Shown in pieces: positions 1 to 64,000 of a stretch of 64,000 bases of DNA; within the stretch, counting starts at the first letter, position 1, and each line of letters starts with the position of its first letter. Below the pieces are notes generated by a model. It made no database searches. It was not told the origin of the DNA and worked only from the letters and a program-made list of their open reading frames with translations. The position numbers were made by a program, and so were the translations under genes. The DNA comes from a virus: positions 1-64,000 of the IMG/VR virus record IMGVR_UViG_3300030108_004965. One strand, given 5' to 3'.

Positions 1-1773
1 TAAAGCAGGCTTTATTTGAAAAAGTTGCTGAAATTTATGAGACCTTCTTTCTGTGATTACAGATGGCGGATTATAAATCCGCACATTAACCCTAGAGTCA
101 TCTGCGTCTTTGATTAGTTCAACCTCATAAATAGAAGAAGGGTTGGAAACAAGACCCTTGGAGTTAACTGCTCTAAACATATAATAGTATTTAGTATTAG
201 CAGCAACTTTATCTTTGAACACAGCCCTCTCTGATTCGTAGGTCATTCTTTTTTCTGATAATTTAAAATTAGAATAATCACTCAATGATGATGGAGGGGT
301 GCCCATCCTAAAAATCTCAAAAAGACCATTGTCCAAACTACTCTGAAATAAAAACTTATCCTGTCCTGTCCTGCTGTTAGTTGTCATCAGTCCAAGTTGC
401 GTATTGTCTTCGGGCTTGATTGGCACAAAATTATCATGCTTCTTGCCATTTGTTGGATATAAATAAAACTGTATTTCGTTGCTTGAATTCATTTCTGTTT
501 TTATATCTACTTGAGGTACGAGAGGAGGTGGTTGAATTATCAATGCTTCTTCATTGAATAGACTGACAGGTAAAATCATTACTCTGGGCTGGTTTTCAAT
601 AGTAATGTCGGCGTATGGTTCTTCATCATCTGGTCCAAATTCAGCACTTACGTATCTGTATGTGTTGCCAATTATAATGTAGTGCCCTACTCCGTTATAA
701 AAATACCTCCCTCCGTATTTTATTTGAGTGTCAAACAAGATTGTGTTGTCATCTGTTGCTCTTTTGTAAATGTTTTGTACAAAATTACTTTCAACATCTG
801 AGTCTTTAGTTTTACGTAACGAGTAAACGAAGTCTTCATGATAGCAACTTTCTCCCTTCAACATTGCCAAAGCAAGCCTGAAATTTCTCACTCCCAAGCC
901 TTTTATTGCTCCTGCCATAATCAATTTTTTTAAGTACTGGTTCGCTTCGGAGGTTGTTGAGGCACCAGCGAGACCCTCTGCTGCGTCTTCAAAAAATTCA
1001 CTTCCGGTGCTGAATTCTTCAAATAAATCAAAGGCATTTACTGTTTCGGTTTTACTAGTTGATTGATCTGATCTGCGGAACCGTACAGAAGTTTTTTCTG
1101 AGTTTAAATATGAATCTAGGATTGTGTCGAAGAGATCATGTTCTTCTACTAAATTAGAAAAATCATTATTAACTTTATTTGTTATAGAAATTTGATTGTA
1201 AAAAGGGAAATTTACCAACGCATCGCTTGGCCCGTTGGAATTACCGGGACTTCTTTCTGGGTAAATAACGCGATCTGTATCAAAACCTCCAGCGTTTAAA
1301 TCGTCAGAATAAAAAGCATTAGAGGGCCGGCTTATGAACTTTTCTTTTTTCACGCCACTAGCGATAGATGGAAGATCTGTTTCGTTAAATGCAGGGGACA
1401 AATCGTCATATTCTCTTGCTAAAAATTGAAAATGACTTGTTATGTCATATGTTGCTATTGTTTTTTCTAGCGCTTTTGTCTCCACAGTTGATGCGTGGAC
1501 GGGTTTATTTATTTTTATATAGAAATCATTATAAACCCTAGATGAATTTTGTACATTTTGGACGTCTTGACGAAAATTGATTGGGTCACCTTTTGGCCTC
1601 ACCCTTATTTTTGCTGTTTCTATCGGTAATGCATCATCATCCCTGATGCTTGATTCGCACTTATTTTCTATTATAGTAAATCGATCCAGAATACCAGCCT
1701 TAACTCGAACTACATCTCTGATGTCGGCAGCGTTTGTAGTAAAAAAATCGTTATCTTCTTGTTTTAGTTCCAT
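1..1773 (-). CDS. Large virion protein, C-terminus beyond the window (partial)
   Basis: An open frame of 591 codons with no stop runs off the left edge, so only the N-terminal part is seen. It starts at an ATG at 1773 that shares one base with the stop of the gene before it (TAATG). A strong AGGAGG ribosome site lies about 7 bases upstream. The N-terminal half matches no family I know. Around residues 520-560 there is a beta-strand pattern with YYYMFRAVNSKG, typical of a fibronectin type III fold. Its place at the end of a run of baseplate and tail genes suggests a tail or baseplate structural protein. No catalytic motif is visible. The role is inferred from context only. Confidence 0.75.
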   Translation of the reverse strand, partial: MELKQEDNDFFTTNAADIRDVVRVKAGILDRFTIIENKCESSIRDDDALPIETAKIRVRPKGDPINFRQDVQNVQNSSRVYNDFYIKINKPVHASTVETKALEKTIATYDITSHFQFLAREYDDLSPAFNETDLPSIASGVKKEKFISRPSNAFYSDDLNAGGFDTDRVIYPERSPGNSNGPSDALVNFPFYNQISITNKVNNDFSNLVEEHDLFDTILDSYLNSEKTSVRFRRSDQSTSKTETVNAFDLFEEFSTGSEFFEDAAEGLAGASTTSEANQYLKKLIMAGAIKGLGVRNFRLALAMLKGESCYHEDFVYSLRKTKDSDVESNFVQNIYKRATDDNTILFDTQIKYGGRYFYNGVGHYIIIGNTYRYVSAEFGPDDEEPYADITIENQPRVMILPVSLFNEEALIIQPPPLVPQVDIKTEMNSSNEIQFYLYPTNGKKHDNFVPIKPEDNTQLGLMTTNSRTGQDKFLFQSSLDNGLFEIFRMGTPPSSLSDYSNFKLSEKRMTYESERAVFKDKVAANTKYYYMFRAVNSKGLVSNPSSIYEVELIKDADDSRVNVRIYNPPSVITERRSHKFQQLFQIKPAL

Positions 1774-4700
1774 TAATATCCTCCTCCGGAGCCACCACCT
1801 GTTCCACCAGAAGATCCACCACTCATTCCACCAGAAGAAACACCTGATGGGGTCTGATTGGCTCTTGACATTGGCGATGTTGTTGTTAGTTGTTGCGCCG
1901 TTGGTGAAATAGAAACTTGGTTACTAGTACTTGCTGTTGTGATAGTGATAGGCTTTGTTTTTACAATCGGGTTTCTACTTTTCTTTTGTTTTATTATGTT
2001 GCTAGTCATATACATGGTAGCTTTAGAAAGCTCATTGTTACTTTCGAAATTACTAACGTCTGCTTTGGGCACAAAATTTTGTTGCACTTGCTGGTCTATA
2101 TCTCTTCCTGAGATGATAAAAGTTGCATTTTGGACCGGTAACCTAAATTGATCAGAGGGTATAATTCCAATTTCTGGTTGCTCAACGTACACAAGCCTAC
2201 AAATAACAGTAGAATCTTGGTCTATCATGTATGCCTCCAATGGAGCCCATATTGGTTCTGATACGATGTTATTTCCGAATTCGTCTTTTTTATAATCAAC
2301 TATTGCCTGAATCTCTTGTATCGCCTGAAATGTCATTTCCGCCACTGCTCTAGTGCTCGGATCTATGAAACAGTCATTCTCCGATTCAATTAGATTGTTC
2401 CTTACGCCCGGATTCCTTGATGCCACCAGTGCCTTAAAATGATTAGGCAACCTAGATAATCTAGAAAAAGAAAACCTTTTCGAACTTACGAAACTTGATA
2501 GGTAATTAGATTCTTGAATAATGTCAAATGCCATCTTACTTCTTGAGGATCTCACTTGGGTTGCTGTTTTGATTGAAGTCCGTAAATCAACAAGAGCAAC
2601 AGGAACTTCTGGTATTGGGTCAAAGTTTTTTTGTGCCCGAACAAAATCAGAGTTTTCACCTAAAACTTGACTACTAGACAAGTAAGTCTCTGTTTTTTCG
2701 TCTGCTTCAAAAAACTTGATCGCTTGAACCCTTGGTTTTTTTATTAAAATTGATGGCTTTCTTATTCTTTTTCTAATCGGTCGACGCAGAGTCATTTTCT
2801 TTAATCTACGTCTGGATTTTGATTTTCTTCTAAAAGTCCTTTTTTTTATTCTTCTGGGTTTTTTAGCAAAAACTTTTGGTGATCTCCATCTTATCTTTAA
2901 ATTTAAGTCTTGTGCCGCTAGGAAGTCTTTATTGAGAGCAAATGTATCAACACCAGCAAAATCCTCAAGTTTTATAGTTTTGCCTGATGAATTAAAAGAA
3001 AGAGGAGACATGTAGGTTAACCTAGAGGACTCTAAATCTTCTAGGCCCTTAATGACTTCAGAATCCATTTCTTTGAACTCTTCATCGGTTATCGCATAAT
3101 CAGAAGTAAAAAATCTATCATTCTCAAAAAAACCTCTTTCCTGCATTTCGTCATAAGATAAGAGCAATATTCTTTCTTCGTTCTTTTCTTCTGTGTCAAA
3201 AATTTCATAAGATCTATGAAATTCTCTGAAGTTTATAAATGGAGAAAATCTTTTACTAACTTCAATAAGTCCGGGTTTAAAATTTACTTTTATCGTCTTA
3301 GGGGTTTTGATTCGTCCTTTTTTGTCCGTATCGAATTTATTAACGAAAGTGTTATAGAGAGTTTCAAATTCTTGTAAGAATCTTATCCCGTATTTGTATT
3401 TATAATTCCCTCTATAAAACAATTTGCATTTTTCATCTACTAATTCTTTAACGTCGTCTAAATCAGACAAGTAATTTAAGGTATTATAATATTGTTCTAC
3501 AACACCTCTTATATCAGGGGATACAACGGCTGTGCTTTTGAGCATGTCCCTATCGTAATCATAATTTTTTGTTTTGTTCAGGGATGATAGAATCTCTTTT
3601 AATCTGTTTATTGAGTGTTTAATGGACTCTAGTTTACCAGACATGAATTTTTTAGATTTGTCATTGACTGTCGCCACTACTCTATATTTGTAATCTGCTG
3701 ATGTTGTTGACGTTTTTGAAGAATCTAAAAACTCGTAAGTTCTAGTGTAAAAACCCTCATCTAAATAAATTTGTCTTATATTTTTATTAGGGCGAAGATT
3801 GTTTGGTGTTTCATCAACTGTTGTAGTCACATAATCATAAGAATGAACTTTTCTAACTTTAGTACTAGATGTCCCTAACTTAGAAGAAACATTAATTGGC
3901 TCTATCCTTTCTCTTATAATAGTTAAGGAGTTTAAAGAGACAGTGCTCATGTATTCATCAAATAACTTTTGGCTTAATCCGAAGATTTTTTTACCATTTT
4001 TTGTTCTTTGTATAACCAACTGTCTCATGTCTATCATAAAAAGACCAACCAAGTTTGTTGATTTATTAAATGAAAAATATAAATCACTTATAATACTTAC
4101 ATTTTTCAATTGTTCTTGTTTTCTTGGTTCTAAATCTAAACTTCTATTATCTGTGAGTTTATCATTTGCAACTAATATTTGCCTCAATGAAAGGTGAGGC
4201 TCACTTGAATGTTGGGAGCCTGCCATGTATCCTTTATCCGGATGCTTGTGAACTGGTCCTCCATAAACTTTATTTTCATTCTTGTGCATAAAAAGATTTG
4301 TTACTTTTTGCAATGACTTTTGATTCATGACTTTTTCAGATGTCAAAGCACCATAATAATTCTGATACACTCCGGATAAACTAAGTCTAAGATCTTTTGC
4401 CATAGATTCAGTATCTAAAAAACAAACTGCGAACAAATGAAGATTCTGTTGTTCGTTGGGTATTATAAGTTTAATGGTTTTTTTATATTCTCTAGAGCCA
4501 CTTTTGTCTACTAAATTAAACTCACTTAAAGGAATAATGTTTAGTTTTGTCTCCATATTAAAAAAAGGACTTTTCTTTAGTGCTTTTGGTACCGGAGCTA
4601 TTAACCCTTCTGATAGAGAACTAGATAATCTAGGATTGCTAGTTGAAATAAATAACACCTTCAAGTAACGTGATAAAATGGGCAAGTCTGACCATTCGAA

Positions 4701-4835
4701 TTTAGATCCGTCAAAAAAATCTATTAATTTGAGATCCACGATTGTCTTGAATGACGTTTGGCTATTATCTTCTAAGTCAATTTTACAAATGTAAGCGTTG
4801 GGTAAAATTTTGTGGCCAACTAATAAATTTTTCAT
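1773..4835 (-). CDS. Putative virion structural protein with an Arg/Lys-rich segment and Gly-rich C-terminus
   Basis: A 1020-residue protein that I do not recognise. Residues about 650-700 form a strongly basic stretch (many RRK, KKR and RKR groups), and the last 25 or so residues are a Gly/Ser linker ending in GGGY. There is no signal peptide or membrane segment. The start codon overlaps the previous stop as TAATG, and the stop overlaps the next start the same way, so it is translationally coupled on both sides. Its size, coupling and position among baseplate genes argue for a virion component. The basic segment could bind nucleic acid or another acidic partner, but nothing proves this. Confidence 0.7.
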   Translation of the reverse strand: MKNLLVGHKILPNAYICKIDLEDNSQTSFKTIVDLKLIDFFDGSKFEWSDLPILSRYLKVLFISTSNPRLSSSLSEGLIAPVPKALKKSPFFNMETKLNIIPLSEFNLVDKSGSREYKKTIKLIIPNEQQNLHLFAVCFLDTESMAKDLRLSLSGVYQNYYGALTSEKVMNQKSLQKVTNLFMHKNENKVYGGPVHKHPDKGYMAGSQHSSEPHLSLRQILVANDKLTDNRSLDLEPRKQEQLKNVSIISDLYFSFNKSTNLVGLFMIDMRQLVIQRTKNGKKIFGLSQKLFDEYMSTVSLNSLTIIRERIEPINVSSKLGTSSTKVRKVHSYDYVTTTVDETPNNLRPNKNIRQIYLDEGFYTRTYEFLDSSKTSTTSADYKYRVVATVNDKSKKFMSGKLESIKHSINRLKEILSSLNKTKNYDYDRDMLKSTAVVSPDIRGVVEQYYNTLNYLSDLDDVKELVDEKCKLFYRGNYKYKYGIRFLQEFETLYNTFVNKFDTDKKGRIKTPKTIKVNFKPGLIEVSKRFSPFINFREFHRSYEIFDTEEKNEERILLLSYDEMQERGFFENDRFFTSDYAITDEEFKEMDSEVIKGLEDLESSRLTYMSPLSFNSSGKTIKLEDFAGVDTFALNKDFLAAQDLNLKIRWRSPKVFAKKPRRIKKRTFRRKSKSRRRLKKMTLRRPIRKRIRKPSILIKKPRVQAIKFFEADEKTETYLSSSQVLGENSDFVRAQKNFDPIPEVPVALVDLRTSIKTATQVRSSRSKMAFDIIQESNYLSSFVSSKRFSFSRLSRLPNHFKALVASRNPGVRNNLIESENDCFIDPSTRAVAEMTFQAIQEIQAIVDYKKDEFGNNIVSEPIWAPLEAYMIDQDSTVICRLVYVEQPEIGIIPSDQFRLPVQNATFIISGRDIDQQVQQNFVPKADVSNFESNNELSKATMYMTSNIIKQKKSRNPIVKTKPITITTASTSNQVSISPTAQQLTTTSPMSRANQTPSGVSSGGMSGGSSGGTGGGSGGGY

Positions 4836-5836
4836 TAATCACAATCCTCTATATCTATAGGTGTATTGTAAATATCAAAGAAAATATTTTCTTCATCATC
4901 GCAATCTATTTCTAGTCCCACTTCTATGTCTTTGGAGCGCAAGTTCTTTATTCCTTTACAGATTTCATCTCGAAGAATGTTTTTATCAGTAGCATAGTTT
5001 ATGTAATACTCAACATAGGTTTCATCAACTTCGCTTTTTATTTTTGCCGGATTTGTTAAAAGTATACCGTTTTCAATTAACTTTGTTTTTGGTAAAAACT
5101 TTAAAGGCAACAGCTTATCTTGATCTGTTTGATCATAAATAAATACTTCCATTTCTAAGCCTTCCTTAAATAAAAATCCCTCTGTTTCACGGAGATTACA
5201 AATAATTTGTTCCTCTATAATTTCTAAATAAGAACCATCGGGAAATATCCTAGAAGATGGACTAGGCGGAGAAACAGACATGCCTCTCACCGGGGTACTA
5301 TTGCTAGTATTGTTTACTCTTAGTTTGTATTCTATCTCAGCGTTTATTTGAGGAATTTGTTTGAAATATTCAGAACCACCAATTGATTTGACAACACCAC
5401 CGGCATCAGTGACTGTTCTGGTTGACCCTGTCAAGGTGGTTGTAACTGATCCTGTTATTTCTCCTTGAATAAAAGTCGAACTCCACCCCGGCGCGCGCTC
5501 ACTAGTTTGGTCAGAAGTACCCATAGGTTCTGTGAGATAGTTTAATTTAAGTTGCGTGTGTGGCCTCGGGTTTTCTTCTGATGTCTCATTTTCAAAAATT
5601 AATTTTTCAACTGACTGAAGGTCTCTTGCTGGTTTTAAATAGGATGTTTCATTTATGATCCTGTCTTGTATCTTTGTTTGATCTTCTGAAAACCCTCCCG
5701 CTTCTGAGTCATATAAAATGTCATCATCAAAAAAAGCATAAAACGCAGGATTTAACTTCCCTTGGGACAACAGACTTCTTCCGTATGGTGTTAGTTCTAT
5801 AGTTATTACGTCTTCTTTTTTATCAAAAAATGCCAT
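4835..5836 (-). CDS. Putative baseplate/tail structural protein
   Basis: A 333-residue protein opening with ITIELTPYGRSLLSQGK and then YAFFDDDILYD. I recall this N-terminal pattern from uncharacterised structural proteins of marine myoviruses, but I cannot assign a T4 counterpart. The C-terminal 60 residues are acidic and rich in isoleucine. There are no transmembrane segments. It lies 13 bases after the preceding giant gene and is coupled to the next gene by TAATG. Function is unknown, and virion placement is inferred from neighbours. Confidence 0.65.
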   Translation of the reverse strand: MAFFDKKEDVITIELTPYGRSLLSQGKLNPAFYAFFDDDILYDSEAGGFSEDQTKIQDRIINETSYLKPARDLQSVEKLIFENETSEENPRPHTQLKLNYLTEPMGTSDQTSERAPGWSSTFIQGEITGSVTTTLTGSTRTVTDAGGVVKSIGGSEYFKQIPQINAEIEYKLRVNNTSNSTPVRGMSVSPPSPSSRIFPDGSYLEIIEEQIICNLRETEGFLFKEGLEMEVFIYDQTDQDKLLPLKFLPKTKLIENGILLTNPAKIKSEVDETYVEYYINYATDKNILRDEICKGIKNLRSKDIEVGLEIDCDDEENIFFDIYNTPIDIEDCD

Positions 5837-5849
5837 TTTGTATTAAATC

Positions 5850-8800
5850 CTATTTATTTCTTCTCGATTTTCTTTTTTTCTTTCTATCTTTTCTTCTGTT
5901 TTTACGCTTATTTTTTCTTTCTTGTCTGTTTTCTTGTCTTTTTTCTCTTCTTTGTCTTCTTAATTCCCTTCTTTCTTCTCGGGTATCTCTCTTTTGCCAC
6001 CATTTTCTAACACGATCTCTCAGCCTTCTTTTTCTACCGCCCCTTTTCTTTCCTCTCATTATTCTCTTTTTTCTTCTCAACTTGCGTCTTTCTAGTGATT
6101 TTCTTTTAGGCTTTGGAATAGGTTGTTCACTTTCTGGTTGAAGATCCGCAAAGGTAACTTGTGCATCGATTTTAACTAGTTCAACTAGGGAGAAAAAATC
6201 ATATGGCCAGTTGAACGTTATTTCATCGTTAGACCCAACTGCTGTGTTCTTTACGTTCTCTAATTTGAATTCTTTTGTTTTTCTTGTGGTTCCTTTTTTA
6301 ACCAAAACTTTATCGTAATAATTGGTGGCGGCTTTCTTTTTACATTTGAAAACCATCCATTGTATTTCGGGGTCGATTCCGGGGCCCGGTTCATTAATAT
6401 CAAAAATACTAGAGGAGTCTCCTTTTATAGATTTGGATACTTCTGCCCCTTTTCCCAATAAATCTTTGGCTAATAGTTGATGAGATACAGTTGCTGTTGC
6501 TTCCTGAAAGTTTCGTCCAATTTTTGGTGGTAAATTTTGCCAGATGTCTGCAAGATCTTGCTTATCCAGTTTATGAGTAAACTCAAAACAATAGGCAGCA
6601 AAAGGATCAACTTGCTTGTATTTGACAAAATCCATTGATGGAGGAAAATTATATTTTTTCATCATCCTCACTTGATTTAGTACAGAGTTCCCCACTAAGG
6701 GTGGGCGTACTCTATTTCCTTTTTCATCTATATAAATTCCGGGCCTGACTTCTTTGTTTAATCCAGAAATTGCCCTTTCAATGTCTGCTCTTGCTAGAGA
6801 GAAAAACACACGCTCATTATCTCTTTCAACAAACGGAACAGCAACTACTAATTCACCAATCTCTTTTGCTTTTGCTATTTCGCCGAGCCTAACTGGTTTT
6901 TTCGAAAAACCAACAAGATCCGCTAGTGATTTTACTTTTCTTTTTGTTCTTGTGACACCCAAGGCTCCTTTTAGCCAACTATAAGGGATGTCTGTGACTT
7001 GCATAAAGATGCCTTCATTGGAACCTGAAGGTATTTCGCCATATTGATGCCACATTCCTCTAGGTGTGTGTCCAAAGCCGTTTCTTGGGGTTGTTATAAC
7101 AGCTTTTCCGTCGCGTTCCTTTTCTCTGTATTTGATAAAATTTAAAATTGGAGTTTCAAATTTACTTTGTATTATCCATCGAGACTTAGAGTCGTTTGTC
7201 GTTGATGTCGCAACATCTTGCTTAACAGAAGAAAAGTCCCCTGCTAGGTTTTGTTTTCTAATTTTTCCTTTAGTAAACAAATTCAGTGATGAATTTAATT
7301 GCATAGCATTAGAATTAATGTAAAATGGGTGCTGTGGTCCATAAACATATTGAGGAAGTAAAACGAGAAAATCCGGATGCGTGAAGACTGTATTCTTCTG
7401 ATAGATGTCGGTGCCTAGCATTTTAACCATATAAGATGTCCCCATTCTTTTATAATGATTAAATTGGTTGTGCATTTGCCTTGAAAGAGCGGGACCGGGA
7501 GTGTCTACAGACTGGAGACGATCTGGTATTAACCCCGGTCGCATCATTGTTGGGGGCCCGGCCCAAGCGCCGGAGAATTGATGCCAACCATCGGTATATC
7601 TTTGATCTCCCCAATCAGTAAAGGTCGCTGGGAGTATTCCTCCTTGATTAATATCTTTATCAACTTGCTGTTCGGGCTCGACTTTGAATGGAAATCTTCG
7701 CCCCAAATCCAAATCATGTTCGAATCCGGGATCGAAGTCGCCGTCGTTTACACCTTGTGGGAGCGCACTAATGAGAGCTTGGGTTTTTTCATCCCTGCCC
7801 AGAGAGCTAAGGTCAAGTACCCATGTTGGGTACGGCCCCACTGTATCTCTAGAAAACCTTGCTGCTCGAGAGTCAAAAATCAAATTTGACCATGGGCAAC
7901 CAAACTCGCTTTTGTAATTTTCGTACGGGCCCTTCAGTTTCCTATTGGGCCCATAGGCCTCCCAATAATGCTCTCTCATGAGACATCTTGCTACAGACGC
8001 TGTTTCCGGTACGTTATACCCCGTCAGATCTCTTAATGCGTCATTGATTCCGTTCCACCAAAACCTAGTGTAATAAGGAAAATCCTTTACTTGTTTCAAA
8101 ATTTCATCTAGAGTATACTTTTTTGTTTCTGTTGCCTCAAACAACAAATCACACCAACCTTCTCCATCGTAGTAAGGAGGAGTATACGGCATGTTATATC
8201 CCTCTGTCGAATCACTTGTATTTTCGGAGTATTCTACTGGGGGTGGGGTCAATTTTACCACAGGCTCAGCATCGGCCGATACAGCTTTTCTATAAAAGAA
8301 AAACCCAGTACCACCACAGCCCCACGTTGGTGGGCCAAACGCTGATGGCCTTGAATACATTTGGATGTTTGATCCGTTTGTTGTGTTTAGAAAATCTCGC
8401 TGTTCTATGCTGACACCGCGCAGAACTTGCGGAGGGGTAACCAGTTCTCCATCGAAACCCAGAAGACCAGTCTTTGGGCCGCTCATGGTTCTGTACATTT
8501 TTATTCTCATTCCATAAAACGAGCCTGACTTTGCATTACCAAAAGAAGGGTCGCCGCTTTCTGCTGATGCAATTGTCGAGAAGTTTTGCCCTTCTAAGAA
8601 AAACTCCGGTACTTCCGCTAAAAAATTATTTGCAAACTTTTTATAAATTTCATCACCAACACCGCTCCAATTGGCATGTATGTTAAGCCCCCCTAAGTTC
8701 GATATTGATGCGGGGCTTGGTTGTTGCGAAATTAAATCGACCCCAGCCAAGTACCTTTCAGGTTCTAAAAGAGCTTCAAACGGAACTCTTCTGTCGTACA

Positions 8801-11186
8801 TTCCTCCTAAATTAAATCCATTTTTGCGTGTGAAACTACGACCAACTACACCACGGTAGCCTCCGTCACCGCCGTCAAGAACCAACATTGGTCTATCTAA
8901 ATTTCGGTACGCCCACAGTGTGTTTTCGGTTTCGGTTATCTCTTCCCTAGGATTGATAGAGCCTTTCATTCTTCCGTAATCCGAACTAACATACCATGTT
9001 TCTTTGTTGCCTATAAATTCATCATTCCTAGAGGCATAATCAACATAAAAAGGTTGTGGCCTTTGTCCATATGTTAAAATTGGGAAATCACAAGCAACTC
9101 CTGCTTTTATTGTATTGAATAACACGCCCGGAGCGAACAATGGTTCTAAAACTAACTGAGCGCCTATTTTTGGGTTAAAATTATCATCCGGGAACACGTT
9201 GGGGCCGTTCCCGCTCGGGCCTTGTTCTAATCGGTCTTTTAACTTCGCCGATTCAATATCGTGAGACGTTTTTACATAAGGCTGGCAAGAGTGATAGAAC
9301 ATTTCTGCCATTTGTACAGTTCTCTCTGCTGGGTAGAAACCTTCATAAGGCAAGAATTTCTTTATCGCTTTACATCTTAAAGTTATTGCGGCTGGACTTG
9401 TGAAATCTTTGTGGTCATCTACTATGATTTTAAAATGCTTCAAAAATTCACTAGTGGTATATACATTGTAGAAATTTGGATTCTCTCCCGCTGTGGTTGT
9501 GAATGTCCCTAAGGCTCCGGATAATTCAAAAATAGCCGGCAACTCATCAGTTATGGAAATTTTTTCATATGTCTCGACATGCTTGCTCATCACGAATTCA
9601 GGAACAATAGAATACCCTTTTCCTTTTAATCTTGCTTTTTCTGCGTAGTCTTCATAAGAATTGTAAAACGGCGCTTTTCCGGATTGCGATGGGACATCCC
9701 AATTAGCATTACCTAATTGCATTATGGTTTCATGAAGAAATTTATAAGTACTTCTTCCCATGTGGCTTCCCAAGAGTAAGTTACCGTTAATGTCATTTTT
9801 TATTGGTGTGTGTTGGATTGGAATCTTAGCATATCCGCAATCTTCGTTGTTCATGGATGCTTTGTTCTCGCAAGATCTAATGGAAACTAAACAATGCTCA
9901 TAGGCATATTGACAAGAAGCGGTTCCAAAGTTATCATAGTCAGCATCGAAAAGATTTCTAAAGTTATGATCAACGACTCTTTCGAAATTGTCCGCTGGAT
10001 ATTTGTTATCAATATCGAAACTCGGTATAGATAGAAAGTTACTGTATCTTTGCAACAAAATCCCGGGAGCACCAAGATCACCTGTTGTCGTACTGGTCGC
10101 TCGAATCCCTCCGGTTGCTGATTTAAAAACGTGGAAATCGGTAAGGCTCGGATTTACTGCTAGAGTGGGTAGAGATCGCTTAGCAAAGTCCTCTGGTGCA
10201 TCTAGTGCCCAAATAGATCCACTTCTGATGTTTGTTCCAAACTTAGTAACATCCACAACAGTTCTTTCAGATCTTTTGTCCTTCCAGAACTCACTCTTGA
10301 AATATAACCTCGACCTAGTATGGGATAAAAATGCAAACTTAGGCCTAGGAAAAATAGTTTGTCTATAAATCAACATTTTAAATTCATCTATTGGAGATGA
10401 ATCCTCATCTAAAGCACCATCCAGATAAAGATCTTTTAGGCTTTCGTAACTTTCATCGGTGTCCTCAAAGGTATTGTAGTATTCATTTATTTCGTTATTT
10501 GCAAAAAATGCCGTATCATTAGAAAATGTTGTGCTTATACTGGCTATGCCCGATACGCCTTTTCTGGCCGAGTATGAACCGGCTGGTGGCTCTACTGATG
10601 CGATCAAAGTCAATGGTTTATAGGTATCTGTTACCGGAGGTTCAAAAAATAATTTTAAGTCTCCATTTCTATTTATCCGTGCAACTGTTTTTCCATTGAT
10701 TACACTTTTAAATATCTCTCCCGTATCTTTTGTAAAAGAAAAAATGTTATGTTTTTTGGCCGATCTAATTAGTGGGTTTTGTGAAACTCTAATTTGTTTC
10801 CAAGTGGGATAACCATAAGGCCCGTTTCTATACGACATCAGAGCGTTAAAAATAACACCATCACTATCCGGCCACAAGGTGGAGAAATTGCTATTAAATA
10901 GATAATTTGGTAAAATTCCAAGCGATCGTATCTTTAGTTGCGCCTCTCGTATTGACGCAATGCGCAACTTATAGACTGAATGCGACAGGTGGGGGCCTCT
11001 AAAAAAAGGCGCCACAGCAGATTGCATAGTAGGGACTCCGTCGAAATTGATTTTGTCTAAAGAGTGAGCTAATCCGGGTATAGGAAAAAGCATAGAATCA
11101 TACAACTGGTTTGAGTAGTAACCATCATTTGTCACCTCATAGATAAAAGTATTTAGTCCTACAAAATCTTGATAATATTTGCTCAT
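5850..11186 (-). CDS. Giant virion protein with an extremely basic C-terminal tail
   Basis: A 1778-residue protein without a recognisable catalytic domain. Residues 1 to about 1685 are of ordinary composition, rich in aromatic residues, Pro and Gly, as in large tail or baseplate proteins. From about 1690 to the end the chain becomes a tail in which roughly 50 of the last 88 residues are Lys or Arg, interrupted by a few Glu and Gln. The DNA there is purine-rich on the coding strand and has many AGA/AAA codons, but the frame stays open to a normal TAA. The ATG at 11186 follows the previous stop directly. It could anchor to DNA, lipopolysaccharide or an acidic virion surface. Function unknown. 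Confidence 0.7.
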   Translation of the reverse strand: MSKYYQDFVGLNTFIYEVTNDGYYSNQLYDSMLFPIPGLAHSLDKINFDGVPTMQSAVAPFFRGPHLSHSVYKLRIASIREAQLKIRSLGILPNYLFNSNFSTLWPDSDGVIFNALMSYRNGPYGYPTWKQIRVSQNPLIRSAKKHNIFSFTKDTGEIFKSVINGKTVARINRNGDLKLFFEPPVTDTYKPLTLIASVEPPAGSYSARKGVSGIASISTTFSNDTAFFANNEINEYYNTFEDTDESYESLKDLYLDGALDEDSSPIDEFKMLIYRQTIFPRPKFAFLSHTRSRLYFKSEFWKDKRSERTVVDVTKFGTNIRSGSIWALDAPEDFAKRSLPTLAVNPSLTDFHVFKSATGGIRATSTTTGDLGAPGILLQRYSNFLSIPSFDIDNKYPADNFERVVDHNFRNLFDADYDNFGTASCQYAYEHCLVSIRSCENKASMNNEDCGYAKIPIQHTPIKNDINGNLLLGSHMGRSTYKFLHETIMQLGNANWDVPSQSGKAPFYNSYEDYAEKARLKGKGYSIVPEFVMSKHVETYEKISITDELPAIFELSGALGTFTTTAGENPNFYNVYTTSEFLKHFKIIVDDHKDFTSPAAITLRCKAIKKFLPYEGFYPAERTVQMAEMFYHSCQPYVKTSHDIESAKLKDRLEQGPSGNGPNVFPDDNFNPKIGAQLVLEPLFAPGVLFNTIKAGVACDFPILTYGQRPQPFYVDYASRNDEFIGNKETWYVSSDYGRMKGSINPREEITETENTLWAYRNLDRPMLVLDGGDGGYRGVVGRSFTRKNGFNLGGMYDRRVPFEALLEPERYLAGVDLISQQPSPASISNLGGLNIHANWSGVGDEIYKKFANNFLAEVPEFFLEGQNFSTIASAESGDPSFGNAKSGSFYGMRIKMYRTMSGPKTGLLGFDGELVTPPQVLRGVSIEQRDFLNTTNGSNIQMYSRPSAFGPPTWGCGGTGFFFYRKAVSADAEPVVKLTPPPVEYSENTSDSTEGYNMPYTPPYYDGEGWCDLLFEATETKKYTLDEILKQVKDFPYYTRFWWNGINDALRDLTGYNVPETASVARCLMREHYWEAYGPNRKLKGPYENYKSEFGCPWSNLIFDSRAARFSRDTVGPYPTWVLDLSSLGRDEKTQALISALPQGVNDGDFDPGFEHDLDLGRRFPFKVEPEQQVDKDINQGGILPATFTDWGDQRYTDGWHQFSGAWAGPPTMMRPGLIPDRLQSVDTPGPALSRQMHNQFNHYKRMGTSYMVKMLGTDIYQKNTVFTHPDFLVLLPQYVYGPQHPFYINSNAMQLNSSLNLFTKGKIRKQNLAGDFSSVKQDVATSTTNDSKSRWIIQSKFETPILNFIKYREKERDGKAVITTPRNGFGHTPRGMWHQYGEIPSGSNEGIFMQVTDIPYSWLKGALGVTRTKRKVKSLADLVGFSKKPVRLGEIAKAKEIGELVVAVPFVERDNERVFFSLARADIERAISGLNKEVRPGIYIDEKGNRVRPPLVGNSVLNQVRMMKKYNFPPSMDFVKYKQVDPFAAYCFEFTHKLDKQDLADIWQNLPPKIGRNFQEATATVSHQLLAKDLLGKGAEVSKSIKGDSSSIFDINEPGPGIDPEIQWMVFKCKKKAATNYYDKVLVKKGTTRKTKEFKLENVKNTAVGSNDEITFNWPYDFFSLVELVKIDAQVTFADLQPESEQPIPKPKRKSLERRKLRRKKRIMRGKKRGGRKRRLRDRVRKWWQKRDTREERRELRRQRREKRQENRQERKNKRKNRRKDRKKKRKSRRNK

Positions 11187-11187
11187 T

Positions 11188-14100
11188 TTATTCTCCGTAT
11201 AATGATGATGCTGATGGGAAGTTTATGGCCGGTATTTCTCTGCTCAATGCACCGCCTCCGACGACAATCAATTTTCCGTTTTTTGGTGCGATTCCTCTTA
11301 GTTGCTGGTTATTCATCCAGTTTTCAGAACCAGATACAGCGGAATTGATCCAAGAGTATTGAAAATCCGAGGCAGGAATTGGTGTGACCACAAATTCATT
11401 ATTATGTTGTTTTTTGTCTGCTGTTTCATAAACAGCATAAGGTCCCGTCCGTATTGATATAGCATTAACAGTCGCGACTGTTAATGCATTTTTTCCTATC
11501 TCAGACCTGATCGTTGCGCCCACCGCAACGGGATCACCTACATTTAATGACTCAACTGTCGGCTCAGTCCCAAGCGTCCAATAATCCAAAAGGAACTGTA
11601 CCTTGCTGTGGCCTGTTGCTTTTCCATCTTGTTCGTACAAGTCCAATGCTTGTTTTGGGTCAAGTTCACAATTCCAAATTGCAAAATTTGCTAATGAACC
11701 CTGTAGTTCCATAGTAGGAGAGGCGGTTTTGTCATCAAATAAATAAATTTCATCTATAATAAGTCTATCGCCCGGATTGTTATCATCCCTAACCATTTCA
11801 ATTGTAGATCCATTGATGTATATAACCGGATCACTAAAGAAAGAACCATCCCAAGAAAGAACCACAAATTTCCAAATGTCAACACCAAAAAGATCACTAG
11901 AGGTAAGTACCGAGAGCCAAGAATTAACCCCAACTGCTCCAGCGGGGTCTACAGAGAGGACGGTAAACTTAAGTTTGCCCGTGCCAGAGTAATCGATTTT
12001 AATGTCAACAACTACGCGACTTGAGTGGTCTCTGCCGGCGAAAATTGTCTGATCCCCACTGCTCGCGTTATCTAAATTAATCCAAAAACTAAATGACAAA
12101 GGGCCGCGATCTGTGCTTGAGTACCCAATGGAGCTTGTATTTGAAATGTATGCAAAATCTGTTGTTGTTGCAGCGGAACGAAGTGCATTCCTTAATGACC
12201 CTTCGTTTGTGATTCGAGGCGTAACTAAAGCATTCCTGTGTTGCTTATAAAATGAGGCTTCGGCATCATAATTATCTGCCGATATAGAACCGTGAACACT
12301 ATCAATCCCAAACTTTCCACAATGACGACTCAATAATGTTCTTAATCCTTCGCGGCGAAGGGCATGTGAACTTACACGAATTGTACCAGATTCTCCAGAA
12401 CCAGAACCTCTTACTGTTAAGTTTCTATAATTTATAGAATTATGAACAGAAAATTGCTGTGTCGCTATGTCTAAATATCCTGTAGAATTTATCTCGGGTC
12501 CTCCGGGGGCGGAGAATCTTGTTGTTATAAAGTTTTTGGAACTTTGAGATAATGGGTTTGGTATCTCTCGGACCGTGTCAAGACCTAGGAGCGTAGTGGA
12601 GGCCTCATCGACACCATTATTAGCTGTTACGCTTACGGCATTGGAGGGCGGCATGTTCCAAGCAGGAATCGGGCCACTAGAACGACTTACAGTCAGTGAA
12701 TTACCTGAGGTTCCTGCTTGGGCTTGTTCTACGACGTGGATTCGGGCCGACGCAGTCGACGACGTAAGCCTGACAATAGACACCTTTCCATTATGACCAC
12801 TAGAGCCTTCAACTGCTGTTCTGATTTCTGTTATGATAGTATGCCCATTTAGGCTGGATATTTGAATCACAACATTTGTACCGTCTAAATCACCAGAACT
12901 AAAGGCCCCACCATTTTTAAATTTATACGTTTTGGAAGTTCCGTCTGCTGAAGTTATGACAAAAACAAAATTGTGTAATTGAGGGAATGTACCTCCTGCT
13001 ACAAAACCAAGATCAATCTGAACATAGGCGTTTTGAATAGCACTAGTGATAAGAGTTTGGCTTTCGATAGGTTGTCTATTGTTTGTTATTTGACCAAAAC
13101 TGTAATGTTGTTGTCCGAAGAAATTTCCAAACGGAAGAGGAGATTGACCAACAAGAGTCATATAGTGTGTTGTTGAATTAAGAGTTTGTGCCCTAGAATA
13201 AGCCCAAGTTGGTAAAAGTGAAGATGTCGTCTCACGTAAATATCCCCTTTGAGAACCAAAGCTAGACAAGAAATCGTAAGGCATTCGATAATTACCTTGG
13301 ACATAGGAATTTGTTGATGATTGTATGTTTCTTATGTTAACTACGCTCTTTGTTCTACCTTCTCTGTAGTAAATTGCCATTTGTCTTGTTTTATCTGGGT
13401 AAGGCCCTCCATAATCAGGGCCGACAAATCCGATGGCACCATCGCCAGACTCAGAGTCGCCAGACAATAATCGCCAAGCTTCTGGTCTTGTGTATTGCCC
13501 ATCAAGATTGTTTGGGGTGCTGAGATCTGCATTAAATCTGTTGACTGGTATATGTCTATTCTGTCGACCTCCCACATGAGTTTGTGTGAATGGACCCTGC
13601 ATTGGGATTTCGTTCGATAAATCTGTGGTGTCCGAATGGAGATTAACGATTGACGATCCAGTATCAAATGTTTGGGTTATTGAATTATATCCGGTGGTTA
13701 ATGATCCAGACTTTATGTTTGCCGGCCAGTATTTAGATGCCTTTAGGATGTTCGAGAAAGACTCGATGTCACTCAAGGGATCTCCTGCTGTGGAGCCTAT
13801 AAACTTCCCAGCATAAATTGTAGCATCATAGTACACTTTTCGTAAAGGATCTGTGTCATCGTCGCACTTTTGTTTTTCTAAAATACCGGAACCTATACCT
13901 AGGCCTATACCGAAAACATTTTTAGGTGCACCAGATGCACCTTTTGCTCCATGTGGGGTGATAGTGCTTTTGAAGAAATCTCTATCTTTTTGTTTATTGT
14001 AGTTGATACCACCGTGTATTGTGTTTGCAAAATCAATCGTAAGTCTATACGGTTTAGTTAATTTTCTTACTGCGTATGTTGATCCCTCGTAGACTGTCAA

Positions 14101-17100
14101 ATCGGTTGTCGCTAGTTTTGTGCCTTTTTCCCTGTTAACTTGCGTCTCTAGAACTTCACGAATCTTTTCTCGGTCAGGAATGTCTGTTCTTTTTTGTCTT
14201 TCTTTGCGCCACAAACAATTGTTATCGCCTTCTGAAATAAAACCTGTGCCTCTAAGGAAGCCAACGTGTTCTTCTATGCTCAGGTCACCTTCGCTTCCGC
14301 CCGGGTCATTGAACACGTCCAAGTCATAATTTCCCATCAGGTCCTTAATCTGTTGGTGGTCTGCGGCAGAATCGCCGGGCAAGTCACCAAAGCGATAATG
14401 CGCCACTACGGATCCTAAGTTCGAATATTCTAATATGTCAAAATAATTTCCGCCATTATAAATCTCCTGCACTTGGTCGTTTGTTATGGTACCCCTTATA
14501 AACCCAGCTTCATCTATTGCGTAATCAACTTGGCTACTGGGTAAAGAAAGTACTCTAAAGTCCTCTACTTCCCTTATGGTAGTGGATCCCCAGCCGGATC
14601 CGGGAACAGTTGAGGATGCAGTTTTTGGTTGACCGTTAACCCAGAGTTTGATAGCGGCATCACTAGACCCCTCTGATCTATCGTTCATGAATATCAGATG
14701 AAACCATTTTGACGAAATATCGACCTCAGTAGGAAAGTACCATGTTTTAATTTTACTACTATCGTCATACAAAATCACTTTTATTCTGCTATTTTCTGGA
14801 TCTATATTGATGTTAACAGCCGGGGTCAGCCCTTTCCTGAAAGATAGCATCGTCGGAGTGGCGACACTTGGGTTTGGGACGTAAAACCATCCATAAAAAC
14901 AGTAGTCTGTGTTGCTTGATCCAAGGCGAGGCGAGATAGAAGCAGCAGTATCCAAACATTTGTTCACTCCTCCGCCGGTGTTCTTCCCTATGTTGAGGTA
15001 CTTATTGCTCGGGTATACATAAAGGTCTTGTGGGGCATGTCCAAATTTCCAATTATAGAGCAGTTCATTGATACCTGTGGCCGCACCCTCAGTACTTTCA
15101 ATTGTTTTGACTAAACCAATTCTTCTTTGTAATTTATTTCTCTCTAGCATATGTGAATCAATGACATCTGTGACTCCATCGCCAAAATTAACAGAAGCCG
15201 GTACAAGCTGCAGTATCATTTCTGATACGGCTTGATCTATCCATTTATAGTACTTTATAAACTTTTCTCTATCGACGTCAGACTCTACATTTTCGAAAAA
15301 ATGAGCACGTACAGCATCTAATCTCTTGTAGTTTGGTCGATAAAGATCCACAGGTCTCCCAATAAGATTTGAGAACTCATGGATACTAGAAAACATCTTT
15401 AGCATCTCTTCCGAAACAACTTGATTTATGCTTTTCTCAACCATGTAGAAATTATCACTAACATCTTCATCTTTTATAAAATACTTCTGCCTGTCTCCTT
15501 TTATGAAAACATTGTCATTAGAAAAGGATATCTCTGGTAGTTCTTTTTTGAGTGCGTAAAGATAATTGTTCTTAAGAAAACCAGACGAGGTGGGTCCTCT
15601 ATTGAACCTATAGCCTTCACCTTTGTTTTCTCTGCGAATTACGTTATCAATCCAGCCATAAATGTTGTCCGTTGACCCACTTGTTAAGTCATCAACTAGA
15701 AACTCACCTGAGCCATCTGATCCCGTGACTGTATCAAAATCCCAATTTAAAATCATTAAATCTTGCGAAGGTATTTGTTTATTTTCTATCGTGAACATGT
15801 TAGATTCACCGTAAGATTTTAAATTACCAAAATTAGAAGGATCTTTGTTGTGTTGCCTTATGATGTCGTTCCCAACATAATCAAACCAACCTCTTACTGC
15901 TCCAAGTTCAATGTCAGAGTTCTCTAAAACACTGCCGGTGAAGTTCTGTAATCGAGCACCAGCATACACACGCTTCGCATTAGACAGAAAAGCAGACCCA
16001 GAATAATTATTTATTGTCGCGCTTAATAAAACTTCATTTTCTACAATATCAAAATTGTGGTTCACTGCGTAAAATTCTACAACATAATCAGTTGGAGTGG
16101 CAGGGTTTCCTACAACATTACCAGCGTATGGATATGTACTTGGCTTGATTCTCAAGGCTAAGTTCCAATGATTATTATCATAGATTTCCTCAAATGTATC
16201 AGAAATCAAATGAATACTTTCTTCTTGATTTTTGACAACAAAGTGAGCATCTTTTGAGGTTAAACTATTTTTTACAAGCCACACGGACAGATTCGCTGAT
16301 CCTGTTGACCAAGTATAATCAGTTACATCTGTGTCTATTGCTTGTCTAAAACCAAAGATAGAAGAAGAGATGAATGTGTTGCTGTAATAGCCTTCATCTT
16401 CTACTTCTTTTTTGTATGGCACCACTATGTCTGCTTCGAGCGTGAAAGCGTTATTTGACCCATTATTGCTCGATGTAGAACCGCTTATAAAGGTAAAGAC
16501 ATTATTAACAGAGGACGTTTGATAAATTGTCGCATCATAATACGAAGTGTCGTTAAAATTTATGTATTTCTTTTTTACGGATGTATCCTTAGACTTATCA
16601 GAGAAATAATGTAAACCACCATCCGTATACATGTTCAATTTGATTATTTCATCATCTATACCAAAACATCTTATTAGGTTTCTTATTGATTTCTCGGTAC
16701 CTTTTGATTTGTAGATTGCTTCGAGATTATTGTAAATGTTTATGTATATTAAATTTCTTATGTCACTTAAGTTTTTTTCAAAGTTTATAGCATCAAAATT
16801 AACTTGATCATAAAGTTCATAAATTTTTGAATCTATAAACAAGTCTTTAACAATAAAGCCTTTTTCTGAGAGTAGTTCTTTTGCAAAAGGGATCGGTTTA
16901 TACGTATCAAGAACGTAATTCTTATTTTTTAAATTAGACATTGCTGTTATTTGAGCATGCAATGTGTCAAAGTAACTGGCTAAGATTTGTGAGATGTTTT
17001 TTAAATTTAACCCATTGTCTCCGTCTTCTTCCGTAATCCAGTTGGGAAAAGTATTGTAAAATGATCCTTGATATTCTGCATCATAATCTGAACCGCTGGT

Positions 17101-18441
17101 TGTCATCTCTGCCTCTAGAGCAACGACATCCGGATGTGTAGAATAAATTATGGGATCCTTACTCTCTGTGAGATTACTGTTAGACAATTCAATCGCAGAA
17201 GTAGTCAATCTGGAATTAGTTGTGTTAGAGTATCCTATCCAAGTTCCGTTGGCTACGCGCCCGGAATAATCCAAAACAACAGAGTCTGTATTGTTATTAC
17301 CAGTAATCCCTTCGTTGAACTTAAAATATACACCCAAGTCCTGAACATCATTATCTGTGTTCATTCCTCCGCCGATCTGCCTAAACCAATTGAGGCCGAT
17401 CTGCCGACCTGTTCTTGCTTTTTTCCAAAACCGAAACTCATCTAAGGAGCCAGATAATTTACCTGATCCTACTGCGTTGACCGTGGTGGAAGCATGAGTA
17501 TTGGTAGCCTGTAGCGCTCCAATATAGCCGTTCAAAAGACCTTGGAAAGCAGGTATCACCGCTCCAGCATTTAGTTCAGAACTTTTGTGAGACTGTCCGT
17601 CTATATAAAAATCCATTTGGTATAGGTTTGCAGCAGATCCTTCGGAAACAGTAAAGGCATAATGGTGCCACTGCGCGATGTCACTATCAGATAAAATTTC
17701 ACTAATAAATGAACCGGGGAAGCCATTGTTATCGTTGAAGTAGGTTAGTTTAAATCTGTTTTGGTTTGCGACAGTTTTTTCAAGTTTGATTTGAAATCTA
17801 CTATACGAATTTGAAGACGCATATGGGTCAACCCCATTCCACACATCCAAAATTACCATGTGATTAGATTTGGACATATCAAAATCTGGTATTTTTAACC
17901 AAAACTCTACGGTAGATCCACTAGTGGGATTGATAGACCAATTTTGTGTTCTATTTAGGCTCTCATCATACTTGCCTGATTTGTGAAATGTTTCCCTTAA
18001 TGGTACACCAACCATACCAGCAGAAGCAGTATGAATACCACCCCAGACACGGATAAATTCATTTGTTGTTGTTTTTCCATAACCTTCAGCATCTTTTCCC
18101 CCTTGGTATCCGGTTGTCCCCAGTGTTACATGTCCAGTCGTTTTTGGATATTTCGTGGTATACATCCACCTATCTAAATACGAAGAGGATTGATGAAATT
18201 TTATTTTTTCTGTCTTTGATCCGTCATACGGAAACTCATTGTAAATCCTCTTGATAGAATTAGAGTAATATAATTCTGCTGATCCGTACTTTACGAAGTT
18301 TGATGCGGATGCAAAATCGATTGGGGGTAGATATGTTAATCTCTCCTCAACAACAGCATCGGCATAAGATGTAGATTCCAAATCAACACTTGCGGATTGA
18401 AAACTCTGAAAGGATTTGCCAAAAAGATTTTTAATACTCAT
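11188..18441 (-). CDS. Giant tail/baseplate protein with multiple concanavalin-A (LamG-like) modules
   Basis: A 2417-residue protein. Three segments have the LamG/concanavalin-A-like pattern of an opening FWLK/FWIN-type strand, a central FYIDGQ/WVNGQ/YINGS strand and a closing SLDEFRFW/IDEAGF/LANFAIW strand, at about residues 175-345, 1175-1330 and 2115-2270. A fourth, looser copy lies at about 660-865. Such modules are beta-sandwiches that often bind glycans and are common in phage tail fibres and baseplate appendages. The start at 18441 overlaps the end of the preceding gene by 11 bases. It lies after gp6 and a DNRLRE-like protein, which suggests a peripheral baseplate or receptor-contacting part. 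Sugar specificity cannot be read from the sequence. Confidence 0.75.
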   Translation of the reverse strand: MSIKNLFGKSFQSFQSASVDLESTSYADAVVEERLTYLPPIDFASASNFVKYGSAELYYSNSIKRIYNEFPYDGSKTEKIKFHQSSSYLDRWMYTTKYPKTTGHVTLGTTGYQGGKDAEGYGKTTTNEFIRVWGGIHTASAGMVGVPLRETFHKSGKYDESLNRTQNWSINPTSGSTVEFWLKIPDFDMSKSNHMVILDVWNGVDPYASSNSYSRFQIKLEKTVANQNRFKLTYFNDNNGFPGSFISEILSDSDIAQWHHYAFTVSEGSAANLYQMDFYIDGQSHKSSELNAGAVIPAFQGLLNGYIGALQATNTHASTTVNAVGSGKLSGSLDEFRFWKKARTGRQIGLNWFRQIGGGMNTDNDVQDLGVYFKFNEGITGNNNTDSVVLDYSGRVANGTWIGYSNTTNSRLTTSAIELSNSNLTESKDPIIYSTHPDVVALEAEMTTSGSDYDAEYQGSFYNTFPNWITEEDGDNGLNLKNISQILASYFDTLHAQITAMSNLKNKNYVLDTYKPIPFAKELLSEKGFIVKDLFIDSKIYELYDQVNFDAINFEKNLSDIRNLIYINIYNNLEAIYKSKGTEKSIRNLIRCFGIDDEIIKLNMYTDGGLHYFSDKSKDTSVKKKYINFNDTSYYDATIYQTSSVNNVFTFISGSTSSNNGSNNAFTLEADIVVPYKKEVEDEGYYSNTFISSSIFGFRQAIDTDVTDYTWSTGSANLSVWLVKNSLTSKDAHFVVKNQEESIHLISDTFEEIYDNNHWNLALRIKPSTYPYAGNVVGNPATPTDYVVEFYAVNHNFDIVENEVLLSATINNYSGSAFLSNAKRVYAGARLQNFTGSVLENSDIELGAVRGWFDYVGNDIIRQHNKDPSNFGNLKSYGESNMFTIENKQIPSQDLMILNWDFDTVTGSDGSGEFLVDDLTSGSTDNIYGWIDNVIRRENKGEGYRFNRGPTSSGFLKNNYLYALKKELPEISFSNDNVFIKGDRQKYFIKDEDVSDNFYMVEKSINQVVSEEMLKMFSSIHEFSNLIGRPVDLYRPNYKRLDAVRAHFFENVESDVDREKFIKYYKWIDQAVSEMILQLVPASVNFGDGVTDVIDSHMLERNKLQRRIGLVKTIESTEGAATGINELLYNWKFGHAPQDLYVYPSNKYLNIGKNTGGGVNKCLDTAASISPRLGSSNTDYCFYGWFYVPNPSVATPTMLSFRKGLTPAVNINIDPENSRIKVILYDDSSKIKTWYFPTEVDISSKWFHLIFMNDRSEGSSDAAIKLWVNGQPKTASSTVPGSGWGSTTIREVEDFRVLSLPSSQVDYAIDEAGFIRGTITNDQVQEIYNGGNYFDILEYSNLGSVVAHYRFGDLPGDSAADHQQIKDLMGNYDLDVFNDPGGSEGDLSIEEHVGFLRGTGFISEGDNNCLWRKERQKRTDIPDREKIREVLETQVNREKGTKLATTDLTVYEGSTYAVRKLTKPYRLTIDFANTIHGGINYNKQKDRDFFKSTITPHGAKGASGAPKNVFGIGLGIGSGILEKQKCDDDTDPLRKVYYDATIYAGKFIGSTAGDPLSDIESFSNILKASKYWPANIKSGSLTTGYNSITQTFDTGSSIVNLHSDTTDLSNEIPMQGPFTQTHVGGRQNRHIPVNRFNADLSTPNNLDGQYTRPEAWRLLSGDSESGDGAIGFVGPDYGGPYPDKTRQMAIYYREGRTKSVVNIRNIQSSTNSYVQGNYRMPYDFLSSFGSQRGYLRETTSSLLPTWAYSRAQTLNSTTHYMTLVGQSPLPFGNFFGQQHYSFGQITNNRQPIESQTLITSAIQNAYVQIDLGFVAGGTFPQLHNFVFVITSADGTSKTYKFKNGGAFSSGDLDGTNVVIQISSLNGHTIITEIRTAVEGSSGHNGKVSIVRLTSSTASARIHVVEQAQAGTSGNSLTVSRSSGPIPAWNMPPSNAVSVTANNGVDEASTTLLGLDTVREIPNPLSQSSKNFITTRFSAPGGPEINSTGYLDIATQQFSVHNSINYRNLTVRGSGSGESGTIRVSSHALRREGLRTLLSRHCGKFGIDSVHGSISADNYDAEASFYKQHRNALVTPRITNEGSLRNALRSAATTTDFAYISNTSSIGYSSTDRGPLSFSFWINLDNASSGDQTIFAGRDHSSRVVVDIKIDYSGTGKLKFTVLSVDPAGAVGVNSWLSVLTSSDLFGVDIWKFVVLSWDGSFFSDPVIYINGSTIEMVRDDNNPGDRLIIDEIYLFDDKTASPTMELQGSLANFAIWNCELDPKQALDLYEQDGKATGHSKVQFLLDYWTLGTEPTVESLNVGDPVAVGATIRSEIGKNALTVATVNAISIRTGPYAVYETADKKQHNNEFVVTPIPASDFQYSWINSAVSGSENWMNNQQLRGIAPKNGKLIVVGGGALSREIPAINFPSASSLYGE

Positions 18442-20317
18442 TCTTAGTCACTCGTAATTTGTATGTGAATGGTTGCTCCTCGTATGTTGAAGTATCCGGA
18501 TCATACACCGAGATTTTTACTCCGTATGTGTAGTTTTCTTCTAGTAGAGATGCATCTAAATCAAAGTAATTACCGGATAGATCATACGACAACCTTGTTC
18601 CGTTCACCGAACCAGTATCATAAGGTATGACAACTTTGTCATCGACAATTCTGTAAACCTGATATGATGCACTTTCAAAAATTAAACTATCTGGTACACT
18701 AGTCGCTGTTGTAAAAATGTTTGGAGACCAATTTTTTCTTCTTGCGTACAATCTTATCCTGTGTGTTTGGTCGCACCTGTAGGTGTTATTCTTGTTGCTT
18801 ACGCTCAGGACATATTTATCGGTATCAGAATAATTCAACGCTCCAAATCTTTTTACTTCAATTGACCCGGTACTGAATTGCGCTGATGTTTTTGAGGCAT
18901 CTGCTACTGTGTTGCTTCCGCTAAACCAAACATCATAAACAGTCTCTATTGTGGAGGAACCGGTATAGGCAAAAGATGCCGAATAAATCCCAGTTGACAC
19001 AACCCCTCCGGTCACAACGTAAGTATTGCTTGAAACACTAGTTCCATCCTCCACTAGTTTCAACGCAGATCCGGAAGGAGATGAGTTATCCTCCGATCCA
19101 GAAAACAAACTAACCATAATATAAGGAAACTCTGATCCTATTGACGGAATGTTTGTTAGTCTACCTCTAGCATAGTTGTAGAGGTAAATCGTATTCATGT
19201 TATCTTCACCCGATACTAACGAACTACTTAAATAAAAATTTCCTCTATCATCTCTAACACTAGAATCCCATCTAGCTTCAAGAACTGGTTTGCTGAAAAA
19301 GTAACTTGTAGATCTGGCGAATAATTTTTTTGTATAATATGATCTCGCGGAATCTTCCAGAGAGGAACTAACCTTAATCATCAAACCATTGTTTTCTCTT
19401 GTTCCATCAATCCATGTGTTAACAAGAGAGGTCACATCTACCTCTAAGTCTTCATCACCAACGGCTAGGCTCACTGGTGTAATAAAAGAGCCAGACGTTG
19501 CCCCGGCGGTTCTCCAACTTGAGTCTCCAGCATGCCAGACCTCTGGTGTTAGAACATTCTCTGCCCAAGTGCCTTGTTTTGATACTGTTTCTTGTGGTGA
19601 TCCTGTCGCCGATGCTGTTACATAAACTGCGTTGTCAATTATGTTTGCTGAGAAATTGTCATTACCATCAACGGCATTTTTAAATGCTAAGGCAATTGCT
19701 TCTTTGTTTACAGCAGATGCGATATTAATCTGAATTTCCAGTTCTTCTCCGGGAGCAGAGTCACCACCACCATCATTAAACCAAAAAGCACCATAAACAC
19801 TTGTCGCAGTATATAATTTCACCCACTTAACACCAGCGCCTGCACCATAATCTGTTCTTGAATCGGATTCAAATGTAAACTTTGTTATTTCTCTGATATT
19901 GCCGCCCTGTCTTTTTACCCAATTGGAACCTTTGATGTTGTAGGTTAAATCTGTGTAACCTTCCATGTCAAGGCCAGTGCCTTCTTCCCAAGATTGCTCT
20001 AAGTTTGTTACTTCTAATGAGTAATTTCTAGGTAATTGCTGACTGTGCTTGGCGTTGAACAATTTTAAATAAAATGACGACCCAGACGCAATCGTTCCAT
20101 TGTTTTTGTCTTGGGCTATCTGGTTCACATCAAACTCTATTAATACTCTTGATTTTTCTGTTGATAGCCCAGCGGAACTGGATGATTGTCCGTAAATGGA
20201 GAAAACTTCCAAAATGTCAGACTCTCCCATGTTGGAGCCAGTTGCTCTAGTTAACATGTCTTTTCCGAACGCATTCGTGATCGTATTGTCTTTTGTAGCG
20301 TCGTATCTTTTTATCAT
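18431..20317 (-). CDS. Baseplate-associated structural protein with a DNRLRE-like N-terminal region
   Basis: A 628-residue protein. The first 340 residues resemble DNRLRE-type beta-sandwich domains: an opening YDATKDNTITNAFG, an RVLIEFDV strand, and later a Val-Thr-Ser-Leu-Val segment before TWIDGTRENNGLMIKV, which corresponds to the usual 'VTSLVQEWIDG..NNGLLL' core. The remainder is Ser/Thr/Gly-rich beta-structure, probably appended immunoglobulin-like domains. It follows the gp6-like gene with a 4-base overlap and overlaps the next gene by 11 bases. DNRLRE domains are carbohydrate-associated in other proteins. Here a role in a tail appendage is an inference. Confidence 0.65.
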   Translation of the reverse strand: MIKRYDATKDNTITNAFGKDMLTRATGSNMGESDILEVFSIYGQSSSSAGLSTEKSRVLIEFDVNQIAQDKNNGTIASGSSFYLKLFNAKHSQQLPRNYSLEVTNLEQSWEEGTGLDMEGYTDLTYNIKGSNWVKRQGGNIREITKFTFESDSRTDYGAGAGVKWVKLYTATSVYGAFWFNDGGGDSAPGEELEIQINIASAVNKEAIALAFKNAVDGNDNFSANIIDNAVYVTASATGSPQETVSKQGTWAENVLTPEVWHAGDSSWRTAGATSGSFITPVSLAVGDEDLEVDVTSLVNTWIDGTRENNGLMIKVSSSLEDSARSYYTKKLFARSTSYFFSKPVLEARWDSSVRDDRGNFYLSSSLVSGEDNMNTIYLYNYARGRLTNIPSIGSEFPYIMVSLFSGSEDNSSPSGSALKLVEDGTSVSSNTYVVTGGVVSTGIYSASFAYTGSSTIETVYDVWFSGSNTVADASKTSAQFSTGSIEVKRFGALNYSDTDKYVLSVSNKNNTYRCDQTHRIRLYARRKNWSPNIFTTATSVPDSLIFESASYQVYRIVDDKVVIPYDTGSVNGTRLSYDLSGNYFDLDASLLEENYTYGVKISVYDPDTSTYEEQPFTYKLRVTKNEY

Positions 20318-22116
20318 CTGATTAGTGTTCCTTTTATATCTAATTTTGGAAACTTTAATTCCATAACTACATTCTGTGGTGTTTTTAAAAATGTTCCATC
20401 CATAGACATTGCTTCATCAAAATCAAATAAGGTATTTGAATATCTTCCACCATTTTTTTTATAAATACTAACCTTTTTGACATCTGCTACGCCATCTATT
20501 TTCCCCAACACACTGTACAATCGTGTCAAGTAAATTGGCTCACCGATGTATAATTGATTAGAAAAATAATCAGTCAAAGTATTGACACACCTTCCTATTA
20601 TATCAAACTGTTTAAACCTTTCGTCAACGACTATTTTGAAATCAATACCAAAATTAACTATTCTTGCGTCATAGATGTCGATAACATCATTTAAACCTTT
20701 GTAGTTTTTTATCCAGTTCTTGACATTAGATTTTATTTTGCTATTTGAAGCAACCAGTTTACCATCTGAGTTTTCGGAGATGAGGTACATCGCTATTCTT
20801 CTATTTGTCGCACTCGGGTCATTGACTACATTAACTCTCTTGATTAAACCGAATTTTTTTGGCATGTTATAGATTGCGGACTCATAATCCTGCTTGGTAA
20901 CTGCTCTATTCTGAGACGAATAAAACGTTTTTGCTCTAACTTTTAACTCTTCGTTAGTTATTTCTTCTGTGCTTCCAACTATGGGCTCTTCATTTGTTAC
21001 TTCAATTGAGTTTATTACTTCCGATACTTGTGATCCGTTCAAGCTTTGTAAATCGTCAAATTTTATTTTTCTTGTTTGTAATTCTGTTATTGTATTTACT
21101 CCGGCATTAACATTATCGGCATTATTACTTTTTGCTATGACAATCAATTTCGTATTTGATGGTGCAATTCCTAATTTTGTAGTCCCTAATAGTTTCGACG
21201 GATCAAAAGAAAGATCAGAAATACTTCTCTTTCCATGCATTTTTAATGCAACTTGAGCAGGATCTACAAGACCATCAGATTCGTTTGTTTCTGATCCAAA
21301 ACCAAATTGTAAAAATGTACCAGTATCATCTTGCTCAAAAGTGAACCTTCTGGCTGCAACAAATGGCTTCATAATACTACGAACTCCATCGTTCAAAGCG
21401 TTTTGGTTTGTGGTTTCTTTAAAAACTACTTCTTGTGCAAGGTTATCAACCTCATAATATTCGTTGCCATCTGAGTCTTTAACTGAGATTATTTCTGTTA
21501 TGTCTATGCCGCCAACACGCACTTTTCTAAATTTTTCAAATGATGAATTACTCAAATCTGAAACTATTCTCTGATGTATTCCCGATACTATTTGCCCATA
21601 AGCTTTTACTGCAAAATGTGTCGTCTCTCCAGTCGTATCATTGAAACGTGCTGCTACAATTTCGTTGTTAGGCTCGTCAAAACGAACATCTTCTGTCAGA
21701 ATAAAAGTTCCGCCATTTGAAGAATTAAAAGAAGTCCCTCTTTGTATTGTCGGCATGTATGAGTAATCTGGTGCTGTTCCATCACTGTTTGACGGAACCA
21801 GACAGAACATGGCTATAGTGCCATAAGAACTAGCGGAACCAGCAAACTTGTAACCTAGTGCTCTTGCGTGTTTTCTGATGTTTGCAAATTCTATAGAGGT
21901 TTCTAAAAAACTTTCGTTAACCTGATAATCGAGATAATAAGATAAAACATCGCCTATGTACGAAACAGAATCAACTAAAAAAGAATTAATGGTAGATTTA
22001 GAAAAATCCTTCCATTCTTCTGAATAATATCTCTTGGCATGATTTATCAGATCATTTTTTATTGAATCATAGTCTCTACTTGTGTAATCTATTGGCGTGT
22101 TTTTTAGTTTTGACAT
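20314..22116 (-). CDS. 6: Baseplate wedge protein, T4 gp6-like (baseplate J family)
   Basis: A 600-residue protein. The opening region IDYTSRDYDSIKNDLI followed by FSKSTINSFLVDSVSYIGDVLSYYLDYQVNESF is the typical start of gp6/gpJ wedge proteins of myoviruses, and the family length (about 600-660) fits. The middle contains the REDYESAIYNMP-like segment (KQDYESAIYNMPKKFG, near residue 410) that marks this family. gp6 forms the dodecameric ring that closes the baseplate wedges around the hub. It sits directly after the gp25-like gene, as expected for a wedge cassette. The ribosome site GAGGGG lies about 7 bases before the ATG. Confidence 0.9.
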   Translation of the reverse strand: MSKLKNTPIDYTSRDYDSIKNDLINHAKRYYSEEWKDFSKSTINSFLVDSVSYIGDVLSYYLDYQVNESFLETSIEFANIRKHARALGYKFAGSASSYGTIAMFCLVPSNSDGTAPDYSYMPTIQRGTSFNSSNGGTFILTEDVRFDEPNNEIVAARFNDTTGETTHFAVKAYGQIVSGIHQRIVSDLSNSSFEKFRKVRVGGIDITEIISVKDSDGNEYYEVDNLAQEVVFKETTNQNALNDGVRSIMKPFVAARRFTFEQDDTGTFLQFGFGSETNESDGLVDPAQVALKMHGKRSISDLSFDPSKLLGTTKLGIAPSNTKLIVIAKSNNADNVNAGVNTITELQTRKIKFDDLQSLNGSQVSEVINSIEVTNEEPIVGSTEEITNEELKVRAKTFYSSQNRAVTKQDYESAIYNMPKKFGLIKRVNVVNDPSATNRRIAMYLISENSDGKLVASNSKIKSNVKNWIKNYKGLNDVIDIYDARIVNFGIDFKIVVDERFKQFDIIGRCVNTLTDYFSNQLYIGEPIYLTRLYSVLGKIDGVADVKKVSIYKKNGGRYSNTLFDFDEAMSMDGTFLKTPQNVVMELKFPKLDIKGTLIR

Positions 22117-22158
22117 CGGTTGCCCCTCTTAATCTTTAAATAGTTTAAACAACAAAAG

Positions 22159-22533
22159 TTAAATTTTTGTCGTCAAATCAAAAACCTCATTGATTACAGA
22201 GTCAGATGTTCTATATTCTATGCGTATTTTCATTACATTATTATCTATGTTATCAAAATTTATGTCTATATTTTCTATTCTGATGTACGGCATGTACAAG
22301 CCGGCTTGTTTTGTTATCCTGTTTTCTATTGTTGTTGAAACTTGTGGCCCACTTTGTTCAAAAAGAAAACCAGATAGCCCCACGCCAAAAATGGGATCCA
22401 TTACATATTCTCCGGGGTTAGTTAATAATAGCATTTTTAAATTTTGCTGTATGGCTTCTTTTGTTTCACTGTCTTTAAATGATTGCAGGCCGTGATCGCC
22501 AATTTTTATAGGAAGTATTAGGGAAATAGACAT
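22159..22533 (-). CDS. 25: Baseplate wedge protein, T4 gp25-like (GPW/gp25 family)
   Basis: A 124-residue protein, close to the 130 or so residues usual for gp25. The sequence EAIQQNLKMLLLTNPGEYVMDPIFGVGL is the hallmark of the GPW/gp25 family: the loop after 'LLLTxPGE' and the DPxFG motif. The family name includes 'lysozyme' historically, but the role is structural, at the interface of wedge and tail sheath. It lies between a giant hub-region protein and gp6, the usual wedge order. A 42-base gap separates its stop from the gp6 start. Confidence 0.92.
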   Translation of the reverse strand: MSISLILPIKIGDHGLQSFKDSETKEAIQQNLKMLLLTNPGEYVMDPIFGVGLSGFLFEQSGPQVSTTIENRITKQAGLYMPYIRIENIDINFDNIDNNVMKIRIEYRTSDSVINEVFDLTTKI

Positions 22534-22535
22534 TT

Positions 22536-25500
22536 TTATGCTCCATCAAACATTTTTTGAAAATCGTTCTTACATTCGTTTCCATCTTTATCAAATGGAC
22601 TGATGTCTATTATTCTCCACTTTTGCCACCAACGAACACTTGAGTCTATGTTTATATATGAATTTGGTAGTAAATTTTTCAAAAATTCAACATTCCGATC
22701 TTTCTTTTCTCGTCGACCTTCTTCTTTGACATCATCATCAGTCCTGTATGTCGCATTGAATAATTTTCTTGCGGCTTTTTTTGATTTTTTGAAAATCGCC
22801 GCCTTCCAAGCGTCGTTAGCCAAGCCTTTTGCATCTTCATCGGTCTCATGGGACTCAGTATCCCCGACATCTTCGCCAATTGAATGTATAAAACAATAGT
22901 AAGAGTAAATAGCCATCAATGAAACATAAGGCTTAGAAGGAAAACATACATCAAATAAGAAATCAAAATCCTCTTGCATTGTTAAATTATCAACGTAGCA
23001 CTTTAAATCTTCGCCAAAATCATCATCTTCCAGATCTATTTCAGAAATTTTTCTATCTAGTATGTCTTTTTCATAAACGACTACTGGTATTGCTCTTGTT
23101 GATGAGGCAAGTTGCACTTCTAAAGAATCAGATAATTCATTCAAGTACCCTTCTTGTACGGTCAATGGAAAATTTTCTAACATTTTTTTGAAAGAAGGTT
23201 TTGTTTTTGCAATCATTTTTGCTGGTGGTAAAGAATAGGTACGCTCTCGTTCCGTGTCCATCGTTTGCTCATAAGAAAACTGAGATGGAGGACTATAAAC
23301 TAATCTAACTCCAAATTTTATTCCTATTGTGCCATCTACCTTTTCTAAATCTTCTTCATCTAAAACTAAAGATGCATTACCAAAATTGTCCGAGATGTAA
23401 GAGCTTGGGTCATAATCTCTATTTTTTAAGATTTCTTGGAACTCTTTTATGTTGTACACTTGAGAACTACCAAGGGTTCCGTCTTGTGTTTTTTCAAATA
23501 CCCTCAAGTATTTTTCTAAATAGAAAAAACCAGCCTTATTGATTGATAATGCACTGTTTAATTTATCAGATATAAATGCATCAGCATACTCTCTCTTTAT
23601 TTCTTTGGTTGCAGCCGCTATAGCCTCTAGTGACTCTTTTATTTTTCTTGGATTTAAAGAGACTGTTGTGTTTTCAAGAGTTGCTCGAGCAACATCAACC
23701 AAAACATCATCTAAAATACCGGAAGATCCCTCGGCAAAAAAATCATCTAAATTTGTAACACCTTCCGGAGTAGAAAGGTTTTCTGATCCGACTGAAATCT
23801 CCATTCCATTTAAAGGATGAGAAGAATCATCAGCAGTTCTTACATGTGGTACGCTCCCATAATCAATACCAGATTGGCCTTCAAAAACTGGTTGTTCTAC
23901 GTCGGTTTCGCCGCTTTTTAGAGTTGACCCTAAAACGATACCGGCACGAGACAACAAAGATTTTCTAATATCATAGATGTGAGGTCGTGGCCGCAGATTG
24001 AAGTCGATTTTTTTAACCAAATCGGAGATTTCTTTTTTTAACATTTCTCCTGCTATGACCTCGGCTGTTCCCATCGAATCATAAATTGATGCTATTTTGG
24101 CAGCAAGATTAATCTTGAAAGGAGAAAGCATACGTGCAATTTTTAATGAAATCTTTTTATATGTTTTTTCATCGTCTAAATCCACTCCCTTTTCTCTCAA
24201 CTCTTTTTTCCAATAAGGACCAAAAGCAATAATGGCAGTGCCCTTGATTAGTTCTCTTTTATTAAGATAGTCATAATTTCTTTGCGTAGAGTTTATTTGA
24301 TCAAATGCGGCAGTTATGGCATCTGTTTTTTCTAATAGTCCGTCTTTTACTTGCCTTTGAACCACTTGAACAATCTGCTCAAGGAACAACAAATAATAAG
24401 TAAAGCTTTGCACTATGTTGAATCTTGAGGTTTGATCTATCATACCATTTTTCATCTCGGACATAACAAACTGCGTCAGTGTCCCATCTATGTTATTTTG
24501 AGAAAAAGCTACACTCCCAAAAGTTGGTAGAGCCCTCAACACAAACTCTGTTGCATAAATTCTTAAAGTGGCAAGAACTGTGGCTTCCATGATACCATGT
24601 GTTTCTGGTGATGAGATTTTATCATACGGAGGCTCAAATCTACAATCAGGAGATAACGATAGCCTTTCATCAAATGGCAGCTTCCTTTCTACCTCTTTCG
24701 CTCTCTTTGCCAACGACTTAACATTCAGAAACCCAAGGTCCATTTCTTCGCACTCTCTTTCTTCTGGTATGAAGACTTTGATCATTCCCAACCAGCCATT
24801 GTATGTAGCCGGCTCGATGTAGATCCTAGGTCTTTTATAAGACCCGCCATGCAGAGCAGGATCCAAAAAGTGAACTCTAGGATTATCCGTGGCGCTTTTA
24901 CCAAGTACGCCATCTTCGTTTTCATATGTGTATTCCCATGTCGATTCATCAGATGTTGCATCAGGATTTACATAAGTTAAGTCTGCGAATGTAATTGCTT
25001 GCTGGAAATCATAGCCAAAGTTAAAACCTGTCGGGGTACCGCCTCCGGGCTTTTCTAACACAAGGTTCCTCACGACATTCAATACTGATGAATTTATTTC
25101 ATTGAAAACAGCGCCGCGAGTTCCATTTGTATTTAATTCTGTCCCTACTTTTGATTTTAAAAACGATTCAAAAAGGAGAGCCTGAAATGATTTGGAATCT
25201 GAATATTGAAAGTCATAATATTTATCAACATCAACAAAGTCTTGAGAATCTATATCTAAAATTTTATTTTTAACCTCGGTAGGTCTTAATGATTCCAGAG
25301 AGGGATTCATCAAAATGTTCATTGCTGACGGTTTTTGAACATATGTTTCAACTGCTGCTATCCTTTTTACTGATTTGTCTACTCTTTTTACGTAATATTT
25401 TAATTCAAACGACCAATTTGGCTCGCCGTCACCTGCTCCATTATCAGAAAATTTCATGCTTATTTGAGGCCCTGTTCCTGATTTGTAAACTAGTTTTTCT

Positions 25501-28500
25501 TTTTCTAATTGTTCTTTCATCCAAATTCCGACAGTTTCTGGGAACATTCCTTTTGCGCGATCTTCTTCAGCCGTACCCATTTTCCTCATTTGCCATGTGT
25601 ATAGTAAACTTCCGTTTTCTTCTCTAAATCTCCACTGATCCATGTCATTGACATAGTTTGCAAAAAGTATCGGTAAACTAACTCTCAACTCATGACCTCT
25701 AAGTCTAGCATTATTACTATCTCGTAACACATTATTCAAAAAAGACCTAGGTCTTCCAATAAGATCTGAATTGAATCTTCTTTGTAATTGATCAAAAATA
25801 GAATTTAACGCTTCAAGTTTATCCTCTGCTAGTTTTTCATCTTCAAAAACCAATGCTGTTTCGTCCACGGCACAATCCGCTGCTGCAGCAGTGGCTGCTG
25901 GTTGTAGTAATTTATTTAATGCTTGACCAAGCAAGCCGTCTAAATCATTCAGAGCGTCTGCTAAAGTCCCTATGTCATCTAGTGCTCTATCATTTGCTTT
26001 ATCCATAATGTCTTTAGCAGTATCAGAGTCTAAGCCTTGATCAGTATATAGTTTTTCTCTAGATCTACGCCAGTCCTCATATTGATCTTTTGTTAAGCAA
26101 ATGTTGTTATAAAGAGGCTGGTCTGGTTCCTCTGGTTGCTTTAAATTGTCTTTAATGTTCGGTGGTAACAAATTACCTCCGGCTGCGAACAGATCACCAA
26201 CTTGCTCAGGGGTACCTAGAACATCTGCAAAGTCAGGACAAAACACTTTCACTGATTCTGCTATTATGTTTAAAGTTCTTTGGTCCATTTCTTGCGGGGT
26301 ATTAGTCAATAGATTTATGTAATCTTGTTTTGACAAAATAGTATTCAAAAGGTTATATAAGCACTCCCAAGAATCAGGTGGAAGACCGGCTGCATTCATC
26401 ATGCCGTTACCGGCACCCCTTAGGTCATCATCGTCGCCGTTTGGACAAAAAGCATCTGCTAAAGCATCTCCTAGTGTATCTCCGCCCAAAGCTGCTTGAC
26501 CAGCAATACCAAGGCCTTTACACAATGCATCGTCCAAAATGCTAAAAATCTTTATCAAAAGACCTTTGACTATTTGTATCAATGCTTCACTTATTTTTTT
26601 TATAAATAAATTTCTTAGCCTCACCAACAAATAGTTTCCTTTAAAAAAGTTGGGTATTGGCTTAACTGAACTTGGGAATGTTAGTCCGGCTTGAATGGCT
26701 CCACAAGTATCTAAAGATAATGAAGATAGAAAACTTTTTATAGGAGGCTTGAACATTCCTTGAGATGCACATTTCGCTTGAGTTATAGCAAAAGGAACTA
26801 TTCTAGCACCCGGAAAACCATCAAGAATAGTCATAATCTGGTCAAATTGCATAACATCTAGCAAATATTCAATGTATGCATCTGTTATTAATTCTTGGGC
26901 ATTACCTAAGGCAGTACCGTATGTCCCGGGAGACCCTTTTTTATCCGGATCTCCTCCCATGTTTATTCTGGTAGCGTCGGACGCTAGTTCTGCTGCCTTT
27001 ACTCTTTCATCACTTGTTAGTTCTGCCCACTTGACCTCTAATTCTGTTCTTGTTTTTTCATCTTTTACTGCCTCTTCTAGATTCTCACCAGAGATGTGTG
27101 TTTCTAATTCTGTTTTTGCTTTTTCTAGTTCAGATTTACGTCTTTGAAATTCTTGTTCCATATCAGTATCTATAGATAAACCCTCGGGTGTTAAACGACC
27201 AGATTCATCTATGAGCTTTTCTCTCTCAGGAGATCCTACCCAACCTTCAATGTATTGGTCCCATTCATCAAGGCTTTCTTGAGCTAGTTTAACAGCTTCT
27301 CCCAAAAACTCGGCTTCTTCTTCAAATGCAATAATCTTTGCATCAACCTTATCTTTTGATCTTCTAACTTTGTTTTGCTTTTCCTCTAAACGTTCAGGCG
27401 GTGATTTTAAATATTCTGTGTAAGGATTGGTTTTATCCATGGCTCCAGCATCATAGCCTTCTTCCCAAGGCAACGGAAGACCTTCAAAATTTTTATTTAA
27501 CTTTTCCCTTAGTTCTTGTTGAACTGTTGGGGGTAGGCTTTCTACAAAATAACCAAAAACATCTATCTCCATCGCTTTCAATGTTGTTTTTATGATTTTT
27601 TTGAAAGCGGCCTCTTCTTCTACACCAGACATCAGGCACCTTAGTGATGTTAACAAGAGACTATCTAGGCCACAAAGACTTAGTCTGGATGAAATTTTTG
27701 CAACCTCATCGTTGTCTCCACCTTGTAAATCTGCGCCGGGGCTTTGTTTAGATTTTTGAAATGTGTCAAGAGCCAGAAGACTGGTTATCACATCGTCTTG
27801 TAAATTAAATTCGGCATAGGCTAATTTTTTAGCCTCTCTTACGTATGGGTGATCCTCTGCTCTTCGCTGTTTTCTTGCTTCAAGACCCGTCTTTCTTCTT
27901 TTTTTTGAAATTTCTTTATCTCGATTTCTTTTTGATAATTTATTTTCTATTTCCGCTAATTGTTGTCTTAAATTTGCTTCTTTCTCCACTGCTTGGGTAA
28001 GTTTTTCTCTGAATTTTTCGATTCTTGCTTGTTCACTGTATGAATATGTGCTCGCCATTAAATTACTTGATTCGTTTAGTTCTCGTATTGCTAGTTCTAA
28101 TCTTGAATCTAAAATTTTAATTTTTTCTGTAGTGGCTCTGATTTGTTCAAGTGTGCTCTCTTTTTTATCATACAAGTCTTGTAACACTCTGTCTTCATCT
28201 TCTTTTCTTTTTGTATCATCATAATTTTTTTTAGCATCCCTAGCAGTGGGATTTTTCTTTGTTTTCCAATAAATTTTTTCTGGTTCTGTGTCTGCTAATT
28301 CTTGTACTTTATCCTGATTATGCAACATAACACAGTTTTTAGAGTTCCATTCATATTGAAACACCTCTAAAATGCTTAACACCTCATTTAATACATAGTC
28401 CTGCAGGTCCATTCCAAATTCTGCTAGATTTTCTGCTATGCAACTGCCTGCGGTTTCTTCAACATCATCTATGCTTAACTCTCCATATCTTATAGATAAG

Positions 28501-29936
28501 GTGGGATATGTAAATTTAACTAAAAAATCCATCCATGGGTAAGACTTTTTTGCTTGTAAATCAACATCTATCTTATTTAATTTTGCAATATACCCAACAA
28601 GTGTCGGGTCTGAATTATAATCTCTGATAAACTTTTTTACTCCTCCGCCTTTTAATTTTACGAACTCGCAGCCCCTCTTTTTTACTTTTATAGATTTTAT
28701 TCTATAATGTTTTTTTGGAGGAGAAGATTGTGTTTTTCCGGGTATTTTAGCCGTAGTTCCCTCAGCGGTTTCAGTGGTTGTGATTTCTGGGTCTTCTCTG
28801 TTGTCTATTTCTTGTGCTATTTCCTCTATTGCTTCAGGTGTAGCTTTTTTTTGCACCTCTTGTTCTTCAAATTCTATTTTTATAAGTCTCGCATTTAACT
28901 TAGATACACTTTTTAAATTAGATCTTAAATTCCAGCCATTGTTTTTACCTACCCCTTTCAGTCTTTTATAAAATTCATCAATTCTTCTAGAATAATCTAT
29001 AGCATAGTAAGGCTTCTTGGAATCTTTGTAGATGATTTTCCCTTGTTGACTCTGATGAAAATGAGATTGATATTTGGCATACGTCTTAAGGGCAGAAGAT
29101 AAACGAGTTATTTGTCCAAAAAGCTTATCAACCTGAAGTTCAACGCTCGACTCCAGTTTAGTACTCTCTTCTTCTATTTCATCTGTAGTGGGGGCACTGG
29201 GCACAGAATCAAATACAAATGAGGGTATCGCTATTGAAACTTTCAATAAATTATTTTGAGGATCAACCCAAAAATCTTTTACATACGCGTATAATTCTAA
29301 AGCGTAAGGATTCGTAACCTCTGGGTATCTGTTCTTTGATTGTAGAATAATGTCCGTCAGGCTCAGTAGCGATGCTTCGGCGTCGCCAGAAGTTAAGGAT
29401 TTAACTGGCTTTGTATAATCCAGACACGGGGTTACATCAGGATAGTGTCGTCCTTCGCCAACTGGTTCGTCTTTTAGTAATTCAAAAACAGTTTTATAAT
29501 CATTATAATTTGTCAACAGTTCTTCTGCTTCAAGCCCATTGAGAGCAGGTCCGTTATGAAACGCACAAATTATTTGATCTGCTACTAGTTTATTAAAATG
29601 CTCAAGCATTAAAACCAATGCCGGCTGTACATAGTTTCGGAGCATCTCATCTCTTTTTGGACCCGGTGGAAAGTTTCCGAAGTTATTCTTCATTGAAAAA
29701 TTAGCAGATAAACCATATTGTTCTCCAAACTTGTCAGTGTGCACAGTTACCATGTATTCACAAGTTTTTTTATTGAAATATGGTTTATCAACCATTATTT
29801 TCCAGTTTGGCTCTATAAATTTTGGATCAGGCTTACAATCTCTACAGATTTCTTTAATTGGTATCGGCTTGGGAGATTCCTCACAAGCATCTGACTGGTA
29901 GGGTGCGAAGCCCGTTGGTGTTTCATCGGTAGACAT
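22536..29936 (-). CDS. Giant coiled-coil-containing baseplate-region protein
   Basis: A 2466-residue protein that I cannot place in a known family. Residues about 560-690 and 850-980 are long charged helices with heptad-like patterns. Around 1120-1200 is a hydrophobic amphipathic stretch (KGLLIKIFSILDDALCKGLGIAG) followed by an acidic loop. The N-terminus has a cluster of cysteines (ICRDCKPD near residue 30). The C-terminal third is a mixture of strands and helices. It sits between the hub lysozyme/spike pair and gp25, so a baseplate hub or hub-wedge linker is likely. A tape-measure role is possible but such proteins usually lie elsewhere and are more uniformly helical. The gene is separated from both neighbours by only 2 bases. 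Confidence 0.65.
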   Translation of the reverse strand: MSTDETPTGFAPYQSDACEESPKPIPIKEICRDCKPDPKFIEPNWKIMVDKPYFNKKTCEYMVTVHTDKFGEQYGLSANFSMKNNFGNFPPGPKRDEMLRNYVQPALVLMLEHFNKLVADQIICAFHNGPALNGLEAEELLTNYNDYKTVFELLKDEPVGEGRHYPDVTPCLDYTKPVKSLTSGDAEASLLSLTDIILQSKNRYPEVTNPYALELYAYVKDFWVDPQNNLLKVSIAIPSFVFDSVPSAPTTDEIEEESTKLESSVELQVDKLFGQITRLSSALKTYAKYQSHFHQSQQGKIIYKDSKKPYYAIDYSRRIDEFYKRLKGVGKNNGWNLRSNLKSVSKLNARLIKIEFEEQEVQKKATPEAIEEIAQEIDNREDPEITTTETAEGTTAKIPGKTQSSPPKKHYRIKSIKVKKRGCEFVKLKGGGVKKFIRDYNSDPTLVGYIAKLNKIDVDLQAKKSYPWMDFLVKFTYPTLSIRYGELSIDDVEETAGSCIAENLAEFGMDLQDYVLNEVLSILEVFQYEWNSKNCVMLHNQDKVQELADTEPEKIYWKTKKNPTARDAKKNYDDTKRKEDEDRVLQDLYDKKESTLEQIRATTEKIKILDSRLELAIRELNESSNLMASTYSYSEQARIEKFREKLTQAVEKEANLRQQLAEIENKLSKRNRDKEISKKRRKTGLEARKQRRAEDHPYVREAKKLAYAEFNLQDDVITSLLALDTFQKSKQSPGADLQGGDNDEVAKISSRLSLCGLDSLLLTSLRCLMSGVEEEAAFKKIIKTTLKAMEIDVFGYFVESLPPTVQQELREKLNKNFEGLPLPWEEGYDAGAMDKTNPYTEYLKSPPERLEEKQNKVRRSKDKVDAKIIAFEEEAEFLGEAVKLAQESLDEWDQYIEGWVGSPEREKLIDESGRLTPEGLSIDTDMEQEFQRRKSELEKAKTELETHISGENLEEAVKDEKTRTELEVKWAELTSDERVKAAELASDATRINMGGDPDKKGSPGTYGTALGNAQELITDAYIEYLLDVMQFDQIMTILDGFPGARIVPFAITQAKCASQGMFKPPIKSFLSSLSLDTCGAIQAGLTFPSSVKPIPNFFKGNYLLVRLRNLFIKKISEALIQIVKGLLIKIFSILDDALCKGLGIAGQAALGGDTLGDALADAFCPNGDDDDLRGAGNGMMNAAGLPPDSWECLYNLLNTILSKQDYINLLTNTPQEMDQRTLNIIAESVKVFCPDFADVLGTPEQVGDLFAAGGNLLPPNIKDNLKQPEEPDQPLYNNICLTKDQYEDWRRSREKLYTDQGLDSDTAKDIMDKANDRALDDIGTLADALNDLDGLLGQALNKLLQPAATAAAADCAVDETALVFEDEKLAEDKLEALNSIFDQLQRRFNSDLIGRPRSFLNNVLRDSNNARLRGHELRVSLPILFANYVNDMDQWRFREENGSLLYTWQMRKMGTAEEDRAKGMFPETVGIWMKEQLEKEKLVYKSGTGPQISMKFSDNGAGDGEPNWSFELKYYVKRVDKSVKRIAAVETYVQKPSAMNILMNPSLESLRPTEVKNKILDIDSQDFVDVDKYYDFQYSDSKSFQALLFESFLKSKVGTELNTNGTRGAVFNEINSSVLNVVRNLVLEKPGGGTPTGFNFGYDFQQAITFADLTYVNPDATSDESTWEYTYENEDGVLGKSATDNPRVHFLDPALHGGSYKRPRIYIEPATYNGWLGMIKVFIPEERECEEMDLGFLNVKSLAKRAKEVERKLPFDERLSLSPDCRFEPPYDKISSPETHGIMEATVLATLRIYATEFVLRALPTFGSVAFSQNNIDGTLTQFVMSEMKNGMIDQTSRFNIVQSFTYYLLFLEQIVQVVQRQVKDGLLEKTDAITAAFDQINSTQRNYDYLNKRELIKGTAIIAFGPYWKKELREKGVDLDDEKTYKKISLKIARMLSPFKINLAAKIASIYDSMGTAEVIAGEMLKKEISDLVKKIDFNLRPRPHIYDIRKSLLSRAGIVLGSTLKSGETDVEQPVFEGQSGIDYGSVPHVRTADDSSHPLNGMEISVGSENLSTPEGVTNLDDFFAEGSSGILDDVLVDVARATLENTTVSLNPRKIKESLEAIAAATKEIKREYADAFISDKLNSALSINKAGFFYLEKYLRVFEKTQDGTLGSSQVYNIKEFQEILKNRDYDPSSYISDNFGNASLVLDEEDLEKVDGTIGIKFGVRLVYSPPSQFSYEQTMDTERERTYSLPPAKMIAKTKPSFKKMLENFPLTVQEGYLNELSDSLEVQLASSTRAIPVVVYEKDILDRKISEIDLEDDDFGEDLKCYVDNLTMQEDFDFLFDVCFPSKPYVSLMAIYSYYCFIHSIGEDVGDTESHETDEDAKGLANDAWKAAIFKKSKKAARKLFNATYRTDDDVKEEGRREKKDRNVEFLKNLLPNSYINIDSSVRWWQKWRIIDISPFDKDGNECKNDFQKMFDGA

Positions 29937-29938
29937 TA

Positions 29939-30988
29939 TTATTTTTGCACTCCTTTTCCAATATAAACAACTGTGCTTAAAATCCCAGCATCCTTCGCGC
30001 CATTCACAACACCGCCTTCTATACCTGTAGATGCAGCATCTTCAATGTAGTAATTGATTTGATCCATGATTTTCTCTGTTGTTGAGGATAAGTATTTCCC
30101 TACATGACCCATACCTTTAGAAATTAATACGGGGTCAGGAACTGTTTGAATGTAGCCTATACCTCCTCCAGTATGAAAATGTGAAGCCATGTCAATCCTC
30201 ACAGCCAAAATACGATCTTCTAGTTTTTGACAGTATTGGGCTACATTGTTTATCCTGTCGTTTATTTTATCTAAATACTTTACTAGTGAATCTCCTAGAA
30301 CTGCTTTTTCAAAGTCCCCATCTCTCCCAAGTACTGCTCCAATGTCAATTCTTCCTGTTGGGTGCTCATTTAAATTTGCAAGCCTTTCTCCACCCTCTGC
30401 TGCGCTTAGTCCTACCAAAATCCTCACCCTTTCCCTTCCAAGTACAAGAGTGTGATCGGCTTTCATTCCAATTCCAGATTTTAATTCAGAAGAAATTGAG
30501 GTTGCTCCATCGCCCGGACCAAGAGCAAAGTAGTTTTGTATGTCGCCCCTCTCTGTTAAGTAAATCCTAGCACCATCAGTAATAAAGTTTGCTCTGGTTC
30601 GAGTTGAGTCTGTGTGTATTTCTTTCTCGCAGGTCAATGATCCGGCCACAAGATCAATTGCTTCACACATTGTACCGCCAAGGCCACCAAGGCCAGTCCC
30701 TCTATGTCCATAATTATCTTTGGTTAAAACAATTCTTGCACCAGACAGTTTACCACCACGTTCTCTTCTAGCAATGACTCTTTCTGCAAAGGACACTGGT
30801 CCATATACCGGCATAACTTCATCATCTTTTGATAGAAAGAGACCGCTATTTTCCGGTATTTTCCTATCTTTAATGAGATTTTCGATCTGCTGAGTAATTC
30901 TTTTTCTACCTTCAGATGTTAGGTCTCTAAACGGAACCTTTTTTCTTGTTCTTTGCAGAAATTGTTTTTTAGTTTCAGGTGTTGTCAT
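29939..30988 (-). CDS. Putative baseplate hub/spike-associated protein
   Basis: A 349-residue protein coupled by ATGA to the hub lysozyme gene before it. The middle has short repeated strands (DGARIYLTERGDI, GIGMKADHTLVLGRERVRI) of the kind I recall from spike or needle proteins of marine myoviruses. Near residue 268 there is a HFHTGGG motif. HxH motifs close to beta-rich stems hold iron in the tips of several contractile-tail spikes. The last 60 residues look helical and then Gly-rich. I infer a spike or tip role because the adjacent gp5-like protein has no beta-helix of its own. It might instead be another hub protein. Confidence 0.55.
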   Translation of the reverse strand: MTTPETKKQFLQRTRKKVPFRDLTSEGRKRITQQIENLIKDRKIPENSGLFLSKDDEVMPVYGPVSFAERVIARRERGGKLSGARIVLTKDNYGHRGTGLGGLGGTMCEAIDLVAGSLTCEKEIHTDSTRTRANFITDGARIYLTERGDIQNYFALGPGDGATSISSELKSGIGMKADHTLVLGRERVRILVGLSAAEGGERLANLNEHPTGRIDIGAVLGRDGDFEKAVLGDSLVKYLDKINDRINNVAQYCQKLEDRILAVRIDMASHFHTGGGIGYIQTVPDPVLISKGMGHVGKYLSSTTEKIMDQINYYIEDAASTGIEGGVVNGAKDAGILSTVVYIGKGVQK

Positions 30989-32382
30989 GGAGATGAATCA
31001 CTCCCGGACGATAGTATTGGATCAAATTTTGTTTTATTTTTATCATAAAGTGAAATCAAAGTGTAAACATCAGGATTAATTGTGGTGCTAAATTCTCGTC
31101 CATTCTCATCATACATTTTACATTCTGCCATAACAGACAATATTTTATTTCTGGCTGTTTTTAAAAGAGGCTGTATTGTCTCAACCTCGGTGGTTGCCCT
31201 ATTGGCAGTGGAACCATAGAATGTTTGATTACGTGTATCTGGTCTTGGATCACCGACAGAAGCCCATTCTTTAGCCAGATCTAGTGTTGCTTCATCAATG
31301 TCGTTATTTAACCCTAGCAAATAACCATGTAACGCTGGTCGTTTATAACTCATACACAATGCAGCCCCCAACATGTCTTGAAGTTTTTCGTTAAAAACCT
31401 CATCATCTTTGACAGGTGGATCGATGTTGTCCAAAAGCTTATAAAGAGCTTGGCTGTATTTTGGATCGTAACTTTGTGCTATTTGATATCTGCCAACTGT
31501 TAAAAACCCAGCACTTGGTCTTGTCGCTCTTATATCTATCATCCCTCTTAGTGTCCCGACAGTGGCTTCTGAAATTTTATTCTTTCCGTCAGCAAATGAT
31601 CTTGGCTTACCCCAGTTTGTCCTAACATCATCATCACAGTCTATGAATGGGCCTTGTCCGCTTGTACCGCAATTATAAGCATTATAATTTCCCTCACCTT
31701 TTGCAATTGCATCTAGCACTGGTTTTAAGTATTCATCCGTAGCCAATAGATCATACGCAGATCTTGTATAAATTTGATCCGATTTTTTTTTGTTGGTGAG
31801 TGGCTCTCTACTTTCCATTTTCAAGGCGCCGGGAGTGGATGTAGGGGCCGGAGTGTCATTACTTGATGTAGAAGAATTAGTACCAGATCCACCGTTTTTC
31901 ATAACATTTTTTGCTCCACTGCCTGAGCCGCTTTCTATTGGTCTCTTATCAGATAATTCAACTAAATCTAAAATTTCTATTCCGGTTCTTTGTTGATGAT
32001 TTATAAATCTGCACTGATAAATTCCTCCGGGTTGTAATGCTGTTTCCGACGATGCTTTTTTGAAACCTAAGGGGTGTGATAAAATTAAATTTTTTGCATC
32101 ACAAGTCCTCATTTCCAAGAAAGGGCTTGGTATAACAAATTCTGCAACATTTAAAGGTCTAACTCTGGCGAAGTAATATGAGATTACTTCTCCTTTTGTC
32201 GACAGCACATTCAACTCTTTAATGTCAGAACCTCCATTATAAAAACCAGACAAAACAATAGCGCGAAAAGATTCAGGTAATTGTTGACCGTATTCGCTGT
32301 CAATTATTATTTCATTTATTGATTCATTACGCGCCTGAACTCTCGTTTGTTGATCTGATGCTGCTGTTCTGTTTATTGCCAT
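30985..32382 (-). CDS. Baseplate hub protein with lysozyme domain, gp5-like
   Basis: A 465-residue protein. Residues 1-145 look like an OB-fold-type N-terminal domain (strands ending with PGGIYQCRFI and TGIEILDLVEL). Residues 150-205 are a Ser/Gly/Pro linker. From 210 there is a lysozyme-like domain: LDAIAKGEGNYNAYNCG, with E230 as the likely catalytic acid, and GRYQ at 297-300, as in lambda R-type and related phage muramidases/transglycosylases. T4 gp5 has the same order, OB fold then lysozyme, to cut peptidoglycan during injection, but its lysozyme is of the T4L type and is followed by a beta-helix that is missing here. Location beside wedge genes supports a tail lysozyme rather than a lysis enzyme. 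Confidence 0.75.
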   Translation of the reverse strand: MAINRTAASDQQTRVQARNESINEIIIDSEYGQQLPESFRAIVLSGFYNGGSDIKELNVLSTKGEVISYYFARVRPLNVAEFVIPSPFLEMRTCDAKNLILSHPLGFKKASSETALQPGGIYQCRFINHQQRTGIEILDLVELSDKRPIESGSGSGAKNVMKNGGSGTNSSTSSNDTPAPTSTPGALKMESREPLTNKKKSDQIYTRSAYDLLATDEYLKPVLDAIAKGEGNYNAYNCGTSGQGPFIDCDDDVRTNWGKPRSFADGKNKISEATVGTLRGMIDIRATRPSAGFLTVGRYQIAQSYDPKYSQALYKLLDNIDPPVKDDEVFNEKLQDMLGAALCMSYKRPALHGYLLGLNNDIDEATLDLAKEWASVGDPRPDTRNQTFYGSTANRATTEVETIQPLLKTARNKILSVMAECKMYDENGREFSTTINPDVYTLISLYDKNKTKFDPILSSGSDSSP

Positions 32383-32702
32383 TATTTATCCTCCGATTTT
32401 TGAATCTGATCAAAAATTTGAGCAAAATCTTTCTCTGATAGTTCATCTGAAGATTCTTGCTTTGACATTAAGCCGCAGAGTTTTACTAACTGTTCGTTCG
32501 ATCTTTGCAGTGTTTCAACGTATTTAGCCAAAGTCATACCAATGTCTTGATGTCTTGCATCATCAACGGCTAACCACTTAATGGCATCGTCTAGCAACTC
32601 CCTCGTTATTTCGCGGTCATCTTCTATGTTTTTAATTGCTTGTTCTATATGCTTTTTGCTTTTCATATTACTAATTAGATTTTTTTCAAATTTTGCCATC
32701 AT
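32382..32702 (-). CDS. Small protein of unknown function
   Basis: A 106-residue, mostly helical, charged protein without cysteines or membrane segments. It begins inside the end of the sigma factor gene (overlap of about 17 bases; two consecutive ATG codons, at 32702 and 32699, are possible) and its stop shares a base with the next ATG. It sits between the late sigma factor and the hub lysozyme gene. A chaperone or assembly role, or a transcription co-factor, is conceivable from position only. I do not recognise the family. Confidence 0.6.
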   Translation of the reverse strand: MMAKFEKNLISNMKSKKHIEQAIKNIEDDREITRELLDDAIKWLAVDDARHQDIGMTLAKYVETLQRSNEQLVKLCGLMSKQESSDELSEKDFAQIFDQIQKSEDK

Positions 32703-33378
32703 CCCAATTTTTTTTAAAATCTCGGTACTTTACTCTCATTTTATTGAGGTGGGTGACAACCTGTTTCGTGTTCATACCTGTTAATTCACGCAGGTACAAG
32801 TAGATAGCCTTTTTATTAAAAATTTCTATGTCATCAACAGAGGATAATATTATTTTTACGGCCTCGTAAACCTTTCTCTCGGCTTCTTTTTCATAATCGA
32901 TGTCCCAAGACTCTATCTCGTTCCATAAATTAGTCCAAAATTCCTTAGAAACTCTTTCTTGGTAATACTGATCTCCGGGATCAACAAATGTTGTCTCAAG
33001 TTCTAACTCAGCATTTTCATAAGGGATTTCTCTCTGGAGTCTTTTTGTGTTTCTTTTGACTTTATGTATGAACCAGTTCTTAGTTATGACACTAAAATAA
33101 GAGAATGCTTTAGAGCCGCGATTTGGATCATACTTGTCTAAAATTGTAGTTAACCAAACTTTGCATTCCATCCGCAACTCATCGATGTTGGGCAAATTTG
33201 TAAATTTATATGAAAATACTATTTTATCAACCATTTGATTAAATGCCGGTTGTATCCAATCAATGTATAGTTGTTCTTTTTCTGCTCTATTTTCACTGGT
33301 GCAAAACTTAAGAATCGCGTCTTCGTGATCCTGCGTAAAATACATTTTGCCCTTCGATTTCTTTCTCGTTCTCTTCAT
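32686..33378 (-). CDS. 55: Late-transcription sigma factor, T4 gp55-like
   Basis: Residues in the first two thirds match the conserved sigma region 2 of gp55-type factors: a stretch ending IWLTTILDKYDPNRG-like (here VWLTTILDKYDPNRG), then KAFSYFSVITKNWFIHKVKR. In T4 this factor directs host RNA polymerase to TATAAATA-type late promoters together with the sliding clamp. T4 gp55 is 185 residues and this one is about 230, with an extra helical C-terminal region (IFNKKAIYLYLRELTG) that looks like a helix-turn-helix. I chose the ATG at 33378 (GAGGA ribosome site 8 bases away). A TTG at 33393 and an ATG at 33345 are also possible. It overlaps the preceding gene. Confidence 0.85.
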   Translation of the reverse strand: MKRTRKKSKGKMYFTQDHEDAILKFCTSENRAEKEQLYIDWIQPAFNQMVDKIVFSYKFTNLPNIDELRMECKVWLTTILDKYDPNRGSKAFSYFSVITKNWFIHKVKRNTKRLQREIPYENAELELETTFVDPGDQYYQERVSKEFWTNLWNEIESWDIDYEKEAERKVYEAVKIILSSVDDIEIFNKKAIYLYLRELTGMNTKQVVTHLNKMRVKYRDFKKNWDDGKI

Positions 33379-33694
33379 CACTTTCTTCCTCAATAATAAT
33401 TGTTTCTAATGGATCAGTTATGGAAGTAATGTCGCCGTATTCTTTTTGAATAAGTTCCACCATTGTTCTAGTGTGGCTCATTAAAAACTCGAGAGTTTGA
33501 TCACCATAAAACATTTCCATGGAGTAAACCTTTTTTAGGTGTTCTCCATAATCTGATATTAATTCAACCAAATCACCGAGATTCTGTGAAACATAAGAAA
33601 GTCTCCTTGATTGTTCTTTGCTAAACCAAATTAATAATAAATTTAGACCAACCGAGATGGTCAAAGCAAGCCCTAGCCAAATTTTAATTGTCAT
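33308..33694 (-). CDS. Small single-span membrane protein of unknown function
   Basis: A 128-residue protein. Residues 4-23 form one hydrophobic segment (IWLGLALTISVGLNLLLIWF), followed by a positively charged stop, then a helical domain and an acidic tail (EEESDEENEKE). This suggests an inner-membrane anchor with the bulk of the chain on one side. It starts 11 bases inside the zinc-ribbon gene and its end overlaps the start of the sigma gene by about 70 bases, so it belongs to the same translationally coupled set. I do not recognise a family. Confidence 0.65.
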   Translation of the reverse strand: MTIKIWLGLALTISVGLNLLLIWFSKEQSRRLSYVSQNLGDLVELISDYGEHLKKVYSMEMFYGDQTLEFLMSHTRTMVELIQKEYGDITSITDPLETIIIEEESDEENEKEIEGQNVFYAGSRRRDS

Positions 33695-33947
33695 CTCTAT
33701 AATAATCCTTTTCGGCCTCTTTTTTCATGTCATTTAAAAGGTCTCTATTTGCCTCGATAGCGGCTTTTGTTTTGTCACCTACCTTACTACCCTTTGGCTC
33801 AACAGAACGCTTCAGAAAGGGCATTTGCGGCACTCTATGAAAGTCTTTTGAATCACATTGTGGACAATTAGTTGCTTCTTCCATCATACCATGATGAATT
33901 TCGAAATGTCCGGGACAATCTGTGCACTGGTAGATATACTTTGGCAC
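33684..33947 (-). CDS. FmdB-type zinc-ribbon protein
   Basis: An 87-residue protein. Cysteines at 8, 11, 28 and 31 form two CxxC knuckles within PKYIYQCTDC...CPQC, the pattern of the FmdB/CxxC_CxxC_SSSS zinc-ribbon family of putative regulatory proteins. The C-terminal half is charged and helical. The start codon is GTG at 33947, overlapping the stop of the gene before it as TAGTG. Phages carry such ribbons next to transcription genes, and here the late sigma factor is two genes downstream, so a role in transcription is possible. Nothing more specific can be read. Confidence 0.75.
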   Translation of the reverse strand: MPKYIYQCTDCPGHFEIHHGMMEEATNCPQCDSKDFHRVPQMPFLKRSVEPKGSKVGDKTKAAIEANRDLLNDMKKEAEKDYYRDDN

Positions 33948-34159
33948 TATTGGACACTCGTTTCAATAGTTCCGCCTTGTATAGTGGTTTCGTTTTTTAC
34001 TTCCACTGTAGGAGGATTGGTGACAACCAACTGATTCATGTCATCGATTTGTATTTCGAAACCAGTTAAGACCGGTACGATGTCTGTTTGTTCCATTAGT
34101 GATTTTTGTAGGGCCATCATAATTGCTCCTACGGCTTGGTTTGATAATGTATAATTCAT
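33947..34159 (-). CDS. Small conserved-looking protein of unknown function
   Basis: A 70-residue protein with an amphipathic N-terminal helix (AVGAIMMALQKSLMEQ) and a beta-rich C-terminal half ending in a Thr-rich tail. There is a good AGGAG-like site before the ATG (the complement of TCTCCTT at 34161-34167). It lies 9 bases after the last sugar gene and is coupled to the zinc-ribbon gene, so it marks the junction between the glycan cluster and the late/structural block. I recognise no domain. Confidence 0.6.
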   Translation of the reverse strand: MNYTLSNQAVGAIMMALQKSLMEQTDIVPVLTGFEIQIDDMNQLVVTNPPTVEVKNETTIQGGTIETSVQ

Positions 34160-34168
34160 TTTTTCTCC

Positions 34169-35122
34169 TTACCATTTAAAATTGGCTTTATAATATCTAA
34201 CTATACTGTTTAATTCTTCAGAAAATTTCTTTTTAGGCTTCCAGCCTAGATTTTTTAATTTATCGTCGTTTAGGGCATACCTAACATCTTGACCTTTTCT
34301 TTTGTGACTGAGGTCTAAATATCTACCATATGTTTTTGGTAATTCTCCAAAAAATGCTGCTAGGATTTGTTTGGCAGTCTCAAGATTTGTTTGCTCAAAG
34401 CCCCCAGCGACATTAAAAATTTCGTTTTTTACACCAGACTCAATTATTGTTGTCACAGCAGTCGCTGTATCTGCAGAGTGTAGCCAATTTCTGATCGGCA
34501 ACCCTTGATCATGGAGTCTGATTATCTTTCCTCTTTGGAGATGCTTTACACAGATAGGAATCAATTTTTCTGGGTATTGGCCTACTCCATAGTTGTTCGT
34601 GGGTCTCAAAATCACATACTCTAAATTATATGTCCGGGACCATGCAAGAATTAACATGTCGGCTGCTGCTTTAGAGGCAGAATAAGGATTGGATGGATTA
34701 AGAATGTCAGTCTCGATGTGCTCCCCTTCTGTTATGTCTCCGTAAACTTCGTCAGTACTAAAATGAAAAAAGATTGGTCGTGATTCAATGTTTTCGGGTT
34801 TTTTTCTAATCAAATCTAGTAAGTTCTTTACACCTACTACGTTTGAGTGAATAAAATCTTCAGAATCTATTATACTATTTCCAACATGTGATTCTGCTGC
34901 TACATTGATTACATAATCACAGTGTGGTAAATATTTCAATTTAGCAATGTCCTCTTTTAGAAATTTAAAATTTTTATGTTTATCAAATTCGTCTAGAAAC
35001 TGAGGGTTTGCAGCGTATGTTATCTTGTCTATTCCCAACACCTGCCATCCTTTGTTTAGACACTCTCTCGTCACATGTGAGCCAATTAAGCCTAGGCACC
35101 CTGTTATGATTACTAATTTCAT
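34169..35122 (-). CDS. NDP-hexose 4,6-dehydratase-like SDR (RmlB family)
   Basis: A 317-residue extended short-chain dehydrogenase. The NAD site is GCLGLIGS at 8-15. Active-site residues are T123-D124-E125 (FSTDEVYGD) and Y147-xxx-K151 (PYSASKAAAD). The TDE triad and the later RPTNNYGVGQYPEKLIP segment are diagnostic of nucleotide-sugar 4,6-dehydratases such as dTDP-glucose 4,6-dehydratase. They convert NDP-glucose to the 4-keto-6-deoxy sugar, the entry point to 6-deoxyhexoses. Which nucleotide is used cannot be told; CDP is possible because an RfbH-like enzyme lies in the cluster. It is the last sugar gene before the late genes and abuts the cupin gene. Confidence 0.85.
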   Translation of the reverse strand: MKLVIITGCLGLIGSHVTRECLNKGWQVLGIDKITYAANPQFLDEFDKHKNFKFLKEDIAKLKYLPHCDYVINVAAESHVGNSIIDSEDFIHSNVVGVKNLLDLIRKKPENIESRPIFFHFSTDEVYGDITEGEHIETDILNPSNPYSASKAAADMLILAWSRTYNLEYVILRPTNNYGVGQYPEKLIPICVKHLQRGKIIRLHDQGLPIRNWLHSADTATAVTTIIESGVKNEIFNVAGGFEQTNLETAKQILAAFFGELPKTYGRYLDLSHKRKGQDVRYALNDDKLKNLGWKPKKKFSEELNSIVRYYKANFKW

Positions 35123-35482
35123 TTAATCTCCTTTTTCTATTCTATGACTGTCGCTATCGAAGTGTTGAGTCGAGAACTCAAACAACTCAGTATCCTCCAG
35201 TGCTTCCATTTGATGTCGCAAACCGGTTGGGATGTGAAAATTGTCTCCGGGCTCTAAAATAGTAACATTGGCTTTTTTTAGATCATCCTGATGTGAATAT
35301 CTAACCAAAATTTTTCCTGATTGAATATAAAAAACTTCATCTTTTATTTTGTGGTAATGCCAAGAACACTTTTTTCCTTTTACAAAATATAAAAGCTTGC
35401 CACAGTATTGATCACAGTTGACGATCCACTTTTCAAAACCCCAGCCTTTAGGAACGAACTTTATTGGTAAAAAATTCGACAT
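35123..35482 (-). CDS. Cupin-domain protein, sugar isomerase/epimerase-like
   Basis: A 119-residue single-cupin protein. Motif 1 is WHYHKIKDEVFYIQSGKI, with metal-ligand candidates H42, H44 and E49. Motif 2 is PGDNFHIPTGLRHQM with H90. This pattern resembles the C-terminal cupin of type II mannose-6-phosphate isomerases more than RmlC. It overlaps the HAD phosphatase gene by about 35 bases and is followed immediately by the 4,6-dehydratase. A role as isomerase or epimerase of a phosphosugar or nucleotide sugar is likely, with the substrate unknown. Confidence 0.8.
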   Translation of the reverse strand: MSNFLPIKFVPKGWGFEKWIVNCDQYCGKLLYFVKGKKCSWHYHKIKDEVFYIQSGKILVRYSHQDDLKKANVTILEPGDNFHIPTGLRHQMEALEDTELFEFSTQHFDSDSHRIEKGD

Positions 35483-35780
35483 CTTTCACTCCTTTATCAT
35501 CTATGTAAACATCACCAGAGGGCTTTCCCAAGAACAAATTATGATACTTTACGCCCCAATCCTTCAGTTGTTGCACTGTTAAGTCGTAAAACAAATCATA
35601 CGCCATTGTTTGATTATTATTCGATCTTCCCATGCCCCTTGCTGTTAAGAGTGTTATTTTGTGCCCCTCATCAAACAGTTCATTGATAACCTTAATTCTA
35701 TTGTCAAATGGCTTTGCTTCTTTATATTCCCCACTTGTTAAAGAACAAATCGTTCCATCAATATCAAATACGTATGTCAT
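35448..35780 (-). CDS. HAD-superfamily phosphatase
   Basis: A 110-residue protein with the HAD motif I DIDGTI (nucleophile D6, general acid D8), motif II in LLTARG near residue 45, and a C-terminal VYIDDKG acidic motif. The cap is minimal. Small HAD enzymes of this kind occur in capsule and heptose clusters, where they remove a phosphate from a sugar bisphosphate. Because a heptose-type kinase and nucleotidyltransferase are nearby, a GmhB-like step is an attractive but unproven role. It overlaps the genes on both sides. Confidence 0.8.
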   Translation of the reverse strand: MTYVFDIDGTICSLTSGEYKEAKPFDNRIKVINELFDEGHKITLLTARGMGRSNNNQTMAYDLFYDLTVQQLKDWGVKYHNLFLGKPSGDVYIDDKGVKDVEFFTNKVRS

Positions 35781-36172
35781 TTTTTCTCCAATATCTTGGT
35801 TGTAGAATAATCTCCAATGCGATCAAAGAACACAAGTTGTTTACAATGCTGTTGTCCGACGACTCTTTTTCCTTTCCAATCAGAGCCTATAACCATAACT
35901 TGGATGTTATTTTCAATCAAATGATTTTCTAATTCACCATCTGTTGAATAAGATACTACCTTATCAACGTGACGTATTGATTCCAAGAAATACTTCCTAT
36001 CATTTAAGTCATTAAAGGGCCGAAATGGACCTTTATTTGCCTTCACTCTTTCATCGGTATCAATACCTACCACCAAGCTATCTCCTAGGCTTCTAGCATA
36101 CTCTAATAACTCTATGTGGCCCCTGTGGAGCACATCAAAACAGCCATTTACCCAAACATTAGTAATTTGCAT
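35777..36172 (-). CDS. Sugar-phosphate nucleotidyltransferase, HldE C-domain (RfaE2) type
   Basis: About 131 residues. The opening NGCFDVLHRGHIELLEYA contains the HxGH motif (H16-R-G-H19) and later DTDERVKANKGPFRPFNDLNDR, both typical of the nucleotidyltransferase half of HldE/RfaE and of glycerol-3-phosphate cytidylyltransferases. GSDWKG and the closing DYSTTKIL motif favour the RfaE type. It would join a nucleotide to heptose- or tetritol/glycerol-phosphate. I chose the ATG at 36172; an upstream TTG at 36187 lacks a good site. The kinase half is a separate gene three places upstream, so the usual fusion is split here. Confidence 0.85.
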   Translation of the reverse strand: MQITNVWVNGCFDVLHRGHIELLEYARSLGDSLVVGIDTDERVKANKGPFRPFNDLNDRKYFLESIRHVDKVVSYSTDGELENHLIENNIQVMVIGSDWKGKRVVGQQHCKQLVFFDRIGDYSTTKILEKK

Positions 36173-37088
36173 ACCACGGCCTATCAATTAGTTTGTACAT
36201 CTTTATAAGTTGCTGAATTCCTTGATCCAAGTCATACTTACATTCAAACCCTAAATCATAAATTTTTTGACTACTAACAATATAATCTCTTTTATCTGGG
36301 TCTTGTGTGAATTCTGCTTTTATTATTTCAAGGGGGACATATTCTTTTATCTTCTCTGCTAACTGAAGTTTGTTCATGTTGATACTGTCATTCCCGACAT
36401 TAAAAGTTTGATTCCTGCATTTTTGCCAATTTTCTATAATAAACTCAAATACACGACAAATGTCCCAAATGTGCACATAGTTCCTCATAAATTCACACTC
36501 ATAAAGGACTAGGATCCTGTCTTTTAAAGCCTTAAGAACAAAGTTATTTACCAACAGGTCTGTTCTTGCTCTACTAGAAGGACCGAACACAGTCGCCAAT
36601 CTTAAAGTACAACACCCCTCGGTATTTTTATATATGGTTTCGGCGTCCACCTTGGTTTTGCCATAAAGAGAAACGGGATTTAAAGGAGACTCCTCTGTGC
36701 ACACAGAACCATCCTTGCTTACTCCATAACCAGAATTGGTGCAGGGATAAATTAAAATTTGCTCTGATGTTTTATTTTGTGCTATCCATTTATTTACGTC
36801 AAAATTTATCTCTATAGTATCTCTTTGTCTTTTCTCGCATAAAGGAAAACCAACCAGAGCAGCCAGTGGTATGATTACGTCTGCTTTTTTCATAAAAGAC
36901 CGCATAACGTCAGTTTGTCTCACGTCTATCTTGTCAAAATAAAAATTGTCATGTCCGACATATCGCAACAAAGAATCGGGCTCATACTCTAGATAGTCCA
37001 AAACCTGTACTTTGTGTCCGCTTTTTAATAAAAACCCAACTAATTCACTGCCGATGTATCCGGCACCGCCTGTTACTAGAACATTCAC
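36159..37088 (-). CDS. NAD-dependent epimerase/dehydratase (extended SDR)
   Basis: About 309 residues. The NAD site is GGAGYIGS (7-14) and the active-site pair is Y142-xxx-K146 (SLYGKTKVDAE), with the catalytic Ser/Thr in PCTNSGYG. These are extended SDR features of UDP-glucose 4-epimerase, heptose epimerase and related enzymes. The start is probably the GTG at 37088, which forms a GTGA overlap with the DUF962 gene and has GGGAG nine bases upstream. A TTG at 37112 would overlap more. Substrate unknown. Being flanked by heptose-type genes it might act on that sugar. Confidence 0.8.
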   Translation of the reverse strand: MNVLVTGGAGYIGSELVGFLLKSGHKVQVLDYLEYEPDSLLRYVGHDNFYFDKIDVRQTDVMRSFMKKADVIIPLAALVGFPLCEKRQRDTIEINFDVNKWIAQNKTSEQILIYPCTNSGYGVSKDGSVCTEESPLNPVSLYGKTKVDAETIYKNTEGCCTLRLATVFGPSSRARTDLLVNNFVLKALKDRILVLYECEFMRNYVHIWDICRVFEFIIENWQKCRNQTFNVGNDSINMNKLQLAEKIKEYVPLEIIKAEFTQDPDKRDYIVSSQKIYDLGFECKYDLDQGIQQLIKMYKLIDRPWYANY

Positions 37089-37375
37089 CTTTCGATTCTC
37101 CCAATTAACCAATCTTTTAGCATCACCCAGTCTGCCACTTTGGCCATCAAGGGGCTCGAGAAAGCGGCAGGCTCATTTTTCTCAAAAAAATAATGACCTG
37201 ACCAAGCAAATGGGTAAACAACAAGTGGTGCAACCACCAGCAAGAGCCAGAACTTAACGTAAATAACAGCCGAAACATACAAAATCGTAACGAACTGTCC
37301 GAGGACGTGAAGTCGACGACACCATAGGTTTTGATGAAGCGACAGATAATAAACATAATATTCACTAAAGGTCAT
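37085..37375 (-). CDS. Mpo1-like (DUF962) membrane protein
   Basis: A 96-residue protein with two hydrophobic segments (about 24-40 and 42-58). It carries the DUF962 pattern: YLSLHQNLWCRRLHVLG (H14, H23), then AWSGHYFFEKNEPAAF (H61, E65-K-N), then a D82-W-V-M end. This family includes yeast Mpo1, an iron-dependent dioxygenase of fatty-acid alpha-oxidation, and bacterial homologues are common. In a phage it is unexpected. It is tightly overlapped by the sugar kinase gene on one side and the SDR gene on the other, so it is part of the cluster rather than a stray. It may act on a lipid or lipid-linked intermediate. Confidence 0.8.
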   Translation of the reverse strand: MTFSEYYVYYLSLHQNLWCRRLHVLGQFVTILYVSAVIYVKFWLLLVVAPLVVYPFAWSGHYFFEKNEPAAFSSPLMAKVADWVMLKDWLIGRIER

Positions 37376-38111
37376 TGACTACATTCACTCCTTTCATTTG
37401 AACTACTTTTGTGGCGCATTCATTGGCAAACCTCAAAGATTTACCTATATTTTTGCTTCTAAGAAACTCAACACACATAGATGCTAGAAAAGTATCGCCG
37501 GCGCCACATAGATCTTTTATTTCAACTTTCTCAACGGGGAACAACTCTCCATTTAATTCACACCCTTTTTCCCCAATAGTTTTAATTACCTTCTGTTTTG
37601 TCCAATCATTTTTATTAATGTACTCAAGTGAGTTTTCATATTCATACTTATTAATTTTTATAAATGTACAGTTCTTGCAGTAATCACCAATTACTTTTTT
37701 CGTATCAATAAAGACCAAGTTATGGTTCTCACATATAAACTTTATGTCATCTTCAAGCAAAAAGCCTTTGTTATAATCAGAAATTATTATTAATTCAAAT
37801 TGCGAAATAAATTCTAATGTCAAATCATCCACTCTCTTTATGTCTTCCTCTCCGGAATCAACTCTGAGAAACATGTGATTGGTTTTTTCTTCTACAAATC
37901 TTTTCTTTTCAATGACAACATTGTTAGATTTTAAAATAACAGGGACACCCAAAGAAACAACGTTCTGGTATACATTTCCTGCCATTCCCAAGTTTTGTTT
38001 TTCAAATAGCGGGACAAATACGGGTACAGGAGCGTCTGGGCAAATTCTTTCGCATTTACCATAAACGTGCGTATCTCTGCAGCTATCTCCTATTACCAAA
38101 ATCTTATTCAT
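37365..38111 (-). CDS. PfkB-family sugar kinase, HldE N-domain (RfaE1) type
   Basis: About 248 residues from the ATG at 38111, which overlaps the previous stop (ATGAATAA). Features: LVIGDSCRDTHVYGKCERICPD-like start, NLGMAGNVYQNVVSLG substrate region, SDYNKGFL near 111-118, and the LCGAGDTFLAS anion hole with catalytic D206. All follow the kinase domain of HldE, which phosphorylates heptose-7-phosphate at C1. The protein is shorter than the usual 310-330-residue domain. Together with the separate nucleotidyltransferase and HAD phosphatase it makes up most of an ADP-heptose-like activation path. No isomerase of the GmhA type was seen. Confidence 0.82.
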   Translation of the reverse strand: MNKILVIGDSCRDTHVYGKCERICPDAPVPVFVPLFEKQNLGMAGNVYQNVVSLGVPVILKSNNVVIEKKRFVEEKTNHMFLRVDSGEEDIKRVDDLTLEFISQFELIIISDYNKGFLLEDDIKFICENHNLVFIDTKKVIGDYCKNCTFIKINKYEYENSLEYINKNDWTKQKVIKTIGEKGCELNGELFPVEKVEIKDLCGAGDTFLASMCVEFLRSKNIGKSLRFANECATKVVQMKGVNVVNDL

Positions 38112-38514
38112 CCCAACTGATTGTCCAATCTTTAAATTCAGCCGCAAGGCAATCTATTTTATAATCTTTCCGGCCACCGGCTTTTTCTTGAATTTTATTT
38201 TTAGCAGTATTTCTTATCCCATTCAAGCCATGAGTTAATTCAAGGTTGTTTCCATCCTTAATTCCTTTCCTATAATTCGATTCATTATGCCAAATATGTA
38301 AATTCATTTGTGATAACACTACAATTGCTCTTATTGTTTTGCTATCTAATATAACATTCTTTTCCTTCAATGTCAAGTCAATATCATGTAAAATGTCAGA
38401 AATTTCTTGCCCATACTCTTCTTTATGTTCTGTTATGAACACTTCTTTTAGCTGTGCTATCGATAATCTGTCTATTAACTCCGAAAGTGTTGGTAAATAT
38501 TTTCTTTTACTCAT
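38104..38514 (-). CDS. Conserved-looking helical protein of glycan clusters, function unknown
   Basis: A 136-residue, largely helical protein. The segment LPTLSELIDRLSIAQLKEVFI near the N-terminus is one I have met in unannotated proteins of phage and bacterial sugar clusters, but I know no activity for it. There are no classical catalytic motifs, membrane segments or metal-binding clusters. It overlaps the methyltransferase gene by 4 bases and the kinase gene by 8, so it is firmly embedded in the operon. It may be an accessory subunit. Confidence 0.6.
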   Translation of the reverse strand: MSKRKYLPTLSELIDRLSIAQLKEVFITEHKEEYGQEISDILHDIDLTLKEKNVILDSKTIRAIVVLSQMNLHIWHNESNYRKGIKDGNNLELTHGLNGIRNTAKNKIQEKAGGRKDYKIDCLAAEFKDWTISWDE

Positions 38515-39206
38515 TTGTGTCCCCTTAGTTTAAAATTTAACTGATGAGACACCGCCAATCGTCCGTGTGGGGGTAACCATTCATAAGATAACATTCCCTT
38601 ATTTCTTTCTAGGGGGAAATCATTTATCATTTCAAAACCTTCGCTCTCAATAATTTTAACCCATTCAGCCCTAGGCATTACTAAACAATGTGTGTGCTTT
38701 TCGTGTTCTTCATGAAAAACATAGTCTGCTGCGGTAGTTAGCACAGTGGTTCCCTCATGGCAATGTTTGTGGATATTTTTCAAAAAATCCCTAAAGGTTA
38801 ATGGTTGAATGTGCTCTAGATGCTCAAATGAACAGATTAAATCGAACTTGACTTGTTCATTGTTTTCCTCCACCAAATTATATTCTAAATCAGTGCGAAC
38901 AATAAAATGGTTTTTTTTATCAACAAAAGGGCTGTTTATTGTTTCTGGATTTCCATCTAAAGTTACAACTATATTGTTTTTATCTTCTTTTCTCAAAAAA
39001 TAAGATAAACTACCCGCACCGGAGCCTATGTCTAAAATTTTTTTTGCATTTGGGAATTCCTTAATTAATAATTTTGATAAACCATGGTTCATAATGTGCA
39101 TCATTTTCATCCGATCAAAATAAAGCCCATCACCATGTCTATAGCCGGGCAGGTTTTCTTCCATTTTGACACCTGTATTGTTGCTATTTGTTTGTTTTAT
39201 TTTCAT
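38511..39206 (-). CDS. Class I SAM-dependent methyltransferase
   Basis: A 231-residue protein. The SAM-binding motif ILDIGSGAGSLSYFL (D59 to about 70) is followed by an acidic motif II (VVTLDGNPE) and FDLICSFEHLEHI, which is typical of class I Rossmann methyltransferases of the Methyltransf_11/23 type. Acceptor unknown; within a glycan cluster it is probably a sugar hydroxyl or lipid. It starts 23 bases inside the preceding SDR gene. Confidence 0.82.
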   Translation of the reverse strand: MKIKQTNSNNTGVKMEENLPGYRHGDGLYFDRMKMMHIMNHGLSKLLIKEFPNAKKILDIGSGAGSLSYFLRKEDKNNIVVTLDGNPETINSPFVDKKNHFIVRTDLEYNLVEENNEQVKFDLICSFEHLEHIQPLTFRDFLKNIHKHCHEGTTVLTTAADYVFHEEHEKHTHCLVMPRAEWVKIIESEGFEMINDFPLERNKGMLSYEWLPPHGRLAVSHQLNFKLRGHK

Positions 39207-40110
39207 TTTTATATCCTTTTTTAAAATAATCTATTGTGATTCTTAATCCATTTTTCAAAGACGTATTATTAAGGCTATTTGGAGCCAGTGCCTTATCTGT
39301 TTTGGCTGTGTCTATTCTCTTCTCTTTTACCCCAACGTATTTTGTTAAATCATGTTTTACCTGTGAATAATCATAATCATAAATTTCACAAACAATTCGT
39401 GCAAACTCATTTATTGAATGATCTATACCAGAACCTAGGTTAAACACTTGGTTGTCAAATCCTAATAGATTGATCATTGCAGACACAGCGTCATCAACAT
39501 AGATCAACTCTCTTCTTTGGTGACCATCACCCCAAACAACAAATTCACTATTATTGTATTTAGCGTTATAGCAATTCCTAATAAAATCAAAAATAAAATG
39601 ATTGTCCCCTAATTCAAAGTCTGGTCCGTACAGTGTTGAGGGGACGAAATAAAGCCACTTAAGGCCATACTGTTCTTCCAAGGACTTCAGTCCTACCAAC
39701 AACATTCTCTTCGTCATAGCATAAGTGTATAGTCCTTTGTCGGGCTGTCCTAAAAGGTAATTCTTTTCAGTCATGAACAAGTCTGGTGCGTACGAACAAC
39801 TTGTCCCCATGCAGACCATTTTTGCTTGTGGCTGCTTTTCTTTCCAATACTTAAGGACATTTGTATTAATTATTTGATTAGAGAGCCACTGGTCTCCTTT
39901 AAATTTTAAACAATAATCACCAGCTTTGGTAACTGCTGCTAGATGGAAAATGTAGTCAAATTCTATTTCATCATAAATTCTTAAGTTATCTAAATTGCTT
40001 AAGTTGGCTGTTTTTGTATTTGATATAAAAACAGCGTACCCAAGTTTTTTTAATTTTTTAACCAAATGGGTTCCCAAAAATCCGGTTGCACCAGTAACTA
40101 AAATTCTCAT
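39184..40110 (-). CDS. GDP-L-fucose synthase-like epimerase/reductase (extended SDR)
   Basis: A 308-residue extended SDR. Nucleotide site GATGFLGTH (7-15), GTSCSYAP near 102-109, Y130-xxx-K134 (YTYAMTKRM), and VPSTLYGPDF followed by FVVWGDGHQRRELIYVDDA, a run characteristic of GDP-fucose synthase (WcaG/GMER) proteins. That enzyme carries out epimerisation at C3/C5 and reduction at C4 of a 4-keto-6-deoxy sugar. Related reductases act on GDP-heptoses in Campylobacter capsule. The actual substrate here is unknown. A 4-base overlap couples it to the C-methyltransferase gene. Confidence 0.82.
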   Translation of the reverse strand: MRILVTGATGFLGTHLVKKLKKLGYAVFISNTKTANLSNLDNLRIYDEIEFDYIFHLAAVTKAGDYCLKFKGDQWLSNQIINTNVLKYWKEKQPQAKMVCMGTSCSYAPDLFMTEKNYLLGQPDKGLYTYAMTKRMLLVGLKSLEEQYGLKWLYFVPSTLYGPDFELGDNHFIFDFIRNCYNAKYNNSEFVVWGDGHQRRELIYVDDAVSAMINLLGFDNQVFNLGSGIDHSINEFARIVCEIYDYDYSQVKHDLTKYVGVKEKRIDTAKTDKALAPNSLNNTSLKNGLRITIDYFKKGYKNENKTNK

Positions 40111-41324
40111 TTATTTCTCCCTATAACTTTGTATGAAGGAAACGGTATTATAAATTCAGTACCTTGCAACATAATATCTTCGTTTTTTCGTATTATTTCT
40201 TCTTCAAAGTTGTGAGACAATAATAGATAATAATCAGGCCTGTCTTGCTTTGATTCTCTGACAATTGGTATGTGGGAGCCCGGTAAGTAGTTTCCTATTT
40301 TTAATTCATTGATCTCAACAGATTTATCAACTAAACTATTGTCTATCCCAAAGTAATTCAACAAAGTGTTTCCTTTGGCTGGTGCGCCATATGCATAAAT
40401 TTTTTTACCAGAGGATTTTATTTGCTGTAATTTGTTTTTTAAATCATACCTTTGTGATTCAATTTTTTTAGCAAAAGCCAAAAATCGCTCAACAGTATAC
40501 TGCTCGTCTTTGTTTAACAAATCCAAATACCTTTCAGTTTTCTGATTAAGTTCACCATTTGTATGAGTGATTTTTGCTATAATAGATCCACTATGAATCT
40601 CTGAGTAATAAGCATCGAAAATTTCTAAGCCATAAGGAGATAATAAGTTACTTAGACTCCTTAAAGTGTAATAACACAAGTGTTCATGATAGATTGTATC
40701 AAAATTCAACTTCTCTATCATTGTACCAGCATACATAAACTGTACGATCAAAACTCCATCATCGCGAAGAGAAAACTTAATGCCATCAATAACACTGTGC
40801 AACTCCTCTAAGTGGAAAAACACCCCAGAGGCATTATATAGTTTTACTTTCTTTTCTCCAATGTGCTCGTCCACACACTCTTTATTAAAATACTTTGTTA
40901 TAGTATCTATACCATTGTTTCTAGAGATCTCTGATACTCTTTTTGCGCACTCTACGTTTAAGAGAGATCCCGCTCCCAACTTTTTGTATTGAAGCAACTG
41001 GCTACCGTCATTTCCCCCGATGTCAACCACAAGATCTGTGCTTACGATTGAAAACTGTTTAACGTTTTCTTTCGCTACATCGTAGAAATGCCCAGTAAGC
41101 GTTTTCGTCATTCCCGATAAATAAGAGTGGTCTGCAAACATTGTTTCTTTCGGTACTGTGTGGTTTAATTGTAATAAGTCACAGTCTAAGCAACAAACCA
41201 AATGCAGAGGATATTTTTTTTCTTTTCCTAATTGCTCCTCGGATAAAAAATCATTACACCACGGCTGTTCTCCAAGGTCTAAAATCGACTTCATTTCGGG
41301 AGACCCACAAGATCTACAATTCAT
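40107..41324 (-). CDS. Sugar C-methyltransferase, TylC3/NovU-like
   Basis: A 405-residue protein with the three-part layout of NDP-sugar C-methyltransferases. The N-terminal zinc region has CRSC (C3, C6) and CCLDC (C44-C48). The SAM domain has VVDIGGNDGSQL (99-110). Then comes a YHEHLCYYTLRSL segment and a C-terminal domain beginning IYAYGAPAKGNTLLNYFG. The family adds a methyl branch at C3 (or C5) of a 4-keto deoxysugar. It fits a pathway with a 4,6-dehydratase and a 3-dehydrase in the same cluster, and suggests that the final sugar is branched. Confidence 0.88.
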   Translation of the reverse strand: MNCRSCGSPEMKSILDLGEQPWCNDFLSEEQLGKEKKYPLHLVCCLDCDLLQLNHTVPKETMFADHSYLSGMTKTLTGHFYDVAKENVKQFSIVSTDLVVDIGGNDGSQLLQYKKLGAGSLLNVECAKRVSEISRNNGIDTITKYFNKECVDEHIGEKKVKLYNASGVFFHLEELHSVIDGIKFSLRDDGVLIVQFMYAGTMIEKLNFDTIYHEHLCYYTLRSLSNLLSPYGLEIFDAYYSEIHSGSIIAKITHTNGELNQKTERYLDLLNKDEQYTVERFLAFAKKIESQRYDLKNKLQQIKSSGKKIYAYGAPAKGNTLLNYFGIDNSLVDKSVEINELKIGNYLPGSHIPIVRESKQDRPDYYLLLSHNFEEEIIRKNEDIMLQGTEFIIPFPSYKVIGRNK

Positions 41325-42274
41325 TGGGTATTATCCTTTTTTATTTTTTCTATAAATTTTTCTGTTGTATAATTCATAGATTTTATATATGCATTTTCTA
41401 CAATCTGTTGATAATCACCCCAATTATTTAAAACTTCTTTTATTTTTTTTTCAAGATCAATTTCATTATCAAAATATACAAAGTCTTCTTCTGGGGTGTA
41501 AAAATCCTCAATAACATTCCAGTCATCTTTTCTTACCAAATTAAGAGTTCTAGAGATTGCTGCTTCATGAAACCTTGTTTTGAACTGGGGCATCGCTGCT
41601 AGCGTATCTATAGAGGAAAAGGCTAAATTTTTCTTATATTCAGGTCTTGATTTGATCCTAGGTATGTGCTCTTTGTGCACTTGGGCCATGTTATAACAAA
41701 CTGAAACTTTCGATTCTGCTACTAAATTAATTTTATCTTTGAATTTTAAATTAGTGTTTGTAGCGTAAGGCAAAAAATGCCTAGTTAAACTGTTAATGTG
41801 CGTGGTCATCGTGCAGTACCTGTAATTAAACTTACTCATGACCTTTAGACAATCAACATGTTCTTTTGCATGGATGCCACCATGGTAAATTACGTCATAC
41901 TTTTTTTCCTGCTTTTCTGGTGTCAAAGTCTTGCAGAATGGGTAAAAAATGTATCTATATTCACGACCTAAATGTAAATTGTTCATCCACTCAACTGTAT
42001 ATGGACAGATTGAATAAACTACATCAAATTTTTCTTCGTAATCCATGGGAGACTTACCATTATGATCTTTTACCTGTGCGAATTCACAAGGAGCCCAGTT
42101 GTTAAATAAAATCTTTTTGTAATCACACAAATCTGTTTCTAACAATTTATTGTTGGAGGAGTTATAACCATATAAAAGCACTGTTTTTTTATCATCATCA
42201 GAGAATTTTTTAAAATTAAAATGATAAGCATTTGTGTCAGGCACTTCTGCTGTTAGGTTCTCTAAAATTAACAT
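41321..42274 (-). CDS. Putative CgeB/GT-B-like glycosyltransferase
   Basis: About 317 residues. The C-terminal half contains KTRFHEAAISRTLNLVRKD and then a LEKKIKEVLNNW helix, the nucleotide-sugar side of CgeB-type group 1 glycosyltransferases (glyco_trans_1_2), in which the E/A/A segment contacts the donor. The N-terminal half is less conserved. I use the ATG at 42274, which overlaps the previous stop as TAATG; an upstream GTG at 42283 is the alternative. Donor and acceptor unknown. Confidence 0.65.
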   Translation of the reverse strand: MLILENLTAEVPDTNAYHFNFKKFSDDDKKTVLLYGYNSSNNKLLETDLCDYKKILFNNWAPCEFAQVKDHNGKSPMDYEEKFDVVYSICPYTVEWMNNLHLGREYRYIFYPFCKTLTPEKQEKKYDVIYHGGIHAKEHVDCLKVMSKFNYRYCTMTTHINSLTRHFLPYATNTNLKFKDKINLVAESKVSVCYNMAQVHKEHIPRIKSRPEYKKNLAFSSIDTLAAMPQFKTRFHEAAISRTLNLVRKDDWNVIEDFYTPEEDFVYFDNEIDLEKKIKEVLNNWGDYQQIVENAYIKSMNYTTEKFIEKIKKDNTQ

Positions 42275-43023
42275 TAAACCCACCCTCTTTTTCGAATATC
42301 GATCTTATATTTTTTTATCATTGATCCCATTATTTTAGGATACTCGGTCAGATTCCACCTACCTTTCACTAAAGCAGTTGAAACATGGGGAAAAACTTTA
42401 GAGTCATAATGGTAAACCCCTCTTTTGGGCTCTCCATAATAACAAAATAAACCAGACAAGCCCAGTTTTCTACAAGTCTCAGTTGCTTGATATTCAAAGG
42501 AGTTTTGCCAATCAACGTTTGCTATGTGAAGGTTCGGGCCTCTTTGGTGGATTAACTCCAAGTCTCTTGTCTTCCATAGCGCAGCCTGTCCGGTGTAAAA
42601 ATAATCATTATTTATTGGCACAAAAAATAAATTATCACAAAATTTTTCATGTGGCCCATGATAAGTACCACCTTTCATAAACCTAATGAAAGATAAAGAT
42701 GGGTTTTTCATTAAAGTTGATTTAAAAAAATCTATACTCTCTTCATTAATAAAATCGTAGAGTATGTAATCCTCGGATATATAAATACAAAATTCCTCTT
42801 CTACTTTTTCTATGCAGCTTACGAACTGATTTTTAAAACTTTCGTTTTTCTCATACTTTATAATCTCATATCCTGTTGGTATCTTTGATAAATCGTCGTC
42901 CACGAAGACATATTTTTTATCAAAAAAACTTTTAGTTATAAATTGATCTATTTGATTGAAAAACATCTCCCAAACATCATTGTTCTTGGACACCGTATTA
43001 ATTACCAAACTAAGCTTACTCAT
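42274..43023 (-). CDS. Putative GT-A-like glycosyltransferase of phage glycan clusters
   Basis: A 249-residue protein beginning KLSLVINTVSKN with a strand-turn like GT-A enzymes. An acidic motif ISEDYILYD near residue 95 could bind metal and nucleotide. The middle has a YTGQAALWKTRDLELI segment resembling the acceptor-side loop of GT-A proteins. No firm family assignment is possible. It overlaps the dehydrase gene by 4 bases and is coupled to the next transferase gene by TAATG. Confidence 0.55.
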   Translation of the reverse strand: MSKLSLVINTVSKNNDVWEMFFNQIDQFITKSFFDKKYVFVDDDLSKIPTGYEIIKYEKNESFKNQFVSCIEKVEEEFCIYISEDYILYDFINEESIDFFKSTLMKNPSLSFIRFMKGGTYHGPHEKFCDNLFFVPINNDYFYTGQAALWKTRDLELIHQRGPNLHIANVDWQNSFEYQATETCRKLGLSGLFCYYGEPKRGVYHYDSKVFPHVSTALVKGRWNLTEYPKIMGSMIKKYKIDIRKRGWV

Positions 43024-44357
43024 AAAACTCTCTCAAAAAACGACTCCAAAGTATTATCAATCTTTTTTATTTTTTCATCAGTTATACCAATAAAAGTACC
43101 TATTAGGATTGAATTTCTGGTTGCCAAATTAGCATTATGAAATTTTTTATAATCGTGTTTTAATCTTAGCTTTTTATAAGCTGGGTGATATAGTAGATTT
43201 CCAGTAAAATAAGGCCTTGTTTGGATTTTGTTAGATTCTAAATAATCAATAAACTGATGTCTATTAAAAAATTCATTATCCTTTAAAATGGGCATAAACC
43301 CAAACCAACATGGATCTGATCTTTTTGTTTTCTTTGGTAGTATAAAAAACTCTTCATATTTCTTAAAAACATTTATTAGTTTTTTAAAATTGTCTCTCCT
43401 CGCTTGTTCCAAGGTTGGTAGTTTTTTTATCTGCTCTAGACCAATTGCGCCTTGTAATTCTAAAGGTTTTAAATTATAACCTATTTCATCAAAAACATAT
43501 CGGTGATCGTAGATCAAACTTCTATCGCTTTTAAACCAACTTTTGAATCGATTTCCGCATGCTGTCGACTGCATCACGCAGCCGGGCTTTTTCTCATTAC
43601 AATAACAGGCTCTTCCCCAGTCTCTGATGCTGTTAATGGTACGATTCAATAGATAATCGTCAGTTGCTACAAACCCACCTTCTCCTAGGGTCATATGGTG
43701 AGCGGGATAAAATGAACAAGTTGACATAAGACCAAAAGATCCCAGTTTTTTATCATCGTAGTATGAACCCAGAGCGTCACACGCATCTTCGAGAAAAACT
43801 AATTTATATTTATCAACTATGCTCATCAATCTTTCCATGTCTGGTGGGTTACCGAGAACATGGGCAAAAATAATCCCTTTTATTTCTCTTTTGGTATCCT
43901 TGGCTAACAACTCCTCTACTTGATCTAGATCTAAATTTAGACTTGGAATTTCAACATCAACAAAAACAGGCTCTAAACCTAATTGAATTAAGGGATTGAT
44001 AGTTGTAGGAAAACAAACTACCGGAGTTATAAACTTATCACCTCTTTTAATCCTATATTTCTTAGGGCACTTATTTTCACTTAGCAACGAGGATACCATT
44101 AATAAATTAGCAGAACTGCCTGAGTTTGTTAGTGTTCCCATTTTTTTACCTAAATTAATTGGAAAATTTAGTTCAAATTCTCTGCATTTTTTTCCAAATA
44201 CCAACCAGCCATCCAGTAGTGAATCAAATGCTGCTCTATATTCTTCAAAACCAATGTGTGGTCCCGAGTAGCTTACCCACTCAGATTGTTCGTTATTTTC
44301 ATCTAAATAACATTTTAAGAGTTCATAGATTTTGTTTCTTTTTTCTTCTTGTGTCAT
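43020..44357 (-). CDS. RfbH/E1-type PMP- and iron-sulphur-dependent 3-dehydrase
   Basis: A 445-residue member of the DegT/StrS fold. At SFYPAHHMTLGEGG the position of the usual PLP-binding lysine is His (H220), the diagnostic change of CDP-4-keto-6-deoxyglucose-3-dehydrase (E1, RfbH/DdhC/AscC) and of ColD. E1 also holds a [2Fe-2S] cluster on a C-x57-C-x-C-x7-C motif. Here C193, C251 and C253 keep that spacing exactly, with C260 or C267 as fourth ligand. D191 is the pyridine-nitrogen aspartate. The enzyme removes the 3-hydroxyl on the way to 3,6-dideoxyhexoses. Its reductase partner (E3) is not in this window. It would therefore depend on a host or distant phage reductase. Confidence 0.9.
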   Translation of the reverse strand: MTQEEKRNKIYELLKCYLDENNEQSEWVSYSGPHIGFEEYRAAFDSLLDGWLVFGKKCREFELNFPINLGKKMGTLTNSGSSANLLMVSSLLSENKCPKKYRIKRGDKFITPVVCFPTTINPLIQLGLEPVFVDVEIPSLNLDLDQVEELLAKDTKREIKGIIFAHVLGNPPDMERLMSIVDKYKLVFLEDACDALGSYYDDKKLGSFGLMSTCSFYPAHHMTLGEGGFVATDDYLLNRTINSIRDWGRACYCNEKKPGCVMQSTACGNRFKSWFKSDRSLIYDHRYVFDEIGYNLKPLELQGAIGLEQIKKLPTLEQARRDNFKKLINVFKKYEEFFILPKKTKRSDPCWFGFMPILKDNEFFNRHQFIDYLESNKIQTRPYFTGNLLYHPAYKKLRLKHDYKKFHNANLATRNSILIGTFIGITDEKIKKIDNTLESFFERVL

Positions 44358-45193
44358 TTTTGTCCTAATAGTATTTTATCAATAGCAGACCATATTGTGT
44401 ATTGTTGTTTAAACCCAGTCTTGTGCAATTTATTTACATCCAAGTACATGTTCTTAACTTGTACTATTTTATGAAACTCGGGAGGCTCTATCGATTCTAT
44501 TTTGCTTTTTGAGCCTAGAGAGTTTTTACAATACATTATCACATCTTTTATCTTAGTAGGCTTACCAGATCCAATGTTAATTATATCATTTGTACTAGAG
44601 TTGCTTATACAGCACTTAATCGCATTACAAACATCGTCCACGTACATATAGTCCCTAACATGTTCTCCGTCATCGTATAGCTGTATGTCCTCGTTGTTTT
44701 TTAGATTACCAATCATAAACTGTAGCGCATTTTTTTTCTTTGAAACACCGGCATCAGATTCTCCAATAACATTACAAAGTCTCAAAATCCTATATTTCAT
44801 GTTGTGCGTTTCACAGTATGAGATTAGCATCTGTTCTGCTGTTCTCTTGGTTATGGAATAAAAACCTTTTGGATCACAAACGGACAGTTCAGTAGCTGGG
44901 AGATCTAGCGTTTTTCCATAAACAAACCAAGAACTTACAAAATTAAAAATCAGTTCGGTCTGATTTTTATTGGCCTCTAGTACTTCCAATAATTTAATTA
45001 AATTTGTCTCAACGTCCAAGAAGGGCTTATCGAAAATGTTGTAATTCGTTGTCGTACTTATAAAGTATAGCAATTCATTACTTTCAGAAGTGTTTTGTTC
45101 TCTCGGAATTTTAATCACTTCATCAGAAAATAAATTACAATATCTAGATCCTATAAACCCAGACGAGCCATAAATGGAAATTTTATTATTCAT
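44354..45193 (-). CDS. Nucleotide-sugar reductase/epimerase (extended SDR), possibly abequose/paratose-synthase-like
   Basis: A 279-residue SDR with GSSGFIGSRY (9-18), the catalytic Ser in FVSSWFVYG, and Y112-xxx-K116 (GFYSITKRTAEQ). RDYMYVDDV near 195 is typical of extended SDRs. It is coupled by ATGA to the RfbH-like gene. In O-antigen clusters RfbH is followed by an SDR (RfbJ abequose or paratose synthase) that reduces the 4-keto group of the 3,6-dideoxy sugar. The same job here is a reasonable inference from position and size, not from diagnostic residues. Confidence 0.75.
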   Translation of the reverse strand: MNNKISIYGSSGFIGSRYCNLFSDEVIKIPREQNTSESNELLYFISTTTNYNIFDKPFLDVETNLIKLLEVLEANKNQTELIFNFVSSWFVYGKTLDLPATELSVCDPKGFYSITKRTAEQMLISYCETHNMKYRILRLCNVIGESDAGVSKKKNALQFMIGNLKNNEDIQLYDDGEHVRDYMYVDDVCNAIKCCISNSSTNDIINIGSGKPTKIKDVIMYCKNSLGSKSKIESIEPPEFHKIVQVKNMYLDVNKLHKTGFKQQYTIWSAIDKILLGQK

Positions 45194-45947
45194 TGTTGTT
45201 TCTTTTGTCTTTAGGGATCGATCTCAGGGCCCTAAATTTGTCTAAATTCTCGTCAATAGGGTCACTAGGTCTTTTCATATATTTTGTTGAGCGACCTTTT
45301 TTATCTTCAGTATTTTTTAAATAGTAATAAAGTGCTATAGATTTTCTAGTAAAATTATCCGGACAATTAAGGACCTCTGGATGTCCATGATATGATGTTT
45401 CATTTGTGTTGAAAATAACCAATCTGTTAAAGATAGGTAAGATTTTCTGCTTACATTCAGTCATTTCTTTGTCCCAAAGTTCCAAGTGTCCTCCGTATTC
45501 CTCCCTCCAATCTTTGTTCAAAAACAAAATAGCGTTCAAGCAACGGATGTTTTTCGTTTTATAGTGAACATTGAAATCAGCATGAATGTCAAGCTTACCA
45601 CCTCTTTGTATCTGATGTAGTCCACCGCCGATCAAATCGGTATCAGCAATCAGACCTTCATTTCTTGTTAGTTTCTCTAAAAATTTTAAAAATTCGTCAG
45701 AATTCATAAAATTTATTATTTTACTTATTGGCTCTTCATATTCTTCTATATTTGAATTCATTAGTTTTTTTTCTAATGGATTATCATATTCTGTCCATTT
45801 TACTTGTGAAGGAGATGGGAATACCCGTAAAGCTTGATCGAGATACTTGTCTATCATAAAGTTATCTATGACTATGTGAGGGAATGGACTAGCACTGATG
45901 TATCTGCTGCTATTGTTTTCAGCAAATGTTAAGTCAACTTTTATCAT
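45186..45947 (-). CDS. 2-oxoglutarate/Fe(II)-dependent oxygenase
   Basis: A 253-residue protein of the prolyl-4-hydroxylase-like fold. Iron ligands are H122-x-D124 (KLDIHADFNVH) and a distal His in SYHGHPE (H187 or H189); R201 in TRKSIALYYYL would bind 2-oxoglutarate. EEYGGHLELWD is the conserved strand between them. Phages often carry such oxygenases. In this cluster it may hydroxylate a sugar, lipid or protein side chain that then receives a glycan. Overlaps neighbours by 4 and 8 bases. Confidence 0.85.
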   Translation of the reverse strand: MIKVDLTFAENNSSRYISASPFPHIVIDNFMIDKYLDQALRVFPSPSQVKWTEYDNPLEKKLMNSNIEEYEEPISKIINFMNSDEFLKFLEKLTRNEGLIADTDLIGGGLHQIQRGGKLDIHADFNVHYKTKNIRCLNAILFLNKDWREEYGGHLELWDKEMTECKQKILPIFNRLVIFNTNETSYHGHPEVLNCPDNFTRKSIALYYYLKNTEDKKGRSTKYMKRPSDPIDENLDKFRALRSIPKDKRNNNE

Positions 45948-46756
45948 GCCACCCCTCTCAGATAGTAATTTATAAATTGATCATCTTTCTCTAAAAAACT
46001 GAATACTAGGTTAGACAACTCATTATTAAACTCAATTATTCCGGGATAGAATAGGTCCATGGATACCCCATGCTTAGATGAAAGCTCTTTTCTTTTCCAG
46101 ATGTCTATAGAGTCATAAGCAGGTCTATTTCCAGATCCATTGTGAAAAATCAAATCATCATAAACAGCAAACATAAGAGGGTGTAAGTCACAACAGTTAG
46201 TTCTTAACATTTTGCCCCAGACGACCCCTAGGTTGTCCAAGGTCTCTTTCAATAATACACCGGCACAACTTGCTCCTCTAGAGGGATTTAATTCCCAAGA
46301 TAAATTATTGTTTTTCCAAAAACCGTATGTAGTCGCAAGGAAACAAGGGTGAGGATAAGGCTTAAATTTTTCATCAAGCAAAGGCTCTATGTTCTCTTCC
46401 CTAGAGATTGCAACTAGGGGGTAAACTTGTAGTTTATTAATTATTTTTTCATACCAAGAGTCATTAATTGGAAAAGCATCAGGGTCTATAAACACAATCA
46501 CATCATTATCACTGGGGTTGAATGAATTCAAAATATTGTACATTTTATTCATTTTCACATAATGCTTGTTTTCAACACTTGAAATGTCATAAACATTAGT
46601 AGAATGTAATTTCAATTCATTTTTTACAGAACCTACATCAATCTCTGTTATTCCACAAATAACTTTATATTCAACAGTGGTATTTTTTTTTATGAACCTA
46701 GACTGCAGATTCATCCACTTATGTGATTTATGGTGGTTTGTCATTAAATAGAGCAT
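45944..46756 (-). CDS. Putative GT-A glycosyltransferase
   Basis: A 270-residue protein. VIVFIDPDAFPIND around residue 87-99 holds a DxD metal-binding motif (D91-P-D93) after a hydrophobic strand, as in GT-A transferases. The N-terminus LYLMTNHHKSHKW is the first strand. The family is not certain. ATG at 46756 keeps the first strand; an ATG at 46744 that overlaps the previous stop (TAATG) would remove four residues and is also possible. Confidence 0.6.
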   Translation of the reverse strand: MLYLMTNHHKSHKWMNLQSRFIKKNTTVEYKVICGITEIDVGSVKNELKLHSTNVYDISSVENKHYVKMNKMYNILNSFNPSDNDVIVFIDPDAFPINDSWYEKIINKLQVYPLVAISREENIEPLLDEKFKPYPHPCFLATTYGFWKNNNLSWELNPSRGASCAGVLLKETLDNLGVVWGKMLRTNCCDLHPLMFAVYDDLIFHNGSGNRPAYDSIDIWKRKELSSKHGVSMDLFYPGIIEFNNELSNLVFSFLEKDDQFINYYLRGVA

Positions 46757-47367
46757 TTTACCACCCCTACATCTTTGAATAAATCAAACTCTTTTAGATT
46801 TCTATAAAAAGGTTTTTCTGGTAGATCCTCTACATGATCCGGATAATTTTGCATTAACATCAAGCCTCTCGCAGCCTGCTCGGGAGACATGTAGGCATTC
46901 CATCCATTGATTTGAATGTTGTCTTCATGATACATAACTTCTCCACGACCTTCATAACGACCCTTTCTGAACCACCTCGCGGCATCTTCATCATCTGTTA
47001 GTATCATTCCCCCTTTACCAATCTTTAAGTGCTTTTTGATATGAAAGGAAAGGCACATATAAGATCCCGGGATGTACATTCCGCTTGTAAGTCTTTTCGC
47101 TGCATCCCAAATTGGGTATGGCTCTAATTGATAAATGCCTTTCCACCTATAGTCTTTAAACTTTAGTGATCCTCCAGCATGTAAAATAGATTGAGGAACC
47201 GATAAATAAGTTCTAGAAGGTATTGTTACTTCTTCTACTTGCAAGTATTCACAGCACAACAAAAGAGCGTCTGTACAATTATCTGTTGAGACAGCATATT
47301 TCGATCCGCAATAATCTGCTACTGTTTCTTCAAACATCTTAACTATCTTATAAGGGTTGTGTCTCAC
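46744..47367 (-). CDS. Short DegT/DnrJ/StrS-family aminotransferase-like protein
   Basis: A 207-residue protein with the core of sugar aminotransferases: KYAVSTDNCTDALLL (PLP phosphate cup), IWDAAKR with D88, and SFHIKKHLKIGKGGM with K112 as likely PLP lysine. Usual members are 360-400 residues, so the C-terminal domain is missing, although the frame ends in an ordinary stop with a coupled neighbour. The start is a GTG at 47367 with GGAG five bases upstream, giving a GTGA overlap with the acetyltransferase. Whether it is active, acts as a dimer, or is degenerate cannot be judged. Confidence 0.72.
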   Translation of the reverse strand: MRHNPYKIVKMFEETVADYCGSKYAVSTDNCTDALLLCCEYLQVEEVTIPSRTYLSVPQSILHAGGSLKFKDYRWKGIYQLEPYPIWDAAKRLTSGMYIPGSYMCLSFHIKKHLKIGKGGMILTDDEDAARWFRKGRYEGRGEVMYHEDNIQINGWNAYMSPEQAARGLMLMQNYPDHVEDLPEKPFYRNLKEFDLFKDVGVVKCSI

Positions 47368-47747
47368 TTTTTCTCCATTAAATAATATTTGATTTCAAAA
47401 CCAGACTTCTCAAAGAGTTTTCTACTTGCTTCATTTTGTATTTTAACTTTTGCTTGTGCATTCGGGTGCGATTTCATTATTTCGTTAACCATAAAAGATG
47501 CAACCCCTTTACCTTGATGATCAGGGTGAGTTGCTACCCTTATATCATCATCTATTATACCAATATAACCGATTGGATTGTTGTTGTCAACACAAATATA
47601 AAAAAAATGAGAATTTTTTTTCATATAACTTTCATGATCTTTTTTGGAAATGACTTCTTGTTGTATGAAACCTTCTCTTACGCCATCTAAATTTCTTAAA
47701 TTACGGATGAACTCCCAGTAAACATAATTGTTTTTAATTAACTCCAT
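47364..47747 (-). CDS. GNAT-family N-acetyltransferase
   Basis: A 127-residue protein with the acetyl-CoA site HPDHQGKGVASFMV (motif A, QxxGxA-like), a following motif B (NEASRKLFEKSGFE) and a C-terminal strand. Length and motifs fit small GNATs such as those that acetylate amino-sugars (PseH-like). It is coupled by 4 bases to the aminotransferase gene, so the pair could make an N-acetylated amino-sugar. This pairing is common in surface-sugar pathways. Confidence 0.83.
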   Translation of the reverse strand: MELIKNNYVYWEFIRNLRNLDGVREGFIQQEVISKKDHESYMKKNSHFFYICVDNNNPIGYIGIIDDDIRVATHPDHQGKGVASFMVNEIMKSHPNAQAKVKIQNEASRKLFEKSGFEIKYYLMEKK

Positions 47748-48532
47748 ACGTCCACCTGATTTTTAAAAGGACTATTCGAGCCCAAAAGCCAGCCTGTTAA
47801 GTATCCTCGGGTATATTGCCAACCCTCTAAGTCAAGAAAAGGGTTCAGGCAAGACCCAATGTCCAAAAATGTGTTGTTTGGGTTATCTCTAAAGCATTCA
47901 TAAATTATAAAATTTGATAAAGAAGCGGCTGAGCAAAGTATTATTGCGTCATTTATTTGATTCTCTTTTATATAATTTTTAACTTTTTCTACTGTATCGT
48001 AATTCTCAATCATACAGTTTGATCCAATTTTAAATTCTTTTGAAATTTTAAATTTTAAATTAGATGTTTTTGCTAACTCATTCACAACATAAATTATTTC
48101 ACGATCAAAAAAAAGAGGAGCCAACTCTTTTATAAATCGAACATAATTGCCATTTATAAGCAAGTTGGAAAAAGTTAAGTTTTCATGGTCTCCGCCGTGA
48201 AAATCAATCATCCAATTAAAATTTTCTCTGCCGACATGAGCATCTGTTGCCGAGACAATACCTTTAAAATAGTTGTCTTGATTGTGCATGTAGCATTCTA
48301 TGAGCTTCTCTCTATACATCTGGTGTTTTTCAGGATAAAATTCTTTTTGCTCTTCTTTTGTGTATTTATTGGGCCCACGAATATCACCAGTAATATAGTA
48401 ATTCTCTGCTAGTACCACTGTTTTATTTTGCAAAATGAACAGTTCACCATCAGAAAATCTTGTGAAAGCAAAGTTTTCTTTGTTTTTTATCTTATTCAAT
48501 AATACATCAAACGCTTTTTTAAAATCTTTCAT
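47738..48532 (-). CDS. GT-D-fold glycosyltransferase-like protein
   Basis: A 264-residue protein. The FTRFSDGE motif at 23-30 and the distal LCSAASLSNFIIYECF plus TFLDIGSCLNP stretch resemble the GT-D fold (DUF1792) glycosyltransferases, whose 'RxGDGE' motif binds the sugar nucleotide. The Ser in place of Gly within the motif (RFSDGE) is slightly unusual. Donor and acceptor unknown. Overlaps the next gene by 10 bases and the previous by 14. Confidence 0.7.
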   Translation of the reverse strand: MKDFKKAFDVLLNKIKNKENFAFTRFSDGELFILQNKTVVLAENYYITGDIRGPNKYTKEEQKEFYPEKHQMYREKLIECYMHNQDNYFKGIVSATDAHVGRENFNWMIDFHGGDHENLTFSNLLINGNYVRFIKELAPLFFDREIIYVVNELAKTSNLKFKISKEFKIGSNCMIENYDTVEKVKNYIKENQINDAIILCSAASLSNFIIYECFRDNPNNTFLDIGSCLNPFLDLEGWQYTRGYLTGWLLGSNSPFKNQVDVWS

Positions 48533-49706
48533 ATAATTGGTCCTTAAAAATTAAAATTTGTCTCCAAAGCCTTGGGTTTTTCACCTCAAAACAAGAAGTT
48601 ATATTTAATGTATCGGCTCCCCATGGAAACTTCAAAAAAAATAGAAGATCTTCTGAATGTAAAACCCCTGCTATTTTTGAAGAGGGGACAGTATCTTCAT
48701 CAACAAAAGCTGCTTTGTTTCTTGCCAAGTCTAACATAAAAATTTGTTTTTTATCATATAATCTAAAATAAGTTTGTTCTGGTTTGTTTCTTCTTTTTGT
48801 ATTGACAAAAGAAATTAATTCATTGGCTTCTTTCAAAATGTCTTCGTTATTTTTTGACTTGTGTTCTAGAATTGGTTTTTCTCCTAGAAAAACTCTTTGC
48901 CATTTCAAATTATTTATTTTATTACGTTCTCCACAATCCTCATAAAGTAATTGGTCTTCATAAAACAAAATCTGCAATGGTAAATCGCCTAAATCTTTAA
49001 TAATTTCATTTATGTTGATTATGTAATCATTCAAAAATTTATTATATTCTTTACAGAAATAAATAAAACTAGCAAACGGGATAACAACTTTTGGCTTGAA
49101 GTAATCATAATATTTTCTTATCATATTTTTATGAAAACTTTTTGCCTCGGTCAGACCTTGAACATCGTCTTTGTTTGCATAATACCCGGCTAAAGAGAAT
49201 TGCATGAACCAAAAATCTATTTTTGGATATTTATTTTTTATCAAAACACATTGAGATCTGCTTAATTGACAATCATTTTGATTCAAATAAACCTTATCAT
49301 TGACTTTGAAGACATAAGCGGAATCATGACCAGTTGGATAGTTTGAAATAGACAAAAAATTATTTAATTTAAATTCTTTGTTAGGAGGTATTTCAGCACA
49401 TTTAAAACCAATTTTCCTAAGGTTATTAGCCACATTTTTATTTTTACGCAACGGCAACAAAACATTAATTTCTCTACTGGTGTTTTCTATTATCTTTTTT
49501 AAAGTTGGCCAATGCAGGTGATCTGGGTGTTCGTGTGTGATTATAATAAATTTTATTTTTTCATAATCAATTTTTTCGGTTTCCCTTAGTAGAGACCACG
49601 AATCATTAAAAACCTTACCAAAGAACCATGGGTCAAAAATAACAGACTCTTCCTCATTTTCAATTAAAAAACAAGCGTGATTTATAAACCTAATTTCAGC
49701 AGTCAC
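48519..49706 (-). CDS. Metallo-beta-lactamase-fold hydrolase
   Basis: A 395-residue protein. THEHPDHLH at 57-65 is the metal-binding HxHxDH motif (H58, H60, D62, H63), and further ligand candidates follow in YPTGHDSAYVF. The start FINHACFLIENEEESVIFDPWFFG matches UlaG-like and CMP-sialic-acid-hydroxylase-like branches of the superfamily. A C-terminal region of about 130 residues (FRLYDKKQIFMLDLARN) has no clear fold. Substrate unknown. The GTG start at 49706 forms GTGA with the previous gene and has AGGAGG seven bases upstream. Confidence 0.78.
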   Translation of the reverse strand: MTAEIRFINHACFLIENEEESVIFDPWFFGKVFNDSWSLLRETEKIDYEKIKFIIITHEHPDHLHWPTLKKIIENTSREINVLLPLRKNKNVANNLRKIGFKCAEIPPNKEFKLNNFLSISNYPTGHDSAYVFKVNDKVYLNQNDCQLSRSQCVLIKNKYPKIDFWFMQFSLAGYYANKDDVQGLTEAKSFHKNMIRKYYDYFKPKVVIPFASFIYFCKEYNKFLNDYIININEIIKDLGDLPLQILFYEDQLLYEDCGERNKINNLKWQRVFLGEKPILEHKSKNNEDILKEANELISFVNTKRRNKPEQTYFRLYDKKQIFMLDLARNKAAFVDEDTVPSSKIAGVLHSEDLLFFLKFPWGADTLNITSCFEVKNPRLWRQILIFKDQLYERF

Positions 49707-51316
49707 AGAGACACCTCCTTAACAGTTTTCCATCCCTTCCGAAGTCCAGTTTGAACACAAACATCTCTCTCAGAGAAAAACTTCTGATGAGATACGGCGG
49801 AGTTTGTTGATGTCGCCTTATTATCAATACCCAGTTCGTTCCCCAATATCGATCCGTGCAACTCTGGGTCTTCAGGAGGGTGAGGCGGACAATATGTTGG
49901 GATTCCACCATGTATCTTCGCCATAAATCCGAATTGAATATCCTCTCCGTTATCCCAAGTCACAGGTTTTTCTTGCCAGAGGTACCTAAGCCACTCTCTC
50001 TTAAAGAACCAAGAGTGCCCAACGAGATCAACTTCTGTTACCTCAGGATTTTGTGTTGGCCAACCACATCTGTCGTGATTGACGTAGCGATTTCCCTTCA
50101 GGATGATTCCCGCTGATCCCATGATACCCTCGTGAGTCTTCATTGTTTCTAAGCAGTTCTCGTGCCATCTACGGCCCGGTATTGTATCGTCGTCATAAAG
50201 TGCCACGTATTCTGTATCTGCCAAGAGTGCTGCGGCGAATCTGCCATAGAACTTCCAATTAAAATCGTTCTTAAAAACTCTATCAACCCCAAGAGTTTCA
50301 GGATCAAAATCCTTATTATCTTCGTGGTAGTTTATCCATAGCCAGATTTGCGCTGGTTTAATAGATTGTGCTCTGATTGCATCGACTTGCATCTTCAGAT
50401 TATATGGTCTTCTGTAGCAATTCAGAATGACAGTGATGTCTCCCTCTTTGGATTCGTGCTTTGTGACCTCGAACAACTTGTCTTGGATTTTTGATACCAC
50501 AACGTCTCGTTGAGAATCAACATAATCGATCAAATCTTGCCCTTTAAGGCCTTTGAACCAAGGTTCATAGGTACACCCATTAAGGTGGTTTGTCATTAGC
50601 TTACAGCCTAACATACGGGCTTCTAAAATGACCCTACAAAAACTCTCCAATGTCTTAGGGAAGAAAACAAATTTGTCATACTTTGCAAGAGTAGAAAGAT
50701 ACTGCTCGTAAGGCAGTTTTGGTATCAAGTCGTACTCTACATTCTTTTTTAAGCATGTATCAACTGCTTCCTTTGTTCCTTTGATGATATTTGGGTCATT
50801 AATGATCATCGCTTTGTTATTCTTCTCAGAGATTTTACTTCTAATTAAATCAAGTTGCTCCCTCGACCAAAGAGAGCAACCCAGATTCGTAACATTATTG
50901 ATACCCAAATTCTCTGATAATACTTGGGTGTGTTTAATTGATTGACAAAAGACGTGTTTTGCTGATGCGTAGAAATCACGATTGATAATGAAATTTGCTG
51001 GTGCTTTAAAGTTTTTAAAATCAGCAGGATTTCTATTAGACAAGTATTTGTGATCATGTTCTAAAATACAGTATTCCGCTGAGGCTTGTAAGAACTTTAA
51101 AATCTTTGGTTTTAGTCTAAAGAAGTTAGAAACCAAAAAAGTAAAACCCATTTCATTATATAATTTAAGGTGATTAAGAGAAAACTCTTCAGAATTAAAT
51201 TTACAAACCTTAATTCCTTTATTTTCTAACTCTTGGATTAACAATTTATCATAAGTCTCTGCTCCGCCTTGGACTTGACTATAGAAGAAGTCGGCTATGA
51301 AAACTACCTTTTTCAA
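49703..51316 (-). CDS. Two-domain glycosyltransferase (GT4-like plus GT2-like)
   Basis: A 537-residue protein. The first half has FFYSQVQGGAETYDKLL, the donor-side loop of GT4 (group 1) enzymes, and an EYDLIPKLPYEQYLSTLAKYDKF-like middle. From about residue 288 a GT2 domain starts (DITVILNCYRRPYNL), with DDD near 374 (YVALYDDDTIPG) as the metal site and WDNGEDIQFGF as the probable catalytic base region. Such fusions add two sugars in order. The start is a TTG at 51316, which overlaps the previous stop (TTGA) and has GGAG about 6 bases upstream. The next ATG would delete about 50 residues. Confidence 0.83.
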   Translation of the reverse strand: MKKVVFIADFFYSQVQGGAETYDKLLIQELENKGIKVCKFNSEEFSLNHLKLYNEMGFTFLVSNFFRLKPKILKFLQASAEYCILEHDHKYLSNRNPADFKNFKAPANFIINRDFYASAKHVFCQSIKHTQVLSENLGINNVTNLGCSLWSREQLDLIRSKISEKNNKAMIINDPNIIKGTKEAVDTCLKKNVEYDLIPKLPYEQYLSTLAKYDKFVFFPKTLESFCRVILEARMLGCKLMTNHLNGCTYEPWFKGLKGQDLIDYVDSQRDVVVSKIQDKLFEVTKHESKEGDITVILNCYRRPYNLKMQVDAIRAQSIKPAQIWLWINYHEDNKDFDPETLGVDRVFKNDFNWKFYGRFAAALLADTEYVALYDDDTIPGRRWHENCLETMKTHEGIMGSAGIILKGNRYVNHDRCGWPTQNPEVTEVDLVGHSWFFKREWLRYLWQEKPVTWDNGEDIQFGFMAKIHGGIPTYCPPHPPEDPELHGSILGNELGIDNKATSTNSAVSHQKFFSERDVCVQTGLRKGWKTVKEVSL

Positions 51317-52557
51317 TCGAACTCCAGCACAACTTCTTCATCATCGCTTGGCTCTATCAAAGAACTATCAAAGCCCAAGACTGAGTCTACAAATAATTTA
51401 TACAATTTTTCGTCTGAAAATTTAACTTTATTTATCTCTTGTAATTCTGTTGCAAGGTTTTTTGCTTCATCCCAGTTTTCATAAACTTTTCTAATTGATT
51501 CTTTATACGAGGATTCTTTTGCATTCGCCCATTGAGAATCAGCCTCTATTACACCTTGCCAAACAGCAGAAGGTTGGACTTGTTCAATTGTGAAACCAAC
51601 ATTAGTAAAATAATCTTTTCCTTCATGGGTTAAAAAATCTGTTTGACCAGACCAGCCAACGGTCACAACCGGAAGTGCCTCTCTCGACGCTTCAAACAAA
51701 GGTAATCCAAAGCCCTCACCGTGTGCAATGTTGACAAGTGCCTTTACTTTTTGGTTTGTATAGAGGCTGGCCATTTGTCCACTAGACAAATCCCCATGTA
51801 ATAAATGTACTTTACATTTTCGATCTTTATAATTGCTCAAAAGGTTTTTCAGAGAGTTCTCAGTTACTTCAAGATCCATGACTGAATTTCCTCTCATATT
51901 TGTCTTGATTATCAATCCAACATCATCATTCAGAAATTCTTCAACCCACCAACATATTGTGTTTTCAAAGTTTTTTCTTGGACTTATTTGAGAACACACA
52001 ACAAAATTGAAATCCTGTGGTGGATCAAAGCCCGGGATAGCCTCCGGAGTTGCTCTAGGGGTGGTTTCCCATACAACTTCGACAGGGGTTTCCAATTTAT
52101 AATCAGTCTCTTCTTTTGTTTGATTGTTGATTGCTTTAGCAACTGTTAACTCATAGGTTTCTTTTGCGTGGTTAGATACCACTAAAATTTTATCAACCTG
52201 TTCATTTCCTTTTTGGAGCCACTGTGGTGCAACACGATCAGTTTCTATGCCGGCTGTATATCCAATGTTAATAGGGCACAGTCTTTCAAATTCATTTGGG
52301 ATAGTAATCTGAAGGGAGATGTCTGGTTGTAACTCTTGTTGTTGTAACTTTATCTGTGTTTCTATTATTCTGGAGTCTAGCCAGACCCTAAATTCATCAT
52401 CTTCCCAAATCCAACCTGTTTGTCCCCAAGGGATTGGCTGAACGTAAATGTCAAACAAGTCTTCGCGAGATCTTAATGCTCGAATAGCAAACCTAGATTG
52501 TTCTCCGTAACCTGATTGACTTAAGCACGGTGCTCTTACAAATATCTTTTTTTTCAC
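51313..52557 (-). CDS. Glycosyltransferase, group 1 (GT4)
   Basis: A 414-residue GT-B protein. The N-terminal SQSGYGEQSRFAIRAL is the acceptor-domain loop, and ISPRKNFENTI with HGEGFGLPLFEA (about 277-295) forms the C-terminal donor site with the EGFGLPLFE motif (the E-x7-E equivalent). Start is GTG at 52557 (GTGA overlap; AGGAG six bases upstream). It is the second gene of the promoter-led operon. Sugar donor and acceptor unknown. Confidence 0.87.
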   Translation of the reverse strand: MKKKIFVRAPCLSQSGYGEQSRFAIRALRSREDLFDIYVQPIPWGQTGWIWEDDEFRVWLDSRIIETQIKLQQQELQPDISLQITIPNEFERLCPINIGYTAGIETDRVAPQWLQKGNEQVDKILVVSNHAKETYELTVAKAINNQTKEETDYKLETPVEVVWETTPRATPEAIPGFDPPQDFNFVVCSQISPRKNFENTICWWVEEFLNDDVGLIIKTNMRGNSVMDLEVTENSLKNLLSNYKDRKCKVHLLHGDLSSGQMASLYTNQKVKALVNIAHGEGFGLPLFEASREALPVVTVGWSGQTDFLTHEGKDYFTNVGFTIEQVQPSAVWQGVIEADSQWANAKESSYKESIRKVYENWDEAKNLATELQEINKVKFSDEKLYKLFVDSVLGFDSSLIEPSDDEEVVLEFD

Positions 52558-53819
52558 GCTATCTCCTTAAAAGTGATTCCATTATAATCTTTTCTAGTGT
52601 CCCAAGACCCTTCTTTTTCGTAAATCTCCAACATTAAATCAACCCAAGTGCTTTTAAAGTTTTCAAAACCATAATTTTTATGGGCATGAGCGAGGCCATT
52701 CGTTCCCATCTCTCTTCTTTCTTCATCGCTCAAACTGTACATGTTGTTCAAAGCGGAGATCACATGATCTTTTGACAATCTGTCTTCGTAAATGTAGGGA
52801 ACCTCTTGAGATCCAATTATTGCTTTTGATGTTGGGAACAAAGGGATACCAAATGGACCATTGTCGCCAATAATCTGCTCTTGAAGACCACCTGTCATAG
52901 TAGCAATTATCGGAACCCCGCAGTATAAAGACTCCAAAGTGGAAAGGCCAAAACCCTCAGCGTCTGAAATGTTGATTGTTACATCAGACATATTATAAAA
53001 GACATTCATGTTGTCTTTAGGTATCTTTGCTGTTGAGAACAGTACTTCTCTATTGTTTAGTCCTAGATGCTCTGCTATGTGCAGCAGGTCTTGTCCGTGG
53101 CCATCTTTAGGGTCTGTGTGCATCAGCAACATAACTTTGCCACTAAGGTCATTCTCTTTTACCCATTCTCCCCACCACCATAGAAGAGAACCTGATTGTT
53201 TTCTTCTGGCATTTCTGTTATTCCAAAAAACAATAAATTTGTCGAGATCTTCTTCTGGAAGGTTATTTGATCTTAATTCTTTTTTCTGCTCTGGTGTTGC
53301 CGGTCTAAAAATTTTCGGATCTACTGCATGGGGAACGTAACTGCATGATACTTCGGGCGAGACAGTTTTTACAATGTCGTGAGTAACTTTAGAAATGCAA
53401 GCAATATGATCATTAGAATCATAATATTTTTTATTAAAGAACGGAAACGGATAATTATCCCAGACATGATAATAAACAATTGGACACAATGGTCTAATTT
53501 CATTCTCAATAGACCACAGCCAACCGTAAAATCTTGGATCCGTCATCATCCACAACATGTCTATTTTTTCGTTTCTTATGATTGATCTGATCATTTCTTC
53601 CGTACCGTAACCATCGACCGGTATTATTTTCCAATCTTCGTTATAGGGGTCCACGAGCCTTGGTGTATAATCTTTATGTTTCATAGCACCACCCAATGAA
53701 ATCACTTGAAACTTTCCAGAATCTAAAAGAGACTGTATTACATAACCTGTTTGTGTTCCAACTCCTGATGGACTTAGTGGGTGATCACTTAGAGTTAGAA
53801 TCTTTATTTTCTTAGACAT
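52554..53819 (-). CDS. Glycosyltransferase, group 1 (GT4), first gene of the glycan operon
   Basis: A 421-residue GT-B protein. LSPSGVGTQTGYVIQSL near the N-terminus is the GT4 glycine-rich loop; FWNNRNARRKQSG (about 198-210) and DAEGFGLSTLESLYCGVP (about 285-302) are the donor-binding segments with paired Glu. It is the first gene after a strong sigma70-like promoter (53847-53875) and has AAGGA seven bases before the ATG at 53819. A DNA or protein acceptor is possible. It cannot be read from the sequence. Confidence 0.87.
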   Translation of the reverse strand: MSKKIKILTLSDHPLSPSGVGTQTGYVIQSLLDSGKFQVISLGGAMKHKDYTPRLVDPYNEDWKIIPVDGYGTEEMIRSIIRNEKIDMLWMMTDPRFYGWLWSIENEIRPLCPIVYYHVWDNYPFPFFNKKYYDSNDHIACISKVTHDIVKTVSPEVSCSYVPHAVDPKIFRPATPEQKKELRSNNLPEEDLDKFIVFWNNRNARRKQSGSLLWWWGEWVKENDLSGKVMLLMHTDPKDGHGQDLLHIAEHLGLNNREVLFSTAKIPKDNMNVFYNMSDVTINISDAEGFGLSTLESLYCGVPIIATMTGGLQEQIIGDNGPFGIPLFPTSKAIIGSQEVPYIYEDRLSKDHVISALNNMYSLSDEERREMGTNGLAHAHKNYGFENFKSTWVDLMLEIYEKEGSWDTRKDYNGITFKEIA

Positions 53820-53846
53820 ACGTATCCTTAATGTTATTTTACCTAT

Positions 53847-53875
53847 AATATAACACCAGAGAGATACGATGTCAA
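53847..53875 (-). promoter_or_regulatory. Sigma70-type promoter for the glycan operon
   Basis: On the minus strand TTGACA (53875-53870) is followed by a 17-base spacer and TATATT (53852-53847), close to the bacterial consensus. It sits in a 74-base AT-rich gap between hsp20 and the first glycosyltransferase gene, about 28 bases before that start codon. It predicts use of unmodified host polymerase, so the glycan operon would be expressed early or throughout infection. Nothing in the gap looks like a terminator. Confidence 0.75.
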
Positions 53876-53893
53876 GAAAAAAATAAAAAAATT

Positions 53894-54316
53894 TTAATTT
53901 ATTTTAATAATAGTGGGTGTAGTGCCCAATAATTGGGGAATTTCCACAGATAAAAGACCGTTAATAAAGGTCGCTTTTGCTCTTGGAAGGTCAAGTTTGT
54001 TCTGATAATCAGTAAACACCTTGGAGAAAGACCGCTTTGCAATCCTTCTATTGGCTTCTTTGCTTTGATTTACACTATCGCAAGAAATTTTGATGTTATT
54101 GTCTTGAACTTCAATGTTTATATCATCCTCCGAGAATCCGGCAAGAGCCATCTGGATTACTTGGCTTCCGTCGTCATTTTGAAAGATGTCGGTTACAGGG
54201 TAACCTTCTGTTGATCGCTTAATGTATGGTCGAGGATCATTAAAAAATTGATCAAATAGTTGATCGAACGCGGTTCTACCCAATACCGCAGGGGTTCTCA
54301 TTATTATATTAGTCAT
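53894..54316 (-). CDS. Hsp20/alpha-crystallin small heat-shock protein
   Basis: A 140-residue protein. YPVTDIFQNDDGSQVIQMALAGFSEDDINIEVQDN is the alpha-crystallin core opening (with the A-G-F/x-ED element), and the later RSFSKVFTDYQNKLDLP and ATFINGLLSVEIP complete it (GxLxVxxP). A C-terminal I-x-I motif (IIKIN) is partly kept. Such sHSPs hold unfolding proteins and occur in marine T4-like phages. AGGAG precedes the ATG by 7 bases. It has its own 78-base upstream gap with a hairpin. The downstream gap carries a promoter for the next operon. Confidence 0.9.
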   Translation of the reverse strand: MTNIIMRTPAVLGRTAFDQLFDQFFNDPRPYIKRSTEGYPVTDIFQNDDGSQVIQMALAGFSEDDINIEVQDNNIKISCDSVNQSKEANRRIAKRSFSKVFTDYQNKLDLPRAKATFINGLLSVEIPQLLGTTPTIIKIN

Positions 54317-54351
54317 TATATTTCTCCTAAATTAGCAAGTTTTTGACTTAT

Positions 54352-54374
54352 GTATGGCCCAGTTGGCGCCATAC
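54352..54374. other. Inverted repeat (hairpin) upstream of hsp20
   Basis: GTATGGC (54352-54358) and GCCATAC (54368-54374) are a perfect 7-base inverted repeat. The inner bases CCA and TGG extend the stem with one unpaired C. It lies in the gap between the nuclease stop and the hsp20 ATG, about 36 bases before that ATG, and does not cover the AGGAG site. It has no T-tract on either side, so it is not a standard terminator. It might be an operator or mRNA-processing/stability element. Confidence 0.4.
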
Positions 54375-54394
54375 TATAATTATAATCGCAAAAT

Positions 54395-55168
54395 TTATTT
54401 GCAATGTTCTGTTTGATAAAATTCACATTTAGAGCAGGATTTCCTGTTTTTTACTTTTAATCCTGCCTTGATAGATCTGCATCCATCTGTTAAAAGTTTC
54501 ATAGCATTATTGGTCTTTCTTGTTCCGGAAGTTACTCGAAATATTTCAACCCGATCTTTTTTAGCCGTTCTTTTTAGGAGACCAAAATGAGTCTCAACAT
54601 TTTTTGGATCAATACCATGTTTCTCACAGAAAAACTTCTTATACAGGGTCAACTGATAGGTCACAAGACGTTCGGATCTCTTTTCAGCATCCCAACCCCA
54701 TGAGCAACTCTTCCAATCCAAAATGTGATACTTACCGTCCTCAGTTTTGATTACTAAATCTATAAATCCTTTGAGGTGCCACTTGTATTTTAATTCTCCT
54801 ATTGTTTGGTAAAGTTTTTCTTCCGTCGAAAAAACTTCATAAGATCCAAAGTGCTTTTTAAGTTGTGGAAAAACAGAAGGGGAAATTTCTCTCCCCTGCT
54901 GTCGCATATCTTTGATCAATTGGTTGTCGGGTTTTTCTTCCAGTTTCTTTAGTTCAACAAGAAATGCTAAATCAAAATGCTCATCGTAGTCAATCGGATC
55001 TAATTCGCCTTTTGCTATAAATTCACATACACTGTGGATTGCAGTCCCAAATGCAGTGAAAGCATTACCGGTAAACCCGTTAATGCCATCTATGTATTTT
55101 AGTTTATGTTTGAATGGGCATTCGGCCCACGTTTTCAACTCTGAAAACGAAATGTGTTGTTTTGTCAT
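54395..55168 (-). CDS. PD-(D/E)XK nuclease with Fe-S cysteines, Cas4/RecB-like
   Basis: A 257-residue nuclease. H45 (GTAIH), D137 (GFIDLVI) and D151-x-K153 (LDWKS) are catalytic, with Q172 in YQLTLY. C17 near the N-terminus and C245, C248, C256 at the C-terminus would hold a [4Fe-4S] cluster, the arrangement of Cas4 and AddB-type exonucleases. It could degrade or process DNA ends in phage replication, recombination or host-DNA breakdown. No Cas1/Cas2 or CRISPR array lies in the window. Its ATG overlaps the stop of the peptidase gene as TAATG. Confidence 0.88.
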   Translation of the reverse strand: MTKQHISFSELKTWAECPFKHKLKYIDGINGFTGNAFTAFGTAIHSVCEFIAKGELDPIDYDEHFDLAFLVELKKLEEKPDNQLIKDMRQQGREISPSVFPQLKKHFGSYEVFSTEEKLYQTIGELKYKWHLKGFIDLVIKTEDGKYHILDWKSCSWGWDAEKRSERLVTYQLTLYKKFFCEKHGIDPKNVETHFGLLKRTAKKDRVEIFRVTSGTRKTNNAMKLLTDGCRSIKAGLKVKNRKSCSKCEFYQTEHCK

Positions 55169-55833
55169 TAGTCCTCCAAATGAACAAGTGTGTCAATTAC
55201 CCCAAACAAAACAGGGCTTAATTGCTTTAATAATTCTTTGTCTCCAATAAAATATTCCTCAAAACCTCGAGCAAAATATTCACTTACAGATGTCGCTGCG
55301 TATCCAGACACAAAGATGTTTGCGACTATTTGATTAAGGATTTCATACCCGATTGTCTTGTAGAGAAAATCATCTATCTCTCTGTTATAATCAATGTCGC
55401 TCAAAAAGTTTTTTGGTACATCGTACATGTCTTGAATTATTGTATGTAGATTTTTTCTTTTTGCTTTGAACTCTCTCTGTAGGCTTCCTGTTCCATAAAT
55501 TATTTCTTCATTATTTTTTTCAACTGCGTGAGCCAATTCGTGTATGATGTCATCAATCATATCCATTTCATCGTCCTGATCATTAGTTACATAAATCGCG
55601 CCATCTTCGTAGTAGGCATTGATTTCTCTTTTCTTCATTTCCGGAAACTGTCCTACATAAATTATGTCAACATTTCTTGTAAAAGAAAATGGAACTCTTG
55701 CACTTATGTAGTTAAAGACAAAGTCAGGGTCAACATCATCTGGTAACCTATCTTTTATGTAAACATCTACACCACTGAGATTATACATGTCTTTCATTCT
55801 CCTACCTTTTTTGGCTGATTCTTCAATCCACAT
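55168..55833 (-). CDS. Putative HExxH zinc metallopeptidase
   Basis: A 221-residue protein with HELAH at 98-102 (H98, E99, H102) and a downstream SEYFARGFEEYF at about 184-195 whose Glu (E185 or E192) could be the third ligand, as in gluzincins and lethal-factor-like peptidases. The surrounding sequence does not match a family I can name. It is the first gene after a promoter and has AAGGA nine bases before the ATG at 55833. It is coupled to the nuclease gene. Substrate unknown; it could process phage or host proteins. An internal ATG (residue 13) is an alternative start. Confidence 0.75.
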   Translation of the reverse strand: MWIEESAKKGRRMKDMYNLSGVDVYIKDRLPDDVDPDFVFNYISARVPFSFTRNVDIIYVGQFPEMKKREINAYYEDGAIYVTNDQDDEMDMIDDIIHELAHAVEKNNEEIIYGTGSLQREFKAKRKNLHTIIQDMYDVPKNFLSDIDYNREIDDFLYKTIGYEILNQIVANIFVSGYAATSVSEYFARGFEEYFIGDKELLKQLSPVLFGVIDTLVHLED

Positions 55834-55860
55834 AAGTTTTATTCCTTGTTAATTATTATC

Positions 55861-55889
55861 AATATAACATAGGGGAAGAAGTTTGTCAA
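55861..55889 (-). promoter_or_regulatory. Sigma70-type promoter for the peptidase/nuclease operon
   Basis: TTGACA (55889-55884) is followed by a 17-base spacer and TATATT (55866-55861) on the minus strand, the same boxes and spacing as the promoter before the glycan operon. It lies in the 57-base gap before the peptidase gene, about 28 bases from its start codon. The match to the host housekeeping consensus suggests early expression. Confidence 0.75.
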
Positions 55890-55890
55890 A

Positions 55891-56310
55891 TTATTTATTA
55901 GTCTTCATAATCCAATCAGCAATTGGCAATACCACATTCCAGTTTTGATTTGGGTTTTTCATGTGATGCTTCCAATGCCAGTTTTGGTATTTTTTTGCCC
56001 ACGACGGATTCCTATGTCCTAAATTGTGCAAGATAATAAAAGCTATTGCATAGACAACTGTAGCACAATAGAACATAGGACTAATAAGGATAATAGGCAA
56101 ATGGACAGCGCTAAGGAATAATAAGCCAATTGTTTCCCGCCTAGAAAATTGATTATCGTAGAAATTATTTTTGATACAGTCTGCATGGTGTTCCCTCAAA
56201 TGAAATGCCCAAAAACTACCTCTTTTTTTTCCGAGTTCATGAAATAATTTCTTGTGAACCCACCACTCTAAAAAACTTGCATAAACTGTTCCAAAAATAA
56301 ATCCTATCAT
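55891..56310 (-). CDS. Fatty-acid hydroxylase/sterol-desaturase-like membrane protein
   Basis: A 139-residue protein with hydrophobic stretches at about 2-17, 62-80 and 81-96. It carries the histidine clusters of the di-iron membrane hydroxylase family: H19-x4-H24, H37-x3-H41-H42 (HLREHHAD), H95-x3-H99 (HNLGH) and H112-x2-H115-H116 (HWKHH). Members hydroxylate lipids, sterols or carotenoids. At 139 residues it is compact. Its ATG overlaps the phoH stop by ATGA, so it is part of that operon. The substrate could be a host membrane lipid. Confidence 0.82.
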   Translation of the reverse strand: MIGFIFGTVYASFLEWWVHKKLFHELGKKRGSFWAFHLREHHADCIKNNFYDNQFSRRETIGLLFLSAVHLPIILISPMFYCATVVYAIAFIILHNLGHRNPSWAKKYQNWHWKHHMKNPNQNWNVVLPIADWIMKTNK

Positions 56311-57650
56311 AATAATTTAGCGGCGGCGGTAGCCAACTTTGAGCGCTCTCCTTTTCTGAATGTTATGTGACCCGCCAGTTCGCTTTCTTTGAACTTCTCA
56401 ACAGCATATGTCAAACCGTTGCTTGTTTCGTTTGTGTAAACATTGTCAATTTGCTCGATGTCCCCAGTTAAAACAATCTTTGTGTTCTCGCCAATTCGAG
56501 TGATAATCGTCTTGACTTCGTGTGCCGTTAAGTTTTGGGCCTCATCTATAATTACAAACGCATTAGAAATTGACCGGCCTCTTATGTAAGTTAATGCCTC
56601 TACCTCGATTTTCCCTTTCTCCACATAAGCCTCTAACATCGTTCTATCGTCTCCCATGAGGTGACGGATGTTATCCTGAATGGGCTTTAACCACGGTAGC
56701 ATTTTTTCTTCCATTGTGCCGGGGAGAAACCCTATGTCTTTCCCTAAGGGCTGTACCGGTCTAGAGATGATAATTCGGCGATATTGGTCCCCTTTACCGC
56801 CCAGACCCTGCTCTAATCCAGCAGCAATGGCCATCAGCGTTTTTCCAGACCCCGCTTTACCGATCAAAGAGACCAAAGGGATTTCATCGTCGAACAAAAG
56901 ATCGAACGCAAAGGACTGCTCTTTGTTTCTAGGGTGCACTCCCCACATCAATTCATTTTTTAAATCTCTTATGTGTCGCAAAGGTTTTGAATACTCAGTA
57001 AATCTAGACAAGGCCGTCTTTTTTTCATTACTTGAAGCAACCAGCATAACAAACTCATTTGGGTAAAGTTTTATATTTTGTTCTATGCACAGTTCTTCAT
57101 CCAAATATACATCATCTCCGAGGTAAAATTGGTTCACTTGTTCTTCATCCACAAGAAGTTTTGTAAAACCTTCATAGATTTTATCAGCATCATCAACAAC
57201 TTTTGAATTTGAATAATCTTCGGTTAACAAACCAAGAGAATCCGCCACAACCCTCATATTGATATCCCTAGATACCACTATTGTTTTTCTTTTTGGATTT
57301 TCTGTTTTAATTGTTAATGCTGTTGCAAGAATGATGTGATCAGACATCTTGTGAGACAGGTCTCTTGGAAGCTCGTTAAAGGCTATTTCAGACGCTTTAA
57401 TTACACGAAGCACTCCTAACCCCTTTGCGATACGAACACCTCTAGAAAGGCTACCAGCGAGCCTCAGAGCATCAAAGTTTCTTATTGCTTGTCTAGCATG
57501 GTGACCGACAGAGTCCTGTCGCTTCTTGTGGAGGTCAATTTCCTCAAGGACTTTTAGTGGAACAATTATGTCATTGTTCTGGAATTTATAGATACAATTT
57601 GAATCTGTTAGAAATACACTTGTATCTATAATAAAATTCTTTTTAGCCAT
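56307..57650 (-). CDS. phoH: PIN-PhoH protein (PhoH2-like ATPase)
   Basis: A 447-residue protein. Residues 1-140 are a PIN domain (acidic D9 in FIIDTSVFL, and IVVSRDINMRVVAD at about 125-140). Residues 250-447 form the PhoH ATPase: Walker A GKAGSGKT (about 261-268), SRPVQPLGKDIGFLPGTMEEKM, Walker B FVIIDEAQN (about 365-373) and LTGDIEQID. This is the PhoH2 layout, a PIN-type RNase linked to an RNA helicase-like ATPase. PhoH genes are very common in marine phages. Its ATG overlaps the previous stop by 8 bases. Confidence 0.93.
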   Translation of the reverse strand: MAKKNFIIDTSVFLTDSNCIYKFQNNDIIVPLKVLEEIDLHKKRQDSVGHHARQAIRNFDALRLAGSLSRGVRIAKGLGVLRVIKASEIAFNELPRDLSHKMSDHIILATALTIKTENPKRKTIVVSRDINMRVVADSLGLLTEDYSNSKVVDDADKIYEGFTKLLVDEEQVNQFYLGDDVYLDEELCIEQNIKLYPNEFVMLVASSNEKKTALSRFTEYSKPLRHIRDLKNELMWGVHPRNKEQSFAFDLLFDDEIPLVSLIGKAGSGKTLMAIAAGLEQGLGGKGDQYRRIIISRPVQPLGKDIGFLPGTMEEKMLPWLKPIQDNIRHLMGDDRTMLEAYVEKGKIEVEALTYIRGRSISNAFVIIDEAQNLTAHEVKTIITRIGENTKIVLTGDIEQIDNVYTNETSNGLTYAVEKFKESELAGHITFRKGERSKLATAAAKLL

Positions 57651-60600
57651 CTCTTCCCCTGAGCATCTGCTCGATTATTGGTTTTAATTTATTTACTAGT
57701 TGCTCTTCTATACTTTCTCTTCCTTCAAGTGCTGCCTCTAGAGGATCTTTTTTATCGTCCTTCATAATTTTATACAAAGTTCTTATTTTTTGACTTTTAT
57801 TTTTTTCTTGACCTATAGAAATGAACTCTATTATAATATTGAATTCTGAATTTTTAAACTCTGCTATTGATTCGGTTTTTATTTCGCCCATCAAAACAAT
57901 CTGACCGACAACTGGTACGATTTCTGATATCATTTCCATCTCAGTATTTTTATTTTCTTGATAATAAAAATTTAAAGGCTCATCAGAAAGGCCAGCTTCA
58001 TTGTTATAATCCATCACAGCCTTAAAAATTCCTAAAAGTGAATCTTCAATTTTTTTATTTGCTTGTGTTTGTTCTTCCGGTTTGACATATGCTGTTGAGG
58101 AAACGAAAAGCGTACGAAGATCACTTGAAAATCTTTGTTTTATCTCTTCGATTTCATTTTGTGGCTCATCATCATCAACGCCCAATGCTTTATCTAAAGA
58201 ATCAACATAATCTTCTTCACCTGCGGGGTTTAAAGATGAGGAAAGATCATCATAAAGATCTACAAAGGTATTAGCCATTCTTTTTACATTCCCAAATACT
58301 TTGTTACTCAAATCTTTTGTTAAAGTACTGTAGGTATCTTTCAATTTATCAAATTTTTCTTGATAATCCCTGATAGAATCCGCTAAATTTTCTTCCAATT
58401 CCAAATCTTTGGATACAGAATTTTCATCCTCCACGAAGGACTTAAGTTTTTCATATACTTCTTTTTTATCTTCTAAGAACTTCCCTATGTCTCCAATCAA
58501 ATCTGGGTCTTCAAAATCATCAGATACCGCTGTTGGATCTTCGATCGGTGTTGCATAATCTCCTAAATCTGGGCTCCAATCTTCTAGTTTTTCATAAGCA
58601 CTTAGGAATTTCTTTAGGGCATCACTGGTTGGCTTGTCCATCCCAGCATCATATAACGAGATAACCTCTTCAATTTCATCAATAATCTCTTTCTTGTATT
58701 TTCCAATATCTTCATTTAGTGCCATCTCTCGAGTATAAGCAATGACAAGTTCATCAATCTCTTTGTTTGTCTTTAGCTCATCGCTTTCAAGTCTTTCGAT
58801 CAAATCCTTAAGATTATTGATTTTTGCTTCATACTTTTCAAACTCATCTTGAATTTCTTGTGGTGATAACTGCGGTTCATCAGAAAGCTCTGGTTCTACT
58901 TGATCTGTTGTCAAGGTATTTTGTTCCGGATTAGCGTCCTTCATAATTTTCTTGTCTTTTTTGGTGATCTTTGAAGGAATGTCAAACTTGTCCGCTATTA
59001 TGCTTGCCAACTCTTCTAGAGAAAGTGCTGCATCGCTGATTTGTTGAGGAGCAATTGACTGATCTTTGACTGTCATAAAGATGTCTCGCAAAACTTTAGA
59101 GAAAACTTTGATACTGCTTTCTAATTCTTCGATTGCATCATTCAAAGAAACTATTTGACCACCAGAACTAAGTCTTGTTCTAGGGAAATAAGGAACAATC
59201 TCTTTCGCCAAATCATACATTTCTTTGGCAACTTGCTTTGCTTTCGCATCGTTCCCAGATTCCATAGAAGGCTTTAGGCTTTTTACATATAAATTGCCAG
59301 TTTTATTAAAGAAATTCTCTACATTCCTGATTTTTTCTTTTCTGTCCACGTCACCTTCTTGTTCTTGGAGTTCCACTCCTTCGCCTGCTTCTGCTTCATA
59401 CTTCTGGTATGCTTTCAATAATTCATGCACAAGTCTTGCAAGGTGTGTTTGTACGTGACCCAAGATTGTATTTAGTGATTTTTCTAAACTTGTTCCATCA
59501 AATCTTTTGTTGGCGCTTGTTCTTGTTGCAGACTTTTCATATTCTTTTGCAATTCTTTTTGTTCTTGTAAGAAGATCTGCCATTGCTGATAGTTCTCTTT
59601 TAAGGGTAACCTTTTCGTTTCTATTGAACTCAAATTCTTCAACGGGGGCACTATCTCCTTGGACTCTTCTTTTCATCTTGTTTATTCTAGATGTAATGTC
59701 ATCGGAGGTATCCGAAAATCCTTTCTTAAATGCTTCTTTGCCCTTCTTGACAAGATCACCTACTGCTTCTGGTAATTCCTTAGGTTCAGTTGAGGGTTCT
59801 GTGGCTTCCTCATCTGGAGCCGGTGATTCTGGTCTTTCTGCTCTTGAGGGTTCAGCGTTTGTTAGCGCCGCTTGCTCTCCATCCGAGTCTCCCATTTTTC
59901 CTTTAATAATATCATCAAGATTTTTTACTAAATCGCGCAACATCATTCCTTGCGCAGATAGAAAAATTTGTTTCATAAAAGATGAGCCTTCTCCTTGCCC
60001 ATAGAAATTATCCATCTGTTTGTAAATGGCTTCACCATATGCTTCGGCTGTTACATTTGGTGAATTGTCGCTGAAGTCTTCTTCAGGGTCTGCTTCGTTC
60101 TCTGCTTGTTCGACTTCTTGCTTTTGTTCATCTTTATCTACTTCGAGTTCATTCCCCCCAGTTGTCACTGTTTGGTCTGTTTGAGGATCTTTGTCCTTGT
60201 CATCATCCGTGCCGGTATCTGTGCCTGTACTAGAGTCTAGGGCTGGTCTTATCAGAGCAAGTTCTTGTTTAGCAAAAACTTTCCTGAACTCTGCTTGTGC
60301 TTCTTCATCTTTGATGAATCTTATAAGAGCCTGAATAGACTCATCGCCTAAAGTTTTCCAAAGCCATTTTTTACCTTCTCTGAATTGTTTTTCTGGAACG
60401 CTTGTGTCTCCGAATTCGTATTCATTCAGTCTTCCATCTCCAAATGGTTGCTCGAGGAAATAGATGAAATAGGCGAGAGCCCGTCTTGTTACCTCATCAT
60501 TTACTAGATCAAACAAAGGCCTGTATTTTTGCTTTCCTATGACTTTTTCCGCATTTTGTTCTGCTTCGGTCGGCTTGAAATATTCTTCATTGCCATCATC

Positions 60601-61728
60601 CGTGTCGGTATCGGTATCTGTGTCCGTGTCGGTATCTGTGTCTGAGGATTCTTCTCCATCCCTTAACCACTTCATGAAGGGCTTACCGATTTTATAACCA
60701 CCGATAAATGGCACTGCATCAGGCACCTTGGCTTCTTCAAGTTCTTTTATTTTGGCTTTGAGGTCAGGATACCTTTCTGCTACTGTTAAAATATTCTGCA
60801 TCAATTTTTTAAAACCGACATCTTTTAAAATTTGAAGAGCAGCATCTTTTTCAAATTTTGCTTCAACTAACTTTTCGTAATTCTCTTCTCCAAGAATTTC
60901 TCTTCCTATTGCTTCTCCGCCCTCTGCTCCTGTTTTTTCCCAAACTGATTGAACCAACCAATCTACTGGGGTAAAAAGTACCTCTAGAACCCACGCAGCG
61001 GGGTCGCCAATGCCAAAAAGTTCGGCGCCATCTTGAGCGATGTCAGCAATCTGTCCGGCGGCGGGTATTTTTCTGACTGCTTTCATAAACCAAGGCTTTG
61101 CTTTTTGAGCCATTTGGGATTTTATAAATTCGCTCAAGAGTTTTGCTAACCCTTTAAGGTCAGAAGTTGTATCTGCTTTTATTGCTGTGCCGGATTTCTT
61201 CTCTGCTGCATTTTTCAGAATTTCTTTTTGTTCATCCGATAGACTATCTTTAAAATCTTTTGAGATACGTTCGTACGCTTTAGGATTATTCCCAATGGCT
61301 CGTAAAAATGCCTCCATTTGGTCATCAGTAATAGTCTTTTTGGTTGTATCTTTTTGTTGCTTCTTGAGGTCTTCGAGTGTATCCCTGACAAATCCTAAAA
61401 TTTGGTTACGTTCTTTCTCGTCTGTTATCTCGGACCACTTACCATAAGGGATCTTTCCTTTCTCTAAAGGGCCTTCATATTTTTTAACAAAAGCATCTAA
61501 TTTATCGTTATTCCTTGCCTTTCGTAAATTTCTTTTTATTCCCTGTAGGGCATTGTAGGCCTTTGATCCTCTTTTTATTACAGATTCTGCCTCCTCCAAC
61601 TCATCTTCCATCATTATCTCTTCGACGATCAATCGGTTAACAACGGATGACTCGGCAAGTTTTCGCTTGAGGATTTCTTGAATAAGAGGGTGTCTCCAAA
61701 CATCAATAGCAATTTCTTTATTGTTCAT
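57643..61728 (-). CDS. Large acidic helical protein of unknown function
   Basis: A 1361-residue protein, very rich in Glu, Asp and Lys. The N-terminal 130 residues are helical. At about 205-290 there is a hydrophobic amphipathic region (PAAWVLEVLFTPVDWLVQSVW). A Thr-Asp dipeptide repeat lies at about 362-376, then a long acidic helical middle. The C-terminal 200 residues have mixed strands. I cannot name the family. It may be an internal head, core or scaffold-like protein, or a large assembly factor, since it lies just upstream of PhoH rather than in the baseplate block. Its ATG overlaps the small gene before it by 11 bases. Confidence 0.65.
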   Translation of the reverse strand: MNNKEIAIDVWRHPLIQEILKRKLAESSVVNRLIVEEIMMEDELEEAESVIKRGSKAYNALQGIKRNLRKARNNDKLDAFVKKYEGPLEKGKIPYGKWSEITDEKERNQILGFVRDTLEDLKKQQKDTTKKTITDDQMEAFLRAIGNNPKAYERISKDFKDSLSDEQKEILKNAAEKKSGTAIKADTTSDLKGLAKLLSEFIKSQMAQKAKPWFMKAVRKIPAAGQIADIAQDGAELFGIGDPAAWVLEVLFTPVDWLVQSVWEKTGAEGGEAIGREILGEENYEKLVEAKFEKDAALQILKDVGFKKLMQNILTVAERYPDLKAKIKELEEAKVPDAVPFIGGYKIGKPFMKWLRDGEESSDTDTDTDTDTDTDTDDGNEEYFKPTEAEQNAEKVIGKQKYRPLFDLVNDEVTRRALAYFIYFLEQPFGDGRLNEYEFGDTSVPEKQFREGKKWLWKTLGDESIQALIRFIKDEEAQAEFRKVFAKQELALIRPALDSSTGTDTGTDDDKDKDPQTDQTVTTGGNELEVDKDEQKQEVEQAENEADPEEDFSDNSPNVTAEAYGEAIYKQMDNFYGQGEGSSFMKQIFLSAQGMMLRDLVKNLDDIIKGKMGDSDGEQAALTNAEPSRAERPESPAPDEEATEPSTEPKELPEAVGDLVKKGKEAFKKGFSDTSDDITSRINKMKRRVQGDSAPVEEFEFNRNEKVTLKRELSAMADLLTRTKRIAKEYEKSATRTSANKRFDGTSLEKSLNTILGHVQTHLARLVHELLKAYQKYEAEAGEGVELQEQEGDVDRKEKIRNVENFFNKTGNLYVKSLKPSMESGNDAKAKQVAKEMYDLAKEIVPYFPRTRLSSGGQIVSLNDAIEELESSIKVFSKVLRDIFMTVKDQSIAPQQISDAALSLEELASIIADKFDIPSKITKKDKKIMKDANPEQNTLTTDQVEPELSDEPQLSPQEIQDEFEKYEAKINNLKDLIERLESDELKTNKEIDELVIAYTREMALNEDIGKYKKEIIDEIEEVISLYDAGMDKPTSDALKKFLSAYEKLEDWSPDLGDYATPIEDPTAVSDDFEDPDLIGDIGKFLEDKKEVYEKLKSFVEDENSVSKDLELEENLADSIRDYQEKFDKLKDTYSTLTKDLSNKVFGNVKRMANTFVDLYDDLSSSLNPAGEEDYVDSLDKALGVDDDEPQNEIEEIKQRFSSDLRTLFVSSTAYVKPEEQTQANKKIEDSLLGIFKAVMDYNNEAGLSDEPLNFYYQENKNTEMEMISEIVPVVGQIVLMGEIKTESIAEFKNSEFNIIIEFISIGQEKNKSQKIRTLYKIMKDDKKDPLEAALEGRESIEEQLVNKLKPIIEQMLRGRDG
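60601..60642. repeat. Tandem hexamer repeat coding for Asp-Thr
   Basis: Seven imperfect 6-base units of the type yGTRTC follow one another (cgtgtc, ggtatc, ggtatc, tgtgtc, cgtgtc, ggtatc, tgtgtc). On the minus strand each codes for Asp-Thr, giving the TD repeat inside the large acidic protein. Unit number keeps the frame, so copy changes would only alter linker length. A shorter relic of the same kind lies near 60205-60235. Confidence 0.75.
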
Positions 61729-61903
61729 CTTGAATTCCTCCCTCGAGACTTGAAATGTAAGCCAAGATCGCTTCCTTTATTTCATCATCGACAATTTCCT
61801 CGATTTTTTCCATTGCATTTGCTCTCATGCTCTTTTGTTGAACTTGAGCAGCCTCTAGTTCTTCTTTGATAATCTTGATCAATCTGTTTTTTGAAATCTT
61901 CAC
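61718..61903 (-). CDS. Small helical protein with an IIKEEL-type N-terminus
   Basis: A 61-residue charged helical protein starting KISKNRLIKIIKEELE, a segment seen at the N-terminus of many otherwise unrelated proteins of large T4-like phages. The start is a GTG at 61903 with AGAGG about 8 bases upstream. Its stop lies inside the start region of the 1361-residue protein, so the two are coupled. Function unknown. Confidence 0.6.
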   Translation of the reverse strand: MKISKNRLIKIIKEELEAAQVQQKSMRANAMEKIEEIVDDEIKEAILAYISSLEGGIQDEQ

Positions 61904-61948
61904 TATTAATACCTCTAGACATTATGACTATAAATAGACTTCTTTTTA

Positions 61949-62194
61949 TTAATGTTCTACAGGTTTAATGCCCATCTCATTCATTTTTATAAGATATTCG
62001 AAAAAGGCTTTGATGCTTTCATCATTTTCTAGTTGATACCCAACAGTCCCAACGGCAGCGATCTCTTGTAGAGAAATACCGTGAGCGGCTGCTTCTTGGC
62101 ACCAGTAAATAATGCCCTTCATAATTTGCATAATTTCTGGATCTGCTTCGGCCTTTGTCAGAAAAGACTCTAAATTTTTATCACTTAATTTCAT
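61949..62194 (-). CDS. Small protein of unknown function
   Basis: An 81-residue helical protein without cysteine clusters or membrane segments (LSDKNLESFLTKAEADPEI at its start). It overlaps the nucleotidyltransferase gene by 14 bases. After its stop there is a 45-base gap before the next small gene. I recognise no family. Confidence 0.6.
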   Translation of the reverse strand: MKLSDKNLESFLTKAEADPEIMQIMKGIIYWCQEAAAHGISLQEIAAVGTVGYQLENDESIKAFFEYLIKMNEMGIKPVEH

Positions 62195-62612
62195 TTAATT
62201 GCTCCATTGCTTTATTTACTAACCAAGAGGATGATTGCGGCTTATCTTTTCCTCCAATACCCCATAACATTTGTATTCCCATTTGTTCACACAAATCCAT
62301 TTCGGGGGTGTTTTCTTTTTTTCTATCTCCGCCGTTTGCGAATGCATCTGGTCTATGATATCCAATAGCATTACACACCGTTCCATCAGCGTCATTCACG
62401 CCGGTTACAAGACTAACTCCTTTGATGTTGCCCATAATGTAGGCTCTTTCTTTCCAAGGCATAAATACGTATCCTTTCTTTCTCATAAGCCAATCATCAG
62501 AATTGATGACCACAATGACAGTGCCCCACTTTGAAGCCTCCTCGATCATCTTAATATGTCCAATGTGAACCGGATCAAATCCACCACTCACCATAATTTT
62601 TTTCATTTTCAC
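62181..62612 (-). CDS. HxGH nucleotidyltransferase (cytidylyltransferase-like)
   Basis: A 143-residue protein. VSGGFDPVHIGHIKMIEEA holds the HxGH motif (H16-I-G-H19), and a FANGGDR stretch later is like the RfaE2/GCT family (nucleotide-binding). This is a second, different member from the one in the glycan cluster, and lies in the non-sugar block. Such enzymes occur in T4-like marine phages; substrate unknown. It overlaps the HNH gene by 4 bases. Confidence 0.83.
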   Translation of the reverse strand: MKMKKIMVSGGFDPVHIGHIKMIEEASKWGTVIVVINSDDWLMRKKGYVFMPWKERAYIMGNIKGVSLVTGVNDADGTVCNAIGYHRPDAFANGGDRKKENTPEMDLCEQMGIQMLWGIGGKDKPQSSSWLVNKAMEQLNEIK

Positions 62613-63094
62613 CTCGCAATAAAATTAAGCCAAATTTCTGGGACATCAAGATGGTGATAAAAATCTATGATGCTTACATTTGGTACGTATGGTGTTTTAA
62701 TTAGTCTCATAGAGGCCTCAGAAGGCGTTTTATTGCCTTTTTTTTGATTACAAGTGTGACAACAAGTAACAAGATTTAACCAGCCTCTACCACCCCCTCT
62801 AGACTTTGGAATAACGTGGTCCAATGATAATTCTTTGTATCTAAACTCTCCACTGCAATATTGACAAGTATACTTATCTCTCCAGTAAATGTTTTTTCTG
62901 GTTGGACTCATTGACACTCTTCTTTTCTGTATATAATTTTTAAGAACAATGACCGATGGAAACAAAAAACGGGCACATGGCCCGTGAGTATAATTCTCAA
63001 TAGGCTGTGCCCGTCCGCTGTAAACCATACAGAATCCTTTTTCTGCTGGTATTATTTCTATAGGACGCCAAGCAGCATCCAACTTTAGTGTCAT
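62609..63094 (-). CDS. HNH endonuclease
   Basis: About 161 residues. YTCQYCSGEF and CCHTCNQKKGNK give two zinc knuckles, and LSLDHVIPKSRGGGRGWLNLV is the H-N-H core (catalytic His in LDHVIP). The N-terminal 60 residues (LDAAWRPIEIIPAEKGF) are typical of a phage/bacterial HNH group. It is free-standing, not in an intron. I chose the ATG at 63094 (GGA six bases upstream); a GTG at 63106 would add four residues. It may act in DNA packaging, replication or homing. The last is less likely, as no interrupted gene is seen. Confidence 0.85.
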   Translation of the reverse strand: MTLKLDAAWRPIEIIPAEKGFCMVYSGRAQPIENYTHGPCARFLFPSVIVLKNYIQKRRVSMSPTRKNIYWRDKYTCQYCSGEFRYKELSLDHVIPKSRGGGRGWLNLVTCCHTCNQKKGNKTPSEASMRLIKTPYVPNVSIIDFYHHLDVPEIWLNFIAR

Positions 63095-63113
63095 TAAGTT
63101 CCGCACATATTAA

Positions 63114-63437
63114 TTAGGCCTTTGTCATTAGTTTCGACGCCGGGCCATCGGGAGTTAGTTTAGAAGTCACAATCTCAGGTAGGTTGAAATTATCAACAAA
63201 AGATTTGAGTTCCCCAAATGCCTTCTTGTAATCAGGCTCCATAACAACTTCGGTTTTTCCACCGTGACCGTGAATTGCATGAACTTCACCAATTGAATCA
63301 TAAACAGTTACACTAGGGTGTTCGCTTAGCCAAGTAACTGCTACTTTACCATTATCAAACACGAAGCCTTGAGCGACCCTTCCTGTGCCACTAATTCCGC
63401 TTTCATCTTCAGTTCTGTTTAAGTAAAAAATTTTCAT
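63114..63437 (-). CDS. Small protein of unknown function
   Basis: About 107 residues from the ATG at 63437, which has AGGAGAA 9 bases upstream just after the previous gene's stop. A longer reading starting at 63551 would run through the neighbour's acidic C-terminal coding region in another frame and is unlikely. The chain is a beta-rich protein (VAQGFVFDNGKVAVTWL) followed by a helix (KKAFGELKSFVDNFNLPEI). The first part is reminiscent of small conserved phage proteins. No function is evident. Confidence 0.65.
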   Translation of the reverse strand: MKIFYLNRTEDESGISGTGRVAQGFVFDNGKVAVTWLSEHPSVTVYDSIGEVHAIHGHGGKTEVVMEPDYKKAFGELKSFVDNFNLPEIVTSKLTPDGPASKLMTKA

Positions 63438-63450
63438 TGTGTTTGTTCTC

Positions 63451-63891
63451 CTAGATCCATTCATAATCATCATCATCACTGGATTCTTCTTCGATCTCTT
63501 TTTCTTTTGTGCTTTCATCTTTAATCCTGTTAACTTCGCTTGGTGTTTCAATTTTTATTTCTTCCAATCCTCTAAATTCAGTTACTATCACAAGGTGCCT
63601 ACTCGAAATAAATTTTAAAACCTCCGTAAAAATTTCCAACACATCTTCAACATATGGAATCAAATATAATGTAGACTCTGATACTCTTAATTCCATGGCC
63701 AGAACCATATCTTTGTTTTCAATTTCAATGACTCTATCCCCTCTTAAATAGGCTGATAAATCTGTTTTATCCTCGAAATACTCTAGCATTTTCAAAACAT
63801 AGTGCTGTTCTTCTTCCATAGATTCTAGGTTCAGATTTATACCATGCAAAAAAATGTTAGCAATACCAGATGAAAAGTAATCACTACTCAT
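63451..63891 (-). CDS. Small acidic protein of unknown function
   Basis: A 146-residue protein with helices in the first half, strands in the middle and a very acidic tail (EIEEESSDDDDYEWI). No cysteine clusters or membrane segments. It begins with an ATG that overlaps the preceding gene's stop region (ATGAGTAG, 8 bases). I do not recognise it. Confidence 0.6.
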   Translation of the reverse strand: MSSDYFSSGIANIFLHGINLNLESMEEEQHYVLKMLEYFEDKTDLSAYLRGDRVIEIENKDMVLAMELRVSESTLYLIPYVEDVLEIFTEVLKFISSRHLVIVTEFRGLEEIKIETPSEVNRIKDESTKEKEIEEESSDDDDYEWI

Positions 63892-64000
63892 TTTTAACCT
63901 CTAAATTGTTGATAATGTTCTCAATTATTTCTTTAGTTTTCTCAGGACCTTCTGTTGTGTAGGCCTGATTGAGGCAAGCATTATAAATCTCATAATCATT
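63884..64000 (-). CDS. C-terminal end of a gene that begins beyond the right edge (partial)
   Basis: A frame open from the window edge for 38 codons ends in TAG at 63886-63884. It reads as a helical, Glu/Asn-rich C-terminus (ending IIENIINNLEVKNE). It overlaps the start of the next gene, as neighbours here usually do, which supports a true coding end. Nothing can be said about function. Confidence 0.5.
   Translation of the reverse strand, partial: NDYEIYNACLNQAYTTEGPEKTKEIIENIINNLEVKNE

Follow-up and report, generated by a model that had tools for sequence, protein, structure and literature searches.

The window analysed in this work (64 kb) is the first part of a 191,696-base virus record from a T4-like myovirus, whose terminase is nearest to that of Flavobacterium phage immuto (46%). 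The window also encodes a baseplate wedge protein and PhoH, and a megablast search of positions 40001-64000 against phages returned no match. The gene of main interest (43020-44357, minus strand) starts with ATG, encodes 445 residues and lies within a run of about 20 co-directional genes that are mostly sugar-related. Its start is overlapped by 4 bases by an SDR gene (44354-45193, minus strand; PF01370), which is a candidate 4-ketoreductase, or epimerase, of the E1 product because of this overlap and because its homologues recur near E1 and a dehydratase in eight loci of relatives (L010-L012, L030, L152, L158, L166 and L167). Further genes of the minus strand encode an RmlB-type NDP-glucose 4,6-dehydratase (34169-35122; STDEVYG and YxxxK motifs), the putative supplier of a 4-keto-6-deoxy substrate; a sugar-isomerase-like cupin (35123-35482) with an orthologue 68% identical in a cluster of relatives (L005); a GDP-fucose-synthase-like SDR epimerase/reductase (39184-40110); a sugar C-methyltransferase (40107-41324; PF08421 and PF08484) that may act in a later tailoring step; a glycosyltransferase-like protein (41321-42283; PF13524); and two GT4-like glycosyltransferases (51313-53819). 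Since nearly all of the roughly 20 genes of the run lack predicted membrane segments, no flippase or polymerase is apparent among them, and export of the sugar would need host machinery, unless it is used within the cell.

Several other genes of this phage deserve mention. E1's cluster also holds separate RfaE-like kinase and nucleotidyltransferase domains of the heptose type (35777-36187 and 37365-38147). A mini DegT protein of about 200 residues (46744-47367) is half the usual size and apparently keeps the lysine (SFHIKKHL); similar short DegT versions recur in the sugar clusters of relatives (L118:13859-14515 and L224:7528-8124). An Mpo1-like protein (37085-37375) and a fatty-acid-hydroxylase-like membrane protein (55891-56310) are lipid-related and unusual for a phage. 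Beyond the 64-kb window, at least seven ORFs (record positions 68559, 73315, 118532, 169546, 176748, 179169 and 186314) have similar N-terminal segments of the form MK-x-T/S...L..I/M-x-EE, which may be prohead-targeting peptides like those of T4 internal proteins.

The sequence of the 43020-44357 product gives good support to its assignment as an E1-type (His, [2Fe-2S]) 3-dehydrase, as opposed to a ColD or an aminotransferase. The protein scores 431.7 bits (E=2.7e-129) against the NCBIfam RfbH equivalog, whose curated cut-off is 423, and phmmer places the Yersinia pseudotuberculosis enzyme E1 (3bcx) and its H220K mutant (3bb8) first among PDB sequences. In the phmmer alignment, SFYPAHHIT of E1 faces SFYPAHHMT of the phage protein. 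The column of phage H220 (codon 43698-43700, minus strand), which is aligned with His220 of E1, holds a lysine in 3bb8, so the preliminary description was right that this histidine replaces the catalytic, PLP-binding lysine. It had also noted a C-x57-C-x-C spacing for the first three predicted cluster ligands, C193 (43779-43781), C251 (43605-43607) and C253 (43599-43601, all minus strand), which is exact by direct reading of the positions, and the numbering of these residues and of H220 coincides with that of E1. Its wording that all diagnostic residues were present holds for H220 and these three cysteines, but it overlooked the fourth ligand, C267 (43557-43559, minus strand). H220, C193, C251, C253 and C267 are invariant in an alignment of 44 phage and bacterial sequences, H220 and the four cluster cysteines are also invariant across the 91 sequences of the phage set, and C260 is variable among relatives. 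The invariance of H220 and C214 results partly from selection, since both are inside CSFYPAH, a pattern used in the scan; the four cluster cysteines belong to none of its patterns.

Pfam and PHROGs label this product an aminotransferase, and a DegT-family enzyme making a 4-amino sugar could have been misread as a dehydrase. The DegT fold is compatible with such a function, and SpnQ transaminates without a reductase (PMC8987622), no recognisable one being encoded in the phage record. However, this possibility is hardly credible in view of the histidine found in place of the catalytic lysine, the four invariant cluster cysteines, and scores of 165 bits for aminotransferase models versus 432 bits for RfbH. 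A lysine-type DegT aminotransferase was rejected because H220 stands where the PLP-binding lysine would be. ColD (GDP-4-keto-6-deoxymannose 3-dehydratase; 2gms and 3b8x) shares the fold and the active-site histidine but, unlike the phage E1, works without an iron-sulphur cluster and is driven by glutamate; this identity was rejected since the four cluster cysteines are kept and the linked dehydratase is RmlB-type and not GDP-mannose type. A gene of cyanophage S-CAM7 (KU686212) named CDP-4-keto-6-deoxy-D-glucose-3-dehydrase illustrates the other case: with GMD and GDP-fucose synthetase as neighbours and none of the cluster cysteines, it is ColD-like and misnamed.

Compared with Yersinia E1 (DdhC/AscC, the CDP-6-deoxy-L-threo-D-glycero-4-hexulose 3-dehydrase), the phage enzyme has in common the fold, the length, His220, the four cysteines and the C-x57-C-x1-C spacing. 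It differs by an identity of only about 37%, by the Thr-Asp-Glu triad of its partner dehydratase, by the lack of E3 in the phage record, and by a C-x13-C instead of a C-x7-C arrangement of the last two ligands. The E1 cluster motif, as Agnihotri 2004 reportedly described it, is C-x57-C-x1-C-x7-C with C261 as the last ligand. The phage motif reads C-x57-C-x1-C-x13-C, with an insertion in the cluster loop before C267, the residue aligned with C261; the spacing thus departs from that of the Yersinia enzyme, which the RfbH model does not require. Four cysteines bind the [2Fe-2S] cluster of E1-type enzymes (PMC8987622). The structural comparison with E1 and ColD proposed in the preliminary description placed E1 at the top of the Foldseek search, ahead of ColD (TM 0.90 to 3bcx and 0.88 to ColD, with an AlphaFold model). 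Although the overall pLDDT of this model is 91.5, the loop at about 250-270 that carries C251 to C267 is weakly predicted (block means of 54-55, and below 50 for residues 260-263).

The longer loop is a property of a whole phage branch. When viral contigs were scanned with an alignment of the family, at least 587 relatives came up, and GTDB contigs gave a further 239. In a quick tree of 140 sequences, a branch with an SH-aLRT of 99 has on one side 66 phage rows, among them that of the window, together with three MAG contigs and a distant ColD-like row, and on the other side three phage rows from INPHARED and 67 rows from bacteria. The last two ligands are separated by 11-13 residues in 69/69 phage-branch rows versus seven in 64 of the 67 bacterial relatives. 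From their sequences, the phage E1s form a branch of their own with a longer cluster loop and a different partner dehydratase. Every ORF of the GTDB contigs L027-L029, filed as Maricaulis and Thaumarchaeota, is phage-like, so we treated them as probable misbinned phage; in L030 (Pirellula), only the trio of E1, SDR and dehydratase is phage-like, and this contig is not seen as misbinned.

An E1-type gene in a phage is no novelty, and in this sense the gene was correctly described as phage-borne without being the first of its kind, as the cultured cyanophages RN05-S and S-H68 carry such genes. Those of RN05-S and of the marine virus AG-345-D19 keep the histidine and the four cysteines and have a Thr-Asp-Glu dehydratase in the same cluster, but they are only 34-38% identical to the window E1 and fall on a different tree branch. 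Near-identical matches to the RN05-S gene are present in S-H68, S-B05, S-B43 and RB11-B. In addition, rfbH has been reported among viral auxiliary genes (PMC10653327, PMC11295528), and in the open-access literature searched it is merely a listed viral gene. What is new here is the context, i.e. the phage branch, its cluster loop and its partner dehydratase.

The partner dehydratase bears directly on the nucleotide carried by the substrate. The 34169-35122 product scores 300 bits with the dTDP-glucose dehydratase model TIGR01181 versus 70 bits with the CDP-glucose dehydratase model, its top PDB matches are dTDP-glucose dehydratases, and dTDP-glucose dehydratase is the best family for 21/21 scanned members of its type. 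Its triad is Thr-Asp-Glu; Asp-Glu marks dTDP/UDP-glucose dehydratases and Asp-Lys marks CDP-glucose dehydratases (PMC8987622). Two observations count against reading a shared dTDP/UDP pathway from this gene: the score of 300 bits is below the TIGR01181 curated cut-off of 365, and the dehydratase is not adjacent to E1 in the window phage but 8 kb away. In similarity-selected, clustered and dereplicated loci, an orthologue of this dehydratase was found within 8 kb of E1 in 61 of 68 phage-type loci versus 1 of 67 bacterial ones (Fisher p 4e-29), and RfbF-like nucleotidyltransferase genes in 0/68 versus 29/67 (Fisher p 3e-11); since the loci are selected by similarity and related, these p-values overstate independence. 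On the E1 tree, a single change of partner type is enough. A regular expression for the Thr-Asp-Glu dehydratase gave 77/91, and a stricter one 65/90, the gap being explained by a Rossmann-motif filter; we prefer the dereplicated count. Among phage-type loci, a 4-base overlap between the dehydratase gene and the stop of E1 is frequent.

In a reciprocal scan, of loci picked by the dehydratase, an E1 was present in 38/80 and directly adjacent in 23; the 42 loci with no E1-type gene nearby count against the route proposed below. In six other dehydratase-picked loci, an RfbH-like protein with the histidine but without the cysteines (SFYASHV/I) takes E1's overlapping position; two such proteins score 268-270 bits with RfbH, about twice any aminotransferase model. 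If both proteins 3-deoxygenate the dehydratase product, such an exchange would be expected. Genes of this kind overlapping an RmlB-type dehydratase (L221:8844-10004, L233:7096-8238 and L250:8835-9998) possibly represent a second type of phage 3-dehydrase. As a within-phage control, only 1/20 viral loci picked by a cluster glycosyltransferase contained the 34169-type dehydratase, which is therefore not simply common in such clusters. At the sequence level, the dehydratase-E1 linkage is an association and not a proof of one pathway.

These data suggest that the substrate of the phage E1 is not the CDP sugar of Yersinia E1 but comes from the partner dehydratase 8 kb away, and a 3,6-dideoxyhexose would be reached from a dTDP or UDP sugar. 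The rival view, in which a conventional E1 uses host-made CDP-4-keto-6-deoxyglucose and the phage adds only the 3-dehydrase and later steps, would agree with best matches to the CDP-specific E1 and the RfbH equivalog, and a host could provide this sugar. We nonetheless consider it unlikely, since RfbF-like genes are absent from all 68 phage-type loci and the Thr-Asp-Glu dehydratase is linked in most of them, while bacterial relatives tend the opposite way. A CDP-type partner was disfavoured on the same grounds. As regards RfbF and the Asp-Lys CDP-glucose dehydratase of the ddh/asc pathway, no NTP_transferase domain above cut-off was found in the whole record.

The absence of the reductase E3 noted for the window was confirmed and extends to the whole 191,696-base record. 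A profile search of this record detected no Fer2, NAD_binding_1, FAD_binding_6 or flavodoxin domain, and the ferredoxin-NAD reductase that the preliminary description had suggested seeking elsewhere in the genome is not recognisable by its domains. A regular-expression search found no E3 beside E1 in 171 flanks, 91 of them viral and 80 from cellular genomes; because this situation is usual even in bacterial relatives, a missing neighbouring E3 says little on its own. The nearest relative, one phage represented by two records and with an E1 64% identical, encodes near PhoH an Fpr-type ferredoxin-NADP reductase (L268:3459-4244; 283 bits to 2bgi). The Fpr of this 93.7-kb relative is probably not a general solution for phages, since FAD_binding_6 occurs in 1/16 large records. 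It could be argued that the E1-type 3-dehydrase is fed by an unrecognised phage-encoded electron carrier and not by the host, in line with the reductase of the nearest relative and the many phage ORFs lacking an assignment. In light of the domain search of the record and of the single FAD_binding_6 in 16 large records, some of which are possibly incomplete, we judge such a carrier very unlikely. E1 receives its electrons from E3, and SpnQ from ferredoxin/flavodoxin reductases (PMC8987622). Since Fer2 was found in 0/16 large records, our best guess is that host ferredoxin/flavodoxin reductases may supply the phage E1 in an SpnQ-like arrangement, with which the Fpr-type reductase of the nearest relative agrees. 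SpnQ, the dTDP-4-keto-2,6-dideoxyglucose 3-dehydrase of spinosyn biosynthesis, also has the histidine, a [2Fe-2S] cluster and a dTDP sugar (PMC8987622), although its substrate is a 2,6-dideoxy sugar and its likeness to the phage E1, as taken from its description, is one of working.

In E1 chemistry, the sugar forms a Schiff base with PMP, the 3-OH is lost with the help of the histidine, and two single electrons are then transferred via [2Fe-2S] (PMC8987622). Building on what the sequence shows, namely the family, residues, linkage and absence of E3, we propose the following scheme for the chemistry, the nucleotide, the source of electrons, the succession of steps and the acceptor. Host NDP-glucose would be converted by the 34169-35122 dehydratase into dTDP- (or UDP-) 4-keto-6-deoxyglucose, the most likely substrate, rather than a CDP sugar. 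In the phage E1, the 4-ketone would form a Schiff base with PMP, H220 would deprotonate the cofactor, and the 3-OH would leave. Two electrons from host ferredoxin/flavodoxin reductases, as with SpnQ, would then pass one by one via the C193/C251/C253/C267 cluster and reduce the glucoseen intermediate to an NDP-4-keto-3,6-dideoxyhexose. Finally, the 44354-45193 SDR would reduce the 4-ketone of this product, and the cluster glycosyltransferases would transfer the resulting sugar to an acceptor on the virion, on nucleic acid or on the cell surface. We regard this explanation as a whole, from a PMP/[2Fe-2S] E1-like 3-dehydrase on a dTDP/UDP sugar to the host electrons, SDR and glycosyltransferases, as fairly probable. 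That 3-deoxy sugar chemistry takes place during infection may reasonably be inferred from the linked 4,6-dehydratase, the further SDR and the glycosyltransferases.

Relatives of this phage seem to go further. Of the 68 phage-type loci, 45 have a ThDP enzyme alongside E1, which is acetolactate-synthase-like in 29 and split-transketolase-like in 16. The ThDP enzyme of L008 matches 8rph with 592 bits, a structure of JanthE, a YerE-like carboligase (PMC12188165). L008 and L135 also contain acetaldehyde dehydrogenase and 4-hydroxy-2-oxovalerate aldolase types, in agreement with ErwE using 4-hydroxy-2-oxo acids for erwiniose (PMC12247030). A cassette shared by L008 (12268-16901), L224 and L247, which combines a 4,6-dehydratase, a YerE/ErwE-like carboligase, an acetaldehyde dehydrogenase and a 4-hydroxy-2-oxovalerate aldolase, resembles a pathway to a branched sugar of the erwiniose type. 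Split transketolase pairs adjoin E1 in 16/68 phage-type loci (e.g. L118:8027-9143 and L109:7574-8651) and are perhaps alternative branching enzymes. The YerE-like carboligases of many relatives suggest C-branched sugars; the window phage lacks all these accompanying enzymes, with no TPP_enzyme_N domain in the whole record, but has a C-methyltransferase.

Among O-antigen sugars, 3,6-dideoxyhexoses and those with C-branches are rare and, to our knowledge, are known only via CDP-glucose or GDP-mannose routes. We consider it quite possible, if not quite probable, that the phage E1 branch, with its remodelled loop and RmlB-type dehydratase, makes 3,6-dideoxyhexoses, often C-branched (yersiniose/erwiniose-like) in relatives, from dTDP-/UDP-glucose instead of CDP-glucose and with host ferredoxin as the source of power, in order to decorate virions or infected cells. 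If true, this dTDP/UDP route has not been described for bacterial 3,6-dideoxyhexoses, and the small gene set of the cassette would lend itself to in vitro reconstitution. Besides, Pfam, PHROGs and many records mislabel E1-type phage genes as aminotransferases, and KEGG-style rfbH calls made on viromes may point to an incorrect nucleotide. The occurrence of the dehydratase and 3-dehydrase cassette on hundreds of virus contigs implies that phages make such sugars themselves, by a route that probably draws on a nucleotide pool present in most hosts.
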